NCBI RefSeq assembly: GCF_001984155.1
Contig: NZ_MTQO01000044.1
Span: 1-64,000, forward strand
Origin: Actinosynnema sp. ALI-1.44
Lineage (GTDB): Bacteria; Actinomycetota; Actinomycetes; Mycobacteriales; Pseudonocardiaceae
Reading direction: 5' to 3'
Length of the DNA: 64,000 nucleotides
The position numbers and the translations under genes are program-made. Within the stretch, counting starts at the first letter, position 1, and each line of letters begins with the position of its first letter. The notes beneath the pieces were generated by a model. The model did not search any database. It was not told where the DNA came from and saw only the letters and a list, made by a program, of their open reading frames with translations. This document shows, in pieces, positions 1-64,000 of the stretch.

Positions 1-857
1 GCTGGCGCAACGAAGGCGGCCCTCGGAACGCGCAGCTCGCGGTGGCGTCGAACGCCGATGGCAGGCTGGAGCTGTTCGCGTTGTCCGACAGCACGTTCGA
101 CCACATGTGGCAGACGGCACCGAACGCCGGGTGGTCCGGCTGGGAGAACTTCGGCGGCGGCGGATACCGAGTCGCGGCAGGCACCAACGCCGACGGCCGC
201 ATCGAAGTGATGGCGTCCAACAGCACCGGCGTGTTCCATCGCTGGCAGACCGCACCCAGCGGCGGCTGGGGCAACTGGGAGGGAACGTTCGGCGGACCGC
301 CCAACTCGCGGCTGGCCATGGAGAACGCGCCCGACGGCCGGTTGGAGGTGTTCGCGTTGTCGGACACGACGTTCGAGCACCTGTGGCAGACCGGGGTGAA
401 CGGCGGCTGGTCGTCGTGGGAGAACTTCGGCGGCGGTGGGCACGACGTGGCCGCCAGCCACAACCAGGACGGCAGGCTGGAAGTGTTCGCGTCGAGTTCG
501 AGCGGGGTGTTCCACAGGTACCAGACCAGCCCGACCACGTGGTCCGGCTGGGAGGGCACGGACGGGATCACCGACGCCGAACTGGCCACATCCCGGTCGG
601 TCGACGGCCGGGTGGAGGTGTTCGCCATCAACGGCAGCACCGCGAGCCACATCTGGCAGACGCGGCCGAACGCGCCGTACTCGGCGTGGGAGACCTTCGG
701 CACAGGCGGTTCGGAGATCGGCGCGAGCAACAACGCCGACGGCCGGATCGAGGTGTTCGGCACGAGCAGTGCGGGCGTCTACCACAAGTGGCAGACCGGG
801 TTCTCCACTTGGTCGGAGTGGGCGTGGCTGAACGGTTCCGGCCCGGCGGTGACCTGA
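1..857 (+). CDS. PLL-like beta-propeller repeat protein (5' end outside window)
   Basis: The reading frame is open from base 3 and runs off the left edge, so only the C-terminal part is seen. It consists of repeats of about 45 residues with a core like [11 protein letters not shown], then a WQT and a GWENFGG segment. Six cores are visible (near bases 54, 195, 330, 468, 600 and 738) plus the tail of an earlier one. Such repeats form seven-bladed propellers in PLL-type lectins (family knowledge), so a carbohydrate-binding role is inferred. The stop overlaps the next start (TGATG), and the next gene ends in the same repeat type, so the two are probably co-translated partners. The N-terminal domain is unknown. 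Confidence 0.8.
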
Positions 858-2776
858 TGCGTCTACTCACGACAGTCGCCCTCGCGGCGGCGACGTTGTG
901 TGCCGTGGCCGTCCCGAGCCATGCCGCGCCGTCTGGGCAGGTCGGGGCGACGCCGTTCGTCCAGATCTACGACCCGAGCGTGGGGGAGACGAAACCGTGG
1001 TACATCAACGACCACACGTTCGTACAGGACGCGCAGGGGACATGGCACCTGTTCGGCATCACCCACACTGAACCCGCCGACGCGGAGGACGAGGACTCCT
1101 TCGCACACGCCACCGCGCCCAGCCTGACCGGGCCGTGGACGAAACGCCCGCCCGCGCTGACGGTCTCACCCGCGTACGGCGAGACTTACCTGTGGGCGCC
1201 GCACGTGATCCGGGACGGGTCGACGTACTACATGTTCTACGCCGGTGGCGGCGCGGACCCGGCCAAGAACGCGATCAACCTGGCCACGTCCACGGACCTG
1301 TACACGTGGACCCGGCTCCCCAGCGGGCCGCTGTTCCGTGACGGCGCCGTCGCCCGTGATCCGTACGTGGTACGCATCGGGGACAAGTGGGTCATGTACT
1401 ACACCGCGACCAGCGACCCCAACGGCGGCAACCACGTGGTGGCCTACCGCACGAGTACGGACCTGGTGCACTGGAGTGACCGGTCGATCGCCTTCACCGA
1501 CCCGACATCCGGGTTCGGCGCGGGCAACACCGAGTCGCCGTTCGTGGTGTACACCAATGGCGCGTGGCACCTGTTCATCGGACCACGCAGCGGATACGCC
1601 GGTACGGACGTGTTCCGCAGCGCCGATCCGTTCCGCTTCGCCACCGACCAGCTCGCCGGGCACGTGTTCAGCCACGCCGCCGAGGTGGTCCACACCGGCG
1701 GCCGGTGGTGGGTCAGCCATGCGGGATGGGGACAGCGCGGAGTGTGGCTGGCGACCTTGGACTTCGGCAGCGGCAGCCAGCAGTACGCGCCGGAGGCGAG
1801 CTCGGATCCGGGCGGCCGGGTGGTCGTCGTGTCCGGTGTGGACGGACGACAGGAGGTCTTCGCCGGTGGGAAGGACCAGGTGTGGGGGCGTTACCAGACC
1901 GTCCGCAACGGCACTTGGTCCGACTGGTACCCGTTGGGCGGGCCGAAATCGGCGTCCCTGACCGCCGCACGCAACGTGGACGGGCGATTGGAGCTGTTCG
2001 CGTCCGGTGACGGCCGGGTGGACCGCAGGGCGCAGTCGGCGCCGAACGTGTGGCAGGGCTGGGAGAACTTCGGCACTGCCGCGCACGATCTGACAGTGGC
2101 GCAGAACGCCGACGGGCGGCTGGAGGTCTTCGCCAGTGGCCCAGTGGGTGTCCACCACCGATGGCAGACCTCTCCAGGCGGATCGTGGGCCGGGTGGGAG
2201 GCCTTCGGTGGACCGGCCGACTCGGTGCTCGCCACCGGGCGGGAGGCGGACGGCCGCCTCGACGTGGTCGCCGCGGCCAACGGCACCGTGCACCGGCGCA
2301 GGCAGGGAGTGCCCAGCGGCGGGTGGTCCGGGTTCGAGACGTTCGGCACCGTCCCCGGCGTCACGCACGTGGCGCTCAACCGCCGGGAGAACGGCGCGCT
2401 CGAACTGGTCGCGGGCGGGGTGGCGGCAACGTCGAAGCGGGTCCAGGACGGCCCGTCGGGAACGTGGTCGCAGTGGACCGGGTTCGGCGGCCCACCGCGC
2501 TCCCGCGTCCACATCGGACGCAACGCCGACGGCCGGATGGAGGTGTTCGCCACCAACGGCACCACCACCGAGCACCGCTGGGAGAACGGCTCCGGCTGGT
2601 CCGCGTGGGAGACCTTCGGCGCGGGGACGTCCGGGGCCGGGTTCGGCGTGAACGCCGACGGCCGGATGGAGATCGTGGCGGGCGCGCCGAACGGCTCACT
2701 GGTCGGCCGCTACCAGCTGGCACCGAGCGGCGGGTGGTCACAGTGGACACCTGTGGGCGGCCCCGCACTGGGATAG
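857..2776 (+). CDS. Secreted GH43/GH32-type glycosidase with C-terminal seven-repeat propeller
   Basis: 639 aa. The start ATG overlaps the previous stop. Residues 1-23 form a Sec signal peptide ([20 protein letters not shown], cleavage near SHA-A). Residues about 30-320 resemble the five-bladed glycosidase fold of clans GH-F/J: an early acidic YINDHTF, a mid RDPYVV aspartate and NTESPFVV glutamate match the usual acid triad by position. Residues about 325-639 hold seven PLL-like repeats (DGRxEVFA cores), the number needed for one closed propeller. It is likely an extracellular polysaccharide or glycan hydrolase with its own lectin module. The substrate cannot be told from sequence (arabinan or fructan-type are options). 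A strong hairpin follows the stop. Confidence 0.82.
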
Positions 2777-2783
2777 GAGCACA

Positions 2784-2827
2784 GCACCGGCGTGGTCGCC
2801 TCGAAGGCGGGGCGACCACGCCGGTGC
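2784..2827 (+). terminator. Hairpin after the glycosidase gene
   Basis: A perfect 17-bp inverted repeat (2784-2800 pairs with 2811-2827) with a 10-base loop starts 8 bases after the stop codon. There is no T-run, as is common for actinomycete terminators. Confidence 0.7.
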
Positions 2828-2956
2828 CGGTTCACGAAGCCATAACTCCTCCTCATAAATCTCGAACCACAAGGACATTTACTGTCCAACAAGGTGACGG
2901 TTATGCCCCGTCTGGCGGTGTCGACGTAGTGGTTGCGGTGCGTAACTTCGGGGTCT

Positions 2957-3385
2957 GTGCGAGTCATCCTGCCTGCCCCCAGTATCCGCTTCCGGCGGTT
3001 GCGGGCATTGCTTCTCGCCTTGAGCGCATTCGCCTCCCTGTATCTCACGGTATGCACCGGGGAACACGGAGCACATATCCTATATCCGGGATCGCACGCC
3101 ACTTCTGCGAACACAACCCTCGATTCGGATTCGATCGGCGTCACCGCGGACAACGGCGGGTCGGGTGAATCGCTGGTACACAGCCCGGATGGCGTGGATG
3201 TCCTGCCCCGGGCCGAGAGCGGTTCCGGCATCGCCCTCCTCGCACTCCTGGGCCTGTTCCTGCTCCCGCACGGCGATCGCCTGCTCGGGGGCTGTCAGCG
3301 GCCGGCCTGGCGAAGGCGTCGCCCGCCGATGAGAGCGGAGCACGGACGCGCGTTCCTGTTGACGGTCTGCGTCGCGCGGACCTGA
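2957..3385 (+). CDS. Hypothetical small membrane protein
   Basis: About 142 aa from a GTG start; a TTG start at 2933 is also possible. A basic N-terminus (RFRRLR) precedes a hydrophobic helix of about 18 residues. A hydrophilic linker with GEHGAH follows, then a second helix around GIALLALLGLFLLPHG and a basic tail. This looks like a two-helix membrane protein with an extracytoplasmic loop. I recognise no family. It stands alone between the glycosidase terminator and the metallophore operon; the flanking spacers (180 and 216 bases) carry no other gene. The spacer before it holds a short inverted repeat, GGACA-N5-TGTCC, at 2873-2887. The long reverse-strand frame across it is a shadow of the next operon. 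Confidence 0.45.
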   Translation: MRVILPAPSIRFRRLRALLLALSAFASLYLTVCTGEHGAHILYPGSHATSANTTLDSDSIGVTADNGGSGESLVHSPDGVDVLPRAESGSGIALLALLGLFLLPHGDRLLGGCQRPAWRRRRPPMRAEHGRAFLLTVCVART

Positions 3386-3526
3386 AAGCACCCCCACCCG
3401 CGGCCTTTCGAGCCGCTCCGGTGACGACGGCGCGTTTTCCTGCGTGATTCCCGCACGGCTTCCGTACGCACTGCCCATCCGGTTTCCAAGGGTGCCCGCG
3501 TTCGCGCGCACCCGGTACAGGCATGC

Positions 3527-3545
3527 CCACTCCACTGTGGAGTGG
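3527..3545. promoter_or_regulatory. Perfect 19-bp palindrome upstream of the metallophore operon
   Basis: CCACTCCAC-T-GTGGAGTGG is a perfect inverted repeat around one central base, centred 66 bases before the first GTG of the operon. Its size and placement fit an operator. It does not match the usual actinobacterial Zur, IdeR/DmdR or Fur box consensus, so the cognate regulator is unknown. A simple hairpin is the alternative. Confidence 0.45.
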
Positions 3546-3601
3546 ACGGGATTTCGTGGGCGCCAAGGCGAATTCCCGAGACTAGAAAGGTTGACAATCC
3601 C

Positions 3602-4585
3602 GTGAATTCCGGCCCTGCACTGCACATCCTCACCCGCAAAGACCTGCACGACCTCGAACTCGCACCGCAGGAGGCCATCACGATGGTCGAGGACGGCTAC
3701 CTGGCTTTCGCGGCCGGGCGGTCTCAGAATCCCGCCAAACTGATGGTGCCGATGCCCGACCCCGCGCGCGACTCGGTCGCGTACTCCATGCTCGGCTACG
3801 ACGGCTCGCTCGAGCAGGCGGCGTTCAAGACGAGCTACCGGCAAGGCAGCACCACCGCCGAGAAGTACTACACGACCATCACCCTGTACGACGACACCAC
3901 CGGCGCGCCGTTCGCGCTCCTGGACTGCCATCGCGTCGGCGCCACGCGCACACCCGCCAGCACCGCGCTGCTGGCCCGGACTTGCGCCAGGCCGGGCGCA
4001 CGCTCGGTGTTGATGGTCGGCACTGGCGCACAGGGGATCCGCACGTTGCCCTACTTGCTCACCGCGCTGCCGGGGCTGGAGCGTCTCCGGCTGTTCGGCA
4101 CGCATCCCGACGGCATCCGCGACAGCATCGCGGCGCTGACCGACCAGTTCCCGGACCGTGAGGTGGAACTGGTCGACGACGTCGAGGCCGCGGCCGCCGA
4201 GTCGGACATCGTGGTCGCGGCGTCCGGCCGCGCGGCGCACCCGAAGATCCGCCTCGGCTGGCTGCCGCCGGGTGGGCTGCTGATCTCCGTGGCCAGCAAG
4301 GGTGTCCAGGAAGGAACCCTCGCACAGGCCGACTACACCGTGGCCACCAGCGCGGCGCAGGTCGAAGTCACCGGACGGCGGATGGCGGGCACGGACGGCG
4401 TGTTCCGCATCGACGCCGAACTGCCCGACATCCTCGCGGGCCGTGTCCCCGGCCGCCGCACGGCCGAGGACCGGGTGTTCGCCTTCAGCAGCGGTATGAT
4501 CATCACCGACATCCCGGTGGCACACGCCCTCGCCACCCGCGCCATCGCGGCGGGCCGTGGACGCGAGGTGACCCTGTGGTCGTGA
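3602..4585 (+). CDS. sbnB: SbnB-like N-(amino-carboxyethyl)-amino acid dehydrogenase (ornithine cyclodeaminase family)
   Basis: 327 aa from the GTG at 3602, chosen because an AGAAAGG ribosome site lies 10-11 bases upstream; an earlier in-frame ATG at 3542 lacks one. The ornithine cyclodeaminase/mu-crystallin fold is clear, with the NAD-binding loop VGTGAQG near residue 140, and lysines in KLMVP and FKTSYR where substrate contacts lie. In staphyloferrin B synthesis, SbnB oxidatively splits N-(1-amino-1-carboxyl-2-ethyl)-glutamate to 2,3-diaminopropionate and 2-oxoglutarate (family knowledge). Here, with an SbnH-like and an SbnA-like gene but no condensing synthetase, it may instead work in the N-alkylating direction with oxaloacetate in an EDDS-type route (inference). 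First gene of a four-gene coupled operon. Confidence 0.85.
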   Translation: MNSGPALHILTRKDLHDLELAPQEAITMVEDGYLAFAAGRSQNPAKLMVPMPDPARDSVAYSMLGYDGSLEQAAFKTSYRQGSTTAEKYYTTITLYDDTTGAPFALLDCHRVGATRTPASTALLARTCARPGARSVLMVGTGAQGIRTLPYLLTALPGLERLRLFGTHPDGIRDSIAALTDQFPDREVELVDDVEAAAAESDIVVAASGRAAHPKIRLGWLPPGGLLISVASKGVQEGTLAQADYTVATSAAQVEVTGRRMAGTDGVFRIDAELPDILAGRVPGRRTAEDRVFAFSSGMIITDIPVAHALATRAIAAGRGREVTLWS

Positions 4586-5937
4586 CCACAACGCTGTCGA
4601 CGCCGCTGCCCGCGCTCGAGCGTCCCTGGGCACCTCGGCTGCGTGGCACACCGATGCTGTGGGAGATCGCTCGCGCCGTCGGCGGTGGACCGTTCCATGT
4701 GATCCACCCGGCGACCTTCGCGGAGAACCTGGTCGGTATGGCCGACGCACTGGCCGCGGCGAACACCCCTGGTGTCGTGTACTACGGCAAGAAGGCCAAC
4801 AAGGCGTCGGCGTGGCTGCGCGAGTGCACCCATCCCGGGACCGGGGTCGATGTGGCGAGTGTGCCCGAGTTGGTGCACGCCCTCGGCAACGGCGTACGGG
4901 GTGAGGCGATCGGGGTGACCGGCGCCGCGAAGTCCGACGGCCTGCTGTGGCTGGCGCTGCGACACCGCTCCCTGTTGGCGGTGGACGCGGCCGACGAACT
5001 GGAACGCGTGGTGGGCCAAGCCCGCCGCCTCGGTGTCGGGGCCGACGTGCTGTTGCGCGTCCGGCCGCCGACAGCGCCGACGAGCCGGTTCGGCTTCTCC
5101 CCCGACGAGTTGACCGCGGCGGTCAGCCGATGTGCCGAACTCCGCGACGCGATCGCGCTGCGCGGTTTTTCGTTCCACCTCGACGGATACGACCCGGTAC
5201 CCCGTGCCGAGCTCGCCGCGCACCTGATCGAGCTGTGCCAGCAGGCCCGCGCTCTGGGCCACCCCGCGTCGAAGATCAACATCGGCGGTGGGATCGCCGT
5301 GTCCTATGTGGCCGACGAGGACTGGCGGCGCTTCAAGGACAATAAGGACGACACCTGGTTCCACAGTGGTCGCCATCCACAGCGGACGTATCCGTATCAC
5401 CAGTCCCCTACCGGCGCCGCGATGGTGACCGCGATCCTGCGGCATGATGTCGGCGGCGCGCCATTGGCCAGCCGACTGCGCGACACCGGGATCGAGTTGT
5501 TGCTCGAACCAGGCAGGGCGCTGCTGGACGGCGCCGGGTTCTCGGTGTTCCCGGTCCAGGGCTGCAAGGACAGCGGGGACCACTTGATCACCACTGTCGC
5601 CGGGCTGAGCATGAGCCTGTCCGAACAGTGGAAGGGCAGCGAGTTCCTGCCCGACCCGGTTCTGGTGCGGCCGGGCGGACCGCGGGACGGCGACGGGCCG
5701 GTCCGGACCGCCGTCGCGGGGTCCAGTTGCCTGGAGTACGACGTGTTGACCTGGCGCACCGTGGAGCTGCCCGCCCGCCCCAGGCCGGGGGATCTGCTCG
5801 TCTACCCCAACACGGCGGGCTACCAGATGGACAAGAACGAGAGTGGTTTCCACCAGCTGCCGTTGCCGCCCAAAGTGGTGGTCGACGGCGATCGCTGGCA
5901 CCTCGACGCCGACTACCTGATCCAGGAGATCCCATGA
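4576..5937 (+). CDS. SbnH-like PLP-dependent decarboxylase (alanine racemase/DAP decarboxylase fold)
   Basis: 453 aa, overlapping the previous gene by 10 bases. GTG at 4576 has a GAGGTGA site at good spacing; GTG at 4582 would form a GTGA overlap. Group IV decarboxylase features are present: PLP lysine in YYGKKAN (about K73), HLDGY, the glycine-rich KINIGGGI, EPGRALLDGAG and the C-terminal SSCLEYD. SbnH decarboxylates a citryl-diaminopropionate intermediate, leaving an ethylenediamine unit (known of the family). In this operon the same chemistry would remove the serine-derived carboxylate to leave the ethylenediamine bridge of an EDDS-like chelator (inference). Ordinary DAP or ornithine decarboxylase activity is the alternative, but the context argues against it. 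Confidence 0.82.
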   Translation: MVVTTTLSTPLPALERPWAPRLRGTPMLWEIARAVGGGPFHVIHPATFAENLVGMADALAAANTPGVVYYGKKANKASAWLRECTHPGTGVDVASVPELVHALGNGVRGEAIGVTGAAKSDGLLWLALRHRSLLAVDAADELERVVGQARRLGVGADVLLRVRPPTAPTSRFGFSPDELTAAVSRCAELRDAIALRGFSFHLDGYDPVPRAELAAHLIELCQQARALGHPASKINIGGGIAVSYVADEDWRRFKDNKDDTWFHSGRHPQRTYPYHQSPTGAAMVTAILRHDVGGAPLASRLRDTGIELLLEPGRALLDGAGFSVFPVQGCKDSGDHLITTVAGLSMSLSEQWKGSEFLPDPVLVRPGGPRDGDGPVRTAVAGSSCLEYDVLTWRTVELPARPRPGDLLVYPNTAGYQMDKNESGFHQLPLPPKVVVDGDRWHLDADYLIQEIP

Positions 5938-6980
5938 CCATCGTCCAGCGCGCCTCGGACCTGATCGGGGACACTCCGCTGCTCGAACTCGCGCACACCG
6001 GGACCGGTACCCGCCTGTTGCTCAAGCTCGAGCAGATGAACCCGACCGGCTCATGCAAAGTGCGGATGGCCCGGCAGATGATCATCGAGGCTGAGCGCGA
6101 CGGCAGGCTGAAGCCGGGTGGGCACATCGTGGAGCCCACGTCCGGCAACACCGGATGTGGCCTGGCGTTGGTCGCGTTGGAGCGCGGCTACCGGTTCACC
6201 GCCGTCGTCGACCGGCACGCGGCCCGTGAGAAGCTGCGCATGCTGTCGGCCATGGGCGTGCAACTCGTGTTCGTCGACTGCCCTTCCGACGGCGGCCCCA
6301 GTTCCGTGCGCAGACGCGAAGTCGCGGCCCGGCTCGCGGCCGAACTGGGCGCCTATCACCCCGACCAGCACAACAACCCCGGCAACGCGAACGGATACGA
6401 CGACCTGGCGGCGGAACTGCTGCGGCAGTTGGACTCCGTCGACGTCCTCGTCGCGGCGATCGGCACGGGCGGCTCGCTCTGCGGCACGGTCCGCGGGTTG
6501 CGGGCGGCGGGCGCACGGACGCGCTCGGTGGCGGTCGAGCCGGTCGGGTCGATCATCTTCGGCGGACCGCCCGGCGTCTACCACCAGACCGGCGCGGGCA
6601 GCCCGGCCGGGTTCCCCATTGGCTCCAATGTGGACCGTGCGCTGGTCGACGACGCCCACCTGGTCTCGGACGCCGACGCGTTCGCGGGCGCCCGTGTCGT
6701 GGCGCGCCGGACCGGAATGCTGGTCGGCGGGACGACCGGCGGCGCGATCCACGTCGCGCTGCGCCGGTTGTTCGCGTACCCACCTGGAAGCACTGTCGTG
6801 GTGCTGTGCAACGACGCCGGGGAGAAATACCTGGACTCGGTGTACGACGACAGCTGGTTGCGCGACCGCGAAGTGCTCGACGAACTGGCCCAACGCCGGG
6901 TGGAGCGGTGGTTCAACACGTACGCCGCTTCGGTTCGGATCGCGGCCGACGCGAGGCGACCCGCGGCGGTGGGTGCGTGA
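5934..6980 (+). CDS. sbnA: SbnA-like PLP synthase (cysteine synthase family)
   Basis: 348 aa, with an ATGA overlap with the decarboxylase and an AGGAG site inside that gene's end. Fold-type II PLP enzyme: IGDTPLLEL, PLP lysine K42 in NPTGSCKVRMA, phosphate-binding EPTSGNTG near residue 67 and GTGGS near 180. In the siderophore pathway SbnA condenses O-phospho-L-serine with glutamate to form the SbnB substrate. A cysteine synthase role is less likely because the gene is locked between SbnB-like, SbnH-like and exporter genes. In an EDDS-type route the amine donor would be aspartate (inference). It ends with a GTGA overlap into the exporter. Confidence 0.85.
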   Translation: MTIVQRASDLIGDTPLLELAHTGTGTRLLLKLEQMNPTGSCKVRMARQMIIEAERDGRLKPGGHIVEPTSGNTGCGLALVALERGYRFTAVVDRHAAREKLRMLSAMGVQLVFVDCPSDGGPSSVRRREVAARLAAELGAYHPDQHNNPGNANGYDDLAAELLRQLDSVDVLVAAIGTGGSLCGTVRGLRAAGARTRSVAVEPVGSIIFGGPPGVYHQTGAGSPAGFPIGSNVDRALVDDAHLVSDADAFAGARVVARRTGMLVGGTTGGAIHVALRRLFAYPPGSTVVVLCNDAGEKYLDSVYDDSWLRDREVLDELAQRRVERWFNTYAASVRIAADARRPAAVGA

Positions 6981-8389
6981 GCCGGTCGACCGGTGGATAC
7001 CCCGCGATCGTCGCGCTGGCCGCGCCGATCGCGGGGATCCAGCTCGCCCAGGTGGCACTGACCAGCGTCGACCTGGCCATGCTCGGGCTGCTGGGGGTGG
7101 CGGCGGTGGCGGCGGGAGGACTGGCGCTCCTGCTGTACAACCAGGTTCGCACCATGTGCGTCGGCATGGTCACCGGCGTCGGAAACCTGGTGGCCACAGC
7201 GGCGGGAGCAGGCGAACAGCGAACCGGCACAGACCAGCCCGACGACCAGGCGAGAGACGAGATCCGGGCGCTGGTGCGCTCGGCGCTCCTCGTGGCGACA
7301 GCGGCGGCGGCCGTGGGCGCGGCGGTCCTGTGTGGACTGGCGCTGGCCCTGCCGCTGCTGGGTCAACGGCCGCAGATAGCCGCGCTGTCGCGTGGGATGA
7401 TGTTCGCGCTGGCGGGTGGGCTGTTCCCGATGGTGTGGCTCAACGTGCTCCGGCAGTTCGCGGTCGGGATGCGCCGCCCCGGCTCGCTGCTCGCGGTGAC
7501 GTTGGTGTCGATCGCCGTGAACGCGGCCTGCAACGCCGCGTTCATCTACGGCTGGGCGGGTTTGCCGCAACTGGGTGTCGCAGGGGTGGGCTTGTCCACG
7601 ACAGTGGTCCAGTTCTTCACGCTGGCGGCGTTCGCCTCCACCATCCGCCGGGATCCCCACTTGCGGCCCATGGTGTCGCTCGCCGCGTGGCGAGCCGACC
7701 CCGTGATAGTCCGGCGCATCGTGCGGCACGGCACACCGATCTGCTTCACCTACGGATCGGAGGCCGCGATCACGTCGATCGCGACCCTGCTGATGGGCGC
7801 GTTCGGACCGGCGATGCTCGCGGCCTCCAACGTGGCCAACCAGCTCGCGTACATCGTGTACCAGTGCAACATCGGCCTGTCACAGGGTTCGTCGATCCTG
7901 GTCAGCCGTGCGGTCGGCCGGTCGGAGCCCGAGTTGGCCTCGACCATCGCGCGACGGGCCCTGACGTTGTCGTGGACGTTCATGGCCGTGGTGAGCCTGG
8001 GCTACGTGTTCGCGCCCCTGGCGATGTTGTGGCCGTTCCTGCATGGCGAGACGGACGCGGTGGTGCTGGGGACCGCGTCGACGTTGCTGTTGTTCGCTGT
8101 CGCGCAGCAGTACAGCAAGGGTACTCAGAACATCCTGGTCGGGTTGTTGCGTGGACTCGGCGACACCGCCTCGGGCTTGCGGTGCACGCTGATCGGGTAT
8201 TGGGCTGTTGGCGTTCCGACCATGGCGGTGTGCGCTTACGTGTTCGGTTGGGGTGGGTGGGGTGTGTGGACGGGGTTGTGCATGGGGTTCGCGTCAACCG
8301 CGGTCCTGCTCGCTCGCCGATTCCGGTCCAGACTGCGGATCCCGGCACCGTTGTCGGGACTCACCTTCGACCGAAAGGGTTGGGAATAA
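6977..8389 (+). CDS. MATE-family efflux transporter
   Basis: 470 aa from GTG 6977 (GTGA overlap). About twelve hydrophobic segments start with PAIVALAAPIAGIQLAQVAL, and an acidic loop near residues 75-95 is a typical MATE layout. MATE proteins export organic molecules by H+ or Na+ antiport. As the last gene of the operon it is the obvious exporter of the product, which suggests secretion and extracellular metal capture. Its 3' end overlaps the convergent NACHT gene by 29 bases, so the two transcripts are antisense at their ends. No importer or binding protein for a returning complex is found in the window. Confidence 0.87.
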   Translation: MSRSTGGYPAIVALAAPIAGIQLAQVALTSVDLAMLGLLGVAAVAAGGLALLLYNQVRTMCVGMVTGVGNLVATAAGAGEQRTGTDQPDDQARDEIRALVRSALLVATAAAAVGAAVLCGLALALPLLGQRPQIAALSRGMMFALAGGLFPMVWLNVLRQFAVGMRRPGSLLAVTLVSIAVNAACNAAFIYGWAGLPQLGVAGVGLSTTVVQFFTLAAFASTIRRDPHLRPMVSLAAWRADPVIVRRIVRHGTPICFTYGSEAAITSIATLLMGAFGPAMLAASNVANQLAYIVYQCNIGLSQGSSILVSRAVGRSEPELASTIARRALTLSWTFMAVVSLGYVFAPLAMLWPFLHGETDAVVLGTASTLLLFAVAQQYSKGTQNILVGLLRGLGDTASGLRCTLIGYWAVGVPTMAVCAYVFGWGGWGVWTGLCMGFASTAVLLARRFRSRLRIPAPLSGLTFDRKGWE

Positions 8390-11300
8390 CAATCTTTCCG
8401 CTACGAGATTCTTTCCATGCGAGCTGAGTATCTTCCGGCAAGCTGTAGGCGGCAGTGTTCCGAAGAACAGAAGCGAAACGACGAGGCTGCGAGCTATCGA
8501 CAATGATACGTTCGAGCCGAGGAAGATCCCACAGCGGCGACAGATCCCTGATCTGGGTGAACGAAATGTCAACTTCCCGCAGGTTCGCAAGCCGGGCCAG
8601 CGCCGAGATATCGATCAGAGCAGTCCTGGACACGTTCAACATGACAAGCTTGGACAAACTCGCCAGGCCGTCAACACGTGTGACAGTCGTTCCTGAGAGA
8701 TTGAGGCTGACCAGCCGCTTGAGGTCCGCCAGCGGCGCAGGATCGGAAACCGCGCAGTCGACCACGGCGACGTCGTACAACGTCCTCGCCCAAAGGCCGA
8801 TGTGGTCGATGTTACGAAGGGAGGTGGTTTCGGCGATGTGCAGCGCTCGCAGCGACGGGGCAAAGGCTAGGGGAGCAAGCGACTCCAGTCCGTCCAATCG
8901 AGCGACTACCACTCGCTCAAGTGAGGCGCACGCTTGAATCGAGTAAATGTCGGCGGCCGTCACACCACGCCCTATGTTGAGCATTGTCAGATTGGGCAGA
9001 CGATCGATCACGTTGAGATTTTCGGCGTTGGCCACGGACACATACAGTTGCGCAAGGTTTGCCAAGTGGCCAATGTGCCCGAAATCCACCGTACCCGGGG
9101 GCGCCGCATAGTCGTGCACCACGGACAACAGGCGGATAGAGTCGGGGAGGCCCCTCAGGTCGACGTCCGACTCCAGACTCCAGTTGACATACACAGATTT
9201 CAGACCGTCGAAACGACGGAGAGAGCTTATCCTTTCCTGGTCGTTCTCGATACTGACCGCATCGAGGCCAGACCCGTTCAGCACCTGCACTACATATTCT
9301 TCCTGATCGAACCCACGCCAGTTCCTGATCAGCTCCTTCCGCACCGCGCTCCGCGTATCCGTGCGGTACTTCGCGAGCAATGCAAGCGCCTCGGGCAAAC
9401 CGGTCTCGGCGATGGCACGCAGCGTCGCGACTGTTTCCTTGGCCGTCCGGGGTTTGGCGTCCGCCAGGAGATCGAGGACGAACGGCCCGGCGGAAGCGAA
9501 CTGCTTGGCAGCGGTCAGCGACTTCGGCGGAAGCAGCTTTCGTGCTCGCTCCTGGATGTCGGCGCGGAGCTCCACGTCGAGCTCCGGAGCTGTTTCCAGA
9601 CTGGCCAGAGCAAGCAGCTCCAGCACGCTCTGATACTCGGGCTGGACGTCCGCACGCGCGAGGAGCCCCGAGAGCAACTCCTTGCGCTGCGGGCGGGAAG
9701 CACACCCCACCGACATCACGACGACTTCCTGCCACTGGTCCAGATGCGCGTTGGCAACAACAGTCCCCACGTCATCGGCGTCAGTCATGGCCGCCAGAGC
9801 GGCCAAGTACTCCTGGAATGTCCGGTGGATGAAGTCGACACGACCCTCGACCGGTTCCCGCAGAAGACCCGACCGTTCGAGCAAGTGGCTGTAGACCTCC
9901 GTCCTCGCCTGGACCTGGGGCATGTTCTCGAGACGTTTGGCGAGCAGGTCCTTGGCACGGGTCACCCCGACGTCACTCTTCCCGTTGCGGATCAGCCAGT
10001 ACGCGAGGTCCCCGAGCAGCAGCGTCTTCTCCCGGCGGTTGAGACCGTCGTGCAGGTGCACCTTCCGCTCCGCGTCACGGCGGTCGAGAAGCATCTGCAG
10101 TGCCACGTCGTACAGCTCGATGCGGTTGCTGGGCATCGCCGAGCGGCGATCCTTGTACAGCGCGCAGAGCAGGGCGCAGAGAAGCGGGTAACCAGCCAGT
10201 TTCCGAAGGTGGTTGCGGGTGTTGAGCTGGTCTGTCAGGCCTTCCTGGTACGCGTCGATCTCGGCTTTGGCCTGGGTGTCCGCTGCGAGCGAGCGCATGG
10301 CGTCGTGCCAGCGTTCGATGAACACCCTGACGTCGCGCGGCGTCATGGGCTGCAGTTCCATCACCTTGAAGGCGTCCTCTTGCAGCCATGACGGCGGCGC
10401 GCCGCCAGGACGTGAGGTGATGACGAACTTCGCCCGGGGAAAGGAGCCGGTCAGATCGCGGAGCCACGATCGGACCGCGTCACGCTGAATCGCGTACACC
10501 TCGTCGACGCCGTCGATCAGGACGACCGCGGTACCGTCGCGCAGGCACGAGTGGACCCAGCCCTTGGGCATCTCGTCGGCGATGTGGCGGCCGATCTCGT
10601 CGAGGAACTGTTCGGGCGCGGGCAGGTTGCCGTGTGTATAACGGCGCAGGGGCAGGAAGAAGGGGACGGTTCCGTTCCACGCCGACAGCCGCTCGGGGAA
10701 GTCACAGAGCGCGCTGCGGACGGCGATCCAGTGCAGCAACGTCGTTTTGCCCAGACCGGCTTCACCACGGATGAACAACCGGTTGCTCATCGCGAGGAGG
10801 TCCTCGACGCGAAACTCCTCGAAGATCGAGTCCGTGCCTTCGGTGGCCGCCGTCAAACCGATGTAGGCCACCGACAGCGGGTACTTGCGGCTCGCGTCGG
10901 ACAACGTGACCCCGTACATCTCGACCTGGTCGAGCTTCCGGGCCACCAGCTGGCGGTAGTCGTAGTCGAAGCCCGTCGAGCGGTCACGTTGTGGGAGACG
11001 AGCGAGGACTTCCTTGATGCCGTCGAGGATCTCCCTTTCACGGCGCAGGATCTCAGTCAAGGCGTCCGGTGAGAACCGCGGCAGGCTGCGGGCGATCTCG
11101 ATGACGTAGCCGCAACATTCGCGCAGCAGGAGGTCGTAGAGATCACGGCCTTCCCGGGACAGGTGACGGGAGTCGCCGCTCAACGAACGAGCGAGGTGCC
11201 GGGCGTCCAGGTCCGCGGCGAAGAGATCGTCGCCCTTCAGTGGCGAATTCTCGAAAGCGGCCCGGACGGCGTCAAGCGCGGCCTCCTGCTCGTTCGACGG

Positions 11301-11531
11301 CAAACCGCGAAACTCGGTCGTCAGGATGGGTTCGACGCGGCTCGCGACCTCGTCGGCGAAGTTCGCCATCAGCCGTTCGAGTTTGCGCTTGTCGCGGTGG
11401 CTGACCAGGCGGTCGGAGATGACGTCGACCGCGCTCGCACTCACCTCCGCAGCGATCTTCTGATCACCGAGCCACAGTTTCGCCGCCGCACGAACCGCCG
11501 CCGTTCCCAGCCGGATGAGCGCAATTTCCAC
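8361..11531 (-). CDS. NACHT-LRR STAND ATPase (bacterial NLR-like, probable anti-phage defence)
   Basis: 1056 aa from GTG 11531. Residues 1-225 are helical with no recognised enzyme motif, resembling the NACHT N-terminal helical (NNH) domains of actinobacterial NLR-like proteins. NACHT ATPase: Walker A GEAGLGKTT at 256-264, Walker B VVLIDGVDEV at about 336-345, followed by ITSRPGG. Residues about 600-740 are helical. Residues about 760-1030 carry leucine-rich repeats such as LVMLNVSRTALIDISALARL. Bacterial NACHT proteins of this design protect against phage by sensing viral proteins (published family knowledge). No separate effector gene is attached, so any killing activity must lie in the N-terminal domain (inference). 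Single gene, convergent with the exporter. Confidence 0.85.
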   Translation of the reverse strand: MEIALIRLGTAAVRAAAKLWLGDQKIAAEVSASAVDVISDRLVSHRDKRKLERLMANFADEVASRVEPILTTEFRGLPSNEQEAALDAVRAAFENSPLKGDDLFAADLDARHLARSLSGDSRHLSREGRDLYDLLLRECCGYVIEIARSLPRFSPDALTEILRREREILDGIKEVLARLPQRDRSTGFDYDYRQLVARKLDQVEMYGVTLSDASRKYPLSVAYIGLTAATEGTDSIFEEFRVEDLLAMSNRLFIRGEAGLGKTTLLHWIAVRSALCDFPERLSAWNGTVPFFLPLRRYTHGNLPAPEQFLDEIGRHIADEMPKGWVHSCLRDGTAVVLIDGVDEVYAIQRDAVRSWLRDLTGSFPRAKFVITSRPGGAPPSWLQEDAFKVMELQPMTPRDVRVFIERWHDAMRSLAADTQAKAEIDAYQEGLTDQLNTRNHLRKLAGYPLLCALLCALYKDRRSAMPSNRIELYDVALQMLLDRRDAERKVHLHDGLNRREKTLLLGDLAYWLIRNGKSDVGVTRAKDLLAKRLENMPQVQARTEVYSHLLERSGLLREPVEGRVDFIHRTFQEYLAALAAMTDADDVGTVVANAHLDQWQEVVVMSVGCASRPQRKELLSGLLARADVQPEYQSVLELLALASLETAPELDVELRADIQERARKLLPPKSLTAAKQFASAGPFVLDLLADAKPRTAKETVATLRAIAETGLPEALALLAKYRTDTRSAVRKELIRNWRGFDQEEYVVQVLNGSGLDAVSIENDQERISSLRRFDGLKSVYVNWSLESDVDLRGLPDSIRLLSVVHDYAAPPGTVDFGHIGHLANLAQLYVSVANAENLNVIDRLPNLTMLNIGRGVTAADIYSIQACASLERVVVARLDGLESLAPLAFAPSLRALHIAETTSLRNIDHIGLWARTLYDVAVVDCAVSDPAPLADLKRLVSLNLSGTTVTRVDGLASLSKLVMLNVSRTALIDISALARLANLREVDISFTQIRDLSPLWDLPRLERIIVDSSQPRRFASVLRNTAAYSLPEDTQLAWKESRSGKIVIPNPFGRR

Positions 11532-11552
11532 CCAGCTATCTAACCCTGGTGG

Positions 11553-12539
11553 TCAACGCAAGATGGGCGCGCACAACTCCACCAGGCTCACCAGCGGCCG
11601 TGATCCGAGGTGGGACAGGACCTCGGACGCCACGACCGACCCGAGCCTGCCGCAGGTCGGCAGGTCATGGCCTTGTGTGTGGCCGTACAGGAAACCCGCC
11701 GCGTACGCGTCGCCCGCGCCTGTGCTGTCCACGACCTGCGCCACCGGCTCCGCCGGGATTTCGTACTGGTCGTCACCGCGAGCGATGACCGAGCCCTTCT
11801 CCGAACGGGTCGCCACGACAACACCTTTGTGGCCTGAGATCGCCCTCAGCGCGTCCTCGAACGTGGTCATCCCTGTCAGCGCCGTCAGCTCGGCCTCGTT
11901 CGCGAACAGAATGTCAGCGTTGGCCACTGTTTCCCGGAACGCGGCAAGATGCCGACCGACACACTCCGAGTCGGACAGGGCGACCGCCACGCTCCTGCCC
12001 GCGGCGTGCGCGATGGACATCGCCTGGCGCACCGCGTCGAAGGCCGACGGGGAATCCCACAGGTATCCCTCGAAGAACACGACTTTGGCCCGTGAGACGA
12101 GTTCCTCGTCGACATCCACCGGACTCAGCCCGACACAGGCGCCCAGATAGGTGTTCATGGTGCGTTCGCCGTCCGGGGTCACCACGATCAGCGACCGGGC
12201 GGTACCCGGCCCGTCGACGGCAGGCACGGAACGGAACTCCACACCGGTGGAACGGATGTCGTCCATGAAGACCGTGCCGAGTTCGTCATCGCCGACCTTC
12301 CCGATGTAGGCGACGTTCCCACCCAACGAGGCCGCGCAGGCCACTGTGTTGGCGCACGAACCACCCGACACCGCGGTCGGCGCGGTCATGTTGGTGTGCA
12401 GGAAATGTGCGCGCTCGTGGTCGATCAGGGTCATGCCGCCCTTGGTCAGACTGTGCGCGGCGATGAAGGATTCGTCTTCCTTGGACAGTACGTCGACGAT
12501 CGCGTTGCCGATTCCGAGAATGTCCAGTTCAACGGTCAC
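11553..12539 (-). CDS. PfkB-family sugar/nucleoside kinase (adenosine kinase-like)
   Basis: 328 aa. It has the N-terminal GIGNAIVDVL, the SGGSCANTVACAASLGG substrate motif and the C-terminal PfkB signature DSTGAGDAYAAGFLYG with catalytic Asp in GAGD. Closest in pattern to adenosine kinase/ribokinase-like proteins of bacteria. The phosphorylated substrate (adenosine, ribose or another sugar) is not decided by sequence. It lies 21 bases from the start of the NACHT gene, on the same strand and upstream of it; coupling is possible but there is no overlap. The spacer to the ABC operon (12540-12618) shows nothing else. Confidence 0.85.
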   Translation of the reverse strand: MTVELDILGIGNAIVDVLSKEDESFIAAHSLTKGGMTLIDHERAHFLHTNMTAPTAVSGGSCANTVACAASLGGNVAYIGKVGDDELGTVFMDDIRSTGVEFRSVPAVDGPGTARSLIVVTPDGERTMNTYLGACVGLSPVDVDEELVSRAKVVFFEGYLWDSPSAFDAVRQAMSIAHAAGRSVAVALSDSECVGRHLAAFRETVANADILFANEAELTALTGMTTFEDALRAISGHKGVVVATRSEKGSVIARGDDQYEIPAEPVAQVVDSTGAGDAYAAGFLYGHTQGHDLPTCGRLGSVVASEVLSHLGSRPLVSLVELCAPILR

Positions 12540-12618
12540 ACTGTTTTCCTTTTCCAGGCAACAAGATGACCTGCGCCATGCTAACAGGTCGGCGGTGTGC
12601 GGGCAGTTCGCGCGTTAC

Positions 12619-13386
12619 TCAGGCGTATGCGAGTTTCTCGCTGCGGAAGTCGAAGGTGGTGATCGCCACTACCCCGATGGCAACGGTGATACCGGTGATG
12701 ATTCCGGCGCACCGCAGCGTGACTGACCAGCTACCAGCGCCCACCGTGCTGTTCGTGAACGCCTCGATCGCCCAGTGGTGCGGTGTGAACGGCCCGAGCG
12801 CGCGGCTGACCGCGGGCAGGCGGTCCGGTGTGACGATGGTGCCACCCAGGCCACCCAATCCCAGCATCAGCAGGTACGTGATGCTTTGGAAAGCGGACAC
12901 CGACGAGGTCACGGTGTACAGCAGGATCCCGATCATCGGACCGCAGCAGGCCAACGGGACCGCCACGACCAGCAGTTGGAACACGTCACCGTGCAACGGC
13001 AGCGGGTAGACCAGGAAGGTCAGCGCGGCGAAAACCACGAGCTGGACGATGCCCATGGCCAGGACGGGCACGAGTTTCCCGACCAGGAAGGCACTCCTGG
13101 GTGGTTTGTACACCGCTTGACGCAGCCACGTGTTGCCGAAGAACTCCCGGAACAGGGCAAGCCCCTGGTAGTTGATGGTCATGAAGCTGAACAGGACGGC
13201 GAACCCGATCACCGAACGCCCGGGGAACGCCGCCGGATCACCGGAAACGGCGGTGCCGAGCAGCAGGCTGAGCAAGGCGGGCACCGCGAACATGAAGATC
13301 ACCGGTGTCCGCATGCGCCACAGCGTCCTGGCTTCGGTGGCCGCGAACGCCCGCACGACTGTCCGCCACTCGATCCGCTCACGCAT
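12619..13386 (-). CDS. ABC-2 type transporter permease
   Basis: 255 aa, with six predicted membrane helices in ABC-2 arrangement, starting MRERIEWRTVVRAFAATEAR. It overlaps the ATPase gene by 8 bases and forms a two-gene exporter operon with it. The substrate is unknown; drug or lipid export is usual for such pairs. No regulator gene is attached. Confidence 0.85.
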   Translation of the reverse strand: MRERIEWRTVVRAFAATEARTLWRMRTPVIFMFAVPALLSLLLGTAVSGDPAAFPGRSVIGFAVLFSFMTINYQGLALFREFFGNTWLRQAVYKPPRSAFLVGKLVPVLAMGIVQLVVFAALTFLVYPLPLHGDVFQLLVVAVPLACCGPMIGILLYTVTSSVSAFQSITYLLMLGLGGLGGTIVTPDRLPAVSRALGPFTPHHWAIEAFTNSTVGAGSWSVTLRCAGIITGITVAIGVVAITTFDFRSEKLAYA

Positions 13387-14287
13387 CGTCGACCAATCCG
13401 GCCAACTCCGGATCCTCGGTCAGCAACCCGCGCAACGTCGCGGCGGTCACGCGTAAACCGGTGAGCTTCGCGGCGCCGTCGACACGAACGGCATCCGCGA
13501 CGGCGCCGGACAACTCTTCCGCGTACTCCGGTAACGGGATCCGTACCTCCCGCGCGCCGCGCTCGTCGGACACGTCGACCACCAACTGCCGGGACAGCCC
13601 GGCGAGCAGTCGGGACAGCGTGGCGGAGCGGATCACTTCACCGCCCTTGATGATCAGCAGCCGCGAGCACATCTCCTCCAGGTCTTCGGGGTAGTGCGAG
13701 GTGACGACGCTGGCCACGCCTCGCCCCGACCAGGCACGAACCAGCTCGACCAACCGGCCCCTGGTTTCGAAGTCCAACGCGTTGGTCGGCTCGTCGAGGA
13801 AACGCAGCGGCGGGTCGTGCACGAAGCTCGCGGCGATGTGCACCAACCGCTGCCAGCCGCCTGACAACTCACCGACGACGCGGTTGACCACCAGCCCCAG
13901 ACCGAACTCGTCGGCAGCGGCGTCCACCGCGGCCCGCACCCGCTTGCCCGGCAACGCCAGCCGGGCGGCGTGTGTCAGGTTTTCTTTGGTGGTGAGCAGT
14001 TGATAGAGCGCGGTCTGCTGCGTGGCATAACCGACCAGGTCGCCGACGGCGCCGGTGACCGGCGCCGACCGGTAGCTGACGACGCCTGTCCGATGTCCTC
14101 TGCGCGCGTCGAAAACCGCACTCAGCAACGTGCTTTTGCCGGAGCCGTTGGGCCCGAGGATTCCCAGTACCTCACCGGGTTCGACGGCGAAGCTGATCCC
14201 CCGGACCGTGGGCTCGGCCTGGCCGGGGTACCGGAACCGCAGATCGCGAACCGCCAGCAGCGGATTGTCCGACGCCGCCTCGGTCAT
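13379..14287 (-). CDS. ABC transporter ATP-binding protein
   Basis: 302 aa from ATG 14287; a GTG codon lies directly before it, but the AGGA site is spaced better for the ATG. Walker A GPNGSGKST, a Q-loop in YATQQ, signature LSGGW and Walker B LRFLDEPTNALD are present, with the H-loop histidine in TSHYPEDLEE. The signature is LSGGW rather than LSGGQ. It pairs with the downstream ABC-2 permease as an exporter. The C-terminal third is a non-conserved extension seen in many drug-type ABC-2 ATPases. Confidence 0.88.
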   Translation of the reverse strand: MTEAASDNPLLAVRDLRFRYPGQAEPTVRGISFAVEPGEVLGILGPNGSGKSTLLSAVFDARRGHRTGVVSYRSAPVTGAVGDLVGYATQQTALYQLLTTKENLTHAARLALPGKRVRAAVDAAADEFGLGLVVNRVVGELSGGWQRLVHIAASFVHDPPLRFLDEPTNALDFETRGRLVELVRAWSGRGVASVVTSHYPEDLEEMCSRLLIIKGGEVIRSATLSRLLAGLSRQLVVDVSDERGAREVRIPLPEYAEELSGAVADAVRVDGAAKLTGLRVTAATLRGLLTEDPELAGLVDDA

Positions 14288-14354
14288 CACACGATCCTAG
14301 TGGTCATCTGGTCGGTGCTCGTAGGAAATCGGCCGGTTCGACCGGCTGGAAACG

Positions 14355-14759
14355 CTACCTGCCGAGCCTTGCGCGGGCCGCGTCGGTGACCGGCGTGAAG
14401 AAGTTGACCAGGTTGCCGTCCGGGTCTCGCAGCAGCATCGACCGGTTCCCCCACGGCATCGTGGTCGGTTCCTGCACGATCTCGAGCGCCTCGGGCAGGG
14501 CGGTCAGGCGAACGTGCTCCTTGTCGACGTCGTCGACGAGGAACTCCAGGATCGCGGTCCGGTTCGACTCGGGCACGGCCGCGCCCACGCTGAACAGCGC
14601 CATCGTCTCGACGCTGCCGATGGCCAACGTGCAGGACGCGCCGACGAGCTCGGCGAACTGCGGGGCGGGCCGCCTCGCCTCGATACCGGTCGCCTGCTCG
14701 TAGAAACTCGCCAGGCGGGCGACGTCGTTGCTGATGATGCGGACGGACAGAAACTGCAT
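14355..14759 (-). CDS. VOC superfamily (glyoxalase/bleomycin resistance) protein
   Basis: 134 aa from ATG 14759. Beta-alpha-beta-beta-beta units include MQFLSVRIISNDVARLASFY at the start and the characteristic LLRDPDGNLVNFF near the end. VOC proteins bind metals and act as dioxygenases, isomerases or drug-binding proteins. It is divergent from the WYL regulator, 90 bases away, which probably controls it. A longer upstream frame exists but reads through the divergent promoter. Confidence 0.85.
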   Translation of the reverse strand: MQFLSVRIISNDVARLASFYEQATGIEARRPAPQFAELVGASCTLAIGSVETMALFSVGAAVPESNRTAILEFLVDDVDKEHVRLTALPEALEIVQEPTTMPWGNRSMLLRDPDGNLVNFFTPVTDAARARLGR

Positions 14760-14849
14760 GACGGATCCTTCTGCTGCGGAGGAACGAACACCGACCACGC
14801 TATTCGCGATACTGGACAGGATCCGCCCGGTATTGGGACGATCTTTCCC

Positions 14850-15818
14850 ATGACCCGGCCGATCGCCCGCGTGCTGGCCCTGCTGGAGATCCTGCAGAGC
14901 GGCGGCACGCGGACGCTCACCGAGCTCGCCGGGCGGCTCGATGTGGACGAACGAACGGTCCGCCGGTACGTCGAACACCTCGTCGACCTGGACATCCCGG
15001 TCCGTTCGGTGCGTGGGCGGTATGGCGGGTACCGGCTGGAGCCCGGCTACCGGATGCCCCCGTTGATGCTCACCGACGAGGAAGCCCTCGCGGTCCTGCT
15101 CGGCCTGGTCGCGGGTCGCCGCGCCGGACTGGTGACCACATCGGTGGCCGCCGCCGAGAGCGCGGTGGCGAAAGTCCGGCGCGTGCTGCCCGCGCAACTC
15201 GCCCAACGGCTCGACGCACTGCTGGACGTCGCCGACTTCACCGCGCCCCCACGACCAGCGCTCACAGCGGAGGCCGACGTGCTGCTGACCGTCGCGGAGG
15301 CGGCGCGCGATCGTCGCCCGGTCAAGCTGGCGTACACGGCGAGCCACGGCGGCGTGAGTGAACGCGTCGTCGACCCGTACGGGGTCGTGGCGCACTCAGG
15401 GCGGTGGTACCTGACCGGTTTCGACTCCACCAGCGAGCAGGTGCGCACGTTCCGCGCCGACCGGATCACCGATGTCGCGGTCCAGCCGGGAACCTTCGAC
15501 GTACCACCGGGTTTCGATCCCGCGCAACAAGTACTCGCCGCCATCGCCGAGGCTCCGCACCGGCACGAGGTGTCCGTGCGGATCCGGTCGTCGCACGACC
15601 GGATCCGCTCGGTCTTCCCGCCCGCGATCGCCACCCTCGACGAGGATCCCGGCTCTCCCTGGGTCCGGATGCGGATCCGCGCACAGCGGCTCGACTGGAT
15701 CCCGCCCCTGCTGGCGGCGCTGGACAGCCCGTTCGTCGTCGAGCAGCCGGACAGTCTCCGCGAACTGGTGAAGGCACTGGCCGCCAGGCTGGCCGAGTAC
15801 TCTGCCGACCATGGCTGA
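14850..15818 (+). CDS. WYL-domain transcriptional regulator (YafY type)
   Basis: 322 aa. An N-terminal HTH_11 winged helix (residues about 5-60, TLTELAGRLDVDERTVRRYV) is followed by a WYL domain at about 140-220, where the signature reads HSGRWYLTGFD, and a C-terminal WCX-like extension. Such proteins are ligand-sensing regulators. The divergent VOC gene and the coupled downstream PPOX gene (8-base overlap) are the probable targets. Confidence 0.88.
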   Translation: MTRPIARVLALLEILQSGGTRTLTELAGRLDVDERTVRRYVEHLVDLDIPVRSVRGRYGGYRLEPGYRMPPLMLTDEEALAVLLGLVAGRRAGLVTTSVAAAESAVAKVRRVLPAQLAQRLDALLDVADFTAPPRPALTAEADVLLTVAEAARDRRPVKLAYTASHGGVSERVVDPYGVVAHSGRWYLTGFDSTSEQVRTFRADRITDVAVQPGTFDVPPGFDPAQQVLAAIAEAPHRHEVSVRIRSSHDRIRSVFPPAIATLDEDPGSPWVRMRIRAQRLDWIPPLLAALDSPFVVEQPDSLRELVKALAARLAEYSADHG

Positions 15819-16251
15819 GATCGCGGACTTCGCACGGCTTGTGGCCGGTGAGCACGGCCTGGCGGTCGTGTCGACGCAGCGCGCGGACGGGACTGTGCAG
15901 TCGACGGTGGTCAACGCGGGAGTTCTCGATCACCCTGTGACGGGCGAGCCCCGAGTGGGGTTCGTGGTGCGCGGGTCAACTCGCAAGCTCGTGAACCTCC
16001 GCGCGCGGCCACGTACGACGGTTGTCGTGCGGGTCGGCTGGGAATGGGCCGCCGCTGAGGGGGCCACAGAGCTGATCGGACCGGATGATCCCGCTGACGG
16101 TGTGGACGTACGGCTGCTGCTGCGTGCGGTGTTCACGGCCGCCGGGGGCACTCATGACGATTGGGAAACCTACGACAAGGTGATGGCCGACGAGCGCCGG
16201 ACAGCTGTCCTGGTGACTCCGGAACGCGTCTACTCGAACGCACCCCGGTAA
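15811..16251 (+). CDS. PPOX-class flavin/F420-binding split-barrel protein
   Basis: 146 aa, overlapping the WYL gene by 8 bases. A split-barrel flavoprotein pattern is present: GLAVVSTQRADGTVQSTVV, GFVVRGSTRKLVNLRARP and TVVVRVGWEWAAAEG. Actinobacterial relatives use F420 or FMN to reduce small molecules. Operon partner of the regulator. Confidence 0.82.
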   Translation: MAEIADFARLVAGEHGLAVVSTQRADGTVQSTVVNAGVLDHPVTGEPRVGFVVRGSTRKLVNLRARPRTTVVVRVGWEWAAAEGATELIGPDDPADGVDVRLLLRAVFTAAGGTHDDWETYDKVMADERRTAVLVTPERVYSNAPR

Positions 16252-16258
16252 CGGGGCG

Positions 16259-16333
16259 TCACGAGTCCGATTCGGTCAGCCGGTCGGTGGTGAACTCGAA
16301 CAGGCCGTCGAGATCGCGGCACTGGGCCACGGC
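16259..16333 (-). pseudogene. C-terminal remnant of an unidentified gene
   Basis: The reverse strand reads VAQCRDLDGLFEFTTDRLTE and ends in a stop at 16259. It looks like the helical end of a real protein, but no sensible coding sequence continues upstream of about 16333. At that point a remnant on the other strand begins, so both have lost their 5' parts at a common junction. The family is not recognised. Confidence 0.35.
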
Positions 16334-16344
16334 GTGACGGCGCC

Positions 16345-16488
16345 CGGCTGGATCCGCGCGACGGCGATGACCGGCGCAAGATCGCGTACGCCAACGCCGA
16401 AGCGCTCTACCGGCTACCCAGTTCTCACGGCGAACTCGCTGAACCAGGAATGATTGCCCCGGCTCGCCGTGGCCGAGCCGAACTGTGA
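16345..16488 (+). pseudogene. C-terminal remnant of an amidohydrolase-like gene
   Basis: The frame reads DPRDGDDRRKIAYANAEALY and ends at a TGA at 16486-16488. The pattern (R/K-K-I-x-x-x-N-A-x-x-L-Y) is the usual C-terminus of amidohydrolase-2 metal-dependent hydrolases. Only about 45 codons remain and no start is present. It lies directly before the oxidoreductase gene. Confidence 0.45.
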
Positions 16489-16498
16489 GGATTCGACC

Positions 16499-17419
16499 AT
16501 GCAGGCAATCACTGTCCGGGACCAGAAGGCGGGCGTCGGCGGGCTCACGCTGACCGACATGCCTTACCCCCATGCCGCGGAGAACGACGTCATCGTGCGT
16601 GTGCACGCAGCGGGATTCACCCCCGGCGAGCTCGACTGGCCGGGAACGTGGACAGACCGCGCGGGCCGTGACCGCACGCCCAGCATCCCCGGTCACGAGC
16701 TGTCCGGTGTCGTGGCCGAACTCGGCTACGGAACCACCGGCCTCACCGTGGGGCAGCGGGTGTTCGGGCTGGCCGACTGGACCCGCGACGGATCACTGGC
16801 CGAGTACACCGCTGTCGAGGCACGCAACCTCGCACCACTCGCGGCCGACATCGACCACACCGTGGCCGCCGCGCTGCCCATCTCCGGCCTGACCGCGTGG
16901 CAGGGGCTGTTCGACCACGCCCGCCTCACGACCGGCCAGACCGTCCTGATCCACGGCGCCGCAGGCGGTGTCGGGTCGATCGCCGTCCAACTCGCCCGGG
17001 AGGCGGGCGCACGCGTGATCGGTACCGGCCGGGCCAGCGACCGGGAGGTCGTACTCGGCCTCGGCGCGCACACGTTCCTCAACCTGGACGCCGACGACTG
17101 GCTGCGGGCAGGCGAGGTGGACGTGGTGTTCGACGTCATCGGCGGTGACATCCTGCGGCAGTCGGCCGAAATGGTGCGCGCGGGCGGCACCCTCGTCACC
17201 ATCGCCATGCCGCCGACGGTGCGGCCCAAGGATGGTCAGGCCATCTTCTTCGTCGTCGAACCCGACCGCGCCCAACTGGCCGACCTCGCCGAACGCGTCC
17301 GGTCCGGACGACTCAAGCCCATCGTCGGCGACGTGCGGCCGTTGGCCGAAACGGCGGCCGCGTTCGCCCGCCACCGCCGCACGCCCGGAAAGACGATCAT
17401 CCGGGTCACCGCGGGCTGA
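16499..17419 (+). CDS. Zinc-independent MDR alcohol dehydrogenase / quinone oxidoreductase-like protein
   Basis: 306 aa from ATG 16499. GroES-like N-terminal domain (VRVHAAGFTPGELDWPG, GHELSGVV), then a Rossmann domain with the NADP loop HGAAGGVGSIAVQLA near residue 155. The catalytic-zinc cysteine is absent, as in quinone oxidoreductases. It likely reduces quinones or enones with NADPH. It stands alone between decayed gene remnants. Confidence 0.88.
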   Translation: MQAITVRDQKAGVGGLTLTDMPYPHAAENDVIVRVHAAGFTPGELDWPGTWTDRAGRDRTPSIPGHELSGVVAELGYGTTGLTVGQRVFGLADWTRDGSLAEYTAVEARNLAPLAADIDHTVAAALPISGLTAWQGLFDHARLTTGQTVLIHGAAGGVGSIAVQLAREAGARVIGTGRASDREVVLGLGAHTFLNLDADDWLRAGEVDVVFDVIGGDILRQSAEMVRAGGTLVTIAMPPTVRPKDGQAIFFVVEPDRAQLADLAERVRSGRLKPIVGDVRPLAETAAAFARHRRTPGKTIIRVTAG

Positions 17420-17449
17420 CTCGACCGTGCCGATCCAGGGCGAACCTGG

Positions 17450-17690
17450 TCAAGGGTCGCCCGCGTTGTCCAGCATGACGAGCATCCGCCGTGACGCGAT
17501 CTCCGTGCGGAACCGGGCCGCGCGAAGCGGGATTTCGTGCCGGTAGGCAACAACGCGGTCAACAGCACGGCAAGCGCGTCAATGGACGGCATGGCTCGCC
17601 CGGTTTGTAGCCGCACAGATCCAGGTACAGCTTCCCGTCCGAGAACTGGTCCCTGACCCGATGGCCCCAGTGCACGGCGGTGCCGCACCG
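17450..17690 (-). pseudogene. Frameshifted fragment of an AfsR/SARP-type NB-ARC regulator
   Basis: Three reading frames on the reverse strand give successive pieces of the NB-ARC core of AfsR-like regulators: VHWGHRVRDQFSDGKLYLDL, then MPSIDALAVLLTALL, then FRTEIASRRMLVMLDNAGDP. The pieces are in family order but joined by at least two frame changes and flanked by nothing else of the gene. A dead relic; 17420-17695 has no intact gene. Confidence 0.6.
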
Positions 17691-17695
17691 GCTCG

Positions 17696-18175
17696 TCATG
17701 AGCCGGTGCGGCACTGGACGAGGTCGAGGATCCGGCTGGTGATGATGTGGGGCATGCGCATGCTGAACGAGTGGGTGCCCTTCGGCACGATTTCCGTGCG
17801 GATGTTGGGGTTGAGCGCTGTGACGCGATGGGCGACCTCGTCGGAGCGGTGGGCGACGCTGCGTTCGCCGAGGATCAGGTAGGTGGGCACGTCGATCGCG
17901 CGTAGTTCTTCGTCGGTGAACACGTGCTGCGGGGGTACGTGCTGCTTGTACTTGAGGCTACTGAACAACAGCGGCCGAAAGGCATGGCGCACAGTGGGAT
18001 CGCCGGTCGCGACCCGGCGCAGGATCGGCATCGGCAGCAGCCACTGGAACATCTCGCGCAGGCTCCAGAGGATGAACCGCGCGCCGAGGATCGAGAATCC
18101 CGCCGGTTCGAAGGCGATCACACTCGCGAGCCGGTCGGAGGAGCGGCATGCGAGGTTCATGCCGGATCCCGGCAC
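17696..18175 (-). pseudogene. 5'-truncated alpha/beta hydrolase
   Basis: The frame gives the C-terminal half of an alpha/beta hydrolase: LASVIAFEPAG after the nucleophile region, a cap domain, LILGERS with the late acid region, and GTHSFSM with the catalytic His. The nucleophile elbow and everything before it are missing, and the apparent start (MPGSGMNL) lies where a TetR relic begins on the other strand. About 160 of an expected 270-290 residues remain, so it should be inactive. It may be annotated elsewhere as a short hydrolase. Confidence 0.65.
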
Positions 18176-18318
18176 ACCTCGACCCGCGACTGGAGGCCGA
18201 CGCGCTCGTGACCATGGCCTCCGGTCTGTTGAACGGCATACTGGTCGACGTCTACACCGCGCAAAGCGCGACCGAGCTCGTCGACTACCGGCTGAACCAG
18301 CTGTTCACCGACATCTGA
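18175..18318 (+). pseudogene. C-terminal remnant of a TetR-family regulator
   Basis: The frame reads HLDPRLEADALVTMASGLLN, continues to ELVDYRLNQLF and stops at 18316-18318. This is the typical last two helices of TetR-family ligand domains. The DNA-binding part is gone. With the truncated hydrolase it forms a head-to-head pair whose shared 5' region was deleted. Confidence 0.6.
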
Positions 18319-18328
18319 GCGTGCGATC

Positions 18329-19423
18329 TCAGCCGGTGTGCAGGACGCGGAAGCGATCGAGTTGCACCGGATCCCTGTCGACGACCTGGATCGGCGGCCA
18401 CGCCCACTGCCACACGCTGATGTCGGCGGTGCGGGAGAACCGGATCTGACCGCGGGTGCCTTCGACCGCGACACGCGGCCAGTATTCGGCGATGCGCGCC
18501 CGGTCCGTGCCCTGTGACCGCAGAACCGCGGCGAGGGTCGTGATCGTGTCGTAGCCCTCGAACGCGACGAACGACGGCGCCTCGCCGAGCCGCTCGCGCA
18601 GGGTCGTCTCGACTCGTGCGCCGAGCGGGCTGAAGTGCTCGGGCAGGTAGCGCAGGAACGGGATCACGGCGCCGTCGTCGCCCAGCAACGCCGCCCATTC
18701 GGCGAACTCCGGCTGCCCGGCCGGAGCACCCATCAGGATCCCGGCAAGACGCTGGTCGCCACGCACGGCCTTGACGATCGGGACCGCCGGATCCGGTTGG
18801 CTGACAAGGAGAAGCAGAGCTGTCGCCTTGTTCTCGACGAGTTCGTCGCACACGGCCGTGGGGTCGAGGGTGCTCATGTCGAGTTCGATGACGCGACCGC
18901 CGTGTGCCGCGAGGTGTTCCCGCAGAATCCGGGTTCCCGACGTCCAGTAGACACTCGGCTGAGCCGCGACCGCGATTCGGGTGTGGCCCGCGTTGAGGAG
19001 GAAGTCCGCGTAGATCCGCCAGCCTCGGGACTGCGCCGGTGCGATCCGCGCGACCCAATTCGTCGGCTGGTCGGTGAGTGCGTCGAGAACCGCCGACGAG
19101 CACAGGAACGGCACGCCAAGGGCGTCGGCCGTGGCAGCGGCAGCACGCGCGACGACACTGTGGTACTCCCCCACCACCGCGGCCACGCCCAGGTCTGCCA
19201 GTTCGCTGACGGCCGCCTCGGCGTTCCGCGGATCGGCCGCGGTGTCCCTGACCAGCAGCTCAAGCGGCCGACCGCCGATCCCGCCGATGTCGTTGACCTC
19301 GCGAACGGCCAGTTCAAGCCCGGCGAGCAGGTGCCTGCCCGCCCCGACCCAGCCCGGCCGCGTCAGCGGGACGAGAGCACCGATCGGGACTGCGGACATC
19401 GGGACTGCGGATGGCGTACTCAT
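18329..19423 (-). CDS. Type-1 periplasmic-binding fold protein (Leu/Ile/Val-binding or AmiC-like)
   Basis: 364 aa from ATG 19423, chosen for the GGGAG site upstream; a longer frame starts at 19459. The fold is that of branched-chain amino acid binding proteins: PIGALVPLTRPGWVGAGRHL, VREVNDIGGIGGRPLELLV, VVGEYHSVVARAAAA. There is no signal peptide or lipobox, which is unusual for a transport binding protein and fits a cytoplasmic sensor such as AmiC. No permease or ATPase genes lie nearby. Ligand unknown. Confidence 0.78.
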   Translation of the reverse strand: MSTPSAVPMSAVPIGALVPLTRPGWVGAGRHLLAGLELAVREVNDIGGIGGRPLELLVRDTAADPRNAEAAVSELADLGVAAVVGEYHSVVARAAAATADALGVPFLCSSAVLDALTDQPTNWVARIAPAQSRGWRIYADFLLNAGHTRIAVAAQPSVYWTSGTRILREHLAAHGGRVIELDMSTLDPTAVCDELVENKATALLLLVSQPDPAVPIVKAVRGDQRLAGILMGAPAGQPEFAEWAALLGDDGAVIPFLRYLPEHFSPLGARVETTLRERLGEAPSFVAFEGYDTITTLAAVLRSQGTDRARIAEYWPRVAVEGTRGQIRFSRTADISVWQWAWPPIQVVDRDPVQLDRFRVLHTG

Positions 19424-19537
19424 GCGTTGCTGTCTCCCGACGATCCGATTGCCGTACACCCGGATCGTAGATCGACATGGCGAACGGGTGAAGGGCGCCA
19501 GGAGCAGCCCCCGAAGCCGCTCCTGACGCCCAGGTCC

Positions 19538-20818
19538 TCACTTCGTCGGCGTCGGCCTCGACGGCGACGACGGTGATGATGGTGGTGGTGCCGAAGATGT
19601 GACCGAAGGCGTGGGCGAAGGCGCTGAAGGCGTGGTGGACACCGGCGGGGAGGACGACGTGGTCGACTTGGGGATCGCCGCGCTGAACGGCACCCCTGCG
19701 GTCTCGCGGCACACCGTCTCGTACGTGGTGTAGGCGCCCGGCGCGTCGGATGACGGCTGCTGGGTCATCTCGATCCTGGGACGCGGGAACCGGTTGTCCT
19801 CACCGGACTTGGTCTCGCCGCCGTTCGGAGTGCGACAGCCGTAGCGGGGCAGCGTGATCGGCTCGCCCTTCTCGTCGTAGAGGTAGATGTCCGTCAGCGG
19901 TTTGCCTTCCGCGTCGAACGCGTAGATGTTCTCCACCCCGCTGCCGCGGTATCGCAACTCGCCGTTGCCGTACTGACCCGACGTCGGGGAGTTGGACGAC
20001 GCGGTCGCGTACGGCGTCCTGTCGCCGATCAGGTCGACCGTGGCACCGAAACCGCCGAACAACCCGCCGACCACGAAGGCCGACACCGGCGCGACCATCC
20101 ACACCAGACGCCGGTCACCGCGCACCCGCTGCCCGGCCCACACGGCTGCGAGACCGATGGCGATCAGGAACGGGAGCAGCAGCACGGCTTGGCGGTGCCG
20201 TGCCATCAGCAGCAATCCGAAGGCGGCGAGCGCCACCGCGCACACGACCCACCACGCGGGTTTGAGCGTCCCGAGGAACCGCATCGTCTTCGCCGCGCTT
20301 TCCTGCTCCCGCGCCCGGTCCAGAGTCGCCACCAGCCACTTCACCTCGGGCAGGGCCCTGACCCGCGCCACACCGACGTGCAACACCAGCACGATGCTGA
20401 CCAGAAACACCGGAGCGGCGAACAACAGAATCAGCAGCACGTCCGGGTTCAGCATGTGCCCGGCGACGAAGGCCACTCCCCCGGCCCAGATCGTGCAGAG
20501 CACCAGTCCCCACAACGCGATCCGTGGTTGCGCGCGACCCGGCGCCGACTTCGTCACCGTTGTCGAGGCCGCCACGACAGTCTCCGCGACCGGCGGGTAG
20601 CCACCGGACGCGCGGAGTTCCGCGGCGTAGCTCTCCGGCGTGCCCAGCCGCTCGATCAGGGCATCCACGCGGGCACCCGGCCCCATCTCGGCCTCGATCT
20701 CGGCCAGGTGCGGCCGAACGTCGTCGAGGATCTCCTCGACCTCGGTCGGCGGCAGGTCGGCGAGCGAGGTCCGGACACGCGCCAGATATACCCGCACCGC
20801 GGTCGGCTTGTCACTCAT
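19538..20818 (-). CDS. HAAS-domain membrane protein partnered with PadR
   Basis: 426 aa from ATG 20818 (ATGA overlap with PadR; GGGAGAGG site inside PadR). The N-terminal 75 residues form a HAAS/DUF1700-like helical domain (VEEILDDVRPHLAEIEAEMG). About six membrane helices follow (residues 100-270), then an extracytoplasmic part and a Pro/Ser/Thr-rich tail of about 50 residues. HAAS proteins are typically co-transcribed with a PadR repressor and thought to signal with it (family knowledge). The external domain is unrecognised. Confidence 0.8.
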   Translation of the reverse strand: MSDKPTAVRVYLARVRTSLADLPPTEVEEILDDVRPHLAEIEAEMGPGARVDALIERLGTPESYAAELRASGGYPPVAETVVAASTTVTKSAPGRAQPRIALWGLVLCTIWAGGVAFVAGHMLNPDVLLILLFAAPVFLVSIVLVLHVGVARVRALPEVKWLVATLDRAREQESAAKTMRFLGTLKPAWWVVCAVALAAFGLLLMARHRQAVLLLPFLIAIGLAAVWAGQRVRGDRRLVWMVAPVSAFVVGGLFGGFGATVDLIGDRTPYATASSNSPTSGQYGNGELRYRGSGVENIYAFDAEGKPLTDIYLYDEKGEPITLPRYGCRTPNGGETKSGEDNRFPRPRIEMTQQPSSDAPGAYTTYETVCRETAGVPFSAAIPKSTTSSSPPVSTTPSAPSPTPSVTSSAPPPSSPSSPSRPTPTK

Positions 20819-21138
20819 GCTGCCTCTCCCAGAAGCGAATTCATCGTCGAAGCGAAGCTCAGCCACGTCTTGCCGGACTCCGCCAGCCGCAGCCTGCCCG
20901 GCTCGTTGAGGCTGTAGTACTTGCGATGCGGCCCCTCTTCGCTGGGCACCACGTACGACGTGAGCAAGCCGGCTTTGTACAACCGCCGCAGCGTCCCGTA
21001 CACCGAGGCGTCCCCCACCTCGTCCAGGCCCGCCGTCCTGAGTCTCCGCAGGACGTCGTAGCCGTAGCCGTCCTCTTCCCGCAGCACCGCGAGCACGGCG
21101 AGATCGAGCACGCCCTTGAGCAGTTGACTGATCTCCAC
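20815..21138 (-). CDS. PadR-family transcriptional regulator
   Basis: 107 aa from GTG 21138, chosen because GGAGGG lies 6-7 bases upstream; the frame extends further to 21228 but without a ribosome site. Winged helix: QLLKGVLDLAVLAVLREEDG, YGYDVLRRL, then DASVYGTLRRLYKAGLL, and the wing RKYYSLNEPGR. It probably represses its own operon through the inverted repeat just upstream. Confidence 0.88.
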   Translation of the reverse strand: MEISQLLKGVLDLAVLAVLREEDGYGYDVLRRLRTAGLDEVGDASVYGTLRRLYKAGLLTSYVVPSEEGPHRKYYSLNEPGRLRLAESGKTWLSFASTMNSLLGEAA

Positions 21139-21164
21139 TCCACCCTCCAGTCGTACGCCATGAA

Positions 21165-21189
21165 CACTACCACGCATAGCGCAGTAGTG
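21165..21189. promoter_or_regulatory. Candidate PadR operator
   Basis: CACTAC-N13-GTAGTG is an inverted repeat 27 bases upstream of the padR start. Its position over the likely promoter fits autorepression. Assigned by position only. Confidence 0.35.
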
Positions 21190-21224
21190 CGCACAGCGGA
21201 GGGTGCCGTCGTGGACAGTCGTCG

Positions 21225-21974
21225 TCATCCCTGCACGATGTACCGCAGGTACGCGGCCGGGTTGTTCATGTACCGGCGCCAGTGATCGACCAGAGCCAGG
21301 TCGTCCCAGGTGGTACGCCGGAAGCCGTGGTCACCGACCTCGATGATGTCGGCGTCCGGCGTCGCGGCGAGGATCGGCGAGTGGGTCGCGCAGACGACCT
21401 GCGCACCCGACTTGCCGAGCCGGTACATCAGGTCCACCAGTTGCAGGCACGACTGGAAGGACAGCGCGGCCTCGGGCTCGTCCATCACGTAGAACCCGGG
21501 CTCACGGAACATCGCGGCGAACACCGTGAGGAAGCCTTCCCCGTGGCTCATCTCACTGATGTCCTCGTCCCAGTACCCGGCTTTGCCGTTCACCGCCTCC
21601 ATGAAGCCGAAAGCCGTTTCGGCGCGCAGGAAGTAGCCCTTGCGCCGCTGCCTCGATCCCCCGCGCTGCCAGGCGCCCGCGGACGTGGACTCCAACCGCA
21701 GCACCTCACCGAGTGGCGTCTTCGGCCGATCGTTGCCGTACTTGCGGCCCGCTCGTCCGCCGCGGGCGTCCAGGCCCCACGCCTCTGCGAACGCCTCGAC
21801 AAGAGTCGACTTGCCGGACCCGTTCTCGCCGACGAGCATGGTCACCGGCCGCTCGAACGTCATGTCCTCAGTGGCCAGTTGAGCCACGCAGGGGACGTTG
21901 AGCGGCCATGGCCAGTCCTCCGGCGGGCCGTCCGGCAGCAGTTCGTCGTGGATGCGCGCGCGACGGACGAGCAT
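21225..21974 (-). CDS. AAA/ABC-like ATPase of the SMC-related single-domain type
   Basis: 249 aa from ATG 21974. Walker A GENGSGKST near residue 40, ABC-like signature region EMSHGEG, Walker B FYVMDEPEAAL, and H-loop CATHSPIL. This is the predicted-ATPase group that resembles RecF/OLD cores without a long coiled coil. Its job is unknown; relatives occur next to nucleases or alone. It is 5 bases from the CYTH gene, so the two are one operon. Confidence 0.82.
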   Translation of the reverse strand: MLVRRARIHDELLPDGPPEDWPWPLNVPCVAQLATEDMTFERPVTMLVGENGSGKSTLVEAFAEAWGLDARGGRAGRKYGNDRPKTPLGEVLRLESTSAGAWQRGGSRQRRKGYFLRAETAFGFMEAVNGKAGYWDEDISEMSHGEGFLTVFAAMFREPGFYVMDEPEAALSFQSCLQLVDLMYRLGKSGAQVVCATHSPILAATPDADIIEVGDHGFRRTTWDDLALVDHWRRYMNNPAAYLRYIVQG

Positions 21975-21979
21975 GCGGC

Positions 21980-22540
21980 TCAGTGCTCGCGGCCGAGCAG
22001 CATCTGCGGGTAGCCGCGGTCGACCTGGTCGCCGAGCCCGACGTCCAGTCCCGCGATGAACTCGTCGAGCCGGGCGGTGGCGTCCTCGACCGTGTCGGCC
22101 TCGCCCTTGAACTCGAACTGGACGAAGTCCCCGGCGTGCAGCACCTGGTCGACCACGACCGCTACCTCGACGGTCGGCAGCGTCCAGACCTCCCGCGTCT
22201 TGTCGACCGTGACCAGCGGGAGGAAGTCGAGCATCTGCAACAGCCGCCGGATGGCCTCGACGTCGTCGACCACCGATTCGAACTCGTCGGCGTGGGTCTT
22301 GTCGATCGCGTCGACCGGCAGCCACCGCTTGTAGTTGATCGAGCTGCCGTGTTCGTCGGTACGGACCCGCAGCCACTCGGAGATGGCCTCGGGGGCGAGG
22401 AAGTCACGGTGCGGGGCGTTGAAGTACGCGTCGACCTGGTGCGTCGGCTCGCCCTGTGTGCCGCCGAGCTTGCGCAGCCTGGCTTTCAGCGCCTCGACGT
22501 CAGGCACGGCGTACTTCTTCTCGACCTCGATGTGCTGCAC
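21980..22540 (-). CDS. CYTH-domain protein (class IV adenylate cyclase / thiamine triphosphatase fold)
   Basis: 186 aa. The EVEKKY motif at residues 5-10 starts the tunnel fold, followed by VDAYFNAP, WLRVRTD, INYKRW and FEFKGEAD with alternating charged residues that bind triphosphate and metal. The family includes triphosphatases and class IV adenylate cyclases; sequence alone does not decide. First gene of an operon with the ATPase. Confidence 0.85.
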   Translation of the reverse strand: MQHIEVEKKYAVPDVEALKARLRKLGGTQGEPTHQVDAYFNAPHRDFLAPEAISEWLRVRTDEHGSSINYKRWLPVDAIDKTHADEFESVVDDVEAIRRLLQMLDFLPLVTVDKTREVWTLPTVEVAVVVDQVLHAGDFVQFEFKGEADTVEDATARLDEFIAGLDVGLGDQVDRGYPQMLLGREH

Positions 22541-22683
22541 GATCAGACCTCCGGGGGGTGTGTGCTGTCTCCATCATCCCGTCAACCGTTCCTGATCAGT
22601 GTCCAGGAGTGACATCCGCTGCCAGCTCCCGGGACTGGTGAATCGAGTCGACAAGTCGAGCCGGATGTGACGAGACTGCGTTC

Positions 22684-23766
22684 GTGATCCCCGTTCTGTG
22701 GCTGTACGGACCACCTGGTGTCGGCAAGACGTCCGTTGCCTGGCAGATCCGCGCCCAGTTGCGCGCCAGCGGTGTCGCAGCCGCCTATGTGGACATCGAC
22801 CAGCTCGGCATGTGTTACCCGGAACGGGACCACGATCCGGGACGGCACCGCCTGCAGCTGCGCAACCTCGCGTCCGTGGTGGCGAACTTCGCCGCCCACG
22901 GCGCGGAATGTGTTGTGGTGTCCGGGGTTCTGGATCCTGCCTACCGTGCCGCGTTGCCCGGCGTGGCTTTGACGTTGTGCAGGCTGCGGGCCAACCGCGA
23001 CGAGTTGGCCCAGCGGTTCGTGGGGCGTTCGGGCGACGAGGCGTCTGTCGCGGCTGTGCTGGCCGAGGCCGACAAGCTGGACGCCAGTACGATCGCGGAC
23101 CTGTGCGTGGACACCAGCGGCCTGACTGTGCCTGAGGTGGTAGCGGCCGTGACGGCTGCCGCGGGCGACTGGCACACGGCGGCAGGCGAGCCGCCGCCGT
23201 TGCCTGATCTCGCGCCGGCGGACGGACCGGTCTTGTGGGTGAGCGGTGTTCCGGGGGTCGGTACGTCGATGGTCGGTTTCACGATCTACCAGCGTGTCCT
23301 GAGCGCTGGTCACACAGCGGGTTACCTGGATCTGCGGCAGGTCGGGTTCGGTGCCGACGGTGAGGTGGATCATCGGCTTCGGGCGGCGAACGTGGCCGCG
23401 GTGTGGCGGGCGTACCGGGACATGGAAGCGGACGGGTTGGTGATCGTCGGTGAGATCGGCGCCGATGACGGGGACGTGCCGTACGTGAAGGCGTTGCCCG
23501 CCGCGACGTTGGCCGTCTACCGGCTGCACGCCGAGCAGGCAGATCTGGCTGAACGCATGCTGCCGCGCGGCGGACAGAGCAGTTGGCCGCAGCCCGGGGA
23601 CCCGTATCTGGGGCAAACGGCTGACCAGTTGCGGCAGGCCGTGGCACGGTCGGTCGCGGACAGCCTCGCGCTGGAACGCGCCGAGATCGGTGTGCGGGTG
23701 GACAGCAGCGGTCGCGGTGTCGCCGAGACAGCCGATGCCATCCTGTGGCCGCTTCTGAAGGGGTGA
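22684..23766 (+). CDS. Tandem P-loop NTPase with degenerate second domain
   Basis: 360 aa from GTG 22684. Two similar halves. The first has Walker A GPPGVGKTS at residues 9-17, then YVDIDQLG and VVVSGVLD. The second has GVPGVGTSM at about 188-196, where the Walker A lysine is lost, then YLDLRQVGF and VIVGEIG. Domain size and the short Walker B-like strand are reminiscent of small-molecule kinases (adenylylsulfate or gluconate kinase type). The second half probably no longer hydrolyses ATP and may be regulatory (inference). No partner gene; divergent from the CYTH operon. Confidence 0.78.
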   Translation: MIPVLWLYGPPGVGKTSVAWQIRAQLRASGVAAAYVDIDQLGMCYPERDHDPGRHRLQLRNLASVVANFAAHGAECVVVSGVLDPAYRAALPGVALTLCRLRANRDELAQRFVGRSGDEASVAAVLAEADKLDASTIADLCVDTSGLTVPEVVAAVTAAAGDWHTAAGEPPPLPDLAPADGPVLWVSGVPGVGTSMVGFTIYQRVLSAGHTAGYLDLRQVGFGADGEVDHRLRAANVAAVWRAYRDMEADGLVIVGEIGADDGDVPYVKALPAATLAVYRLHAEQADLAERMLPRGGQSSWPQPGDPYLGQTADQLRQAVARSVADSLALERAEIGVRVDSSGRGVAETADAILWPLLKG

Positions 23767-23828
23767 CCGAGCGCATTGCCGCCGTGCGGCGTGCTTTTCG
23801 TACACCGGCACCGCGCCGTGTTCGCCAG

Positions 23829-24446
23829 CTAGCAGCTGTAGCTGCGCAGGAATGCCCGGACGCCGGACACGACGATCTCGGTGATCTCGTCCTGGGCCAT
23901 GGGGACGGCGCCGTAGAACGTCTGGTGGTTGACGGCGGTGACGGTCAGCAGCGTCAGGTGTGCGGCTGCCCGCTCCGCGTCGTCGATCCGCAGGAGGCCG
24001 CGGTCGGCGATCCGGCGCAGGTAGGGCGCCAGCCGCACGTGCCCGGTTTGCGGGCCTGAGTCGATCCACGCCTTCAGGATCTGCGGCGGGATGCGCACCA
24101 CTTCGGCCTCGATCGTCCTGACCAGCGCGAAGTGGTCGGGGAAGGTGGTGACCGCGGCGACGCGGTCCATCGAGAAGTCGATCAGGTCCTGCTCCAGGTC
24201 GACGATCTTGCGCAGGTGCCGGTCCATGGTGTGCGCGATGACGGCGGTGACCTCGTCGGCGCCTTCCAGTGTCACGGTCAGGAACAGCTGTTCCTTGTCG
24301 GCGAAGTGGTTGTAGATCGTCCTCTTGGAGACGCCTGCCTCGGCCGCGATCATGTCGACGCCCGCGCGGCTGTAGCCCTCGCGGCCGAACACCTTGCGCG
24401 CGGCCTGCGTGATCGCCCGGCGCTTCTCCGGCCTGCCCTCGGCCAT
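23829..24446 (-). CDS. TetR/AcrR-family transcriptional regulator
   Basis: 205 aa. HTH at residues about 10-55 (AITQAARKVFGREGYSRAGV, GVSKRTIYNHFADKEQLF), with a C-terminal TetR_C_7/AefR-like ligand domain. The neighbouring region upstream (24484-25263) holds only broken genes: a flavin reductase and an MFS exporter, which were probably its targets. The regulator is thus left without an obvious partner. Confidence 0.87.
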   Translation of the reverse strand: MAEGRPEKRRAITQAARKVFGREGYSRAGVDMIAAEAGVSKRTIYNHFADKEQLFLTVTLEGADEVTAVIAHTMDRHLRKIVDLEQDLIDFSMDRVAAVTTFPDHFALVRTIEAEVVRIPPQILKAWIDSGPQTGHVRLAPYLRRIADRGLLRIDDAERAAAHLTLLTVTAVNHQTFYGAVPMAQDEITEIVVSGVRAFLRSYSC

Positions 24447-24483
24447 CGACGTCCCTCCCCTGCCGGAAACTGGTCGGTGCAGT

Positions 24484-24722
24484 TTACGGCCGTGTCTTCA
24501 ACGCGAGCGCGATGAGCAGGTCGCGGAGCAGGTCAGCGGAATGGGCGTCGGTCAGGACGCCGTCGCCGGTGATCCGAGTGTCGCACTGGAACACCGTGAC
24601 CTCGGCAAGGCCGCGACCGGGGCGGGCGGCGTCTCGGTGTCCAGGTCCTGGTCGTACAGGGGCAGCCGGGCGAGGTCCGGCTCGATCTCGATGGCGAGCC
24701 CGCCGGGATTCAGCTTGCGGGC
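24484..24722 (-). pseudogene. Remnant of an NADPH-dependent FMN reductase
   Basis: One reverse frame gives IEPDLARLPLYDQDLD, matching the early part of NADPH-dependent FMN reductases. A second frame gives GDGVLTDAHSADLLRDLLIA, matching their C-terminus, ending with TAA at 24484-24486. The central domain is deleted and the N-terminal flavin-binding segment is missing. Confidence 0.5.
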
Positions 24723-25263
24723 GGCGTCATCCCCGCACTGGCGCACGACCTCGGCATCACCGCCGCCGACGCGACCTGGGCCGCCACGGCGTTCGGGTGG
24801 GGTTCGCGCCGCACCTGCTCGTGTTGCTCGCCGGGCGCGTGGCTCAGGCCGTCGGCGGCAGCGGCCTGGTCATCGTGGCCATCAGCGTCGCGGGCACCAC
24901 GCGGCGAACCGGCGCTGTCACCGCCGGGGTCGGTCTGGTCGGCGCGTTCGGACCGCAGGCGTCCAGACGGATTCGTCCCGCGGCCGGTGGTGCGGTCACG
25001 GGCGTTCGTCGTGCTGGCGGTCGCGATCTGCGCTCTGTCGACGTCCTACGCTGGAATCCCAGCTGATCACCTCGTCACTCAACGCCTACGCGGCCGCCAC
25101 CGGGCTCGCAGTGTTCGCGGCAACGGCCGGAATGGCCTGGTACGCGACGAAAGTCGGCAACGAGGTGCCCAGCACGCATCGCGGAGCCGCGGTCAACCTG
25201 TTCACCCTGTCCTACCAACTCGGCGGCGCGTTCGGACCGGCGCTTGTCACAGTCATGATGTGA
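24723..25263 (+). pseudogene. Decayed MFS transporter
   Basis: Pieces of a major facilitator protein appear in order but in different frames: VIPALAHDLGITAADATWAA (first helix), then LLVLLAGRVAQAVGGSGLVI (helix 4-5 region), then VPSTHRGAAVNLFTLSYQLG and FGPALVTVMM (last helices). Internal deletions and at least two frame changes make it non-functional. It begins where the flavin reductase remnant ends on the other strand. No intact gene lies between 24447 and 25330. Confidence 0.6.
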
Positions 25264-25330
25264 CGACCATGGCACGATTTGTGGGGTACGCGTCGTTGAC
25301 GCCACGTGGCAGGCGCGGGACGGTGGTCGT

Positions 25331-26284
25331 ATGCGCCGCGTCGTGTTCGTGCTCTTCGATGGCTTCGAGTTGCTTGACCTCGCCGGGCCCAGTTCCGTGA
25401 TCGCGCACACCGGCCGGTACGTCTCGCACGTGGTGGCCTCGGCCGCCGGTCCGGTCCGGTCGTCCAGTGGTGTGAGCGTCAACGCCGATTTCGGGGTCGG
25501 TGACCTGGCGCCAGGGGGAATCGACACCATGGTGGTCGTCGGTGGCGGCGGGGTCGACGCGGCATGTCACGACACCGGGTTGATCGCGTGGATCGCGGCG
25601 GCCGGGGCGTCCGCGCGGCGGATCACGTCGGTGTGCAGCGGGGTTTTTCTCTTGGCAGCGGCTGGTTTGCTGACCGGGCGGCGCGTGACCACGCATTGGG
25701 GACGGGAGCAGCAGCTGCGGCGGCAACACCCGGATCTGGCGGTGGACTGCGACCCGATCTTCATCCGCGACGGTCGCGTGTGGACATCGGCGGGTGTCAC
25801 GGCGGGGATGGACTTGGCGCTCGCGTTGGTGGAGGCCGACCACGGCAGGGCGATCGCGCACGCGGTCGCCCGCGAGTTGGTGCTCTTCTTGCGGCGACCG
25901 GGCAGCCAGTCCCAGTTCAGCGTCCCGCTGTGGTCGGCTCAGCCGTCGAGCGACTCGATCCGCGCGGTGGTGGACGGCGTGCACGCCGATCCCGGGGCAC
26001 CGCACAGCATCGCCGACCTCGCCGCCCGCGGTGGCGTGAGCCCACGGCACTTGCACCGCCTGTTCATGGCCGAACTCGGTGTGCCGCCCGCGACCTACGT
26101 CGAACGAGTGCGGATCGAAGCGGCACGGCGAGCGTTGGCCGAGGGCGACGAGCCTGTCGAGACGGTGGCACGCCGGTGCGGGTTCGGCTCGGCGGAGACC
26201 TTGCGGCGCGGCTTCCACCGCCGCGTCGGAGTGTCCCCATCGGACTATCGGGACCGCTTCCGTACGACCAAGGAGTACACATGA
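25331..26284 (+). CDS. GlxA-family transcriptional regulator (DJ-1/PfpI domain plus AraC HTH)
   Basis: 317 aa. Residues 1-170 form a DJ-1/PfpI-like domain with ITSVCSGVFLLAAAG around the nucleophile-elbow cysteine. Residues 210-310 hold two AraC-type HTH motifs (SIADLAARGGVSPRHLHRLF, ETVARRCGFGSAETLRRGFH). GlxA-type regulators sense small molecules. Coupled by ATGA overlap to a second, stand-alone DJ-1 domain gene, its probable target. Confidence 0.9.
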   Translation: MRRVVFVLFDGFELLDLAGPSSVIAHTGRYVSHVVASAAGPVRSSSGVSVNADFGVGDLAPGGIDTMVVVGGGGVDAACHDTGLIAWIAAAGASARRITSVCSGVFLLAAAGLLTGRRVTTHWGREQQLRRQHPDLAVDCDPIFIRDGRVWTSAGVTAGMDLALALVEADHGRAIAHAVARELVLFLRRPGSQSQFSVPLWSAQPSSDSIRAVVDGVHADPGAPHSIADLAARGGVSPRHLHRLFMAELGVPPATYVERVRIEAARRALAEGDEPVETVARRCGFGSAETLRRGFHRRVGVSPSDYRDRFRTTKEYT

Positions 26285-26883
26285 CAACGTATGGCCTGCT
26301 GATCTTCGACGACGCCGAGGAACTCGACTTCGTCGGACCATGGGAGGTGTTCACCGCGTCCGGGATGGTGCGGGACGGCGCCGACACCGCCGTCCTGATC
26401 GCTGAGCGGAGCGAACCGGTGCGGTGCAACAAGGGGATGCGAGTGCTGCCCGACCACACGTTCGACGACCACCCGCCGCTGGATGTGCTGCTGGTGCCCG
26501 GTGGGCGTGGGGCACGGGTGACCGAGATCGAGAATCCGGTCCTGCTCGGCTGGATCGCCAAGACCGCGGCACAGGCCCGCTGGGTCACCAGCGTCTGCAC
26601 GGGGTCGTTCCTGCTGCACGAGGCGGGTCCAGCCAAGGGACGCCGCGTGGCCACCCACTGGTCGTCCGAACAGAACCTCGCCGACCGGGGCGACGTCACG
26701 GTCGTCCGCGATGCGCGGTATGTGGCAGACGGGAACCTGGTCACCAGCCAGGGCGTGTCCGCCGGGATCGACATGGCGTTGTGGCTGGTCGGCCAGTTGC
26801 ACGGCCGTGAGCACGCTCGTGCTGTGCGGCAGTACATCCAGTACGAGCCCGCGCCGCCGTACCTCGCCGACGTCCCAGGCTGA
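26281..26883 (+). CDS. DJ-1/PfpI-family protein (isonitrile hydratase-like)
   Basis: 200 aa from ATG 26281 (ATGA overlap). Starts TTYGLLIFDDAEELDFVGPW, with the nucleophile-elbow cysteine in SVCTGSFLLHEAG. The group contains isonitrile hydratase (InhA) and related glutaminase-fold enzymes; the substrate is not certain. The preceding regulator shares this domain, and the pair resembles many GlxA/InhA modules. Confidence 0.87.
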   Translation: MTTYGLLIFDDAEELDFVGPWEVFTASGMVRDGADTAVLIAERSEPVRCNKGMRVLPDHTFDDHPPLDVLLVPGGRGARVTEIENPVLLGWIAKTAAQARWVTSVCTGSFLLHEAGPAKGRRVATHWSSEQNLADRGDVTVVRDARYVADGNLVTSQGVSAGIDMALWLVGQLHGREHARAVRQYIQYEPAPPYLADVPG

Positions 26884-26942
26884 GCGTGCGACCACCCTCC
26901 TGCACCTAGCAGCACAACCGTTGCGTGACCCAGGATCGGCGT

Positions 26943-28043
26943 ATGGCTACTGGTTACGTGTACCACGAGATGTACGAGTGGCACGACACCGGAACACATG
27001 CGAGCCTCCTGCCCGCCGACCCGCGCAAGGGGCTGCAACCTTTCCGGCACTTCGAGAACGCCGATCCCAAACGCCGGGCGCACGCCTTGGTCGTGGCCAG
27101 CGGTCTGATCAACCGGCTGACCCGTCTCGCCCCGCGCCCGGCCACCGACGAGGAAATCTTGCTCGTGCACACGCCCGAGCACCTCCAGCGGCTGACCAAG
27201 GCCAACGACACGGGCGGGGACGGCGGCGACGGCGGCACCCCGTTCGGTCGGGGGTCCTTCGACATCGCACGGCTCGCGCTCGGCGGTGTGATCGACGCCG
27301 TGAAAGCCGTGATGGACCGGTACGTGGACAACGCGTACGCACTGGTTCGCCCGCCGGGCCACCACGCGGTGCCCAATTCCGGCATGGGGTTCTGCATGCT
27401 GGCCAACATCGCCGTCGCGGTGCGGGCCATCCGGCGGTCGCACGGTGTCGGGCGCATCGCGGTCGTCGACTTCGACGTGCACCACGGCAACGGCACCCAG
27501 ACGGTGTTCTGGGAAGACCCCGCGGTGCTGGCCCTGTCACTCCACCAGGACCAGGCGTTCCCGAAGAACTCCGGGTTCCACACCGAACGCGGCGGCGGCA
27601 AGGGCTTCGGCTACACGCTGAACCTGCCGCTGCCGCCCGGCACCGGCAACGGCGGGTACTTGGAAGCCATGCGGCAGGTCGTGCTCCCGGCGCTGCGCCG
27701 GTTCCACCCCGACCTGATCATGGTCGCCGCCGGGTTCGACGGGAGCGCCCTCGATCCCTTGGGCCGCATGATGCTCACTCCCACGGGTTTCCGTCAGATC
27801 GCCACCATGCTCGTCGAGGCGGCGGACGAGTTGAGCGGCGGGCGGATCGTGTGCTCCCACGAAGGCGGCTACGACGAGGCGTACGCGCCGTTCTGCACGC
27901 ACGCCGTGATCGAGGCGCTCGCCCGTGTCGAGACACCCTTCCCGGATCCGTTCCGGTTCGACACCCTGGGCCAGCAGGATCTCCAACCGCACCAGAAGAG
28001 CGCCATCCTGGCCGCGGCGAAGCTCGTCGGCGACATCCACTGA
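26943..28043 (+). CDS. Class II histone deacetylase-like amidohydrolase
   Basis: 366 aa from ATG 26943, with an AGGA site 7 bases upstream; a GTG at 26925 is possible. Zinc-dependent deacetylase signatures: RPPGHHAVPNSGMGFC (tandem His), VVDFDVHHGNGTQ (Asp/His zinc ligands), AGFDGSALDPLG (third ligand) and SHEGGYDEAY (catalytic Tyr). Bacterial members act on acetylpolyamines, acetoin-related or other acyl-amides. Actinobacteria lack histones, so the substrate is unknown. No operon partners. Confidence 0.88.
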   Translation: MATGYVYHEMYEWHDTGTHASLLPADPRKGLQPFRHFENADPKRRAHALVVASGLINRLTRLAPRPATDEEILLVHTPEHLQRLTKANDTGGDGGDGGTPFGRGSFDIARLALGGVIDAVKAVMDRYVDNAYALVRPPGHHAVPNSGMGFCMLANIAVAVRAIRRSHGVGRIAVVDFDVHHGNGTQTVFWEDPAVLALSLHQDQAFPKNSGFHTERGGGKGFGYTLNLPLPPGTGNGGYLEAMRQVVLPALRRFHPDLIMVAAGFDGSALDPLGRMMLTPTGFRQIATMLVEAADELSGGRIVCSHEGGYDEAYAPFCTHAVIEALARVETPFPDPFRFDTLGQQDLQPHQKSAILAAAKLVGDIH

Positions 28044-28133
28044 TCCCGCGTTCCACTGTGGATGAAATCGCCGCGAGTTTCCCCGTCTGGCGCCCGGGGT
28101 ATCTGGTCGTGTCGACACCGGGAGGGATGAGTC

Positions 28134-28160
28134 ATGGGTCGCAGAAGCGGCAGCCGCTAG
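28134..28160 (+). other. Eight-codon leader ORF before the AI-2E-family permease
   Basis: ATG at 28134 stands 7 bases after a strong GGGAGGG site and encodes MGRRSGSR, ending in TAG at 28158-28160, directly abutting the next ATG. It may load ribosomes for the permease, whose own start lacks a good site. Chance cannot be excluded. Confidence 0.35.
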
Positions 28161-29315
28161 ATGGCGGAGGACCAAGCCAGGCAAGGCCATCACGACCTGA
28201 TCGGCCGGCCCCACGACGACCAGCGGGAGGGGCCGGTGGCCGAAGCCGAGGCCACCGCCGCGCGGATCAGCGAACCGGGCAAACCGCTTGGCCCCACCGG
28301 CAGGCGGTTCGACCGGCGGTCACCCTTCCTGATCGGGATGGCCGCCGCCGCGGGCGTGGCGGTGACCTACGGCCTGGTCATGGTGATCGCCGGGCTCGGT
28401 GAGATCCTGATCCTCATCGGACTGGCGTTGTTCATCGCCATCGGGCTCGAGCCAGTGGTGTCGTGGCTGGTGAACCACCGCTTTCCCCGCTGGCTCGCGG
28501 TGACCGCGGTGTTCGTGGCGGCGCTGGCCGCAGTGGGCGGGTTCCTCGCCGCGGCGATCCCGGTCCTGGTCGACCAGGCCGGGCAACTGGTCGCGAACGC
28601 GCCGGAATACCTGCGCCAGGCCCAGGACGGCAACTCGTGGATCGGCTGGCTCAACGAGAAGTTCCACATCCAGCAGGGCATCCTGGACGCCATCGGGGGC
28701 GGCGGCGGCCTGCTGGACGCGGGCGTCGTGGTCTTCGGCGCGGTCACCGACCTGCTGATCCTCATCGTGCTCACGGTCTACTTCGTCGCCGACCTGCCGC
28801 GTGTCCGGGCCGCGCTCTACCGGCTGGTCCCGCACTCACGGCGGCCACGCGCGATCCTGATCGGCGACGAGATCTCCGCGAAGGTCGGCGGGTACGTGCT
28901 GGGCAACGTGGTGATCTCGGTGATCGCCGGTGTGCTGACACTGGTCTGGCTGCTGATCTTCGGCGTGCCCTACGCCGTGCTGCTGGCGATCACCGTCGCC
29001 GTGCTCGACCTGATCCCCGTCCTGGGGTGGATCGTCGCCGGGACCCTGGTCGGCGCGGTCTCGTTCACCGTGTCGGTGCCGGTCGGCATCGCCACGGTCG
29101 GTTTCGTGCTGGTCTACCGGTTCGTGGAGGACTACCTGCTCGTCCCGCGCATCATCGGCTCCGCGGTGAAAGTGCCCGGGATCGTGACGGTCGTCGCCGT
29201 CCTGCTCGGCGGCGCACTGCTCGGCGTCGTCGGCGCGTTGGTCGCGATCCCGATCGCGGCGGCGCTTCTCCTGCTGGCGGAAGAGGTGCTGTACCCGCGC
29301 CTCGACCGGGCTTGA
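28161..29315 (+). CDS. AI-2E family transporter (PerM-like membrane protein)
   Basis: 384 aa from ATG 28161; a GTG at 28236 with GGGAGG upstream is an alternative start giving 359 aa. About eight helices begin at FLIGMAAAAGVAVTYGLVMV, with a long loop (residues about 150-210) and a C-terminal PGIVTVVAVLLGGALLGVVG. The family was named for autoinducer-2 export but also includes Na+/H+ antiporters and permeases. The N-terminal 50 residues are hydrophilic and variable. Function beyond transport is open. Confidence 0.82.
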   Translation: MAEDQARQGHHDLIGRPHDDQREGPVAEAEATAARISEPGKPLGPTGRRFDRRSPFLIGMAAAAGVAVTYGLVMVIAGLGEILILIGLALFIAIGLEPVVSWLVNHRFPRWLAVTAVFVAALAAVGGFLAAAIPVLVDQAGQLVANAPEYLRQAQDGNSWIGWLNEKFHIQQGILDAIGGGGGLLDAGVVVFGAVTDLLILIVLTVYFVADLPRVRAALYRLVPHSRRPRAILIGDEISAKVGGYVLGNVVISVIAGVLTLVWLLIFGVPYAVLLAITVAVLDLIPVLGWIVAGTLVGAVSFTVSVPVGIATVGFVLVYRFVEDYLLVPRIIGSAVKVPGIVTVVAVLLGGALLGVVGALVAIPIAAALLLLAEEVLYPRLDRA

Positions 29316-29337
29316 TGCTGTCGGCTGCGCAGCCGCA

Positions 29338-29523
29338 GTGAGTGTCGCGCGCCCGGCGGTCTCGCAGCACCTGACCAAGCTCCGGCTGACGGGACTGGTG
29401 ACTACCCATCGTGATGACCGTCGGGCGCCCTACCGGGCTCGCGGCGGACACGTCCGGCGACTGCTCACCGAAGCGCTCGCTGCGGCCCCGCACCACGTCA
29501 CCGGCCTACCTGACCACGACTAA
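29338..29523 (+). pseudogene. N-terminally truncated ArsR/CmtR-type metalloregulator
   Basis: The frame from GTG 29338 gives VARPAVSQHLTKLRLTGLVT, followed by the wing and HVRRLLTEAL, the C-terminal two thirds of an ArsR/SmtB winged helix. The first 30-40 residues of the usual fold are missing, so the DNA-binding unit is incomplete. It sits 120 bases before an MFS exporter of the type ArsR proteins control. Either a decayed repressor or a short derivative using the GTG. Confidence 0.55.
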
Positions 29524-29642
29524 TCGCCTCACCAAGGCCAGAGCGACCTGCTGGCAACTGCCCACGTGGTGCTGTTGCAACGTCGTCGCGTGCGTACTTG
29601 AGCACGTATAGTGGCGCCGCAACCGTTACAGGGGGTAATCAG

Positions 29643-30962
29643 ATGGATGTTCTGGCCAACCGGGGCTACCGCCACCTGTTCCTGGCGCAACTGGTCGCGT
29701 TGCTGGGAACGGGACTGGCCACAATCGCGCTGGGCCTGCTGGCGTACGACCTCGCAGGAGCGGACGCCGGGTTCGTGCTCGGTGCCGCTCTCGCGCTGAA
29801 GATGGTGGCGTACGTACTGGTCGCGCCCCTCGTGACAGCGTTGGCGGACCGGCTGCCACGACGCGAGTTCCTCGTGGGCATGGACGTGCTCCGCTGCGGA
29901 GTCGCGCTCATGCTGCCGTTCGTCACCGAGGTGTGGCAGGTGTACGTGCTGATTCTGGTGCTACAGGCCGCGTCAGCAGCTTTCACTCCCACCTACCAGG
30001 CCACGATCCCGACGCTGCTGCCCCAGGAGGAGGACTACACACGGGCTCTGTCGTTGTCCCGCCTGACCTACGACCTGGAAAGCCTCATCAGCCCCGTTCT
30101 CGCAGCGGCGTTGCTGACGCTGGTCGACTACCACTGGCTGTTCACCGGGACCTCCGTGGGTTTCGCGGCGTCGGCATTCCTCGTACTCACGGTTGTTCTG
30201 CCCAAGCCGCAAGCAATCGAGAGACACGGCGGCGCCACCCGAGGCATCCGGATCTATCTCGCCACGCCACGCCTGCGGGCGCTGCTCTGGCTGAACCTCG
30301 CCGCGGCGGCAGCGGGTTCCATGGTCCTGGTCAACACAGTGGTGCTGGTCCGTGACGTGTTCGGCCGGGCAGACATCGCGGTGGCGATCACGTTCGGCGT
30401 CTTCGGGTTGGGGTCCATGGCCGCCGCCCTGACGCTGCCCCGGTTGCTGGCGAACGTACCCGACCGCAAGGTCATGCTCACCGCGTGCGGCGCGTTGGCA
30501 GGAATGCTCGTGCTCACCGCGGCGCTGCTGTCGCTGGGCTGGCTCATGGTCCTCGTGTCGTGGCTGCTGTTGGGCTTCGGCTATTCGCTGGCGCTGACGC
30601 CGGTCGGGCGGCTGATCCGGCGTTCGGCAGGCCCCGCCGATCTGCCCACCCTCTTCGCCGCGCAGTTCGCGATCTCCCACGCGGGCTGGCTGATCACGTA
30701 CCTGGTGGCGGGGTCTCTCGGATCGGTCGCGGGAATGCCGGTGACCATGTTGATCCTCGGCGCGATCACGCTCGGCGGCGTACTCCAGGCGCGACGGGCG
30801 TGGCCCGCGGACGACCGCGAAACGCTTGAGCACGTCCACGACGACCTGGACGACGAGCACCCGCACCTGCACGATGCCATCCCCCACCAGCAAGGCTGGC
30901 GCCACGAACACGCCTACGTCATCGACCGCATTCACCCGCGTTGGCCCGCGAACCACGGATAG
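29643..30962 (+). CDS. MFS exporter with His-rich C-terminal tail (NreB-like, probable metal efflux)
   Basis: 439 aa from ATG 29643 with AGGGGG 7 bases upstream. Twelve helices, starting NRGYRHLFLAQLVALLGTGL, in the MFS_3/MFS_1 pattern. The last 45 residues are rich in His, Asp and Glu (HVHDDLDDEHPHLHD, GWRHEHAY), as in the nickel exporter NreB. With the ArsR relic upstream this suggests Ni/Co or similar metal export (inference). Promoter-like TATAGT lies at 29617-29622, within GTGC-N8-GCAC symmetry that could be the former ArsR operator. Since the regulator is broken, expression may be constitutive. Confidence 0.83.
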   Translation: MDVLANRGYRHLFLAQLVALLGTGLATIALGLLAYDLAGADAGFVLGAALALKMVAYVLVAPLVTALADRLPRREFLVGMDVLRCGVALMLPFVTEVWQVYVLILVLQAASAAFTPTYQATIPTLLPQEEDYTRALSLSRLTYDLESLISPVLAAALLTLVDYHWLFTGTSVGFAASAFLVLTVVLPKPQAIERHGGATRGIRIYLATPRLRALLWLNLAAAAAGSMVLVNTVVLVRDVFGRADIAVAITFGVFGLGSMAAALTLPRLLANVPDRKVMLTACGALAGMLVLTAALLSLGWLMVLVSWLLLGFGYSLALTPVGRLIRRSAGPADLPTLFAAQFAISHAGWLITYLVAGSLGSVAGMPVTMLILGAITLGGVLQARRAWPADDRETLEHVHDDLDDEHPHLHDAIPHQQGWRHEHAYVIDRIHPRWPANHG

Positions 30963-30983
30963 CCCTGTATACGCTGACGCCTC

Positions 30984-32327
30984 GTGTCGATCCTTTACGG
31001 CCTGTTGACGATCCTCGCGCTGACCGCCGCGACGGGGTACTTCGTCGCCCAGGAGTTCGCCTACCTCGCCGTGGACCGCGGCAGACTGCGTGCCAAAGCC
31101 GACGAAGGCGACACAACCGCCGCACGCGCCTACCGCGTCACCGAACGCCTGTCGTTCATGCTGTCCGGCGCGCAGTTCGGCATCACCGTCACCGCGCTGC
31201 TCGCCGGGTACGTCGCCGAACCGCTGCTCGGGTCCGGCCTCGCGGAGCTCATCGGTCTTGCCGGGGTGCCCGCGGCCGTCTCACTGTCGATCTCCGTGGC
31301 GGTGGCGCTGCTGATCGCCACGATCGTGCAGATGGTCTTCGGCGAGCTGTTCCCCAAGAACCTGGCGATCGCCAAGCCGGAGGCGCTGGCCAAGGCGCTG
31401 AGCCGGTCGACCCTGGTGTACCTCAAGGTCGCCGGGCCGGTGATCAGGTTCTTCGACGCCACCGCGAACCGGCTGCTGCGGGCGGTCAGCATCGAACCCG
31501 TCGAGGAGCTCCCGCAGGGCGCGACCGCCGATGACCTGCAGCGGATCATCGACGACTCCGAAGCGGGCGGGCACCTGGACCCCGAGCTGTCACTGCTGCT
31601 CGACCGCGGTCTGGACTTCCGGGGGCTCACCGCGGGGCAGGCCATGACCCCGCGCGTCGACGTCCACACGCTCAACGCGACCGACCCCGTGTCGGCCGTG
31701 GTCGAACGCCTGGACACCGGCCGATCCCGCTTCCCCGTTCTCGGCGACGGCGTCGACGACCTGAAAGGCGTCGTGGGGCTCGCCGAGGTGCTGACCGTGC
31801 CGATCGACCGACGCACGAGCACACCGGCCGCGACCGTGGTCTCCCCGCCGGTGCTCGTCCCCGAGTCGCTGCCCCTCCCGGCCGTGCTGGAACGCCTGCG
31901 CACCGAACGCCGCCAGCTCGCCTGCGTCCTCGACGAGTTCGGCGGCTTCGCGGGCGTGATCACCCTGGAGGACCTCGCCGAGGAACTGGTCGGCGACATC
32001 CTCGACGAGGACGACCTGGCCGAGACCACGCCGGAGCGGCAGACCGAGGGCGTCTGGGTCGTGCCCGCCCGGCTGCGGATCGACGAGCTGGCCGACCAGA
32101 CCGGCATCCAACTGCCCGAGGACGACGCCTACGAGACGGTCTCGGGCTTGATCCTGCAACGACTCGGCCGCATTCCCCGCGCGGGCGACCAGGTCACCGT
32201 CGAGCTCGCACAGGAGTCGATCGAGGACGACCCGCCACCGCCGCTGACCGCGCGTCTGGACGTGCTGGACGTGTCCCGGCACGTGCCGCAGACCGTGCGG
32301 GTCACGACCGAGGAGCAGAACCGATGA
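30984..32327 (+). CDS. CNNM/CorC (HlyC) family membrane protein, full-length
   Basis: 447 aa from GTG 30984. DUF21/CNNM transmembrane domain (residues 1-180), two CBS domains (about 205-330) with ITLEDLAEELVGDI, and a C-terminal CorC_HlyC domain (345-430) with YETVSGLILQRLGRIP. The family handles Mg2+/Co2+ efflux or membrane integrity; the older name hemolysin is misleading. A TATACGCT hexamer region 10-20 bases upstream suggests a nearly leaderless transcript. Coupled to a paralogue downstream. Confidence 0.87.
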   Translation: MSILYGLLTILALTAATGYFVAQEFAYLAVDRGRLRAKADEGDTTAARAYRVTERLSFMLSGAQFGITVTALLAGYVAEPLLGSGLAELIGLAGVPAAVSLSISVAVALLIATIVQMVFGELFPKNLAIAKPEALAKALSRSTLVYLKVAGPVIRFFDATANRLLRAVSIEPVEELPQGATADDLQRIIDDSEAGGHLDPELSLLLDRGLDFRGLTAGQAMTPRVDVHTLNATDPVSAVVERLDTGRSRFPVLGDGVDDLKGVVGLAEVLTVPIDRRTSTPAATVVSPPVLVPESLPLPAVLERLRTERRQLACVLDEFGGFAGVITLEDLAEELVGDILDEDDLAETTPERQTEGVWVVPARLRIDELADQTGIQLPEDDAYETVSGLILQRLGRIPRAGDQVTVELAQESIEDDPPPPLTARLDVLDVSRHVPQTVRVTTEEQNR

Positions 32328-33367
32328 ACCCGGCGTGGGCCCTGATCATCTCCGTGCTGCTGCTGGTCGGCAACGCGTTCTTCGTCGCGGCGGAGTTCGC
32401 CCTCACCGCGGCGAAGCGCTACCGCCTCGAAGAGGCCGCGGCATCCGGGAGCCGCGCCGCACGCGCGGCCGTCAAAGGCATCGACGAGCTGTCGCTGATG
32501 CTCGCCGGTGCGCAACTCGGCATCACCCTCTGCACGCTCGGTCTCGGCGCGCTGGCCGAACCGGCCGTGGCGCACCTGATCGACCCGCTGCTGCACGCCA
32601 CCGGCATGCCGAGCCAACTCAGCTACGCCATCGCGTTCGTGATCAGCCTGGTGCTGGTCGTGTTCCTGCACATGGTCATCGGCGAGATGGCGCCGAAGTC
32701 CTGGGCGCTGGTGCACCCCGAACGCTCCGCGCTGCTGCTCGCCCTGCCGTTCCGATGGTTCACCACGATGGTCCGCTGGGTGCTGTCTGTCCTCAACGGC
32801 TTCACCAACTGGCTGCTCCGACTGGTCGGAGTGGACCCGAAGGACACCGCCGACAAGATCTACCTCGCGGAGGACCTCAAGATCCTCGTGCACGAATCCG
32901 GCAGGCACGGCACCCTGCCGCAAGGGCAGCAACGCCTGCTGACCAGGATGCTCGCCCTGCAGAACACGACGCTGGGCAAGGTGATGATCCCCCGCGACCA
33001 GACGGTCACCGTACCCGACAGCGCCACCGCGGCCGACATCGAGGACCGCAGCCGCTCCTGCGGGCGTTCCCGCTTCCCCGTGCTCGACGCCAAGGACGAC
33101 GTCGTCGGCCTGGTCCACATCCGCGAAGCCGTCCGCGCCACCGCAGCCGGGCGTGACACCACCGCACACGACCTGATGACCGTCCCCTTGCGACTCCCGG
33201 TCGACCAACCCATCGCCACCACCGTCACCACTATGCGCCAGGCCCGCGCCCAACTCGCCCTCGTTGTCGACGGCACGGGCGCGTACCTCGGTATCGCGAC
33301 GATGGAGGACGTGCTGGAGGAACTCATCGACGAGTTCGACGACGAGACCGATCCGGTGAGTCCGTAG
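32324..33367 (+). CDS. CNNM-domain protein with CBS pair, lacking CorC_HlyC domain
   Basis: 347 aa, ATGA overlap with the previous gene. DUF21/CNNM domain (residues 1-185) with GNAFFVAAEFALTAAKRYRL, then two CBS domains ending YLGIATMEDVLEELIDEFDD. It stops where its partner continues into CorC_HlyC. The pair probably forms a heteromeric transporter, a common actinobacterial arrangement. The 253-base spacer after it (33368-33620) holds no gene; a possible TATAGT -10 element is at 33434-33439. Confidence 0.86.
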   Translation: MNPAWALIISVLLLVGNAFFVAAEFALTAAKRYRLEEAAASGSRAARAAVKGIDELSLMLAGAQLGITLCTLGLGALAEPAVAHLIDPLLHATGMPSQLSYAIAFVISLVLVVFLHMVIGEMAPKSWALVHPERSALLLALPFRWFTTMVRWVLSVLNGFTNWLLRLVGVDPKDTADKIYLAEDLKILVHESGRHGTLPQGQQRLLTRMLALQNTTLGKVMIPRDQTVTVPDSATAADIEDRSRSCGRSRFPVLDAKDDVVGLVHIREAVRATAAGRDTTAHDLMTVPLRLPVDQPIATTVTTMRQARAQLALVVDGTGAYLGIATMEDVLEELIDEFDDETDPVSP

Positions 33368-33620
33368 CGGCCTTCGTGGCACGGCCGGGGCGATCACCGC
33401 ACTGATGTCCGGCACCAACACGTCACACCTGGTATAGTTCCGACCGTTGCGCCGCTACCAGCGGTCGTCATGGTCGCGCATCGCGCGATCGATTCTGCCA
33501 GCCCGTCCCTTATGCCGCTTCCGCGCTTGAGCGAAACGGTTGTGACGGTGGTCACGGCAGATCCTCATTCGTCCTGAAGGGACACCTATCACTACCTCGA
33601 CCACGTCAGGACCTGCCCCC

Positions 33621-33779
33621 GTGCAGGGACTGTTCAGCCACCCCTACACCTACGAGCCCCACGAGACGGGCACCGTCGTGGTCGGCGCCGACCACCGCCT
33701 CTCGCGGGAAGGCCTGTTCCGCGATCCGTTCGACGAGACCACGGCGCACGTGATCGCCCAGCCGCGAAGGGGCCGCTGA
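33621..33779 (+). CDS. Small hypothetical protein (52 aa)
   Basis: GTG 33621 opens a frame with almost all codons ending in G or C, reading GLFSHPYTYEPHETGTVVVG and then GLFRDPFDETTAHVIA. Such composition supports real coding although the protein is tiny. The start is uncertain: a better GAAGGGA site at 33576-33582 precedes in-frame codons without ATG/GTG/TTG. Family not recognised. The opposite-strand frames here are shadows. Confidence 0.5.
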   Translation: MQGLFSHPYTYEPHETGTVVVGADHRLSREGLFRDPFDETTAHVIAQPRRGR

Positions 33780-33828
33780 ACACAGCGGTTTCCGCTCCGA
33801 GCGGCGGCGACACTGTACCGTCGTGTGC

Positions 33829-34053
33829 ATGTCGGAGGATTCCGCCGGTCCCGTCCTGGCTCCCACCCTGGCCGAGTGGCTCAAGGCCCGCGAGGAGACC
33901 AGGCAGCACCTCGCCGGAAAGCCGCCGTTCGACGTGGCGTGGGTGCAGCGACTGGCCGACCTGCTGGCGACCGAACGGTCTTGGCAGGACCAGTACACCA
34001 ATCTCATCGCGTTGGGCAGCCGCGGCGGCCAGTTCCCCTCGTCCAACCGCTGA
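33829..34053 (+). CDS. Small hypothetical protein (74 aa)
   Basis: ATG 33829. Hydrophilic, mostly helical: TLAEWLKAREETRQHLAG, WVQRLADLLATERSWQDQYT. No motif or family recognised. It lies in a run of small plus-strand genes of actinobacterial type, each with its own spacer. The 161-base gap after it holds nothing clear. Confidence 0.6.
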   Translation: MSEDSAGPVLAPTLAEWLKAREETRQHLAGKPPFDVAWVQRLADLLATERSWQDQYTNLIALGSRGGQFPSSNR

Positions 34054-34214
34054 CTCCCGCTCGAGCCACCGGCAGGATCACCCAAAAGGTGCACGGGAGT
34101 CGCAGGCGTACAGTCGGTACACCGAGGGCACGTCGAGCACGGCATTCGAGTCGGGCCGCCTTGGGATCACCATGACCCGGCCGACGAGACTCGGCCAGAG
34201 GCCGGAGCGCCGAG

Positions 34215-34703
34215 ATGAACTCGGACCTGCCCACCATCGACCAGTACCCGGCCCCGCGGCGCGCGGAACGTGAACTGCGGTTGAAGATAAAACCGATCAC
34301 CGCCGCTCGCAGCGGTGTGGACGGGGCCTGGTGGCCGTGGTCGACCGCCCCCGCGGCAGAGTTCCCCGCACTGATCATGGCGTTGAGCTCGTGGGTCGGC
34401 CCGGTCCGCCGTCTGGCCTACCGGCCCGGCGACTGGCAGCCCACCGAGCCGACAATGACCGTGGAGGGCTGGCTGGTGCGGCTGGAAGCCCCGCACACCG
34501 TGGCGGCCAACACCGTCGTGCTCGTCGGCCAGGATCTCAGGGAACTCTGCTTGGTGGTCGTCCCATCGAGCACACCTGGCGGCGCGGCCCGTGCCGCACT
34601 GCACTCGGCGTCCAGTTCGGACACGGTCGCCACGGCCACGGACATCCTTTTCAGCAACGGGGTCGTGCTTGACGGCCAGTCGGACACCGCGTGTCGCCGA
34701 TGA
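34215..34703 (+). CDS. DUF5994 family protein
   Basis: 162 aa with a GGAG site 7 bases before the ATG. It has the family's RLKIKP, VDGAWWPWSTAPAAEFPALI, GPVRRLAYRPGDW and LCLVVVPSSTPGGAARAAL blocks. The domain is common in actinobacteria and has no known activity. Last residues are Cys/Arg-rich and run close to the next small frame. Confidence 0.75.
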   Translation: MNSDLPTIDQYPAPRRAERELRLKIKPITAARSGVDGAWWPWSTAPAAEFPALIMALSSWVGPVRRLAYRPGDWQPTEPTMTVEGWLVRLEAPHTVAANTVVLVGQDLRELCLVVVPSSTPGGAARAALHSASSSDTVATATDILFSNGVVLDGQSDTACRR

Positions 34704-34725
34704 CAGATCAGTCCACAAGGACGAA

Positions 34726-34866
34726 ATGCCCTGCTCCGCGTGCCCACATCCCTGGCACAGTCACGACCGCATCGGCGTCCGCTACTGCAACGTCACCAAA
34801 GCCGGTGGCCACGACCGAGGTTGTGTCCGCACCCGGCGAACAGCGCGCCACACCACGATGACCGGC
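34726..34866 (+). pseudogene. Cys-rich small protein, reading frame probably disrupted
   Basis: ATG 34726 has an AAGG site and encodes MPCSACPHPWHSHDRIGVRY, then CNVTKAGGHDRGC. This CxxCxHxxxxHD...YC...RGC pattern resembles a short actinobacterial metal-binding-type protein. After about residue 34 the frame stays open far into the convergent DUF6292 gene, which is unlikely to be real. A +1 shift would reach a stop near 34860, so a frameshift near the end is suspected. Confidence 0.35.
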
Positions 34867-34875
34867 ACGTTGGGG

Positions 34876-35295
34876 TCAGGTGATGTAGCGTGCCAGTCCC
34901 CTGGCCAGGAACGCACGGTTCGACGGGGCGGAAGCGGTCGACGACCGGGCTCCGGCAAGGCGGTGGTCGATGGCGTCGGCGACGAACCGCGCCACGGTTT
35001 CGGGCCGGGGCAGCGGGTCATCGCCGAGGCGTGCGATGGTGATCGGCGCCTCGTCCGGATCGGTTTCCACCGACACAGCCCACCCTGCCCGTTCGCTCCA
35101 CACAAGCATCAGATCCCGGCCCGGCCGGGCGGGCCAGCGGCGGGCCAGTGCGAGATATGCGGTCGCCGTGTCACTGATCTCGAAGGTGGTGCCCTCATCG
35201 GGGACGCCGACCGCCACGGCTACCGCGCGCAGGTAACCCGCGAGTCCCAAGGACATCTCCCAGGTGCGGTCTTCGACTGGCCAGAGGTCCGTCAT
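34876..35295 (-). CDS. DUF6292 family protein, copy 1
   Basis: 139 aa. Contains WEMSLGLAGYLRAVAVAVGV, FEISDTATAYLALARRWPAR and DEAPITIARLGDDPLPRPET. It is a near-identical paralogue of the protein at 49731-50147 over the first 105 residues; the C-terminal 30 residues differ. The ISDTATAYLAL pattern is typical of the family; no activity is known. It is divergent from a 68-aa gene that also has a paralogue beside copy 2. Confidence 0.8.
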   Translation of the reverse strand: MTDLWPVEDRTWEMSLGLAGYLRAVAVAVGVPDEGTTFEISDTATAYLALARRWPARPGRDLMLVWSERAGWAVSVETDPDEAPITIARLGDDPLPRPETVARFVADAIDHRLAGARSSTASAPSNRAFLARGLARYIT

Positions 35296-35690
35296 GTTGC
35301 CGTCCGTTCATCACCGCGAATGGGATTGCCCACGTCATCACCGCGCGTGGACAACCCCATCGACAGGTGTCTTGGGCACGTGTGCCGAGCCGATCGACTA
35401 TTCATCCGTTTCGCACCAACGGTTTCGCCCGCAAGGGACGGAAACCGCGACTGCTCGGCGGCTGATGCGGCCGACGGGGTGGGTAGTGCCTGCGAGCGGG
35501 CCGACGTCGTCATGCCTGCGCTCCTGCCACCGGCCCACACGTCCGGCCGGATGTCCGAGGCCCGCCGGTCCCAACACCGGGTGGAGAGCACCGTGACGCC
35601 GCCGACTGTACCGCACATTGTCCGTCCTGCGGATTCGATCATCCGCAGTCGGGCGTGTCCCGCCCTCGATGCCGTATCGTCGGCGTCACG
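35296..35690. repeat. Divergent intergenic region, copy 1 of a duplicated module
   Basis: No gene is seen. Short blocks match the region after the second DUF6292 gene: CCGTTCATCACCGCG next to the DUF6292 start, GACTGTACCGCACAT (GACTGTACCCCACAT in copy 2) and GATGCCGTATCGTCGG before the 68-aa gene (GATGCCGTATGGTCGG in copy 2). The middle part is not conserved. The blocks are likely the two promoters. Confidence 0.6.
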
Positions 35691-35897
35691 ATGACCACTT
35701 CGCAGTACGACCGCAAACGCCTGTCCGAAGTACGCGCTGCCCAGGCGCACAAGGAAGAGATCCAACAGGCCATGGCAATCCGCACCGTCGACGACCATGC
35801 CACGGACTCGAAGGACCGGGCGACGCTGATCGCGATGCTCGGACTGGACACCCAGGGACCGCTCGTCCAGGCATCGCACGTGGGAACGCTCGACTGA
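35691..35897 (+). CDS. Small hypothetical protein of the DUF6292 module, copy 1
   Basis: 68 aa from ATG 35691. Helical start (YDRKRLSEVRAAQAHKEEIQ) and a conserved middle, VDDHATDSKDRATLIAMLGL, followed by DTQGP. The protein at 51475-51666 has VDGHATDDQDRAMLVDMLGL in the same place. Function unknown. The two copies keep the same orientation relative to DUF6292. Confidence 0.65.
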   Translation: MTTSQYDRKRLSEVRAAQAHKEEIQQAMAIRTVDDHATDSKDRATLIAMLGLDTQGPLVQASHVGTLD

Positions 35898-35941
35898 GCG
35901 CAGCCGCTTGGATCCCCAGAGGGTGTTCACGCTCACGTCGC

Positions 35942-36667
35942 TCAGGAGTTCTTCGGTTCGGGCAGTACGACGGTCTGCGCACCGTCCACTGTGATCGTCG
36001 CGCCGGACACGAACCCGGCCTGCTCGCTGAGCAGGAACGTGATCATCGCGGCGATCTCGTCCGGCTGGGCCAGCCTGCCGAGCGGCTGGGCGTCGATCAG
36101 CGCGTCACGCCTTTCGGCATTCTGCCAACGATGCGCGTTACGCGGAACCGCGACGAAACCAGGCCGCACCACGTTGCACCGCAACCTGCGCGGGCCGAGT
36201 TCCACCGCGGCAGCGCGTCCTAGCGCCTCCAGTGCGGCCTTGGCCATCGCGTACGGCGCCTGCCCCGCCCACGCGAATGCCGCATGCACCGAGCTGACCA
36301 GCACGGCGGCGCAGGGGCGTCCATCGGCTCGAGCAAGCAGTTGCTGCAATGGTTCCACAGCGGACACCGCGCCGACGTCCAGCACCTTGCGCACCGCGTC
36401 CGGACTCTGCTCGGCCAGTGCCGCCCGGTGCTCGCTCAGCAGGCAGTGCACCAGTCCGGTCACGGGCCCTTCGCCGGCCAGCCGGTCGAACGCGGCACCG
36501 ACCACGGCCGGGTCGGTCGCGTCGCCGGTGATCCACATCGGACTGTCGGCCGGGTCGGACGGCGCCGCGGTGTCCACCACGGCGACCCGGCGCCCCTGTT
36601 CCCGCAGCGCACGCACCACCGCTGAGCCGATGCCTCCCGCGCCACCGAGCACCACCACACCGCTCAC
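35942..36667 (-). CDS. Short-chain dehydrogenase/reductase
   Basis: 241 aa from GTG 36667 (GTGA overlap with the enolase-superfamily gene; AAGGA site upstream). NAD loop GGAGGIGSA, then LVSSVHAAFAWAGQAPYAMAK with Ser and YxxxK catalytic residues, and a C-terminal GFVSGATITVDGAQ typical of classical SDRs. Terminal gene of an operon with an enolase-superfamily enzyme, ROK regulator and MFS importer. It probably oxidises a sugar or sugar acid in a catabolic route. Confidence 0.85.
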   Translation of the reverse strand: MSGVVVLGGAGGIGSAVVRALREQGRRVAVVDTAAPSDPADSPMWITGDATDPAVVGAAFDRLAGEGPVTGLVHCLLSEHRAALAEQSPDAVRKVLDVGAVSAVEPLQQLLARADGRPCAAVLVSSVHAAFAWAGQAPYAMAKAALEALGRAAAVELGPRRLRCNVVRPGFVAVPRNAHRWQNAERRDALIDAQPLGRLAQPDEIAAMITFLLSEQAGFVSGATITVDGAQTVVLPEPKNS

Positions 36668-37737
36668 GACCACGTCCTTGTCCCGAGTTCGGAATCCCAC
36701 GCCGCGCCAGCCAGTGTCAGACCGATCCCGGTCGCCCCGGGCGCACGCCAATATCCGCCATGCACGGACTCCCTGGGGACGACACTGCCCTCGCGGTCGC
36801 CGGCCTCACCGACCATGATCTCCAGCACCCCCGTGCCCAGCGCGCCGAGCACCTGTCCGCTGGTCGCGGTGGCCACCGGCCCGGTCGGGTTGTGCAGCGC
36901 CACCGCGCAGCCCATGTCCCACACCCTTCTGGCCAGGTCGAGGGTGCGTCGCGCGCCGCCCGCGTGCTTCACATCGGGCATCACCACGTCGAGCGCGCCC
37001 GCGACGACCGCGGCCCGCACGTCGGCGAGGTCGCCGATGTGCTCACCGCCCGCCAGCGGGCAGTCGAGCGCGGATTTGATCGCCAGCAGGTCCCCGACCT
37101 CGTCGAGCGGGGCGACGTCCTCCACCCAGGTCGGTGCCAGGTCACGCAGCTCCGGCGCGATCCGCAGCAGTTCATCGCGGCGCAGCACGTGGTGCACGTC
37201 GACCATGACGCCCACATCGGCGCCGACCGCCGCGCGCACCGCCTGCACGCGAACCAGGCCTTGCTCAGCGCGATCGCTGCCTTCGAGTCCGTCGAACGGG
37301 GCGAGTTTCACCGCGCGATAACCAGCGGCCACCGCAGACCGCGCGTGGGTGGCGAACCCGTCCGAGGTGCGCACGGTGGTGCCGCGGTTGATGTTGGCGT
37401 ACGTCGGAACGTCCGGCACCGCGCCGCCGCCCAGCCACGTCGACAGTGACTGGCCCGCGCGTCTCGCGTTCAGGTCCTCCCATGCCGCGGCCAGACCGCT
37501 GGCGATGGTGCGTGACGGCAGATCACCACCGGCAGCGACCGCCCAGCGCCAGGCTTGGTCGGGACTGGGCACGCCACCGGCGACCAGGCGGCCCAGGAGC
37601 GTCGCGGCGGTTTCCGCGTCACAGGCGTCCGAGCATTCGCCGTAGCCCGCCAGCCCATCGCCGCCGGTGAGTTCGACGACCAGCCACTCCGACCTCCTGT
37701 TGAGCCGCAGGCGGTGCAGCGTCGCTGTCGGCGTCAC
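36664..37737 (-). CDS. Mandelate racemase / muconate lactonizing (enolase superfamily) enzyme
   Basis: 357 aa from GTG 37737 (GTGA overlap with ROK). The N-terminal cap is followed by a barrel: YRAVKLAPFDG, then metal ligands in VMVDVHH, WVEDVAP and GGEHIG, and MPDVKHAGG and ALHNPTGP late in the barrel. Sugar-acid dehydratases and racemases of this superfamily share this layout. The operon (importer, regulator, SDR) fits sugar-acid catabolism, but the substrate is not predictable here. Confidence 0.84.
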   Translation of the reverse strand: MTPTATLHRLRLNRRSEWLVVELTGGDGLAGYGECSDACDAETAATLLGRLVAGGVPSPDQAWRWAVAAGGDLPSRTIASGLAAAWEDLNARRAGQSLSTWLGGGAVPDVPTYANINRGTTVRTSDGFATHARSAVAAGYRAVKLAPFDGLEGSDRAEQGLVRVQAVRAAVGADVGVMVDVHHVLRRDELLRIAPELRDLAPTWVEDVAPLDEVGDLLAIKSALDCPLAGGEHIGDLADVRAAVVAGALDVVMPDVKHAGGARRTLDLARRVWDMGCAVALHNPTGPVATATSGQVLGALGTGVLEIMVGEAGDREGSVVPRESVHGGYWRAPGATGIGLTLAGAAWDSELGTRTWS

Positions 37738-38885
37738 GACGCCCCCAACTGCCCTGTGCTGAAGAAGCTGCGCACGACGATCCCGGCGGCCGCGGTGATC
37801 AACGCGTTGCCTGCCGGTCTTGGCCGGACGAGCGCATGCGGGGGCGTGGCCTCGACGCGATCACGCACCACATCCAGCCACCGGTCCGACGGCGCACCGC
37901 TGCCGCCGATGATGATCATGTCCGGCCGCATCAGATCGTGCAGCGTGTCGACCACCCGCGCGACCTGGGTGCTGCGGGCTTGCAACAGCTCGATCGCGGT
38001 CGGGTCCTCGTGGTGGTCGGCGAGCCGGATCAGGCCGGTCAGCGAGGTTGCCGCGAGACCGGCGGACCGCGCCGCGGCGAGCAGCGCCAGATCTGTCCCG
38101 CACTCGCCGAAGGGGGCGTGGCCGCCGGTCAGATCCGGAACCACGAGACGTCCGATGCTGCCCTGGACGATGCCGTGCGGGTCCGTCACCGCGGGGCGGC
38201 TGACAAACCCCATCTCCGCGACGTTGCCGATGAACAGGTACAGCACGCTCTGGGCACGCAGCCCGGACCCGAAGGCCAGTTCGGCGCCCAGTTGGGCACG
38301 CACGTTGCTGTCCACGACGACGTCGAAACCCGTCTGCTCGCGCAGGCGGTCGGCGACGTCGACACCGGCCCAACCGAGCGCGTCGTTGCGCACGATCCGT
38401 CCGGTCACGTGGTCCACCTCGCCTCCCGCGGCCACCCCGATCCCCAGCACCGGGCTGGTGGCGAAGGACGCCGTCTCGGCTGCCATCTCCCCGGCCCGCC
38501 GCAAGGTCGTGGTGACGTCGGACGGGTCGCGCTCCTCGGCGTACGCGGTGAGGCAGTGACCGGCCAGGTCGGTCAGCCCGACCGTGGTGCGCGCCACGCC
38601 GAGGTGCACGCCGACCGCGTACCGGCTGGACGGGTCGAGCTCCACCGGCACCCGCGGCCTGCCGATCCGGCTGTACTGGCCGGTGAGCTCCCTGACCAGC
38701 CCGGCGGCCAGCAGCGGCTCGACGATCCGGCTGACGCTGCCGTGGTTGAGCGACAGGGCTTCGGCGATGTCACCACGTGCCAACGGGCCGCTTTGGGCCA
38801 GCAGGTACAGCACGGTGGCCGTGTTGGTCTGCCGGGCCTGGCGTGGCTGGGTTCCGCTGAGGCGGGAGCTGTTCGATGCTGTCAT
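37734..38885 (-). CDS. ROK-family transcriptional regulator
   Basis: 383 aa from ATG 38885 (ATGA overlap with MFS). Residues 10-80 form a MarR-like winged helix (GDIAEALSLNHGSVSRIVEP). The ROK domain follows (GVHLGVARTTVGLTDLAG, GIGVAAGGEVDHVTGRI). The usual kinase-type zinc motif CxCGxxGC is reduced to GECGTDL and the ATP loop is altered, so it is a sugar-binding repressor rather than a kinase. Controls this four-gene operon, probably. Confidence 0.87.
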   Translation of the reverse strand: MTASNSSRLSGTQPRQARQTNTATVLYLLAQSGPLARGDIAEALSLNHGSVSRIVEPLLAAGLVRELTGQYSRIGRPRVPVELDPSSRYAVGVHLGVARTTVGLTDLAGHCLTAYAEERDPSDVTTTLRRAGEMAAETASFATSPVLGIGVAAGGEVDHVTGRIVRNDALGWAGVDVADRLREQTGFDVVVDSNVRAQLGAELAFGSGLRAQSVLYLFIGNVAEMGFVSRPAVTDPHGIVQGSIGRLVVPDLTGGHAPFGECGTDLALLAAARSAGLAATSLTGLIRLADHHEDPTAIELLQARSTQVARVVDTLHDLMRPDMIIIGGSGAPSDRWLDVVRDRVEATPPHALVRPRPAGNALITAAAGIVVRSFFSTGQLGAS

Positions 38886-40225
38886 GCTTTCGCGGGCTTT
38901 CCGGACTCGACGCTGTTGGCTTCCTCGAGTTCTACACCGGTGGTGGCCAGGAACGGCGACGCCGCCACGATCACCGCGCACACCACGAACACACTGGCGT
39001 ACCACGCGATGACCACGATGCCGTGATCTTGCGCCAGCGTGGGCACGAGGAACACGTTGAGCGCGATCGCCAGCCGGGTCGCGCACTGGGCGATGCCGGA
39101 ACCTATGCCGCGCAACGCGGTCGGGAACGCCTCGATGCTCCACACCCAGGACAGCACACCCGGGCCGAGCCACGTCAGCGTGGCGTACACCGCCCAGAAG
39201 ATCACCAGAGCGACACCGGACTCCTTGCCCGTCAACGCGATCCCCACCCCGGCGGCGAACACGCCGAGGCACGTCCACACGCCAAGCCAGCGGCGGTTGA
39301 CCCGGTCGATGATCAACGCGCCGATCGACACGGCGATCAGCCCCATCACGAACCCCAGCAGCGAGAAGTACAGCGTGTTGGACACGCCGATGCCGATGCT
39401 GTTGATGATCAACGGCCCCGCGACGGTGGCCACCGCGCCGCCGAAGGCCTGCAACGCGAAGAACGCCGTCACCACCAGCAACCGCCGCCAGGACCCGCCC
39501 GACAGCAGTGCCCTGTAGTCCCGTTTCTCGACGATCTCCTGCTTCGGCGGTTCGAGGCCGAGCGCGTCGTAGACCTTCTGCGCCTCCTCCACACGCCCCT
39601 GCGCGCGCAGCCAGCGCGGCGATTCCGGGAGGAACTGCCTGGCCACCAGGACGGCGGCGGCGGGCAGTGCGGCCAGGCCGAACAGCCACCGCCACGCCTC
39701 GTCGCCGAACACCGGCTTGAGCGCGAGGGCGAGCAGCACGGAGACGATGGCACCGCTCAGCCACATCAAGTTGGGCAGGCTGCCCGCGACACGGCCCCGG
39801 CGGGTCCTTGGCGAGATCTCGGCGAGGAACGCGTGCGACGTCGGGATGTCCATGCCCACCGCGACACCGAGGACGAACCGGGCAGCCACCAGCTGCCACA
39901 CGTCCTGGACGAACGCCGCCGCGATCGACGCCACCACGAAGAACGCCAGGTTGAACATGAAGATCACCCGGCGGCCGAACCGGTCGGACAGATCGCCGAA
40001 GACCAGCAGGCCGATGGCGGTCCCCACGAACGCCGCCGCGGTGACCAGCCCCACCTGGACCGCGGTGAGGTGGAAGGACGGCTTGAGGAACAACATCGCG
40101 GCACCGATGACCAGCAGGTCGTAGCCGTCGATGAACTCGCCGAACGCGACGAGCCTGCTGGTCCAGGTGCGGACGAACCTCACCCGCCCCGGTGAGAGCG
40201 AGTGGTCCACGGCCACCTGCGCCAT
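38882..40225 (-). CDS. MFS sugar-porter-type transporter
   Basis: 447 aa. Twelve helices; sugar-porter signatures LSDRFGRRVIF, SPRTRRGRVAG and the PESPRWLRAQGRVEEA loop near the middle. First gene of the catabolic operon and presumably importer of its substrate. The 175-base divergent spacer to the antiporter (40226-40400) contains an AT-richer stretch near 40256-40288 that may hold the promoter and operator, but no clear palindrome was found. Confidence 0.87.
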   Translation of the reverse strand: MAQVAVDHSLSPGRVRFVRTWTSRLVAFGEFIDGYDLLVIGAAMLFLKPSFHLTAVQVGLVTAAAFVGTAIGLLVFGDLSDRFGRRVIFMFNLAFFVVASIAAAFVQDVWQLVAARFVLGVAVGMDIPTSHAFLAEISPRTRRGRVAGSLPNLMWLSGAIVSVLLALALKPVFGDEAWRWLFGLAALPAAAVLVARQFLPESPRWLRAQGRVEEAQKVYDALGLEPPKQEIVEKRDYRALLSGGSWRRLLVVTAFFALQAFGGAVATVAGPLIINSIGIGVSNTLYFSLLGFVMGLIAVSIGALIIDRVNRRWLGVWTCLGVFAAGVGIALTGKESGVALVIFWAVYATLTWLGPGVLSWVWSIEAFPTALRGIGSGIAQCATRLAIALNVFLVPTLAQDHGIVVIAWYASVFVVCAVIVAASPFLATTGVELEEANSVESGKPAKA

Positions 40226-40400
40226 CGGCGATCCCTTCCTCGTGTCCCGAGTGAACGCTTTTATGTGCGACGAACACCAAATTACTCACGCGTGCCCCTC
40301 TCACAACGGGCGCGGCAAATTCTCGCCTGTCATCGGCGATTGCCGTGCCGCGCAGGGGGCACGCGCTGCCGCCGCGCGACGAGTGAACGATGATCCAGCT

Positions 40401-42281
40401 GTGGAGATAGCAGCGGAACTGGTGGGGCTGGTCGTCACCGTTCTCATCGTGATGACGGTCGCCCGGCGACTCGACTGGTCGGCGCCTCTGTGCCTGGTCG
40501 TGGTAGGCGTCGCGGCATCGTACATTCCGGGCATCCCGGACTACGATCTCGACCCCGAGGTGGTGCTCGTCGGTCTGCTGCCGCCGCTGCTGTACTCGGC
40601 CTCGGTGCAGACGTCGCTGGTCGCGTTCCGCAAGCTGCGCGGGCCGATCATGCTCCTCTCGGTGGGGTTGGTCGTGTTCACGGCGTTCGGTGTCGGCGTG
40701 GTGGCGTGGGCCGTCATCCCGGGGCTGCCGTTGGCGGCCGGGATCGCGCTCGGTGCCGTGGTCGCCCCGCCGGACGCCGTGGCCGCGAGCGCCGTCGCAC
40801 GGCGTGTGGGGATGCCGCGCAAGCTCGTGCGGCTGTTGGAAGGCGAGAGCCTGTTCAACGACGCCGCCGCGCTGGTCGCGTTGCGCACTGCCATCGCCGC
40901 GATCGCCGGGTCGATCAGCCTGTGGCAGGTGGGGCTGGACTTCCTGCAGGCCGCCGTGGTCGGGGTGCTCGCCGGGTTCGTCATCGGAACCGTCGTCTCG
41001 TTCGTACGCAACAAGTTCGACGAACCGGTCATCGACACCGCCCTGTCGTTCACCGTGCCGTTCGCGGCCTACATCCTGGCCGAGGCCGCGCACGGGTCGG
41101 GTGTCCTGGCGGTGGTGGTGGCCGGGTTGATCCTCGGCCACACGGCGCCGCGCGTGCAGTCCGGATCAGCGCGCCTCGCCAGCCGCCTCAACTGGCACAC
41201 AGTGCAGTTCCTGCTGGAGAACATCGTCTTCCTGCTGATCGGCCTGCAGTTGCGGCGGATCATCGCCGAGGTCGCCCAGACCGGGCTGTCGTTCTGGGAG
41301 CTCACCGGGATCTGTGCCGCCGTGCTGGCCGCGACGATCGGCACGCGCGGCGTGTGGCTGGTCGGAATCGGCACGATGAAGCGCGTGGCGCACATCCTCC
41401 ACATCGACCGCCGGACGAAGGTGTGGCCATGGCGCTACTCCGCCGTGATCGCGTGGGCGGGGATGCGCGGCGTGGTCACGCTCGCCGCCGCTTTCGTCCT
41501 GCCTCCCGAAACTCCCCAGCGTTCCGTGCTGGTCCTGGCGGCGTTCGTCGTGGTGGCGGGCACTCTCGCACTGCACGGCACGACACTGCCCTTGCTGATC
41601 CGGCGGCTGCGGCTGCCCCGGCCCGACCCAGCCGAGGACGCGCTGCAAGAGGCGGCCGTGCTCAACGACATGACCCGGGTGGCGCTGGCGAAACTCGAGG
41701 AGGTGCGGACCGACGACGACCCACCGGAGGTCATCCAACGGCTGCGTGACCGCCTACAGGAACGCTCCGACTCCGCGTGGGAGCAACTGGGCAGGCAGGG
41801 CACGCTCGCCGAAACCCCCAGCGACGCCTACCGCAGGCTGCGCCTGCGACTGCTGGACGCCGAACGCGAGGAGTTCCTCAAAGCACGCGACAACAGCACC
41901 GCCGACGACGACGTCCTCCGGCGGGTGCTCGCACGCCTGGACATGGAGGAGTCGATGCTCGACCGCGACGAGGAGATCGACAGCTCCGAGGCGCGCGAAC
42001 TCAGCACTCCCGCCGCCACATCCGGGTCGTGCAAGCACCTCAAGCACGAGTGGAAGGAACCGGAGGCCAGCTCGGGCGACGTGTGCCAGGCGTGTGTCGA
42101 CGAGGGCTCGACGTGGGTGCACCTGCGCTTGTGCCTCAAGTGCGGCAACGTCGCCTGCTGTGACTCCTCACCGCGCAAGCACGCCACACAGCACTTCCAC
42201 GACTCGCGCCACCCGGTGATGCGCAGCTTCGAACCGGGAGAGTCGTGGCGGTGGTGCTTCGTGGATCACCAGCTCGGCTGA
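40401..42281 (+). CDS. Na+/H+ antiporter (CPA1) with C-terminal UBP-type zinc finger
   Basis: 626 aa from GTG 40401; an in-frame GTG at 40383 is possible. Residues 1-410 form a CPA1 antiporter with LAAGIALGAVVAPPDAVAAS and LLEGESLFNDAAALVALR (key acidic ND motif). Residues about 420-530 are a charged cytoplasmic stretch. The last 85 residues are a UBP-type zinc finger: SCKHLKHEW, CQACVDEGSTWVHLRLCLKC, CCDSSPRKHATQHFH. In eukaryotes that finger binds ubiquitin C-termini. The fusion recurs in actinobacteria, but its ligand here is unknown. Confidence 0.87.
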   Translation: MEIAAELVGLVVTVLIVMTVARRLDWSAPLCLVVVGVAASYIPGIPDYDLDPEVVLVGLLPPLLYSASVQTSLVAFRKLRGPIMLLSVGLVVFTAFGVGVVAWAVIPGLPLAAGIALGAVVAPPDAVAASAVARRVGMPRKLVRLLEGESLFNDAAALVALRTAIAAIAGSISLWQVGLDFLQAAVVGVLAGFVIGTVVSFVRNKFDEPVIDTALSFTVPFAAYILAEAAHGSGVLAVVVAGLILGHTAPRVQSGSARLASRLNWHTVQFLLENIVFLLIGLQLRRIIAEVAQTGLSFWELTGICAAVLAATIGTRGVWLVGIGTMKRVAHILHIDRRTKVWPWRYSAVIAWAGMRGVVTLAAAFVLPPETPQRSVLVLAAFVVVAGTLALHGTTLPLLIRRLRLPRPDPAEDALQEAAVLNDMTRVALAKLEEVRTDDDPPEVIQRLRDRLQERSDSAWEQLGRQGTLAETPSDAYRRLRLRLLDAEREEFLKARDNSTADDDVLRRVLARLDMEESMLDRDEEIDSSEARELSTPAATSGSCKHLKHEWKEPEASSGDVCQACVDEGSTWVHLRLCLKCGNVACCDSSPRKHATQHFHDSRHPVMRSFEPGESWRWCFVDHQLG

Positions 42282-42295
42282 CCCGTCCCCACCGG

Positions 42296-42655
42296 TCAGG
42301 CTGCCAGCTCCGCCACAGCGGTGGGCACGGAGTCACGCAGTTCGAACAACGCGGCCAACCCGCTGATCTCCAGCACGTGCAACACCGCCGGGCTGGTGGC
42401 CACCACTCGGAGCCCCATCTGGCGCGAGTTGGCCTGCTCCCGCGTCTGGAGCAGCACACGCAACCCGGAGGACCCGCAGAACCGGACCTCGCGCATGTCG
42501 ATCACCACACCACGGGGCCGCGCGGCCAGCTCCGCGCCCACGGCCGCGTCGAGAGCCTCGATCGACGACATGTCCAGCTCCCCTGCCACGTGCACCACCG
42601 TGATGTCCTCGGTGTGGCTGGTGGACACGGAAACCAGTGCGGAATCGGTGCTCAT
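42296..42655 (-). CDS. STAS-domain anti-sigma factor antagonist
   Basis: 119 aa from ATG 42655 with a GAGGAG site. STAS fold: VVHVAGELDMSSIEALDAAV, GVVIDMREVRFCGSSGLRVL, with the phosphorylatable Ser in CGSSG. It would bind a partner-switching kinase such as the RsbW-like protein at 48950-49453 when unphosphorylated. Single gene; next gene downstream is convergent. The 163-base spacer behind it shows nothing. Confidence 0.86.
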   Translation of the reverse strand: MSTDSALVSVSTSHTEDITVVHVAGELDMSSIEALDAAVGAELAARPRGVVIDMREVRFCGSSGLRVLLQTREQANSRQMGLRVVATSPAVLHVLEISGLAALFELRDSVPTAVAELAA

Positions 42656-42818
42656 CGGGTGCTCCTCACACGGGATGCGACCACGAAGGTCATGCGCCCA
42701 GGGCAACACCGGCCCAGATCACACAAAGTCCGCAGAAGCGGGAAGCTCGGTACAGCTGTCGACTCAACAGTACCGGCCAGAATCACTGCCCACGCCAACC
42801 GTACGGCGGTTCGGCGAA

Positions 42819-44393
42819 TCACACAACGCGAAACACGAGCAGAGCGATGTCGTCCTCCTTGTTCCGGCCGTACGTGTGCAGCAACCTGTCGCAGAGAGCC
42901 TCGATGTCCTCGTCGTGGGTCATCGACGCGCGCAGTCGCTCCATGTCGTCACCCAGTGGCACGCCTCGGCGTTCGACGAGCCCGTCGGTCATCAGCATCA
43001 CGGTGGTGCCCGCGGGCAAGGACATCTCGACGGCGGCAGGCCGGTCGACCCCGATCCCGAGCAGCGGCCCGTGGGATTCGACGTACCGCGCTCCGTCCTG
43101 GTCGATCAGCATCGGCGGGATGTGACCGGCGTTGGCCATCGTCACCGTTCGCGCCACCGGGTCGACCAGCAGCAGGCACAACGTCGTGTAACCGGCGGGG
43201 TGGAAACGGCGCAGCATCGCGTCGAGCCGTTCGATGATCTCGGCGGGTCCGTGGCCTTCGATCGCGTAGGCGCGCAGGGCGTGGCGCACCTCCCCCATGA
43301 TCGCCGCCGCTTCGATCGAGTGCCCGTTGACGTCGCCGATCGCGACCAGCAGCTTTCCGTCGAGGTTCGTGACCTCGTAGAAGTCGCCGCCGATCTCCGC
43401 GGTCATCGAGGCGGGCAGGTAGCGGACCGCGACCGGCAACCGCGGGTGGTGCGGGACATCCCCGGGCAGCAGGCTGCGTTGCAGGGTGAGCGCCAGGCTG
43501 TGTTCCTCTGTGTACGCCCGCAGGCCGTCCGCGGCGAGGGCGCTGGCCTGGCCGAGTTGCAGCAGCAGGTTGCGATCTTCCTTGGAGGCGACGGCTGTCG
43601 TCGGCACCGCGACGCAGATGGGCGGGTTGTCGGGTTTGGTCCGCGTCATGATCACGGTCATGTCGTCGGGCCAGTCCTCGGACCGCGTCATGGTGGTGAT
43701 CGACGAGCCCACCCGGTTGCCGAGGCGCGCGGCGGCGAGGTGGTCGAGCAGCGCGGCCGGCTCGGTCCGGATGGCGACCGGCTGGCCGGGCTCGGTGATG
43801 ACCGCTCGGCGTATCTCCCGTTCCGACGCGGCGATCAGGACCGTGGCCGCGCTGTCGAACATCGTCGACGCGCCGCCTGCGACCGCCTTGATCAGCATCG
43901 GGAAGCTCTGAGCCTGGTAGATGGTCAGGCTGGCCTCGGTCAACTGGTTGAGCCGGTGGGCCAGCCGCTCGGCCGCGACGCGGGCCCGGTAGTAGCGCAA
44001 CGCCGATTCGACGGTGGCCAGCAACACGTTCGGGTCGACCGGCTCGGTCAGGTAGCCGTCGGCGCCCTGAGTGAGCCCGTGTGCGCGGTCGTCGGGCTCG
44101 ACGAACGTCGCGGAGATGTGGATGACCGGCAGCGCGGCCGTGGCCGGGTCCGCCTTGATCCGCCCGCAGACCTCGAAGCCGCTGATGTCCGGCAGCCGCA
44201 CGTCGAGCAGGACGAGGTCGAACGGCTGGTGGCGCAGGACCGACAGGGCACGCGCGCCGGTGTCGACCTCCGTCACCTCGTGACCGCTGCGGCGCAGCCA
44301 CCTGGCGGTGATGTAACGGCTGGCCTCGCTGTCGTCGACCACCAGGATGCGTGCGGGCACGGCAGGCTCGTGCACGAACTCCAGTCCGCTCAT
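42819..44393 (-). CDS. Response regulator-GAF-like-PP2C (SpoIIE type) phosphatase
   Basis: 524 aa, ATGA overlap with the hybrid kinase. Receiver domain at residues 15-130 (ILVVDDSEASRYI, phospho-Asp in LVLLDVRLPD), a GAF-like sensor region at 150-300, and an RsbU/SpoIIE PP2C domain at 310-520 (AEIGGDFYEV, AIGDVNGHS, TDGLVERRG). Output end of the operon: it would dephosphorylate STAS proteins when its receiver is phosphorylated by the neighbouring kinase (inference). Confidence 0.88.
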   Translation of the reverse strand: MSGLEFVHEPAVPARILVVDDSEASRYITARWLRRSGHEVTEVDTGARALSVLRHQPFDLVLLDVRLPDISGFEVCGRIKADPATAALPVIHISATFVEPDDRAHGLTQGADGYLTEPVDPNVLLATVESALRYYRARVAAERLAHRLNQLTEASLTIYQAQSFPMLIKAVAGGASTMFDSAATVLIAASEREIRRAVITEPGQPVAIRTEPAALLDHLAAARLGNRVGSSITTMTRSEDWPDDMTVIMTRTKPDNPPICVAVPTTAVASKEDRNLLLQLGQASALAADGLRAYTEEHSLALTLQRSLLPGDVPHHPRLPVAVRYLPASMTAEIGGDFYEVTNLDGKLLVAIGDVNGHSIEAAAIMGEVRHALRAYAIEGHGPAEIIERLDAMLRRFHPAGYTTLCLLLVDPVARTVTMANAGHIPPMLIDQDGARYVESHGPLLGIGVDRPAAVEMSLPAGTTVMLMTDGLVERRGVPLGDDMERLRASMTHDEDIEALCDRLLHTYGRNKEDDIALLVFRVV

Positions 44394-46123
44394 GCTCCTC
44401 CTCGTCCCCGGGCATGTCGCAGACCGTCGAGGACAGCGTCGACGGACAGCCGTGATTTGTGCAGCAACGCAACACCCGTGCCCAGCGCGGCGTGGTCGAT
44501 TTCCTCGGAGTCGAGCGAGGTCACCACGATGACCGGGACACGGCCAAGCACGGGGTCGGGGCGCATCGCGGCGAGGCAGTCGTACCCGTTGAGCTTGGGC
44601 ATGGTCAGGTCGAGGAAGATCACGTCCGGCGGGTCCGACGCCGCGACGAGCAACGCCGTCTCGCCATCCGTCACCTCACGGACATCGGTCGCCACGTCGG
44701 CGATCATGCGCCGGAACACCGCGCGGAACGCGTCGTCGTCGTCGACCAGCAGCACTCGGCCCAGGTGCGCGGGTTTGTCGTGGACCGGCAGCACGAGCAC
44801 GACTTCGGTGCCCTCGCCCGGTGCGCTGTGCAGCCGCAGGTCGCCGCCGAGCAGTTCGGCGAGTCTCCGCGCGTAGGGCAGCCCGAGACCCGTACCGCTG
44901 ACCCTGGTCTGCATCGGGTTGGGAACCTGGTGGAACTCCTCGAACACGAGCTTGTGTTCCTCGGGCGGGATGCCGATCCCGGTGTCGGTCACGCGGAACT
45001 CCCACTGCCCGTCCTCGCCGACGTGCGCGGCGAGTCGCACTTCACCGTGCTGGGTGAACTTCACGCCGTTGGACAAGAGGTTGCGCAGGATGCGGATGAG
45101 CATGGTCTCGTCGGTGACCAGTACCGAGTCCGCGGGTGGGTCCTCGATCACGAGTTCGACGTCACCGGCGGGCACGATCGGCCTGAGCGTGCCGCGCAGC
45201 TGCGCGAACACCGCGCGGACGTCCACGGTTCCCAGCTGTGGGCGCAGTCTGCCGGATTCCGCCTTCGCCGAGTCCAGCAGCTCGTTGACCAGGGCAAGCA
45301 GGGTCTCGCCCGAATCACTGACCATCCTGGTCTGCTGGCGCTGCTCCGGCGTCAACGGGTCGGCGGCCGGGTCCAGCAGGAGACGGGCGAGCCCGATCAC
45401 CGAGTTGATCGGGGTCCGCAGCTCGTGACTGACGTTGGCCCAGAACCGCGTTCGCGCCTCGATGGCGTCCTTGAGCTGCCTGCTCTTGTCGTCCAGTTCG
45501 GCGTACAGGGCGACCACACCTCGGTTGGTCTCCTCCAGCTCCTCGGTGATCTCGCCGTACAGGGCCATCACGCCGTGGTTGGTCTCCTCGAGCTCCTCGT
45601 TGAGCCGGACGAGTTCGTTCTGCTTGGCCTCAAGGCTTTCCAGCGCCGAGAGGAGTTCCTCGTTCTGCGCGCGCAGCTCGTCCAGCGCGCTGGACGGGGT
45701 CGATTCGGCGAGTGTGGTGCGCGCCAGCGCGAGCGTGGAACGGCTGGGCACCCTGACCGCCGACGGCAGGCGCTTCACCAGCACGATGACCCGATCCGCC
45801 TCAGTGTGCTCGGCTTTCACCTCGGTCATCAGACGAGTCGCCGACGCCCAACCGACCTGTCCACGGGGGACGTCACGACCGCCGTGCCAGGCGAACTGGA
45901 TCCGCAGCACCGGGGACGGCCGGGTGATCACGTCGAACGACACCGACACCCAGTTCTCACCGTCGAGGACGTCACGCGCCAAGTCGCTCAACGCGGTGGC
46001 GACCCGGGTCTGGTCCTGGGTCTCCATGCCGATCACCCGAGCGACTTCCCTGCCCCGTTGACGCAGCAGGAACACGTCCGACTCGCTGCGCACGCTCACC
46101 TTGAGCAGGTTCTCGATCGACAT
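44390..46123 (-). CDS. Hybrid sensor histidine kinase with degenerate RsbT-like N-terminal domain
   Basis: 577 aa. Residues 5-100 resemble RsbT (VRSESDVFLLRQRGREVARV, QTRVATALSDLARDVL), but the catalytic N-box Glu and Asn are Asp47 and Asp51. A coiled coil follows at 145-225 with two near copies of EELEETN. Then HisKA with His233 in FWANVSHELRTP, HATPase (DTGIGIPPEE, GTGLGLPYA) and a receiver with Asp505 in VIFLDLTMPK. No membrane helix, so it is cytosolic. One base separates it from the upstream phosphatase gene. It may hook two-component signalling to the stressosome. Confidence 0.86.
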   Translation of the reverse strand: MSIENLLKVSVRSESDVFLLRQRGREVARVIGMETQDQTRVATALSDLARDVLDGENWVSVSFDVITRPSPVLRIQFAWHGGRDVPRGQVGWASATRLMTEVKAEHTEADRVIVLVKRLPSAVRVPSRSTLALARTTLAESTPSSALDELRAQNEELLSALESLEAKQNELVRLNEELEETNHGVMALYGEITEELEETNRGVVALYAELDDKSRQLKDAIEARTRFWANVSHELRTPINSVIGLARLLLDPAADPLTPEQRQQTRMVSDSGETLLALVNELLDSAKAESGRLRPQLGTVDVRAVFAQLRGTLRPIVPAGDVELVIEDPPADSVLVTDETMLIRILRNLLSNGVKFTQHGEVRLAAHVGEDGQWEFRVTDTGIGIPPEEHKLVFEEFHQVPNPMQTRVSGTGLGLPYARRLAELLGGDLRLHSAPGEGTEVVLVLPVHDKPAHLGRVLLVDDDDAFRAVFRRMIADVATDVREVTDGETALLVAASDPPDVIFLDLTMPKLNGYDCLAAMRPDPVLGRVPVIVVTSLDSEEIDHAALGTGVALLHKSRLSVDAVLDGLRHARGRGGA

Positions 46124-46124
46124 G

Positions 46125-47168
46125 TCAGCCGCCGGGCAGTTTCGCGACCAGCACCGAGGCGTCGTCCCTCCGTGTGCCCGCGTCGCGCAGCAGCGTCATC
46201 GCGATAGGCAGCGGACGGCCGGCGAACAGGCGTTCCCTGCCCTGTGCCGTCCACCGCTCGGTCAGTCCGTCGGAGTGCATGACGACCGCCGCGTCGGCGG
46301 GCACGGGGTAGTCGAACGACCGGATTTTGCGGGCCTGGTGCCCGGCGATCCCCGGCAGGCAGACCATGCCGCGTTTCTGCCCCGCGGCCACCACGGCGCC
46401 GGAGATGTTGCCGATCCCGGTGAACCGGACCTGGCCGGCTCCCTCGTCCAGCTGCGCCACCGCGACCGCGCCTCCTCGGGTACCCGCGAGCGCACGGTGG
46501 ATCTGCCCGACGAGGACTTCCGAATCGCTCGACTCGGATTCGCAGAACACCCTCACCGCGAGCTGCGACGCCGATGCTGCCAGCGGCCCATGCCCGGCGC
46601 CATCGCAGAGCATCAGCAACGTGCGGCCGTCGACACGGCGTACGGCATAGGAGTCGCCGCAGATCTCCTCACCGTTGATCGGCCGTGTCACACCGGCGGA
46701 GACGTCACCAGTGGTGTCGATGCGCGTGCGACGCGGGTGGAAACGCACGGCGAGCACGGTCCCGGCGGACAGTTCGGAGTACACCTCGTGCGAATCGGCC
46801 AGCCGCAACACGGCGCCCAGCCCGATGCCGAGCGTCCCGCTCGTGGAGTGACCGTCGCGGAACACCTTGTCCATGTCACCGATGCCAGGGCCGCGATCGA
46901 CCGCGACGACCTCCACCACCGCTTCGTCGACGGTGCGGACCGAGCGCACCACCATGACGCCCTCGGTGGCGTGTTTGACCAGGTTGGTGCCCAGTTCGGT
47001 GACCGCGACCTCGATCTCGGCGACCCGTGTCGGCGAGCAGCCCAGCTTGTCGGCCAACACGCCCGCGACTCGTCTGGCGGCGCCGACCGACGACGTCTCC
47101 TCGACCCGGATCCACGCCACGTCCTGGGTCGCTGCCCGGCAGAGGGCGGCTTGGCTCACCGCGTCCAT
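46125..47168 (-). CDS. RsbT-RsbX fusion: anti-sigma-type ATPase plus PP2C phosphatase
   Basis: 347 aa. Residues 15-145 are an RsbT-type GHKL kinase domain (AEIEVAVTELGTNLVKHATE, DRGPGIGD, TLGIGLGAVLRLAD). Residues 160-345 are an RsbX/SpoIIE-type PP2C phosphatase (GEEICGDSYAV, LCDGAGHGPLA, MHSDGLTERW, RRDDASVLVAK). In Bacillus these are separate proteins that drive and reset the stressosome. Only 4 bases separate it from rsbT. Confidence 0.86.
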   Translation of the reverse strand: MDAVSQAALCRAATQDVAWIRVEETSSVGAARRVAGVLADKLGCSPTRVAEIEVAVTELGTNLVKHATEGVMVVRSVRTVDEAVVEVVAVDRGPGIGDMDKVFRDGHSTSGTLGIGLGAVLRLADSHEVYSELSAGTVLAVRFHPRRTRIDTTGDVSAGVTRPINGEEICGDSYAVRRVDGRTLLMLCDGAGHGPLAASASQLAVRVFCESESSDSEVLVGQIHRALAGTRGGAVAVAQLDEGAGQVRFTGIGNISGAVVAAGQKRGMVCLPGIAGHQARKIRSFDYPVPADAAVVMHSDGLTERWTAQGRERLFAGRPLPIAMTLLRDAGTRRDDASVLVAKLPGG

Positions 47169-47172
47169 CTAC

Positions 47173-47586
47173 TCACCGGCCCCACTTCGTCACGGTCACC
47201 GTGGTGCCCCGGCCGACTTCCGTGGTCAGGTTGAACTCGTCCACCAGGCGGCGAGCACCGCTGAGGCCGAGACCCAGTCCTTTGCCGCTCGTCCAGCCGT
47301 CGGTGAACGCCAGCTCGACATCGGCGATACCCGGCCCCTCGTCGATGAAACTCGCCCGCACGCCTCGCCTGCGCGTGTCGGCGACAATCTCGACGTCCGC
47401 GACGCCACCACCGCCGTAGGTGAGGGTGTTGCGGGCCAGTTCGCTCGTAGCGGTGACCAGTTTCGTCTGGTCGACCAACGACAACTTGGCCTGCTGGGCG
47501 TAGGACCGCACGAGCTGCCGGACACGCACGACGTCGTCGTCACGCCGGATCGGTAGTTCCTTGCGCTCTCCGGCCGGTGACGTCAC
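47173..47586 (-). CDS. rsbT: RsbT serine/threonine kinase (stressosome switch protein)
   Basis: 137 aa from GTG 47586 (GTGA overlap with rsbS). GHKL fold with intact N-box SELARN (Glu49, Asn53), IDEGPGI and SGKGLGLGLSGARRL. RsbT is held by the stressosome, phosphorylates RsbS and RsbR on stress, then leaves to activate a downstream phosphatase (family knowledge). A longer frame upstream is a shadow in rsbS/rsbR. Confidence 0.88.
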   Translation of the reverse strand: MTSPAGERKELPIRRDDDVVRVRQLVRSYAQQAKLSLVDQTKLVTATSELARNTLTYGGGGVADVEIVADTRRRGVRASFIDEGPGIADVELAFTDGWTSGKGLGLGLSGARRLVDEFNLTTEVGRGTTVTVTKWGR

Positions 47587-47996
47587 GAGAAAGCCTGGAC
47601 GGGTTCGTCGTCTTCGTCGACCTCGATCCGCACTTCCCGGTCGGCGCCGAGCCGCCGCAGAACGGCGAGGCCCTTCTCCAGGTCGAGCGCGGTGCGGACC
47701 TCGCCGAGCGTCAGCCCCAGCTCGACGAGCGTGATCGCGACCGCGGGGCGCATCCCGACCACGACCGTGTCGGCGTCGAACAGCCGCGAGATCGACGCGA
47801 TGGTGGCGAACATCCGGCCGATGAACGAGTCGACGATCTCGACCGCCGAGATGTCGATGACCACGCCGTGCGCACCGGTCGAGCTGATCCGCTCGGCCAG
47901 GTCCTCCTGCAACGCCACCACCGACTGGTCCTCGAGGTCGACCTGGATCGACACCAGCAGGACGTCCCCGATCTTGAGAATCGGTACGCGCTCCAT
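47583..47996 (-). CDS. rsbS: RsbS STAS-domain stressosome scaffold
   Basis: 137 aa. The single STAS domain starts with PILKIGDVLLVSIQVDLED and has the conserved phosphorylation serine, Ser57 in VDSFIGRMFATI (Ser59 in Bacillus). The C-terminal acidic tail (EVRIEVDEDDEPVQ) is an extension. TGATG overlap with rsbR gives tight coupling. Confidence 0.9.
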   Translation of the reverse strand: MERVPILKIGDVLLVSIQVDLEDQSVVALQEDLAERISSTGAHGVVIDISAVEIVDSFIGRMFATIASISRLFDADTVVVGMRPAVAITLVELGLTLGEVRTALDLEKGLAVLRRLGADREVRIEVDEDDEPVQAFS

Positions 47997-48847
47997 CAGA
48001 CAGCCTGGTTTCTGCGCCGCACGACGTCGACACCGGCTCGTCGCAACGCGTGCAACAACGCGTCGGCCAGAGACGCCTTCGTGGTGATGTCACCGAACTC
48101 GATGCCCAGCCCCACGATGGTCTGCGCGATCTGCGGCCGGATGCCGGAGATGGTGCACTCCGCGCCCATCAACCGGGCAGCCATGACCGTTTTGAGCAGG
48201 TGCTGGGCCACCTGGGTGTCCACCGCGAGCACGCCGGTGATGTCGATGATCGCCTGCTCCGCGCCGGACTCGACCAGCGCTTCCAGCAGCTTCTCCATCA
48301 CGACCTGGGTGCGCGCGGAGTCCAAGGTGCCCACCAGCGGCACCGCGAGCACGCCGTCCCACAGCTTGACCACCGGGGTCGTCAGTTCGAGCAGTTGCTC
48401 GGACTGCTCGGTGATGATTTCTTCCCTCGTGCGGGAGTAGAACTCGAACGTCCACAGCCCCAAGTCGTCGAGCAACGACGACAGGGCGATGACCTCACGG
48501 AAGCCGTCGTTGCCGCGCCGCTCGATCAGCTCGAACACCGCGCGCTTGAGCGCGAAGACGCCGACTGCGGTCTCCGACGGCGAGAAACCCAGCCTCGCGC
48601 GGGTCCGGGACAGCTCTTCCAGCAGGACTCGCGCGTCGGCGTACGCGTCGTCCTTGATGTCCCGGCTGCCGGTGCTCAGCGCGTCGACCAGGACCGCGAA
48701 GAACTCGCGCAGCTCGCGGTCCAGCTCGGCCTCGGTCATCCGGCCACGCAGCGACGACGCCGCCAGACCGACCCACCGGCGGATGAGCTCGTCGGCGTCG
48801 CCGCGCAACAAGTCCGCCAGCTGATCGCCTTGTGTCGGGTTCGTCAC
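47996..48847 (-). CDS. rsbR: RsbR-type stressosome sensor (RsbRD N-terminal domain plus STAS)
   Basis: 283 aa from GTG 48847 with GAGGAGG upstream. Residues 1-140 are helical (RsbRD/globin-like sensor shape without an obvious heme His), and residues 155-275 form a STAS domain. Thr174 (VPLVGTLD) and Thr211 (AVDTQVAQ) align with the two RsbR phospho-threonines of Bacillus. First gene of the operon, whose promoter must lie in 48848-48949. Signal unknown. Confidence 0.88.
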   Translation of the reverse strand: MTNPTQGDQLADLLRGDADELIRRWVGLAASSLRGRMTEAELDRELREFFAVLVDALSTGSRDIKDDAYADARVLLEELSRTRARLGFSPSETAVGVFALKRAVFELIERRGNDGFREVIALSSLLDDLGLWTFEFYSRTREEIITEQSEQLLELTTPVVKLWDGVLAVPLVGTLDSARTQVVMEKLLEALVESGAEQAIIDITGVLAVDTQVAQHLLKTVMAARLMGAECTISGIRPQIAQTIVGLGIEFGDITTKASLADALLHALRRAGVDVVRRRNQAV

Positions 48848-48949
48848 CCGTGCCTCCTCGCCACTACCTCTGTCAAACCTCGCGGTAGCTTAATGGTTGC
48901 GATCGGAACCACTTAGCCGCCACCCGAATGGCCGTTGCCCGCGTCCACT

Positions 48950-49453
48950 TCACTGCCGCCGCACGTCCCAACCCAACAGCACTGTCGTCCCGTTCTCGGT
49001 GTGACGCAGCTCGAAGTGGTCGGCCAGTACCCGCATCATGGCCACCCCGCGACCCCGCAGCCCGGCGTCCGCCGGTGGCGGACGCCACGTCCCCTCGTCG
49101 GCGACCACGACGTAAACCCTCGATCCCGCTCGGCCAGCGAACACAGTCACCGTGTCCGATCCTGCGGCCGACACCTGGTACGCGTGTTCGACCGCGTTCG
49201 CCATGGCCTCGTCGACTGCCAGCACCATGTCGTCGGCCAGCCGCGACTCGAGCTGGACAGCTCGTGACCAGCGACGCAGCGCGGTACGTACGGTCGGCAA
49301 CTGCTGGGCCGACGCGGGCGGGGTGAGGAAGACAGCGGGAGCGGTCGAGTCGACTTCGGCCATCGCCGCGCCGACGACGTCGGGTAACGTCCGCGCCCAG
49401 TCGCTCCAAGGAAGCCGGGCACCCGAAGTGGCACTGTCGATCTCGTCGCGCAT
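48950..49453 (-). CDS. RsbW/SpoIIAB-like ATP-binding anti-sigma factor
   Basis: 167 aa from ATG 49453; a TTG lies just before it. GHKL domain: MVLAVDEAMANAVEHAYQ (N-box), VVVADEGTW and GRGVAMMRVLADHFEL. Such proteins hold a sigma factor until a STAS antagonist displaces it. No sigma gene is in the window. It shares the strand with the stressosome operon but starts 100 bases upstream of it as its own unit. Confidence 0.84.
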   Translation of the reverse strand: MRDEIDSATSGARLPWSDWARTLPDVVGAAMAEVDSTAPAVFLTPPASAQQLPTVRTALRRWSRAVQLESRLADDMVLAVDEAMANAVEHAYQVSAAGSDTVTVFAGRAGSRVYVVVADEGTWRPPPADAGLRGRGVAMMRVLADHFELRHTENGTTVLLGWDVRRQ

Positions 49454-49623
49454 CAAGTCACTCGCCCTCTCCGCGCACCGGCACCTTCCATGCGCACCCG
49501 ACCTGCCGAAGGTGTACCCGGCATTCGCGCGAGCAACTCCCGGACCTCACCTGAATCGCACCGGCCAGCCGTCGCGCCCGCGAGCGCCCGAACGAGTGGA
49601 GCCGATCAGCCGACCCAGGGTGA

Positions 49624-49731
49624 TCACACCCGACGGGGCAGGGGGCCAGCCAACTCGTCCACTGTGTACAGGGATCCGTTCTCGGCAGGCTGTTCGACGC
49701 CTCCGTGCCGGTAGGACATGCGCCTGCTCAT
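49624..49731 (-). CDS. Possible 35-aa protein coupled to DUF6292 copy 2
   Basis: The ATG overlaps the DUF6292 stop (TGATG). It encodes MSRRMSYRHGGVEQPAENGS then LYTVDELAGPLPRRV. Its composition is only moderately coding-like and no counterpart follows copy 1. The rest of 49454-49730 shows nothing else. Confidence 0.3.
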   Translation of the reverse strand: MSRRMSYRHGGVEQPAENGSLYTVDELAGPLPRRV

Positions 49732-50147
49732 CAGGCGATATAACGCGACAACGCCCAAGTGAGGCGCGCTCGGCTCGTCTTGATGACAGTGGGTGGCCGC
49801 GCGCCGAATCGGCGTTCGGTCAGGGCGTGCGTGACGAACCGCGCCACGGTGTCCGGGGTGGGTAGCGGGTCGTCGCCGATGCGGGCGATGGTGATCGGCG
49901 CTTCGTCGGGGTCGGTCTCCACGGAAACGGCCCACCCGGTCCGTTCGCTCCACACGAGCATCAGGTCGCGTCCCGGCCGGGCGGGCCACCGCCTGGCCAG
50001 CGCGACGTAGGCGGTGGCCGTGTCGCTGATCTCGAAGGTCGTGCCCTCGTCGGGAACGCCGACTGCCTCGGCGACGGCGTGCAGGTAACCGGCCAGCCCC
50101 AGTGACATCTCCCAGTTGCGGTCCTGCCCCGGCCAGTGGTCCGTCAT
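49731..50147 (-). CDS. DUF6292 family protein, copy 2
   Basis: 138 aa, about 90 percent like copy 1 through residue 105 by eye (same WEMSLGLAGYL, GVPDEGTTFEISDTATAY and ALARRWPARPGRDLMLVWSE blocks); the C-terminal 30 residues differ (IKTSRARLTWALSRYIA). GGAAGG site before the ATG. Unknown function; see the module duplication. Confidence 0.82.
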   Translation of the reverse strand: MTDHWPGQDRNWEMSLGLAGYLHAVAEAVGVPDEGTTFEISDTATAYVALARRWPARPGRDLMLVWSERTGWAVSVETDPDEAPITIARIGDDPLPTPDTVARFVTHALTERRFGARPPTVIKTSRARLTWALSRYIA

Positions 50148-50473
50148 GTCGCCTTCCGTTCATCACCGCGGATGGGGTTGTTCACGCCGCACCGGTCCGC
50201 GCATGTGTTCGTTGGCGCCCACAGCTTTCGTCCACAAGGGAGATACGGTCGGGACCGCCCGGCGACGTCACGCCTGCCGCCGATGACTGTACCCCACATC
50301 TTTCACCGAACGGTGGTTCGATCGTTCGCCGTCACCCATGCCCCGCCCTGATGCCGTATGGTCGGTGTCACGAGGGCGCTGCCGGTCGCTGGCGGTACCG
50401 CCCGAATCCTTCCACGGCGCGTCGCGCTGACCTGGCGGAGGCCCAGCCAGGGACTTTCCCGCAGCGGTCGACC
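50148..50473. repeat. Divergent intergenic region, copy 2 of the duplicated module
   Basis: No gene seen. It shares short blocks with 35296-35690 (CCGTTCATCACCGCG, GACTGTACCCCACAT, GATGCCGTATGGTCGG) in the same order. In copy 1 the last block leads straight into the small gene; here it leads towards the desaturase gene. Confidence 0.6.
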
Positions 50474-50518
50474 ATGCCCACAGCCGTGGCCATCGATCCA
50501 TCGAGACGAGTATTGTTT

Positions 50519-51478
50519 GTGACCACAACCGCCCCTCCCCGCACACCTCCGAAACCGTTGCTGTCCGACCGTGCGTCCCGCACGGAACTCATCACCATCA
50601 GGGCATTCCTGATCATCCCGTTCGCGGTGCTGCTCGCAACGGTGCCGTTGGTCTGGGGCTGGGGAATCACGTGGGTGGACCTCACTGTAGCCGCTGTCTT
50701 CTACGTGGTGTCCGCGTTGGGCATCACGGTCGGATACCACCGTTACTTCACGCATGGATCATTCAAGGCGAACCGTCCACTGAGGATCGCACTGGCCATC
50801 GCGGGCAGCTTCGCCGCACAGGGCCCGGTGATCACCTGGGTCGCCGACCACCGCCGTCACCACGCCTTCTCCGACCGGGAAGGCGACCCGCACTCGCCAT
50901 GGCTGTTCGGCACGTCGCCGCGCGCACTGGCCAAGGGCTTCTGGCACGCACACATGGGCTGGCTGTTCGGCCGTGACCGCACGAACATCGACAGGTTCGC
51001 GCCCGACCTGGCCGCGGATCCGTGGATCCGGTTCGTCGACCGGCTTTTCCCCCTGTGGGTGACGCTGAGCGTGGTGCTCCCCGCGGTACTCGGCGGCGTG
51101 ATGACGATGTCCTGGTGGGGTGCGCTGACCGGCTTCCTCTGGGCCGGTCTGGCCCGGGTCGCGTTCCTGCACCATGTCACGTGGTCGGTCAACTCCGTCT
51201 GCCACATGATCGGCGACCGCCCGTTCAGCAGCCGGGACAAGTCGGCCAACTTCTGGCCGCTGGCCATCCTGTCGATGGGCGAGTCATGGCACAACACCCA
51301 CCACGCCGACCCGACGTCCGCACGGCACGGCGTCCTGCGTGGACAGATCGACATCTCGGCGCGGCTGATCTGGCTCTTCGAGAAGCTGGACTGGGCCCAC
51401 AGCGTCCGCTGGCCCACGCCGCAGCGACTGGCCAGGCTGGCCCGGCCGACGACGCAGCAGGCCGGAGGGATTCGATGA
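50519..51478 (+). CDS. Acyl-CoA (fatty acid) desaturase
   Basis: 319 aa from GTG 50519; an ATG at 50474 would add 15 residues. The three histidine boxes are intact: HRYFTH, HRRHH and HNTHH, between four membrane helices. It is the di-iron delta-9 type that uses oxygen to unsaturate acyl chains and alters membrane fluidity. It sits inside the DUF6292 module and is coupled by ATGA overlap to the small module protein. Copy 1 of the module lacks it. Confidence 0.9.
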   Translation: MTTTAPPRTPPKPLLSDRASRTELITIRAFLIIPFAVLLATVPLVWGWGITWVDLTVAAVFYVVSALGITVGYHRYFTHGSFKANRPLRIALAIAGSFAAQGPVITWVADHRRHHAFSDREGDPHSPWLFGTSPRALAKGFWHAHMGWLFGRDRTNIDRFAPDLAADPWIRFVDRLFPLWVTLSVVLPAVLGGVMTMSWWGALTGFLWAGLARVAFLHHVTWSVNSVCHMIGDRPFSSRDKSANFWPLAILSMGESWHNTHHADPTSARHGVLRGQIDISARLIWLFEKLDWAHSVRWPTPQRLARLARPTTQQAGGIR

Positions 51479-51666
51479 CCCGCCCATTGACCGACCGCGA
51501 TCGTGAGCGCTTCGCGGAAGAACGCGCCGACCAGCAAGTGAGGGCGCTGCACGTGGTCGACGGCCACGCCACCGACGACCAGGACCGGGCGATGCTGGTC
51601 GACATGCTCGGGCTGGACACGCGTGCACCACGCAGCCGCGCCCCGCACCTCGGGCCGCTGAACTGA
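51475..51666 (+). CDS. Small hypothetical protein of the DUF6292 module, copy 2
   Basis: 63 aa, overlapping the desaturase stop. Shares VDGHATDDQDRAMLVDMLGL and the following DTRAP with the copy at 35691-35897. The N-terminal 30 residues are charged and helical (DRDRERFAEERADQQVRALH). Unknown role. The spacer 51667-51948 has no supportable gene; the catalase promoter must lie there. Confidence 0.68.
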   Translation: MTRPLTDRDRERFAEERADQQVRALHVVDGHATDDQDRAMLVDMLGLDTRAPRSRAPHLGPLN

Positions 51667-51948
51667 CGACGCACCACCAGTTGCCTATACCCGGTGCACG
51701 TTCGCCGCGTCCTACGCCTGGGTTCTGCGGCACCTGCACGCGGTCGGCGCGCCGTTGCGCTCCCCCGCCCGCTGGTCAGCCAGTCGTTTCATGACGGCCT
51801 GACCAAATACTGGTTGCGACCCCCGTAGTAGTGCGTTGTACCTAAGTGTGGGCAGGCACCGAACGGGGTACTTGGCTACTGTCCGTGCTGGTCCTCGGGC
51901 CCAGCGGCAGAAGAGGACAGGAATCCACCACAACCAGGAGACCTCGAA

Positions 51949-53471
51949 GTGACCGACGTACAGCCGCAACCGACCACAACCGACAGTGGTATCCCGGTCG
52001 AGAGCGACGAGCATTCGCTCACGATCGGCGCTGACGGTCCGATCGTGCTGCAGGACCACTACCTCATCGAGCAGATGGCCCAGTTCAACCGGGAGCGGAT
52101 CCCGGAACGGCAGCCGCACGCGAAGGGCAGTGGCGCGTTCGGCCGGTTCAAGGTCACCGCCGACGTCAGCCGGTACACGAAAGCCGCGGTGTTCCAGCCG
52201 GGAACCGACACGGAACTGGTCGCCCGGTTCTCCACCGTCGCCGGGGAGCGGGGCAGCCCCGACACGTGGCGCGACCCGCGTGGGTTCGCGGTGAAGTTCT
52301 ACACCACAGAGGGTGTGTACGACATGGTCGGCAACAACACCCCTGTGTTCTTCGTGAAGGACCCGATGAAGTTCCAGCACTTCATCCGGTCGCAGAAACG
52401 ACGCGCGGACAACAACCTGCGCGACCACGACATGCAGTGGGACTTCTGGACGCTGTCACCCGAATCGGCCCACCAGGTGACGTGGCTGATGGGTGACCGC
52501 GGCATTCCCCGCACGTGGCGGCACATGAACGGCTACAGCTCGCACACGTACATGTGGGTCAACGCCTCCGGTGAACGCTTCTGGGTGAATACCACTTCAA
52601 GACCGACCAGGGCATCGAGTTCTTCACCCAGGACGAAGCCGACCAGATGGCCGCTGTGGACACCGACTACCACACCAGGGACCTGTTCGAGGCGATCGAC
52701 CGCGGCGACCATCCCAGTTGGACGCTGCACGTCCAGGTGATGCCGTTCGACGACGCCAAGACGTACCGGTTCAACCCGTTCGACCTGACCAAGGTCTGGC
52801 CGCACGGCGACTACCCGCTGATCGAGGTCGGCCGGATGACGCTGGACCGCAACCCGACCGACCACCACACCGAGATCGAGCAGGCCGCGTTCGAGCCGAA
52901 CAACCTCGTCCCCGGCATCGGGCCGAGCCCGGACCGGATGCTGCTCGGCAGGCTGTTCGCGTACGCCGACGCCCACCGCTACAGGATCGGCGCGAACTAC
53001 AAGCAGTTGCCCGTCAACGCGTCGACGTCACCGGTGCACAGCTACAGCAAAGACGGTGCCATGCGGTACACCAAGGTGTCCGACCCGGTGTACGCACCGA
53101 ACTCCAAGGGCGGTCCCCGCGCCGACACCGAACGCTACGGCTCACCGGCGGGCTGGCACACCGACGGCGAGATCACCCGTACCGCGTACACCCAGCGAGC
53201 GGACGACGACGACTGGGGCCAGCCGGGCACCATGGTCCGCGAGGTCCTCGACGACGAGGCCCGTGAGCGCTTGGTGCAGAACATCGTGGGCCACCTGCTC
53301 AACGCGGTGTCCGAACCGGTGCTGCGGCGCGCGTTCGAGTACTGGCGCAACGTGGACAAGGACCTCGGCGACGCCATCGAATCCGGCGTGCGCGCCAAGC
53401 AGGACGAGAAGGACCCCAAAGCCGAACAGCAGAGCAACCCGGCCCGGACGAGCATGCAGCGCAAGGCCTGA
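51949..53471 (+). pseudogene. katA: Monofunctional heme catalase, interrupted by a single-base frameshift
   Basis: GTG 51949 follows an AGGAG site. The first frame gives a normal catalase to GERFWV. The protein then continues in another frame as [20 protein letters not shown] and runs normally to TGA at 53469-53471. One base is missing between 52589 and 52590 (GTGAA-TACCAC; GTGAAGTACCAC would restore the frame). Distal His ([11 protein letters not shown]), Asn region ([12 protein letters not shown]) and proximal heme Tyr (RLFAYADAHR) are all kept. A repaired protein would be about 507 aa, typical of small-subunit catalases. Either a recent mutation or a sequencing error. Confidence 0.88.
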
Positions 53472-53523
53472 CCACCCGCCCGGCGCACAACACCACACCT
53501 GACTATCGGCGGGTCAACGCACG

Positions 53524-53554
53524 GCGCCGGTTCCGCTAACGTGGGAACCGGCGC
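53524..53554 (+). terminator. Hairpin after the catalase gene
   Basis: An 11-bp perfect stem (53524-53534 with 53544-53554) and 9-base loop, 53 bases after the catalase stop and before the protease start. Confidence 0.5.
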
Positions 53555-53585
53555 GACCGTGTTCCGTTCCCGTCTGGAGTCACGC

Positions 53586-54290
53586 ATGCGCCGTTTCCTG
53601 CTCGCAGCCCTGCTCGTCCTGCCGTTCGTGGCGGCCCCGGCGACCGCCGACCCCGCACCGCTGATCGTGGGCGGCCGCAACGCCACCGAGACCTACTCGT
53701 GGATGGTGTCGCTGCAGAGTTCGCCGGGAAGGCACTTCTGCACCGGCACTCTGGTCAGCCCGCGCTGGGTGGTCACCGCGAACCACTGCCTGCGCGGCCA
53801 CTTCCAGGTGCGGGTCGGCAGCAACAGCCTCACCACCGGCGGGCAGACCGCCGGGATGACGACGGTGGCCGTCGGCCCGGACGACGTGGGCCTGGTGCAA
53901 CTCGACCGCGCGATCACGCTGGCGCCTGCGAAGATCCCGACGACGCCGGTGGCCGTGGGAACTCCGTTGCGGATTCTCGGCTGGGGAGTGACCTGCGACC
54001 CGGGATGCCAGCCGCCGCAGACCAATCAGGAACTGGACACATCCCTGGTCGCCGACAGCTCGTGCAGCGGGATCACAGCCGCTGGCGAGCTGTGCATGAA
54101 CAACCCGAACAAAACCGGTCCCTGCTATGGCGACTCGGGCGGCCCGGCCGTGCAGAAGATCAACGGTGAGTGGATGGTTGTCGGCGCCACCAGCCGTGCC
54201 GGTGGGCCGGGCCGGTGCGGCCAAAGCCCGTCCGTGTACGGAGATCTGGTCGCACACCGCACGTTCATCACCACTTACGCCAACAACTGA
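53586..54290 (+). CDS. Secreted trypsin-like serine protease (S1)
   Basis: 234 aa. Signal peptide MRRFLLAALLVLPFVAAPAT, then IVGGRNATETYSWMVSLQ, the classic activation site. Catalytic His in TANHC, Asp in PDDVGLVQL and Ser in CYGDSGGPAV. Six cysteines fit extracellular disulfides. Its short propeptide resembles Streptomyces-type trypsins. Convergent with the next protease gene across a strong hairpin. Confidence 0.88.
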   Translation: MRRFLLAALLVLPFVAAPATADPAPLIVGGRNATETYSWMVSLQSSPGRHFCTGTLVSPRWVVTANHCLRGHFQVRVGSNSLTTGGQTAGMTTVAVGPDDVGLVQLDRAITLAPAKIPTTPVAVGTPLRILGWGVTCDPGCQPPQTNQELDTSLVADSSCSGITAAGELCMNNPNKTGPCYGDSGGPAVQKINGEWMVVGATSRAGGPGRCGQSPSVYGDLVAHRTFITTYANN

Positions 54291-54299
54291 GCACGGTGT

Positions 54300-54343
54300 G
54301 CCGTGGAGCCCATGACCGTCGGGGGGGTCATGGGCTCCACGGC
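54300..54343. terminator. Bidirectional terminator between convergent protease genes
   Basis: A perfect 18-bp inverted repeat (54300-54317 with 54326-54343) around an 8-base G-rich loop, placed 10 bases after one stop and 20 before the other. Confidence 0.75.
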
Positions 54344-54362
54344 TTTCACCTCCCTGCGTGGG

Positions 54363-55817
54363 TCATTGGACGGTGAGCGTGTATTCGGTGGTTCCGGTCT
54401 TGCCCGCGCTGTCCGTGGCGGTGACAGTGATCTTGTGTGTGCCGCGCTGGAACGGCGCCGCCATCGACATCCGCGAGGTTCCTCCTGGGTTCACGGTCGA
54501 CGGCATGAACATCGGCGTGAACGCGAGTCCGTCGGCGCGGAGGTTGATCGTGCCCGTTCCGCCGGTGACGGTGATCGTGGTGTTGGCGAAACCACCCGGT
54601 GCCACGGTGCCTGAGTTCGGTGTGGCTGACGGCTTCGGGCCTTCGGTGGATCCGCCGTCGCCGACTGTCAGTGTGTAGTCGGCGGTCTTGGCGCCGGACG
54701 CGCCCTTGGCGGTGACAGTGACCTTGTAGGTCCCTTTCGGCGTGCTCGACGCGGTCTCGACGGTCAGTTTGGCGACGTCCCCGGACGTGATCGAGGTGGG
54801 CTGGAACGTCGCGGTCGCATCGCTGGGCAGGCCTGACGCGGCGAGGTCCAGCTTCTCCTGGCCCTGCTCGCCTGCCTTCGTGGTCACGCTCGTCGAGATG
54901 TACTTGCCAGGCTCCACTTTGCCGGACGACGGCGAGAGGGCCACCGTGAACTTGCCGTCGCCGGGTTGCCCGCCGCCGATCTCGCCGCGTGCCCAGTCGC
55001 CCATCTCGTTGGTCAGCCGACCCATGATGCTGTAGCGGTCACACCCGCTGGCGCCCCACGACACGACGCCGACCACCGTTCCGTCCACGATGTACGGGCC
55101 GCCGCTGTCGCCGCTGCAGGTGGCGACGCGGCCGTTGTCGTACCCGATGCACACCATCACGTCCGGGTTCACGCGGACGTTGAACACCTGGCAGTTGTTG
55201 GCGTCGTTCACCGGCATCGTGGCCTTGTAGAGCACGCCTGACCCGCCGCTCGCGGATGTCCGGCCGTAGCCGAAAGCGGTACCGGACTTGCCCGGCTGGG
55301 TGAGCGCGCTGTCGCCGGAGCCAGCCACCTTCGCCCACTGGTTCTCCGGCACGGGCAGGTCGTCCGCGGTGGTGATCACCGCGACGTCGTAACCGTTCTG
55401 CCAGGAATTCGGGCCTGTGTAGCGCGGGTGGACCTTGTAGGAGGCGACGTTGGTACGGAAGGTCTCGTCGCCTGCGGTGTTGAGGTCGTCGTCACCGTAG
55501 ATGTAGCTCTTGGCGCCGCCGACGTCGATCATGCAGTGCGCCGCGGTGAGGATCTTGCGCTTGCCGACGACCGCGGCGGTGCAGGACTGCCCCTGCGGCC
55601 CGCCGCCACCCGCGCGCAAACCCGCGATGACGAACGGGTTCTCCTTGACCGTCGTGCGCTGGCCGTTGACGACACGGGTTCCGGCGCCGCCGGGCTGGAG
55701 TTGGTCGGTCGGAGTGGCCGCGGTGCTGACCTTGCCGGGCGGTTCGGCGGCCGCGGCAGGCAGCGCCAGCGCCGACAGCGCCACGCACAGCGCTGTGATC
55801 AGTCGTGCTGTTCTCAT
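54363..55817 (-). CDS. Secreted trypsin-like protease with two C-terminal Ig-like domains
   Basis: 484 aa. Signal peptide (ALCVALSALALPAAAA). S1 domain at residues about 48-280: His in LTAAHC, Asp in YDVAVI, Ser in CSGDSGGPYIV. Two bacterial Ig-like domains follow (about 295-385 and 395-484), both ending in a YTLTV strand. These may bind wall or substrate. The RVVNGQ start of the mature enzyme deviates slightly from IVGG. Confidence 0.87.
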   Translation of the reverse strand: MRTARLITALCVALSALALPAAAAEPPGKVSTAATPTDQLQPGGAGTRVVNGQRTTVKENPFVIAGLRAGGGGPQGQSCTAAVVGKRKILTAAHCMIDVGGAKSYIYGDDDLNTAGDETFRTNVASYKVHPRYTGPNSWQNGYDVAVITTADDLPVPENQWAKVAGSGDSALTQPGKSGTAFGYGRTSASGGSGVLYKATMPVNDANNCQVFNVRVNPDVMVCIGYDNGRVATCSGDSGGPYIVDGTVVGVVSWGASGCDRYSIMGRLTNEMGDWARGEIGGGQPGDGKFTVALSPSSGKVEPGKYISTSVTTKAGEQGQEKLDLAASGLPSDATATFQPTSITSGDVAKLTVETASSTPKGTYKVTVTAKGASGAKTADYTLTVGDGGSTEGPKPSATPNSGTVAPGGFANTTITVTGGTGTINLRADGLAFTPMFMPSTVNPGGTSRMSMAAPFQRGTHKITVTATDSAGKTGTTEYTLTVQ

Positions 55818-55848
55818 CTTGCTCCTTCAACGCAGGGTAATGTCCACA

Positions 55849-57384
55849 TCAGAACGTGATCGACCAACCGGTCAGGGTGCCGGTGTCGAACCGGTAGACA
55901 TCGCGGACCGCCAGCCGCCACGTGCCGTTGGCGTCCTCGCGTGACGCGTCGACCGTGAAGGTCTGGTGGATGCCGCCGGGCTCGCCGACGCCGCCCGCCC
56001 GCTTGAGCGGGTAGGCCGTGCCGCTCGGGCCGACCAGGTCGACGGCGAGGTCACCGGTGTAGCTGTGGTCGATGTCCACCTTCACCGGGAGCGCTGCGGA
56101 TGCCTTGCCGTCACAGGAATCCTGCGTGACGCTCGTACCGACGGCCGACCCGGCGTCCGGGATGGACGCGTCCTCGTCGTTGGCCTTGGTCCCGCAGCGG
56201 GACGGGACGCCGCCGATGAAGCCGGTGTAGAGCAGCTTGTTCGGCGAACCCGCCCCGGGGCTGGTCACCAGGTTCGGGGTCGCGTTGTCCACCAACGCGT
56301 CCCGCACCTGCTGCGGCGTCGCACCCGGGTTCGCACCCAGGTACAGCGCCGACGCGCCCGCGCCGTGCGGGGAGGCCATGGACGTGCCGCTGCCGGTGCG
56401 GTAGCCGCCGGTGTGATCGGTCGAGTAGATGTTGCCGCCGGGCGCGAACAGGTCCACGCAGGTGCCGTAGTTGCCGCTGCGACTGCCGCCCTGGTTGATC
56501 CAGCCGACGGTGAGTGCCTCCGGCGTACGGCCCGGACTGGCCGTGCACGCGTCCTGGCCGTTGTTCCCCGCGGCGACGGCCACAACGAAGCCCTTGGCGA
56601 CCAGGGCTTTGACCTGTTCGTCGCCGACGCCGACGGTGTCCATCACCAGGCTGAGGTTCACCACGCCCGGTTTGGCGCCGTTCTTGGCCACCCACTCCAG
56701 TCCGCTGACCGTGGCCGAGTCGGGCCCGGATCCGCCGCAGCCCAGCGACCGGACGGCGACGACCTTGGCCTTCTTCGCGACGCCGACGGTCTTGCCCGCG
56801 ATGGTGCCTGCCACGTGCGTGCCGTGCCAGAAACAGTCACTCGCGTCGCTGTCGTTGTCGATGAAGTCGTACCCGTGCCGCGCGCGGCCCTCGAACTCGG
56901 AGTGCTGGATGTGCACACCGGAGTCGACGACGTAGGCGGTCACGTTGTCCGCCGTGTTCGGGTAGGTGTACTTCTTGTCGAGGCTGGTGGTGCGCTGGTC
57001 GATCTGGTCGAGCCCCCATGACGGCGGGTTCGGCTGCTCGTCGGCGACCGCCCTGGAGGTTCCGTCCTCGTGGACGGACTTGACCGACGGGTCGGCGGCC
57101 AGCCGACCCGCTTGCCGCTCGGACATCTCCCGGACCGTGAAGCCGTTCAGCGTCGCCGAGTAGGTGTCGGCCACCGCGCCGCCGTAACGCTGAGTCAGCG
57201 TGGTCGCTTGTCCGTCGGCCGCTGCGCGGGCACCGTCCTCGAGAACCACGATGTAGCGCCCGGCGACGTGTTCGCGGGCCTGTACGACGGCTGCCTCGGG
57301 CTGTGCCGTCGCGATGCCCGCGGCCGTGGTCACCAAGACCGCTGCCGCGACCGACAGGCCCGCTATCCCTCGCGTCCTGTGCAT
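55849..57384 (-). CDS. Secreted subtilisin-like protease (S8) with proprotein convertase P domain
   Basis: 511 aa from ATG 57384 with GGAGG 5 bases upstream. Signal peptide, inhibitor I9 propeptide (residues about 40-115, RYIVVLEDGARA), S8 catalytic domain with Asp in VVDSG, His in HGTHVAG and Ser in GTSMASPH, then a C-terminal P/proprotein convertase domain ending TGTLTGWSITF. Such enzymes are exported and self-activated. Same strand and just upstream of the trypsin-like gene (31 bases apart), so possibly co-transcribed. Confidence 0.9.
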   Translation of the reverse strand: MHRTRGIAGLSVAAAVLVTTAAGIATAQPEAAVVQAREHVAGRYIVVLEDGARAAADGQATTLTQRYGGAVADTYSATLNGFTVREMSERQAGRLAADPSVKSVHEDGTSRAVADEQPNPPSWGLDQIDQRTTSLDKKYTYPNTADNVTAYVVDSGVHIQHSEFEGRARHGYDFIDNDSDASDCFWHGTHVAGTIAGKTVGVAKKAKVVAVRSLGCGGSGPDSATVSGLEWVAKNGAKPGVVNLSLVMDTVGVGDEQVKALVAKGFVVAVAAGNNGQDACTASPGRTPEALTVGWINQGGSRSGNYGTCVDLFAPGGNIYSTDHTGGYRTGSGTSMASPHGAGASALYLGANPGATPQQVRDALVDNATPNLVTSPGAGSPNKLLYTGFIGGVPSRCGTKANDEDASIPDAGSAVGTSVTQDSCDGKASAALPVKVDIDHSYTGDLAVDLVGPSGTAYPLKRAGGVGEPGGIHQTFTVDASREDANGTWRLAVRDVYRFDTGTLTGWSITF

Positions 57385-57557
57385 CGTTTCCTCCGTCTCA
57401 CGCTGGGCGGCCGTCGGGCAGGGTGGAGACAACGGCCGCTGAGGCACCACCTTTCGGCGTCCGGCGAGGGGGAACAACCGTGGTAAATACCCGTAGCGCT
57501 ACGGGTTTCGAACTCACGGGCGCGCATCGCCCGGATTCGGGGCTACGCTCTCGACCT

Positions 57558-60353
57558 GTGACGATGGGTGATGCCTCCGCCCACATCGGTCCGCCGCCGC
57601 TGATCGGCCGGGACGCGGAGCTGGCGGCCTTGCGCGCCGCGGTGGCCCGTCCGCCGATGGTGGCCTTTGTGGAGGGTGAAGCGGGGATCGGCAAGACCCG
57701 GCTCGTGACCGAACTCGATCACGTGGTCCTGGCCACCTGCCAGCCGCTGCCCGATCCGTTCCCCTACGGCGCGTTGCTGGACTGCCTGAGCCAGTGCGGC
57801 AACCGGCTGCGCGACCCGGGGCCGGTGACCGGCGCGCTGCGCGATCACCTCCCCGAACTCGCCGACCACCTGCCCGCGGCGCCACGGCCGCTGGGCGATC
57901 CCGAAGCCGAACGGCACCGGATGTTCCGTGCCATCCGGGAACTGCTCGGTTCGCTGGGACCGGCGGTGCTGGTGGTCGACGACCTGCACTGGGCGGACGC
58001 GCAGACCTGTCAGGTGCTTCGCTTCGTCATCGCCAATCCCCTCCCCGAGCTGTCGATCGTGGCCACGTACCGACCCGAGGAGCTGGCCGAGCAGGGCCCG
58101 CTCGGTCGTACCGTCCGCGTCCCACCCGGCGTGACGAGGATGGACCTCGCCCTGCGCCCGTTCGACAGCGACGGCGTGCGTTCGATGGTCAACGCGATGG
58201 TGGGCACCACCCTGACGTCCGACGAGTTCGCCGGGGCCCTGCTTCACGAGACGGCCGGGATCCCGTACCTGGTCGAGGAAACGGTGCGCGCGTTGCGCGA
58301 TCCGAAGCGGGAGGTCCGCGCGGGCACCGCGACCGCGCGGCGTGTCCTGGCCGAGGTCGGCATCCCCGTTCTGGTCCGGGAGACGGCCCAGGAACGGATG
58401 CGGAGCCTGCCCGCCGCCGCGCGGTCGATCGCCGAGGCGGCGGCGGTGCTCGGTGTGGCGGAGTCGATCGACACCCTGGGCGCGGTCGCCGGCGGCGCGG
58501 ACCTGGACCAGATGATCACGCTCGTCAGGTCGTCGGTCCTGGTCGAGCACGCGGCGAACCACTACGCGTTCCGCCATCCCCTGGCGGCCCGCGCGGTGCG
58601 TGAGTCGCTGCCCGGTCCGTGGCGGAACGAACTGCACGTCCGCGCCATCCGGGTGTTGTCCGAACTCGACCGCACACCCCATGCCCGGGTGGCTGCCCAC
58701 GCCAAAGCGGTCGGCATGACGGACGAATGGCTGCGGTACAGCGAAATGACGGCTGACGCCGCGGCCGAGGCCCACGACGTCCCCACCGCGATCGACCTGC
58801 TGTGCGAGCTGATCGCCGACCGGAACGTGCGCCCCCGGGATGTGAACCGGCTGGCGTCCAAGCTGTGCGGCAACGCACTGACCGGGCTGCACAACCCGGC
58901 GGTGCTGAGCCGCGTCGAGGACCTGCTCTCCGACCCGCGACTGGCATCGGACGTCCGGGGTGACGTGCACCTGTGGTTCGGGCTGTTGCTCCTGCGTGAG
59001 ACCGGCGAGTCCGACCGTGCCAGAGCGGAGATCACGCACGCCATGGACCTGTTGGGCGACCAGCCGGAGCGGATCGCGCGCGGGATGGCGGTTCTCGCCG
59101 TGCCGTACCTCTGCACCGCGCCCATCGCCGAGCACCAGGCGTGGCTCGACCGGGTGGAGGACCTCCTGGATCACCTGCCCACCCGTGCCCTTCGCACCGC
59201 CGTGCTGGCGACCACGCTCGGCGGCAGGTTGGTCATAGGCGACCCGAGCACGTGGCAACGCACCACGCGGTTGCCGTCCCCGGCTGAGACGACCGAACCG
59301 GACGAGATCTGCCACCTGGCCCGCGCGCACTGCAACCTGGCGGACGCCTGCGCGTGGATCGGCCACTACCAGCGCGCCCGGACCTATCTGCGCACCGGGC
59401 TGACGCTCGCCGCCAGGGTCGGCGCGCCGTACGTCATCGGGACCGCCGAAGCCACCGCGGTCCGGCTCGACTGGCTCACCGGGGACTGGCCGGGACTCGA
59501 CGAACGGATCGCCGAACTGGTCAAGACCTACGCGCACCTGCCGCCGCTGATCACCGAGTTGAACCTGGCGGCGGCGTGGCTCGCGACCGCGCGAGGCGAC
59601 TGGGCACAGGCCGAGCGGGGTTTCCGAACAGCATTGGACTCGCACGCGACCATCCCCGTGCAGGTCGCCGCGGCCGGTGGCATGGCGGGCCTGTTGCTCG
59701 GCCGGGGCGAGACGGCCGCTGCCGAGCGGCACGCCGAGCGCGGGGTGGCGATGATCCGCAGCAAGGAGGCCTGGGTGTGGGCGGGCGATGTCGTGCCCCA
59801 GGCGGTCGATTGCCACCTGGCTCGTGGCCGGGTCGACGCCGCTGATGACCTTGTCGCCGAAATGGCTGACGGGCTGTCAGGCACCGACGCCCCTCACGCC
59901 CAGGCAGCGCTGGCGGCCTGCCACGCTCGCCTGGCCCCCGCAGACGACGGAACGCTCTACCGGACGGCGATCGACCTGCATCGAGGGCTCGGGCTGACGT
60001 ACCGCGCCACCCAGCTCACCGAACAGGCGGCACACACGGCATCGCCCGACACAGCAGTGCTCGCGTCCCTCGCCGAGGCCTACGACGGTCTCGGCGCCAC
60101 TGTCGACGCTGCCCGCTGCCGTCACATCATCCGCAGCGTCGGCGTACCGACACCCTCACACAGGGGACGACGCGGCTACGGCGACCAACTGTCCCCACGG
60201 GAACAGGACATCGCTCGCCTCGTGGTCAGCGGTCACACCAATCGCGAGATAGCCCAAGCCCTTTTCATCTCACGGCGAACGGTGGAGGAGTACGTCGCCA
60301 AGGTGTGCCGCAAGCTCAACGCCGCCAGCCGCAACGACATCCGCATCCCCTGA
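57558..60353 (+). CDS. LuxR-family regulator with AAA ATPase domain (LAL type)
   Basis: 931 aa from GTG 57558; TACGCT about 8 bases upstream suggests a leaderless transcript, and ATG 57564 is an alternative. AAA_16 domain with Walker A EGEAGIGKTR near residue 45 and Walker B VLVVDDLHWAD. A long TPR-like helical region follows, then a C-terminal LuxR HTH (LSPREQDIARLVVSGHTNRE). LAL regulators control antibiotic or carbon genes. Divergent from the S8 protease, which it may regulate (inference). Confidence 0.9.
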   Translation: MTMGDASAHIGPPPLIGRDAELAALRAAVARPPMVAFVEGEAGIGKTRLVTELDHVVLATCQPLPDPFPYGALLDCLSQCGNRLRDPGPVTGALRDHLPELADHLPAAPRPLGDPEAERHRMFRAIRELLGSLGPAVLVVDDLHWADAQTCQVLRFVIANPLPELSIVATYRPEELAEQGPLGRTVRVPPGVTRMDLALRPFDSDGVRSMVNAMVGTTLTSDEFAGALLHETAGIPYLVEETVRALRDPKREVRAGTATARRVLAEVGIPVLVRETAQERMRSLPAAARSIAEAAAVLGVAESIDTLGAVAGGADLDQMITLVRSSVLVEHAANHYAFRHPLAARAVRESLPGPWRNELHVRAIRVLSELDRTPHARVAAHAKAVGMTDEWLRYSEMTADAAAEAHDVPTAIDLLCELIADRNVRPRDVNRLASKLCGNALTGLHNPAVLSRVEDLLSDPRLASDVRGDVHLWFGLLLLRETGESDRARAEITHAMDLLGDQPERIARGMAVLAVPYLCTAPIAEHQAWLDRVEDLLDHLPTRALRTAVLATTLGGRLVIGDPSTWQRTTRLPSPAETTEPDEICHLARAHCNLADACAWIGHYQRARTYLRTGLTLAARVGAPYVIGTAEATAVRLDWLTGDWPGLDERIAELVKTYAHLPPLITELNLAAAWLATARGDWAQAERGFRTALDSHATIPVQVAAAGGMAGLLLGRGETAAAERHAERGVAMIRSKEAWVWAGDVVPQAVDCHLARGRVDAADDLVAEMADGLSGTDAPHAQAALAACHARLAPADDGTLYRTAIDLHRGLGLTYRATQLTEQAAHTASPDTAVLASLAEAYDGLGATVDAARCRHIIRSVGVPTPSHRGRRGYGDQLSPREQDIARLVVSGHTNREIAQALFISRRTVEEYVAKVCRKLNAASRNDIRIP

Positions 60354-60362
60354 CGCCGCGTT

Positions 60363-60905
60363 TCACGACCAGGCCGCGCATGTCGTGACCTCGAACCCCC
60401 GGCTGGGGAAGACGGCGTCCATGAAGAAGTCGTGTATCGCGGGATCGCTGTCGGCGCAACCGTCTCGCAGCACGGTCACGTGATAGCCACGGTCCGACGC
60501 GTCGTAGCACGTCGCGGCCACCATCGCACTGGTCGCGACCCCGGCGATCGCCAGGCTGCCGATGCCACGGGCACGCAGCACGAGGTCGAGATCCGTGCCC
60601 GCGAACGCACTCGCGCGGCGCTTGAGCACCACGACATCCTCGTCGGCGACCGGCAGATCGATCTCGGTTCCCGCCGATCCCTCGTGGAACGCCTCCCCCA
60701 CGTCGTAGAACGACTTGTACAGCTCGTTGCCCGGCGGCAAGTCGGCCCCGTTGCCACGGAACGCGAAATGCACGAAGACAACGAGCGCACCCGCCGCCCG
60801 CGCCCGCGGCAGCAAGTCGGTGACCGGCGGGATGACCTGCTTGACGAACGGATAGCCGCCCGTGATCCCCCGTTGGAGATCACCGATGATCAGTGCGGTT
60901 GTCAA
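60363..60905 (-). CDS. Isochorismatase-family cysteine hydrolase
   Basis: 180 aa from TTG 60905 with a GGGAG site 7 bases upstream. Fold markers: ALIIGDLQRGIT with the catalytic Asp, KRRASAFAGTDLDLVL with the Lys, and AGVATSAMVAATCYDASDRG with a Cys displaced from the usual position. In typical members the nucleophile Cys is in GVxTxxCV; here the site reads GVATSAMVAATC, so the nucleophile is replaced by Met at that position. It may not be a classical hydrolase. Confidence 0.8.
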   Translation of the reverse strand: MTTALIIGDLQRGITGGYPFVKQVIPPVTDLLPRARAAGALVVFVHFAFRGNGADLPPGNELYKSFYDVGEAFHEGSAGTEIDLPVADEDVVVLKRRASAFAGTDLDLVLRARGIGSLAIAGVATSAMVAATCYDASDRGYHVTVLRDGCADSDPAIHDFFMDAVFPSRGFEVTTCAAWS

Positions 60906-60979
60906 GACAAGCTCCCATCGACGAGATCAGCACCGCGCTCAGCGGCGTCATGCACGTGGTTTCGCGGACCCTAATGTGA

Positions 60980-60988
60980 CCTTAACCG
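60980..60988 (+). promoter_or_regulatory. CCTTAACCG motif upstream of small secreted protein gene
   Basis: The 9-mer lies 48 bases before the start at 61037 and recurs 61 bases before the start at 61494, each followed within 10 bases by a GAGCAC sequence. Shared promoter element or operator is inferred. Confidence 0.35.
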
Positions 60989-61036
60989 GTGTGCCGAGCA
61001 CGGGATCACGCGAAGAAGCACCACGAAAAAGTCACC

Positions 61037-61351
61037 ATGGCACGAACGAACCGGGTCACGGCCGCAGTGCTCGGCGCGGCCGCGGTCGTACTGGGCATCT
61101 TCACCGCACCGTCCTCGGGGGCGGCTGACGAGGACAACTGCACGGTCTCCGTCGACTGGGAAGACCCGACGGTCACCTGTTTCGCCACGTTCACCGAGGC
61201 CGTCCGGGTCGCCACCGGCGGCTCCATCACCGACGCCCCGGCGACCGTCGCCGAAGCCGTCCGGGACGACGCGTTGATGCGCCGGATGGGCGTCAACCTC
61301 GAGAAGACCGCGACACTACCCGTGCTGATACCCGCAGCGACCTGCCGGTGA
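61037..61351 (+). CDS. Small secreted protein, probably C-terminally truncated
   Basis: 104 aa with a signal peptide (RVTAAVLGAAAVVLGIFTAP). The mature part has CTVSVDWEDPTVTCFATFTE and GGSITDAPATVAEAVRDD, a layout I associate with short secreted actinobacterial proteins that carry a further C-terminal domain. Here the frame stops after LIPAATCR, and a neighbouring frame reads GVSMNNRTRSIRW at 61368-61410, like the expected end of such proteins. The gene may have lost a middle segment. Function unknown. Confidence 0.6.
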   Translation: MARTNRVTAAVLGAAAVVLGIFTAPSSGAADEDNCTVSVDWEDPTVTCFATFTEAVRVATGGSITDAPATVAEAVRDDALMRRMGVNLEKTATLPVLIPAATCR

Positions 61352-61423
61352 TGCCGGTCGTCAGCGGCGTCAGCATGAACAACCGCACCAGGTCGATCAG
61401 GTGGAGCTGACACTTTAAGACGG

Positions 61424-61432
61424 CCTTAACCG
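61424..61432 (+). promoter_or_regulatory. CCTTAACCG motif, second copy
   Basis: Identical 9-mer to 60980-60988, upstream of the tandem-domain secreted protein gene. Confidence 0.35.
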
Positions 61433-61493
61433 TGGTGAGCACCCTGCCGGACGACATCACAGGCAGGTGGAAATCCACGAAAGGGATCCGAAG

Positions 61494-62060
61494 ATGACGC
61501 GACCACTACGGGGAGGGTGGCCGGTGCGCGCCGGGCTGGCGGCGGTGCTGGTGACCGCGCTCGCCTGCCCGGCGAACGCGGACCCGCTGCAGCCCCTCAC
61601 CCGCGCCGAGGCCACCAGTCCGGCTCCACTGGCACAGATCAGCCACACGGCTTCGTGCCCGGCAGGCACCCGCCTGACCGGCATCGGTGGCGTGATCAAC
61701 CAGTCGACCGGCAAGGAGGCGCTGACCGCACTCGAACCCGACTCCGGTTTGACGAAGGGCACGGTCAGCGCCACTGGCCCCGCGGGCAACTGGACGGTGA
61801 CTGCGAACGTGGTGTGTTCCGAAGTGGCCGGACTCAAACTGGTCCGGCAACCAGGGCCAGTCGGGTTCCCCGTCGTAACTGCCGACTGCGGCCCGGGACA
61901 CCAGGTGCTCGGTGCGGGCGGGCGGGTCCCCGGCGCGCAAGGCAACAAGCTACTCGCGATCGAACCGAACGATGCGTTGACATCCGTCACCGTCATCGGT
62001 CAGCTCGGTGCGGGCAGATGGGCGGTGACCGCCTACGCGATCTGCGTGCCCACCGCCTGA
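61494..62060 (+). CDS. Secreted protein with two tandem domains of unknown function
   Basis: 188 aa from ATG 61494 with AAAGGGA upstream. Signal peptide to about residue 29 (ACPANA-D). Two similar halves each start with a cysteine (SCPAGTRLTGIGGVIN; DCGPGHQVLGAGGRVP), pass through ALEPDSGL or AIEPNDAL, and end in a W-x-V-T-A strand with a second cysteine (NWTVTANVVC; RWAVTAYAIC). A disulfide in each half is likely. No family recognised. Its end overlaps the convergent SARP gene by 28 bases. Confidence 0.72.
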   Translation: MTRPLRGGWPVRAGLAAVLVTALACPANADPLQPLTRAEATSPAPLAQISHTASCPAGTRLTGIGGVINQSTGKEALTALEPDSGLTKGTVSATGPAGNWTVTANVVCSEVAGLKLVRQPGPVGFPVVTADCGPGHQVLGAGGRVPGAQGNKLLAIEPNDALTSVTVIGQLGAGRWAVTAYAICVPTA

Positions 62061-64000
62061 CTGGGGGTCGTGGAGCCGGAGAACGGCGCCGGCTCCACGT
62101 CTATCTCCCGCATCCGAACCACATAGGTGCGATAACGGCGCCGGGCCTCACCGTGGTTGCCCGCCGCGACCAAGGCCCGGATCAGCGCGAGGTGCGCGGT
62201 TTCGTCATAGCAGTCACGTTCCAGGATCCGCAGGCAGTAACGGCTCGCCGCGAGCAGGTCACCGGTCTGGCCCGCGTACTCGGCCAGCACGGCGGCCACC
62301 TGCAGATAGGTCAACCGGGCGTCCTCACGCAGCTCCGTCGCCCAGTCCGCGTACGGGTCTTCTTCCAGGAAGTCCCCTGCGAACGCCGCCTCCGCCGTGG
62401 CCAGCAGGCTGACCGCGGCTGAACGTTGCTGTTGCCACGCCGCTAGACCGGCTTTCGCGTCGGCCAGAAACACCAGCACGTCGACTGAAGCCAGGGTGGG
62501 ATCCAGCCGCACAGCACCATTTGTCACGACGATGCCGTGCTCGTCGCCGCCGTCGGGGGCGAGAACCTGGCGCGCCGTGGACAACGCGACCGACAGCCGG
62601 TTGGTCAGCCGCTCCGGCGCCTCGTCCGGCCACAGGTGCGCCATCAGCGCTTCCCTGGTCATCGAACGCCCACGCCGGGCCACCAGGATCTTGACCAGAT
62701 CACGGGCCTTCCTGGACTGCCAGGCCGTGACCGGGACCGGCACACCGTGCCGCAGCACACGAAAACCGCCGAGCGTCTGGATCTCCACCGGGGGCCGCGC
62801 CGACGACTGACACGCCTCGGCCACCGCGGCCGCCCGGGTGGCCAGTTCCCGTGCGCCCAGGCGTTTGGCCAACTGCGCGGCGCCGTCGGCCATCACCGCG
62901 CCGTCCGCACCGCCGGTGATCTTCGCCGTGACGACCGTGACGCCGATTTCGCCGAGCGGGTTGCCGATCTCACTCCACAGCACCGCTGCCTGGTCCAACA
63001 AGGACAGTGCGTTGTCCCGGTCGGGTTGCGCTTGGGCCGTGAGCTCAAGGGCTTCCGCGACGGCGGCACGGTCGCCACGGGCAGCGGCCACCCGCTGGGC
63101 TTCGGCGCACCGGTCGGCCACCTCGTCGACCCGGCCACGCACCAGGGCCAGCCTGGCCGCGGCCAGCAACGCGTGGGGATAGCCGAACCCGGTGCCGCAC
63201 GCCAACGCCCGGCGTACCAGGCCTTCAGCCGTCGCCGGTTCGTCCTCGACGAGCAACCGCGCAAGACCGATCAGCGCTGGCACGAGTTGCGGCAGCGCGT
63301 TGTTGTCCTCGGCCAGCCGGATCGCGTCGCTGAACGCGGCACGAGCCAACACGCGGTCACCGCGCAGCCGGTAGATCTCGCCGAGCGACTCCAGCGACAG
63401 CGCCGCCAACCGAGACCCGGCCTTGTCGTAGACAGCCCGCGCCGCGTGCACGTCGGCCGCGGCCTCGTCGAGCTGACCAAGCCCGAGCCGGGCGGCACCA
63501 CGGTTGTTCAGTGCCAGCGCACGGTAGGTGGTGAAGCCCGTCAGGTCGGCCAGCCGCAGCGCGACTTCCAGTTCGGCGAGGGCAGCGCGGTGATCGCCTT
63601 CGTGCACATGGTGTGCGGCCCGGTTGACCCTGATCCGGATCTCGCCGAGCACGTCACCGGCGACTTGCGCGTGCCCCAACGCCCGTTGGTAGTGGCCGGC
63701 GATCTCGCCGCGGTCCCCCTCGGCGTTCGCGATCATGGCCAGCGTGGTGTACGCGGCGGCCAGTGCCGCGTCGTCGCCGCACTGCTGGGCGGAGGCGAGT
63801 GCCTTGGCCGCGGTGGCGCGGCTGGCTTCGAGGTCACCGTGCGCCCAGTGCGCACTGGCCGCGACACTCAGCAGTCTCGACTCGGCGGCCGGGTCCTCCC
63901 CTGTCAGCCGGCATTGGTCGAACACCGCGAGGGCTTCGCCCGGTGAGCTGCTGAAGTAGTGCATGGACGCGATCCGCATCGCCAGCACCGGCGGCGTCTG
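62033..64000 (-). CDS. SARP/BTAD-domain regulator with TPR region (5' end outside window)
   Basis: The frame is open to the right edge, so at least 655 codons of the 3' part are seen. The visible N-terminal 390 residues are TPR-like helical repeats (LALNNRGAARLGLGQLDEAA). A winged-helix SARP DNA-binding domain follows (VEIQTLGGFRVLRHGVPVPV, QSRKARDLVKILVARRG), and then a BTAD domain with ADWATELREDARLTYLQVAA. The order resembles MalT/LAL-like regulators with a C-terminal OmpR-type unit. An N-terminal NTPase probably lies outside the window. Targets unknown. Confidence 0.85.
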   Translation of the reverse strand, partial: QTPPVLAMRIASMHYFSSSPGEALAVFDQCRLTGEDPAAESRLLSVAASAHWAHGDLEASRATAAKALASAQQCGDDAALAAAYTTLAMIANAEGDRGEIAGHYQRALGHAQVAGDVLGEIRIRVNRAAHHVHEGDHRAALAELEVALRLADLTGFTTYRALALNNRGAARLGLGQLDEAAADVHAARAVYDKAGSRLAALSLESLGEIYRLRGDRVLARAAFSDAIRLAEDNNALPQLVPALIGLARLLVEDEPATAEGLVRRALACGTGFGYPHALLAAARLALVRGRVDEVADRCAEAQRVAAARGDRAAVAEALELTAQAQPDRDNALSLLDQAAVLWSEIGNPLGEIGVTVVTAKITGGADGAVMADGAAQLAKRLGARELATRAAAVAEACQSSARPPVEIQTLGGFRVLRHGVPVPVTAWQSRKARDLVKILVARRGRSMTREALMAHLWPDEAPERLTNRLSVALSTARQVLAPDGGDEHGIVVTNGAVRLDPTLASVDVLVFLADAKAGLAAWQQQRSAAVSLLATAEAAFAGDFLEEDPYADWATELREDARLTYLQVAAVLAEYAGQTGDLLAASRYCLRILERDCYDETAHLALIRALVAAGNHGEARRRYRTYVVRMREIDVEPAPFSGSTTPSQAVGTQIA

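What the first reader, a model, noticed from the sequence alone, without database searches (positions are those of the whole stretch)
3602..8389. Minimal SbnB-SbnH-SbnA-MATE operon without condensing synthetase: probable EDDS-type zincophore pathway
Four genes overlap end to end (10-base, ATGA and GTGA overlaps). They supply the three diaminopropionate-type enzymes of staphyloferrin B but no IucA/IucC synthetase, NRPS or ligase. A chemically consistent product is an ethylenediamine-bridged aminocarboxylate such as ethylenediamine-disuccinate: O-phosphoserine plus aspartate (SbnA-like), reductive N-alkylation with oxaloacetate (SbnB-like), decarboxylation (SbnH-like) and export (MATE). An Amycolatopsis EDDS operon (aes) with homologous genes is described in the literature as I remember it; I have not checked gene-by-gene identity. 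The step order is my inference.
Basis: partly seen in the sequence, partly recalled or inferred. Interest (0 to 1): 0.78.

Follow-up and report, generated by a model that had tools for sequence, protein, structure and literature searches.

The report
EDDS-type chelator operon with LpqS-like leader
A soil actinomycete carries a four-gene set of the kind that makes and exports the natural metal chelator EDDS, but it lacks the zinc switch of its close relatives and is preceded by a gene resembling a mycobacterial copper-response protein, so it may deal with copper rather than fetch zinc.

Summary
In detail: 3602-8389 holds four overlapping genes (SbnB-like, SbnH-like, SbnA-like, MATE), and no IucA/IucC gene was found in the genome. 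The EDDS-type reading is supported. Nine named Amycolatopsis loci have the same gene order at 77-93% identity; eight of the nine carry a Zur-like box. SbnA and SbnB scores are far below staphyloferrin-B cut-offs. 'Zincophore' is not supported for this copy: no Zur-like or iron-like box and no adjacent importer were seen. A fifth conserved gene (2957-3385) was missed; it is LpqS-like. LpqS belongs to the RicR copper regulon of mycobacteria. Of 89 sequences examined, 11 have an LpqS-like gene just upstream: five in the window's group and six in Mycobacterium, where CsoR-family repressors lie nearby. A quick tree forces at least two separate pairings. In Pseudonocardiaceae, LpqS-like genes often precede a CysK2/SbnA-type enzyme and an MFS exporter. 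Best reading: an EDDS-type chelator operon in an LpqS-led, possibly copper-related circuit. Product, metal and direction are inferred. The window's own LpqS match is weak (12.3 bits, cut-off 35). New variant of a known kind.

The parts
2841..2859 (+). Conserved direct repeat CATAAC-N7-CATAAA upstream of the LpqS-like gene; candidate control site, regulator unknown
   Evidence: Exact once in each of three genomes (G000, G027, G157), each time just upstream of the LpqS-like gene; 5 further one-mismatch sites each in G000 and G027, none in G157; reversed control 0, 0 and 1
2957..3385 (+). LpqS-like small protein, 142 aa, His-containing, C-terminus CVART
   Evidence: 56-58% identical in L026 and L099; NCBIfam LpqS 12.3 bits, E 0.16, cut-off 35; three-member profile finds LpqS-like proteins first among 15,159 ORFs
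3527..3545 (.). Perfect inverted repeat, 9-nt arms, 1-nt centre, between LpqS-like and SbnB-like genes; role unknown
   Evidence: only this copy in the genome at up to 1 mismatch; not conserved in L026 or L099
3602..4585 (+). SbnB-like reductase (OCD/mu-crystallin family); inferred reductive coupling step
   Evidence: PF02423 5.3e-27; TIGR03944 102 bits, cut-off 327
4576..5937 (+). SbnH-like PLP decarboxylase; inferred decarboxylation
   Evidence: PF02784 2.8e-19; conserved in the relatives aligned
5934..6980 (+). SbnA-like PLP beta-replacement enzyme; inferred O-phosphoserine plus aspartate condensation
   Evidence: PF00291 1.2e-61; TIGR03945 239 bits, cut-off 350
6977..8389 (+). MATE-family exporter
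   Evidence: PF01554 4.4e-24

Best explanation
The operon makes and exports an EDDS-type ethylenediamine-bridged aminopolycarboxylate, but it sits in an LpqS-led metal-stress circuit, most likely copper, rather than in the Zur zinc circuit. Inferred chemistry: the SbnA-like enzyme joins O-phosphoserine to the amino group of L-aspartate; the SbnH-like enzyme decarboxylates the serine-derived part to leave an aminoethyl-aspartate; the SbnB-like enzyme reductively couples that amine with oxaloacetate; MATE exports the product, which would hold Cu(II) (or Zn) outside the cell. Shown: the gene set, its order, kinship with Zur-boxed Amycolatopsis operons, absence of recognisable Zur and iron boxes and of an adjacent importer, a conserved LpqS-like gene upstream, and repeated pairing of such genes with this operon. 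Inferred: the product, step order, metal, co-transcription of the LpqS-like gene, and direction (defence rather than uptake).
For: Order and identity with nine named Amycolatopsis loci. Leader of LpqS type upstream in 11 of 89 sequences, disjoint from the three importer-bearing sets. Six of six mycobacterial leaders pass the LpqS cut-off; CsoR-family repressors near six of six, HMA-type or other P-type ATPases near four of six, a multicopper oxidase near two of six; RicR-like palindromes in four of six. At least two separate pairings on the SbnH tree. LpqS-like genes precede a CysK2/SbnA-type enzyme in 18 of 29 Pseudonocardiaceae loci. lpqS and cysK2 are in the RicR copper regulon (PMC10961391, PMC7924339, PMC10470581, passages). 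EDDS is called a natural Cu(II) chelator in PMC12914433 (passages).
Against: The window's LpqS match is weak (12.3 bits, cut-off 35); the LpqS family search finds nothing in G000 at E 0.001; L027 and L028 leaders have no LpqS hit; hhalign probabilities are 39% and 7%. No RicR-type palindrome upstream in 0 of 5 window-group or 0 of 15 other Pseudonocardiaceae leaders. No CsoR, copper ATPase or multicopper oxidase relative in the 64-kb window or the next 20 kb. Clear copper genes in only 2 of 11 fetched Pseudonocardiaceae LpqS regions. A 216-nt gap separates leader and SbnB-like gene, so they may not be co-transcribed. cysK2 of mycobacteria is also zinc-induced (PMC9048740, passages).
Confidence: 0.5

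Rival explanations
1. An ordinary EDDS zincophore operon: zinc control acts through a site not recognised here, and the LpqS-like gene is incidental.
For: Closest relatives by enzyme sequence include Zur-boxed operons. The published EDDS genes are Zur-controlled (PMC9252823, PMC4993170, passages). Other Zur-like sites exist in the genome: 30 at up to 2 mismatches against 9 for the reversed control.
Against: No Zur-like site near the operon, while 8 of 9 close named Amycolatopsis loci have one; the one without is L026, which has the LpqS-like leader.
Confidence: 0.25
2. The enzymes make a related but different aminopolycarboxylate, or free diaminopropionate, rather than EDDS.
For: Substrate specificity cannot be read from sequence here. 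Some relatives use a different, CysK2-like SbnA (L027 and six mycobacterial loci), so products may vary across the family.
Against: 79-93% identity of SbnA-like enzymes among the window and nine named Amycolatopsis loci argues for one substrate pair; no synthetase of the IucA/IucC type that would use free diaminopropionate was found.
Confidence: 0.15
3. A genuine staphyloferrin-B-type diaminopropionate supply with its synthetase elsewhere.
For: Same three enzyme superfamilies.
Against: SbnA and SbnB scores far below equivalog cut-offs, as for the Zur-boxed L100; no IucA/IucC in the genome.
Confidence: 0.03

Closest known systems
[S,S]-EDDS biosynthesis genes of Amycolatopsis japonicum (name aes recalled) / antiSMASH class 'aminopolycarboxylic acid metallophore'
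   Same: Gene order B-H-A-MATE and 88/78/80/82% identity with L100, whose chromosome length I recall as that of A. japonica; 77-93% with nine named Amycolatopsis loci. Class listed in PMC10320115 (passages).
   Different: No Zur-like box upstream; an LpqS-like gene precedes the operon.
lpqS-cysK2-Rv0849 unit of the mycobacterial RicR copper regulon
   Same: LpqS-type gene followed by a PLP beta-replacement enzyme and an exporter; six mycobacterial loci insert the same B-H-MATE genes.
   Different: Window has B, H and an EDDS-type A instead of the CysK2-like enzyme, MATE instead of MFS, weak LpqS score, no RicR-type palindrome.
Staphyloferrin B diaminopropionate genes sbnA, sbnB, sbnH
   Same: Same enzyme superfamilies.
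   Different: Far below SbnA/SbnB equivalog cut-offs; no IucA/IucC gene in the genome.

Membership tests
EDDS-type aminopolycarboxylate operon | Contiguous SbnB-, SbnH-, SbnA-like and MATE genes | tested here: met
EDDS-type aminopolycarboxylate operon | Close identity to Zur-boxed Amycolatopsis operons | tested here: met
   88-89/78-80/80-82/82-84% in B/H/A/M to five named loci
EDDS-type aminopolycarboxylate operon | Product is EDDS | not testable with these tools
   Needs LC-MS
Zur-controlled zincophore operon | Zur box upstream | tested here: not met
   Best 8 of 15 within 500 nt of SbnB; none on the contig at up to 2 mismatches
Zur-controlled zincophore operon | Repression by zinc | not testable with these tools
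   Needs expression data
Staphyloferrin B pathway | SbnA and SbnB equivalog cut-offs | tested here: not met
   239 of 350 and 102 of 327 bits
Staphyloferrin B pathway | IucA/IucC synthetase | tested here: not met
   0 matches in own genome
LpqS-led copper (RicR) unit | LpqS cut-off met by the leader | tested here: not met
   12.3 bits, cut-off 35; L026 22.6. Distant kinship suggested
LpqS-led copper (RicR) unit | RicR/CsoR-type palindrome upstream | tested here: not met
LpqS-led copper (RicR) unit | Leader followed by PLP beta-replacement enzyme and exporter | tested here: met
   B-H-A-MATE follows the leader in the window, L026, L028 and L099
LpqS-led copper (RicR) unit | Induction by copper | not testable with these tools
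   Needs RT-qPCR under copper and zinc

The most novel reading that the evidence does not exclude
EDDS-type synthesis is a portable module plugged into at least three metal circuits (zinc, iron, copper). In the LpqS-led branch, joined at least twice, it makes an exported chelator for copper defence. By extension, the lpqS-cysK2-MFS unit of actinobacteria may itself make and export a small O-phosphoserine-derived aminocarboxylate copper chelator rather than serve only cysteine metabolism.
Probability: 0.28. Interest if true: 0.82.

Novelty: new variant of a known kind. Interest (0 to 1): 0.6.

Why it matters
EDDS is a biodegradable counterpart of EDTA, known in biology as a zinc-repressed product of Amycolatopsis. 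The comparison here suggests that the same module is wired to zinc, to iron, or, with an LpqS-type leader, probably to copper. If true, bacteria use an EDTA-like molecule against copper stress, some strains may make EDDS without zinc repression, and the lpqS-cysK2-exporter unit of the mycobacterial copper response gains a testable chemical role.

Tried and rejected
Rejected: staphyloferrin B membership. The inverted repeat at 3527-3545 as a regulon operator: single copy at up to 1 mismatch, not conserved. A regulon behind the CATAAC-N7-CATAAA element: exact copies only here. Importers: the NikA-like SBP has no ortholog in G000 (36% over part of its length; 5 of 9 genomes searched have any match); the FecB-type SBP matched in 0 of 9 genomes, but that search had no positive control. 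Paper searches: A. japonica chromosome length, 0 papers; aminopolycarboxyl with copper and CsoR, 0 papers, 54 papers hold two of five terms, and of the 40 listed none holds both lpqS or cysK2 and EDDS or aminopolycarboxyl (14 not listed). Rows dropped: the B-H-M tree left out 16 named loci and any locus lacking full stop-free B, H or M, leaving 67 rows without L026; the H tree left out 20 loci and short or stop-containing rows, leaving 68. The LpqS-like leaders were picked by a C-terminal pattern chosen after seeing the first ones; two loci (L077, L091) hold no sequence upstream of the first core gene. It also said that zinc- and iron-type loci do not overlap; one search shows overlaps L089, L097, L050 and L096. 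It was returned once for checking.
Full report
OBSERVATION. Pfam gives OCD/mu-crystallin, Orn_Arg_deC_N, PALP and MatE. The genome (G000, 11.7 Mb, 54 contigs) has no IucA/IucC match; the control rings in 2 of 14 genomes. NRPS and ligase genes were not searched. One gene was missed: a 142-aa ORF at 2957-3385, 56-58% identical in two relatives. The window begins at base 1 of its contig, so little is known upstream.

WHERE IT COMES FROM. In the family sample 23 of 297 genomes (G000 included) hold the SbnH-like protein at E <= 1e-40, among them 2 of the 8 listed genomes of the window's genus. Genus g16 is Amycolatopsis, because locus L002 of G157 has the coordinates of the named A. coloradensis contig. 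The congener G027 has one contig of 11,759,770 bases, which I recall as Kibdelosporangium phytohabitans; that name is recall, not a result.

EDDS-TYPE, NOT STAPHYLOFERRIN. A scan of named genomes gave 73 loci. With the window and 15 regions fetched by place this makes 89 sequences, six of which repeat another. Of the 89, 74 have the order B-H-A-MATE and 15 are variants or incomplete. Nine named Amycolatopsis loci (L026, L029-L035, L038) match the window at 77-93% in all four proteins. Five of them (L029, L030, L032, L033, L035) have a Zur-like box 60-101 nt upstream of SbnB, 12-13 of 15 bases; 2.2% of shuffled upstreams reach 11. Three more (L031, L034, L038) have one at an importer gene upstream. 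The ninth, L026, has none. Two other named species, A. nivea and A. rubida, are more distant (57-67%) and iron-type. L100 (88/78/80/82%, Zur-like box at -60) has the chromosome length that I recall for A. japonica. A. japonicum EDDS production is zinc-inhibited through Zur, and aspartate is named as a precursor (PMC9252823, passages; PMC4993170, passages; PMC6103462, passages). The window's SbnA-like and SbnB-like proteins score 239 (cut-off 350) and 102 (cut-off 327) on the staphyloferrin-B models, those of L100 230 and 96. antiSMASH 7 lists aminopolycarboxylic acid metallophores as a class (PMC10320115, passages), and EDDS-like clusters are reported in Corynebacterium striatum (PMC10486106, passages).

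CIRCUITS. (i) Twenty loci carry an SBP of one cluster; its L038 member is SBP_bac_5 and NikA-like. A Zur-like box of 11 or more of 15 lies around the SBP start in 17 of 20, in 14 of these 17-48 nt upstream. (ii) Seventeen loci carry an SBP of another cluster; its L039 member is Peripla_BP_2. An iron-box-like site of 13 or more of 19 lies within 500 nt of SbnB in 16 of 17 (shuffles 2.3%). Three of the 17 repeat another locus. A DmdR1-linked cluster with MATE is already reported in Nocardia (PMC10920908, passages). (iii) A third SBP cluster is in 13 loci, chiefly proteobacterial. These sets overlap a little: L089 and L097 are in (i) and (ii), L050 in (i) and (iii), L096 in (ii) and (iii). (iv) Eleven loci have an LpqS-like gene ending 196-361 nt upstream of the first core gene: window, L026, L027, L028, L099 and the mycobacterial L075, L079, L080, L082, L085, L087. 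None of them is in sets (i)-(iii). The leaders were recognised by a C-terminal pattern made after seeing the first ones, so this count is descriptive.

THE LPQS-LIKE LEADER. All six mycobacterial leaders pass the LpqS model (68-129 bits, cut-off 35). A CsoR-family gene lies near six of six: one cluster in L075, L079, L082, L085, L087, of which three members were tested by Pfam, and a CsoR-HMA fusion in L080. P-type ATPases lie near four of six, the tested L087 one with an HMA domain, and a multicopper oxidase near two of six. RicR-like palindromes of 9 or more of 10 lie upstream in four of six (shuffles 5.8%). In the window's group the match is weak: L026 22.6 bits (E 1e-4), window 12.3 (E 0.16), L099 10.5, L027 and L028 none; the family search of G000 finds nothing at E 0.001. 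hhalign gives probabilities of 39% and 7%. But a profile of the three window-type proteins alone, run on 15,159 six-frame ORFs, ranks LpqS-like proteins first after its own members: L153 1e-6, L146 9e-5, L028 0.006. That database is enriched, because L136-L167 were fetched with LpqS searches. Members of the wider group match DUF6153.

WHAT LPQS GOES WITH. Of 29 loci fetched by those searches (L139-L167), 18 (17 places) have an SbnA/CysK2-type enzyme beside the LpqS-like gene; in 12 of these (11 places) it is 66-70% identical to the mycobacterial one, and all 12 also have the mycobacterial-type MFS; in 6 it is 37-40% identical. Eleven of 29, mostly weak or partial LpqS matches, have neither enzyme. 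M. tuberculosis has the order lpqS (rv0847), cysK2 (rv0848), permease (rv0849) under RicR control (PMC7924339 and PMC10470581, passages); copper releases RicR from lpqS and other promoters (PMC10961391, passages). That the enzyme called A' here is CysK2 rests on position and family, not on a direct comparison. In the A tree of 94 rows, the 25 A' sequences and L064 form one clade (support 1.0) without the window's enzyme. So six mycobacterial loci and A. anabasis read lpqS-A'-B-H-MATE, while window, L026, L028 and L099 read LpqS-like-B-H-A-MATE. On the SbnH tree of 68 rows the LpqS label needs two changes, and starred branches force two: the mycobacterial group lies with iron-type loci, the window group with zinc-type loci (a quick tree, SH-aLRT only). 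A. coloradensis has both an LpqS-led operon (L026) and a second one (L034) with a Zur-like box beside a shortened importer SBP.

THE WINDOW'S OWN SWITCH. The best Zur-like match upstream of SbnB is 8 of 15 and the best iron-box match 10 of 19; no RicR-type palindrome of 8 or more of 10 lies upstream of the leader. The genome has 30 Zur-like sites at up to 2 mismatches against 9 for the reversed control, none on contig C40. A looser pattern has 4 matches in the window against 3.8 expected, the nearest 253 nt after the operon. The repeat CATAAC-N7-CATAAA at 2841-2859 is exact once in each of three genomes. No relative of the mycobacterial CsoR, copper ATPase, multicopper oxidase or BlaI was found in the window or the next 20 kb (E 1e-6). 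Clear copper genes lie in 2 of 11 fetched Pseudonocardiaceae LpqS regions (L177: CsoR 60%, ATPase 69%, oxidase 49%; L172: ATPase piece 66%).

MECHANISM (inferred). O-phosphoserine plus Asp (SbnA-like), decarboxylation (SbnH-like), reductive coupling with oxaloacetate (SbnB-like; the iminosuccinate reductase model BhcD also matches weakly, 42 bits with a cut-off of 500), export (MATE). One fungal enzyme adds O-phospho-L-serine to L-Asp in aspergillomarasmine synthesis (PMC8319579, passages), a chemical precedent. EDDS is called a natural Cu(II) chelator in PMC12914433 (passages). Exported copper-chelating products that help under copper stress are known as bufferins (PMC12452194, start of abstract in the listing). 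By analogy with RicR, the LpqS branch would act in copper excess; for the window this is inference. Zinc also induces mycobacterial cysK2 (PMC9048740, passages), so a broader metal-stress role is possible.

VERDICT. An EDDS-type operon (about 0.85), probably not a Zur zincophore (about 0.75), perhaps copper-linked (about 0.5). A new variant of a known kind. In one search, 54 papers hold at least two of five terms; none of the 40 listed holds both an LpqS/CysK2 term and an EDDS/aminopolycarboxylate term.

Noticed in passing
window 8361-11531 (-): NACHT NTPase with an NNH1 N-terminal domain and leucine-rich repeats, convergent with the operon; weak PADLOC match PDC-S60 3.7e-9. Possibly a bacterial NLR-like defence protein.
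   Followed up: partly
window 51949-53471 (+): Catalase split over two overlapping ORFs in different frames, profile positions 1-214 and 227-381: a frameshifted gene or an assembly error. Described only.
   Followed up: partly
window 42819-48847 (-): Stressosome-like set: RsbRD_N plus STAS protein, lone STAS protein, hybrid histidine kinase.
   Followed up: partly
L027:7160-12824 (Amycolatopsis anabasis): B, H and MATE are 82-90% identical to the window, but the SbnA-like gene is replaced by a CysK2-like one (35% to the window, 68% to mycobacterial A') placed upstream, behind an LpqS-like gene.
   Followed up: partly
L034 (A. coloradensis, contig_10): Second EDDS-type operon with a shortened importer SBP (74% identical over residues 57-229 of 541) and a Zur-like box, in the genome that also holds the LpqS-led copy L026.
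   Followed up: partly
L059 (Agrobacterium vitis pTi contig): B-H-A relatives on a Ti-plasmid contig; no MATE relative matched there.
   Followed up: no
G000:C49:605873-605887 (L114): One of the two best Zur-like sites of the genome lies between ORFs that read by eye like an MFS exporter and a FecB/FecCD-type importer: possibly a zinc metallophore transport pair.
   Followed up: no
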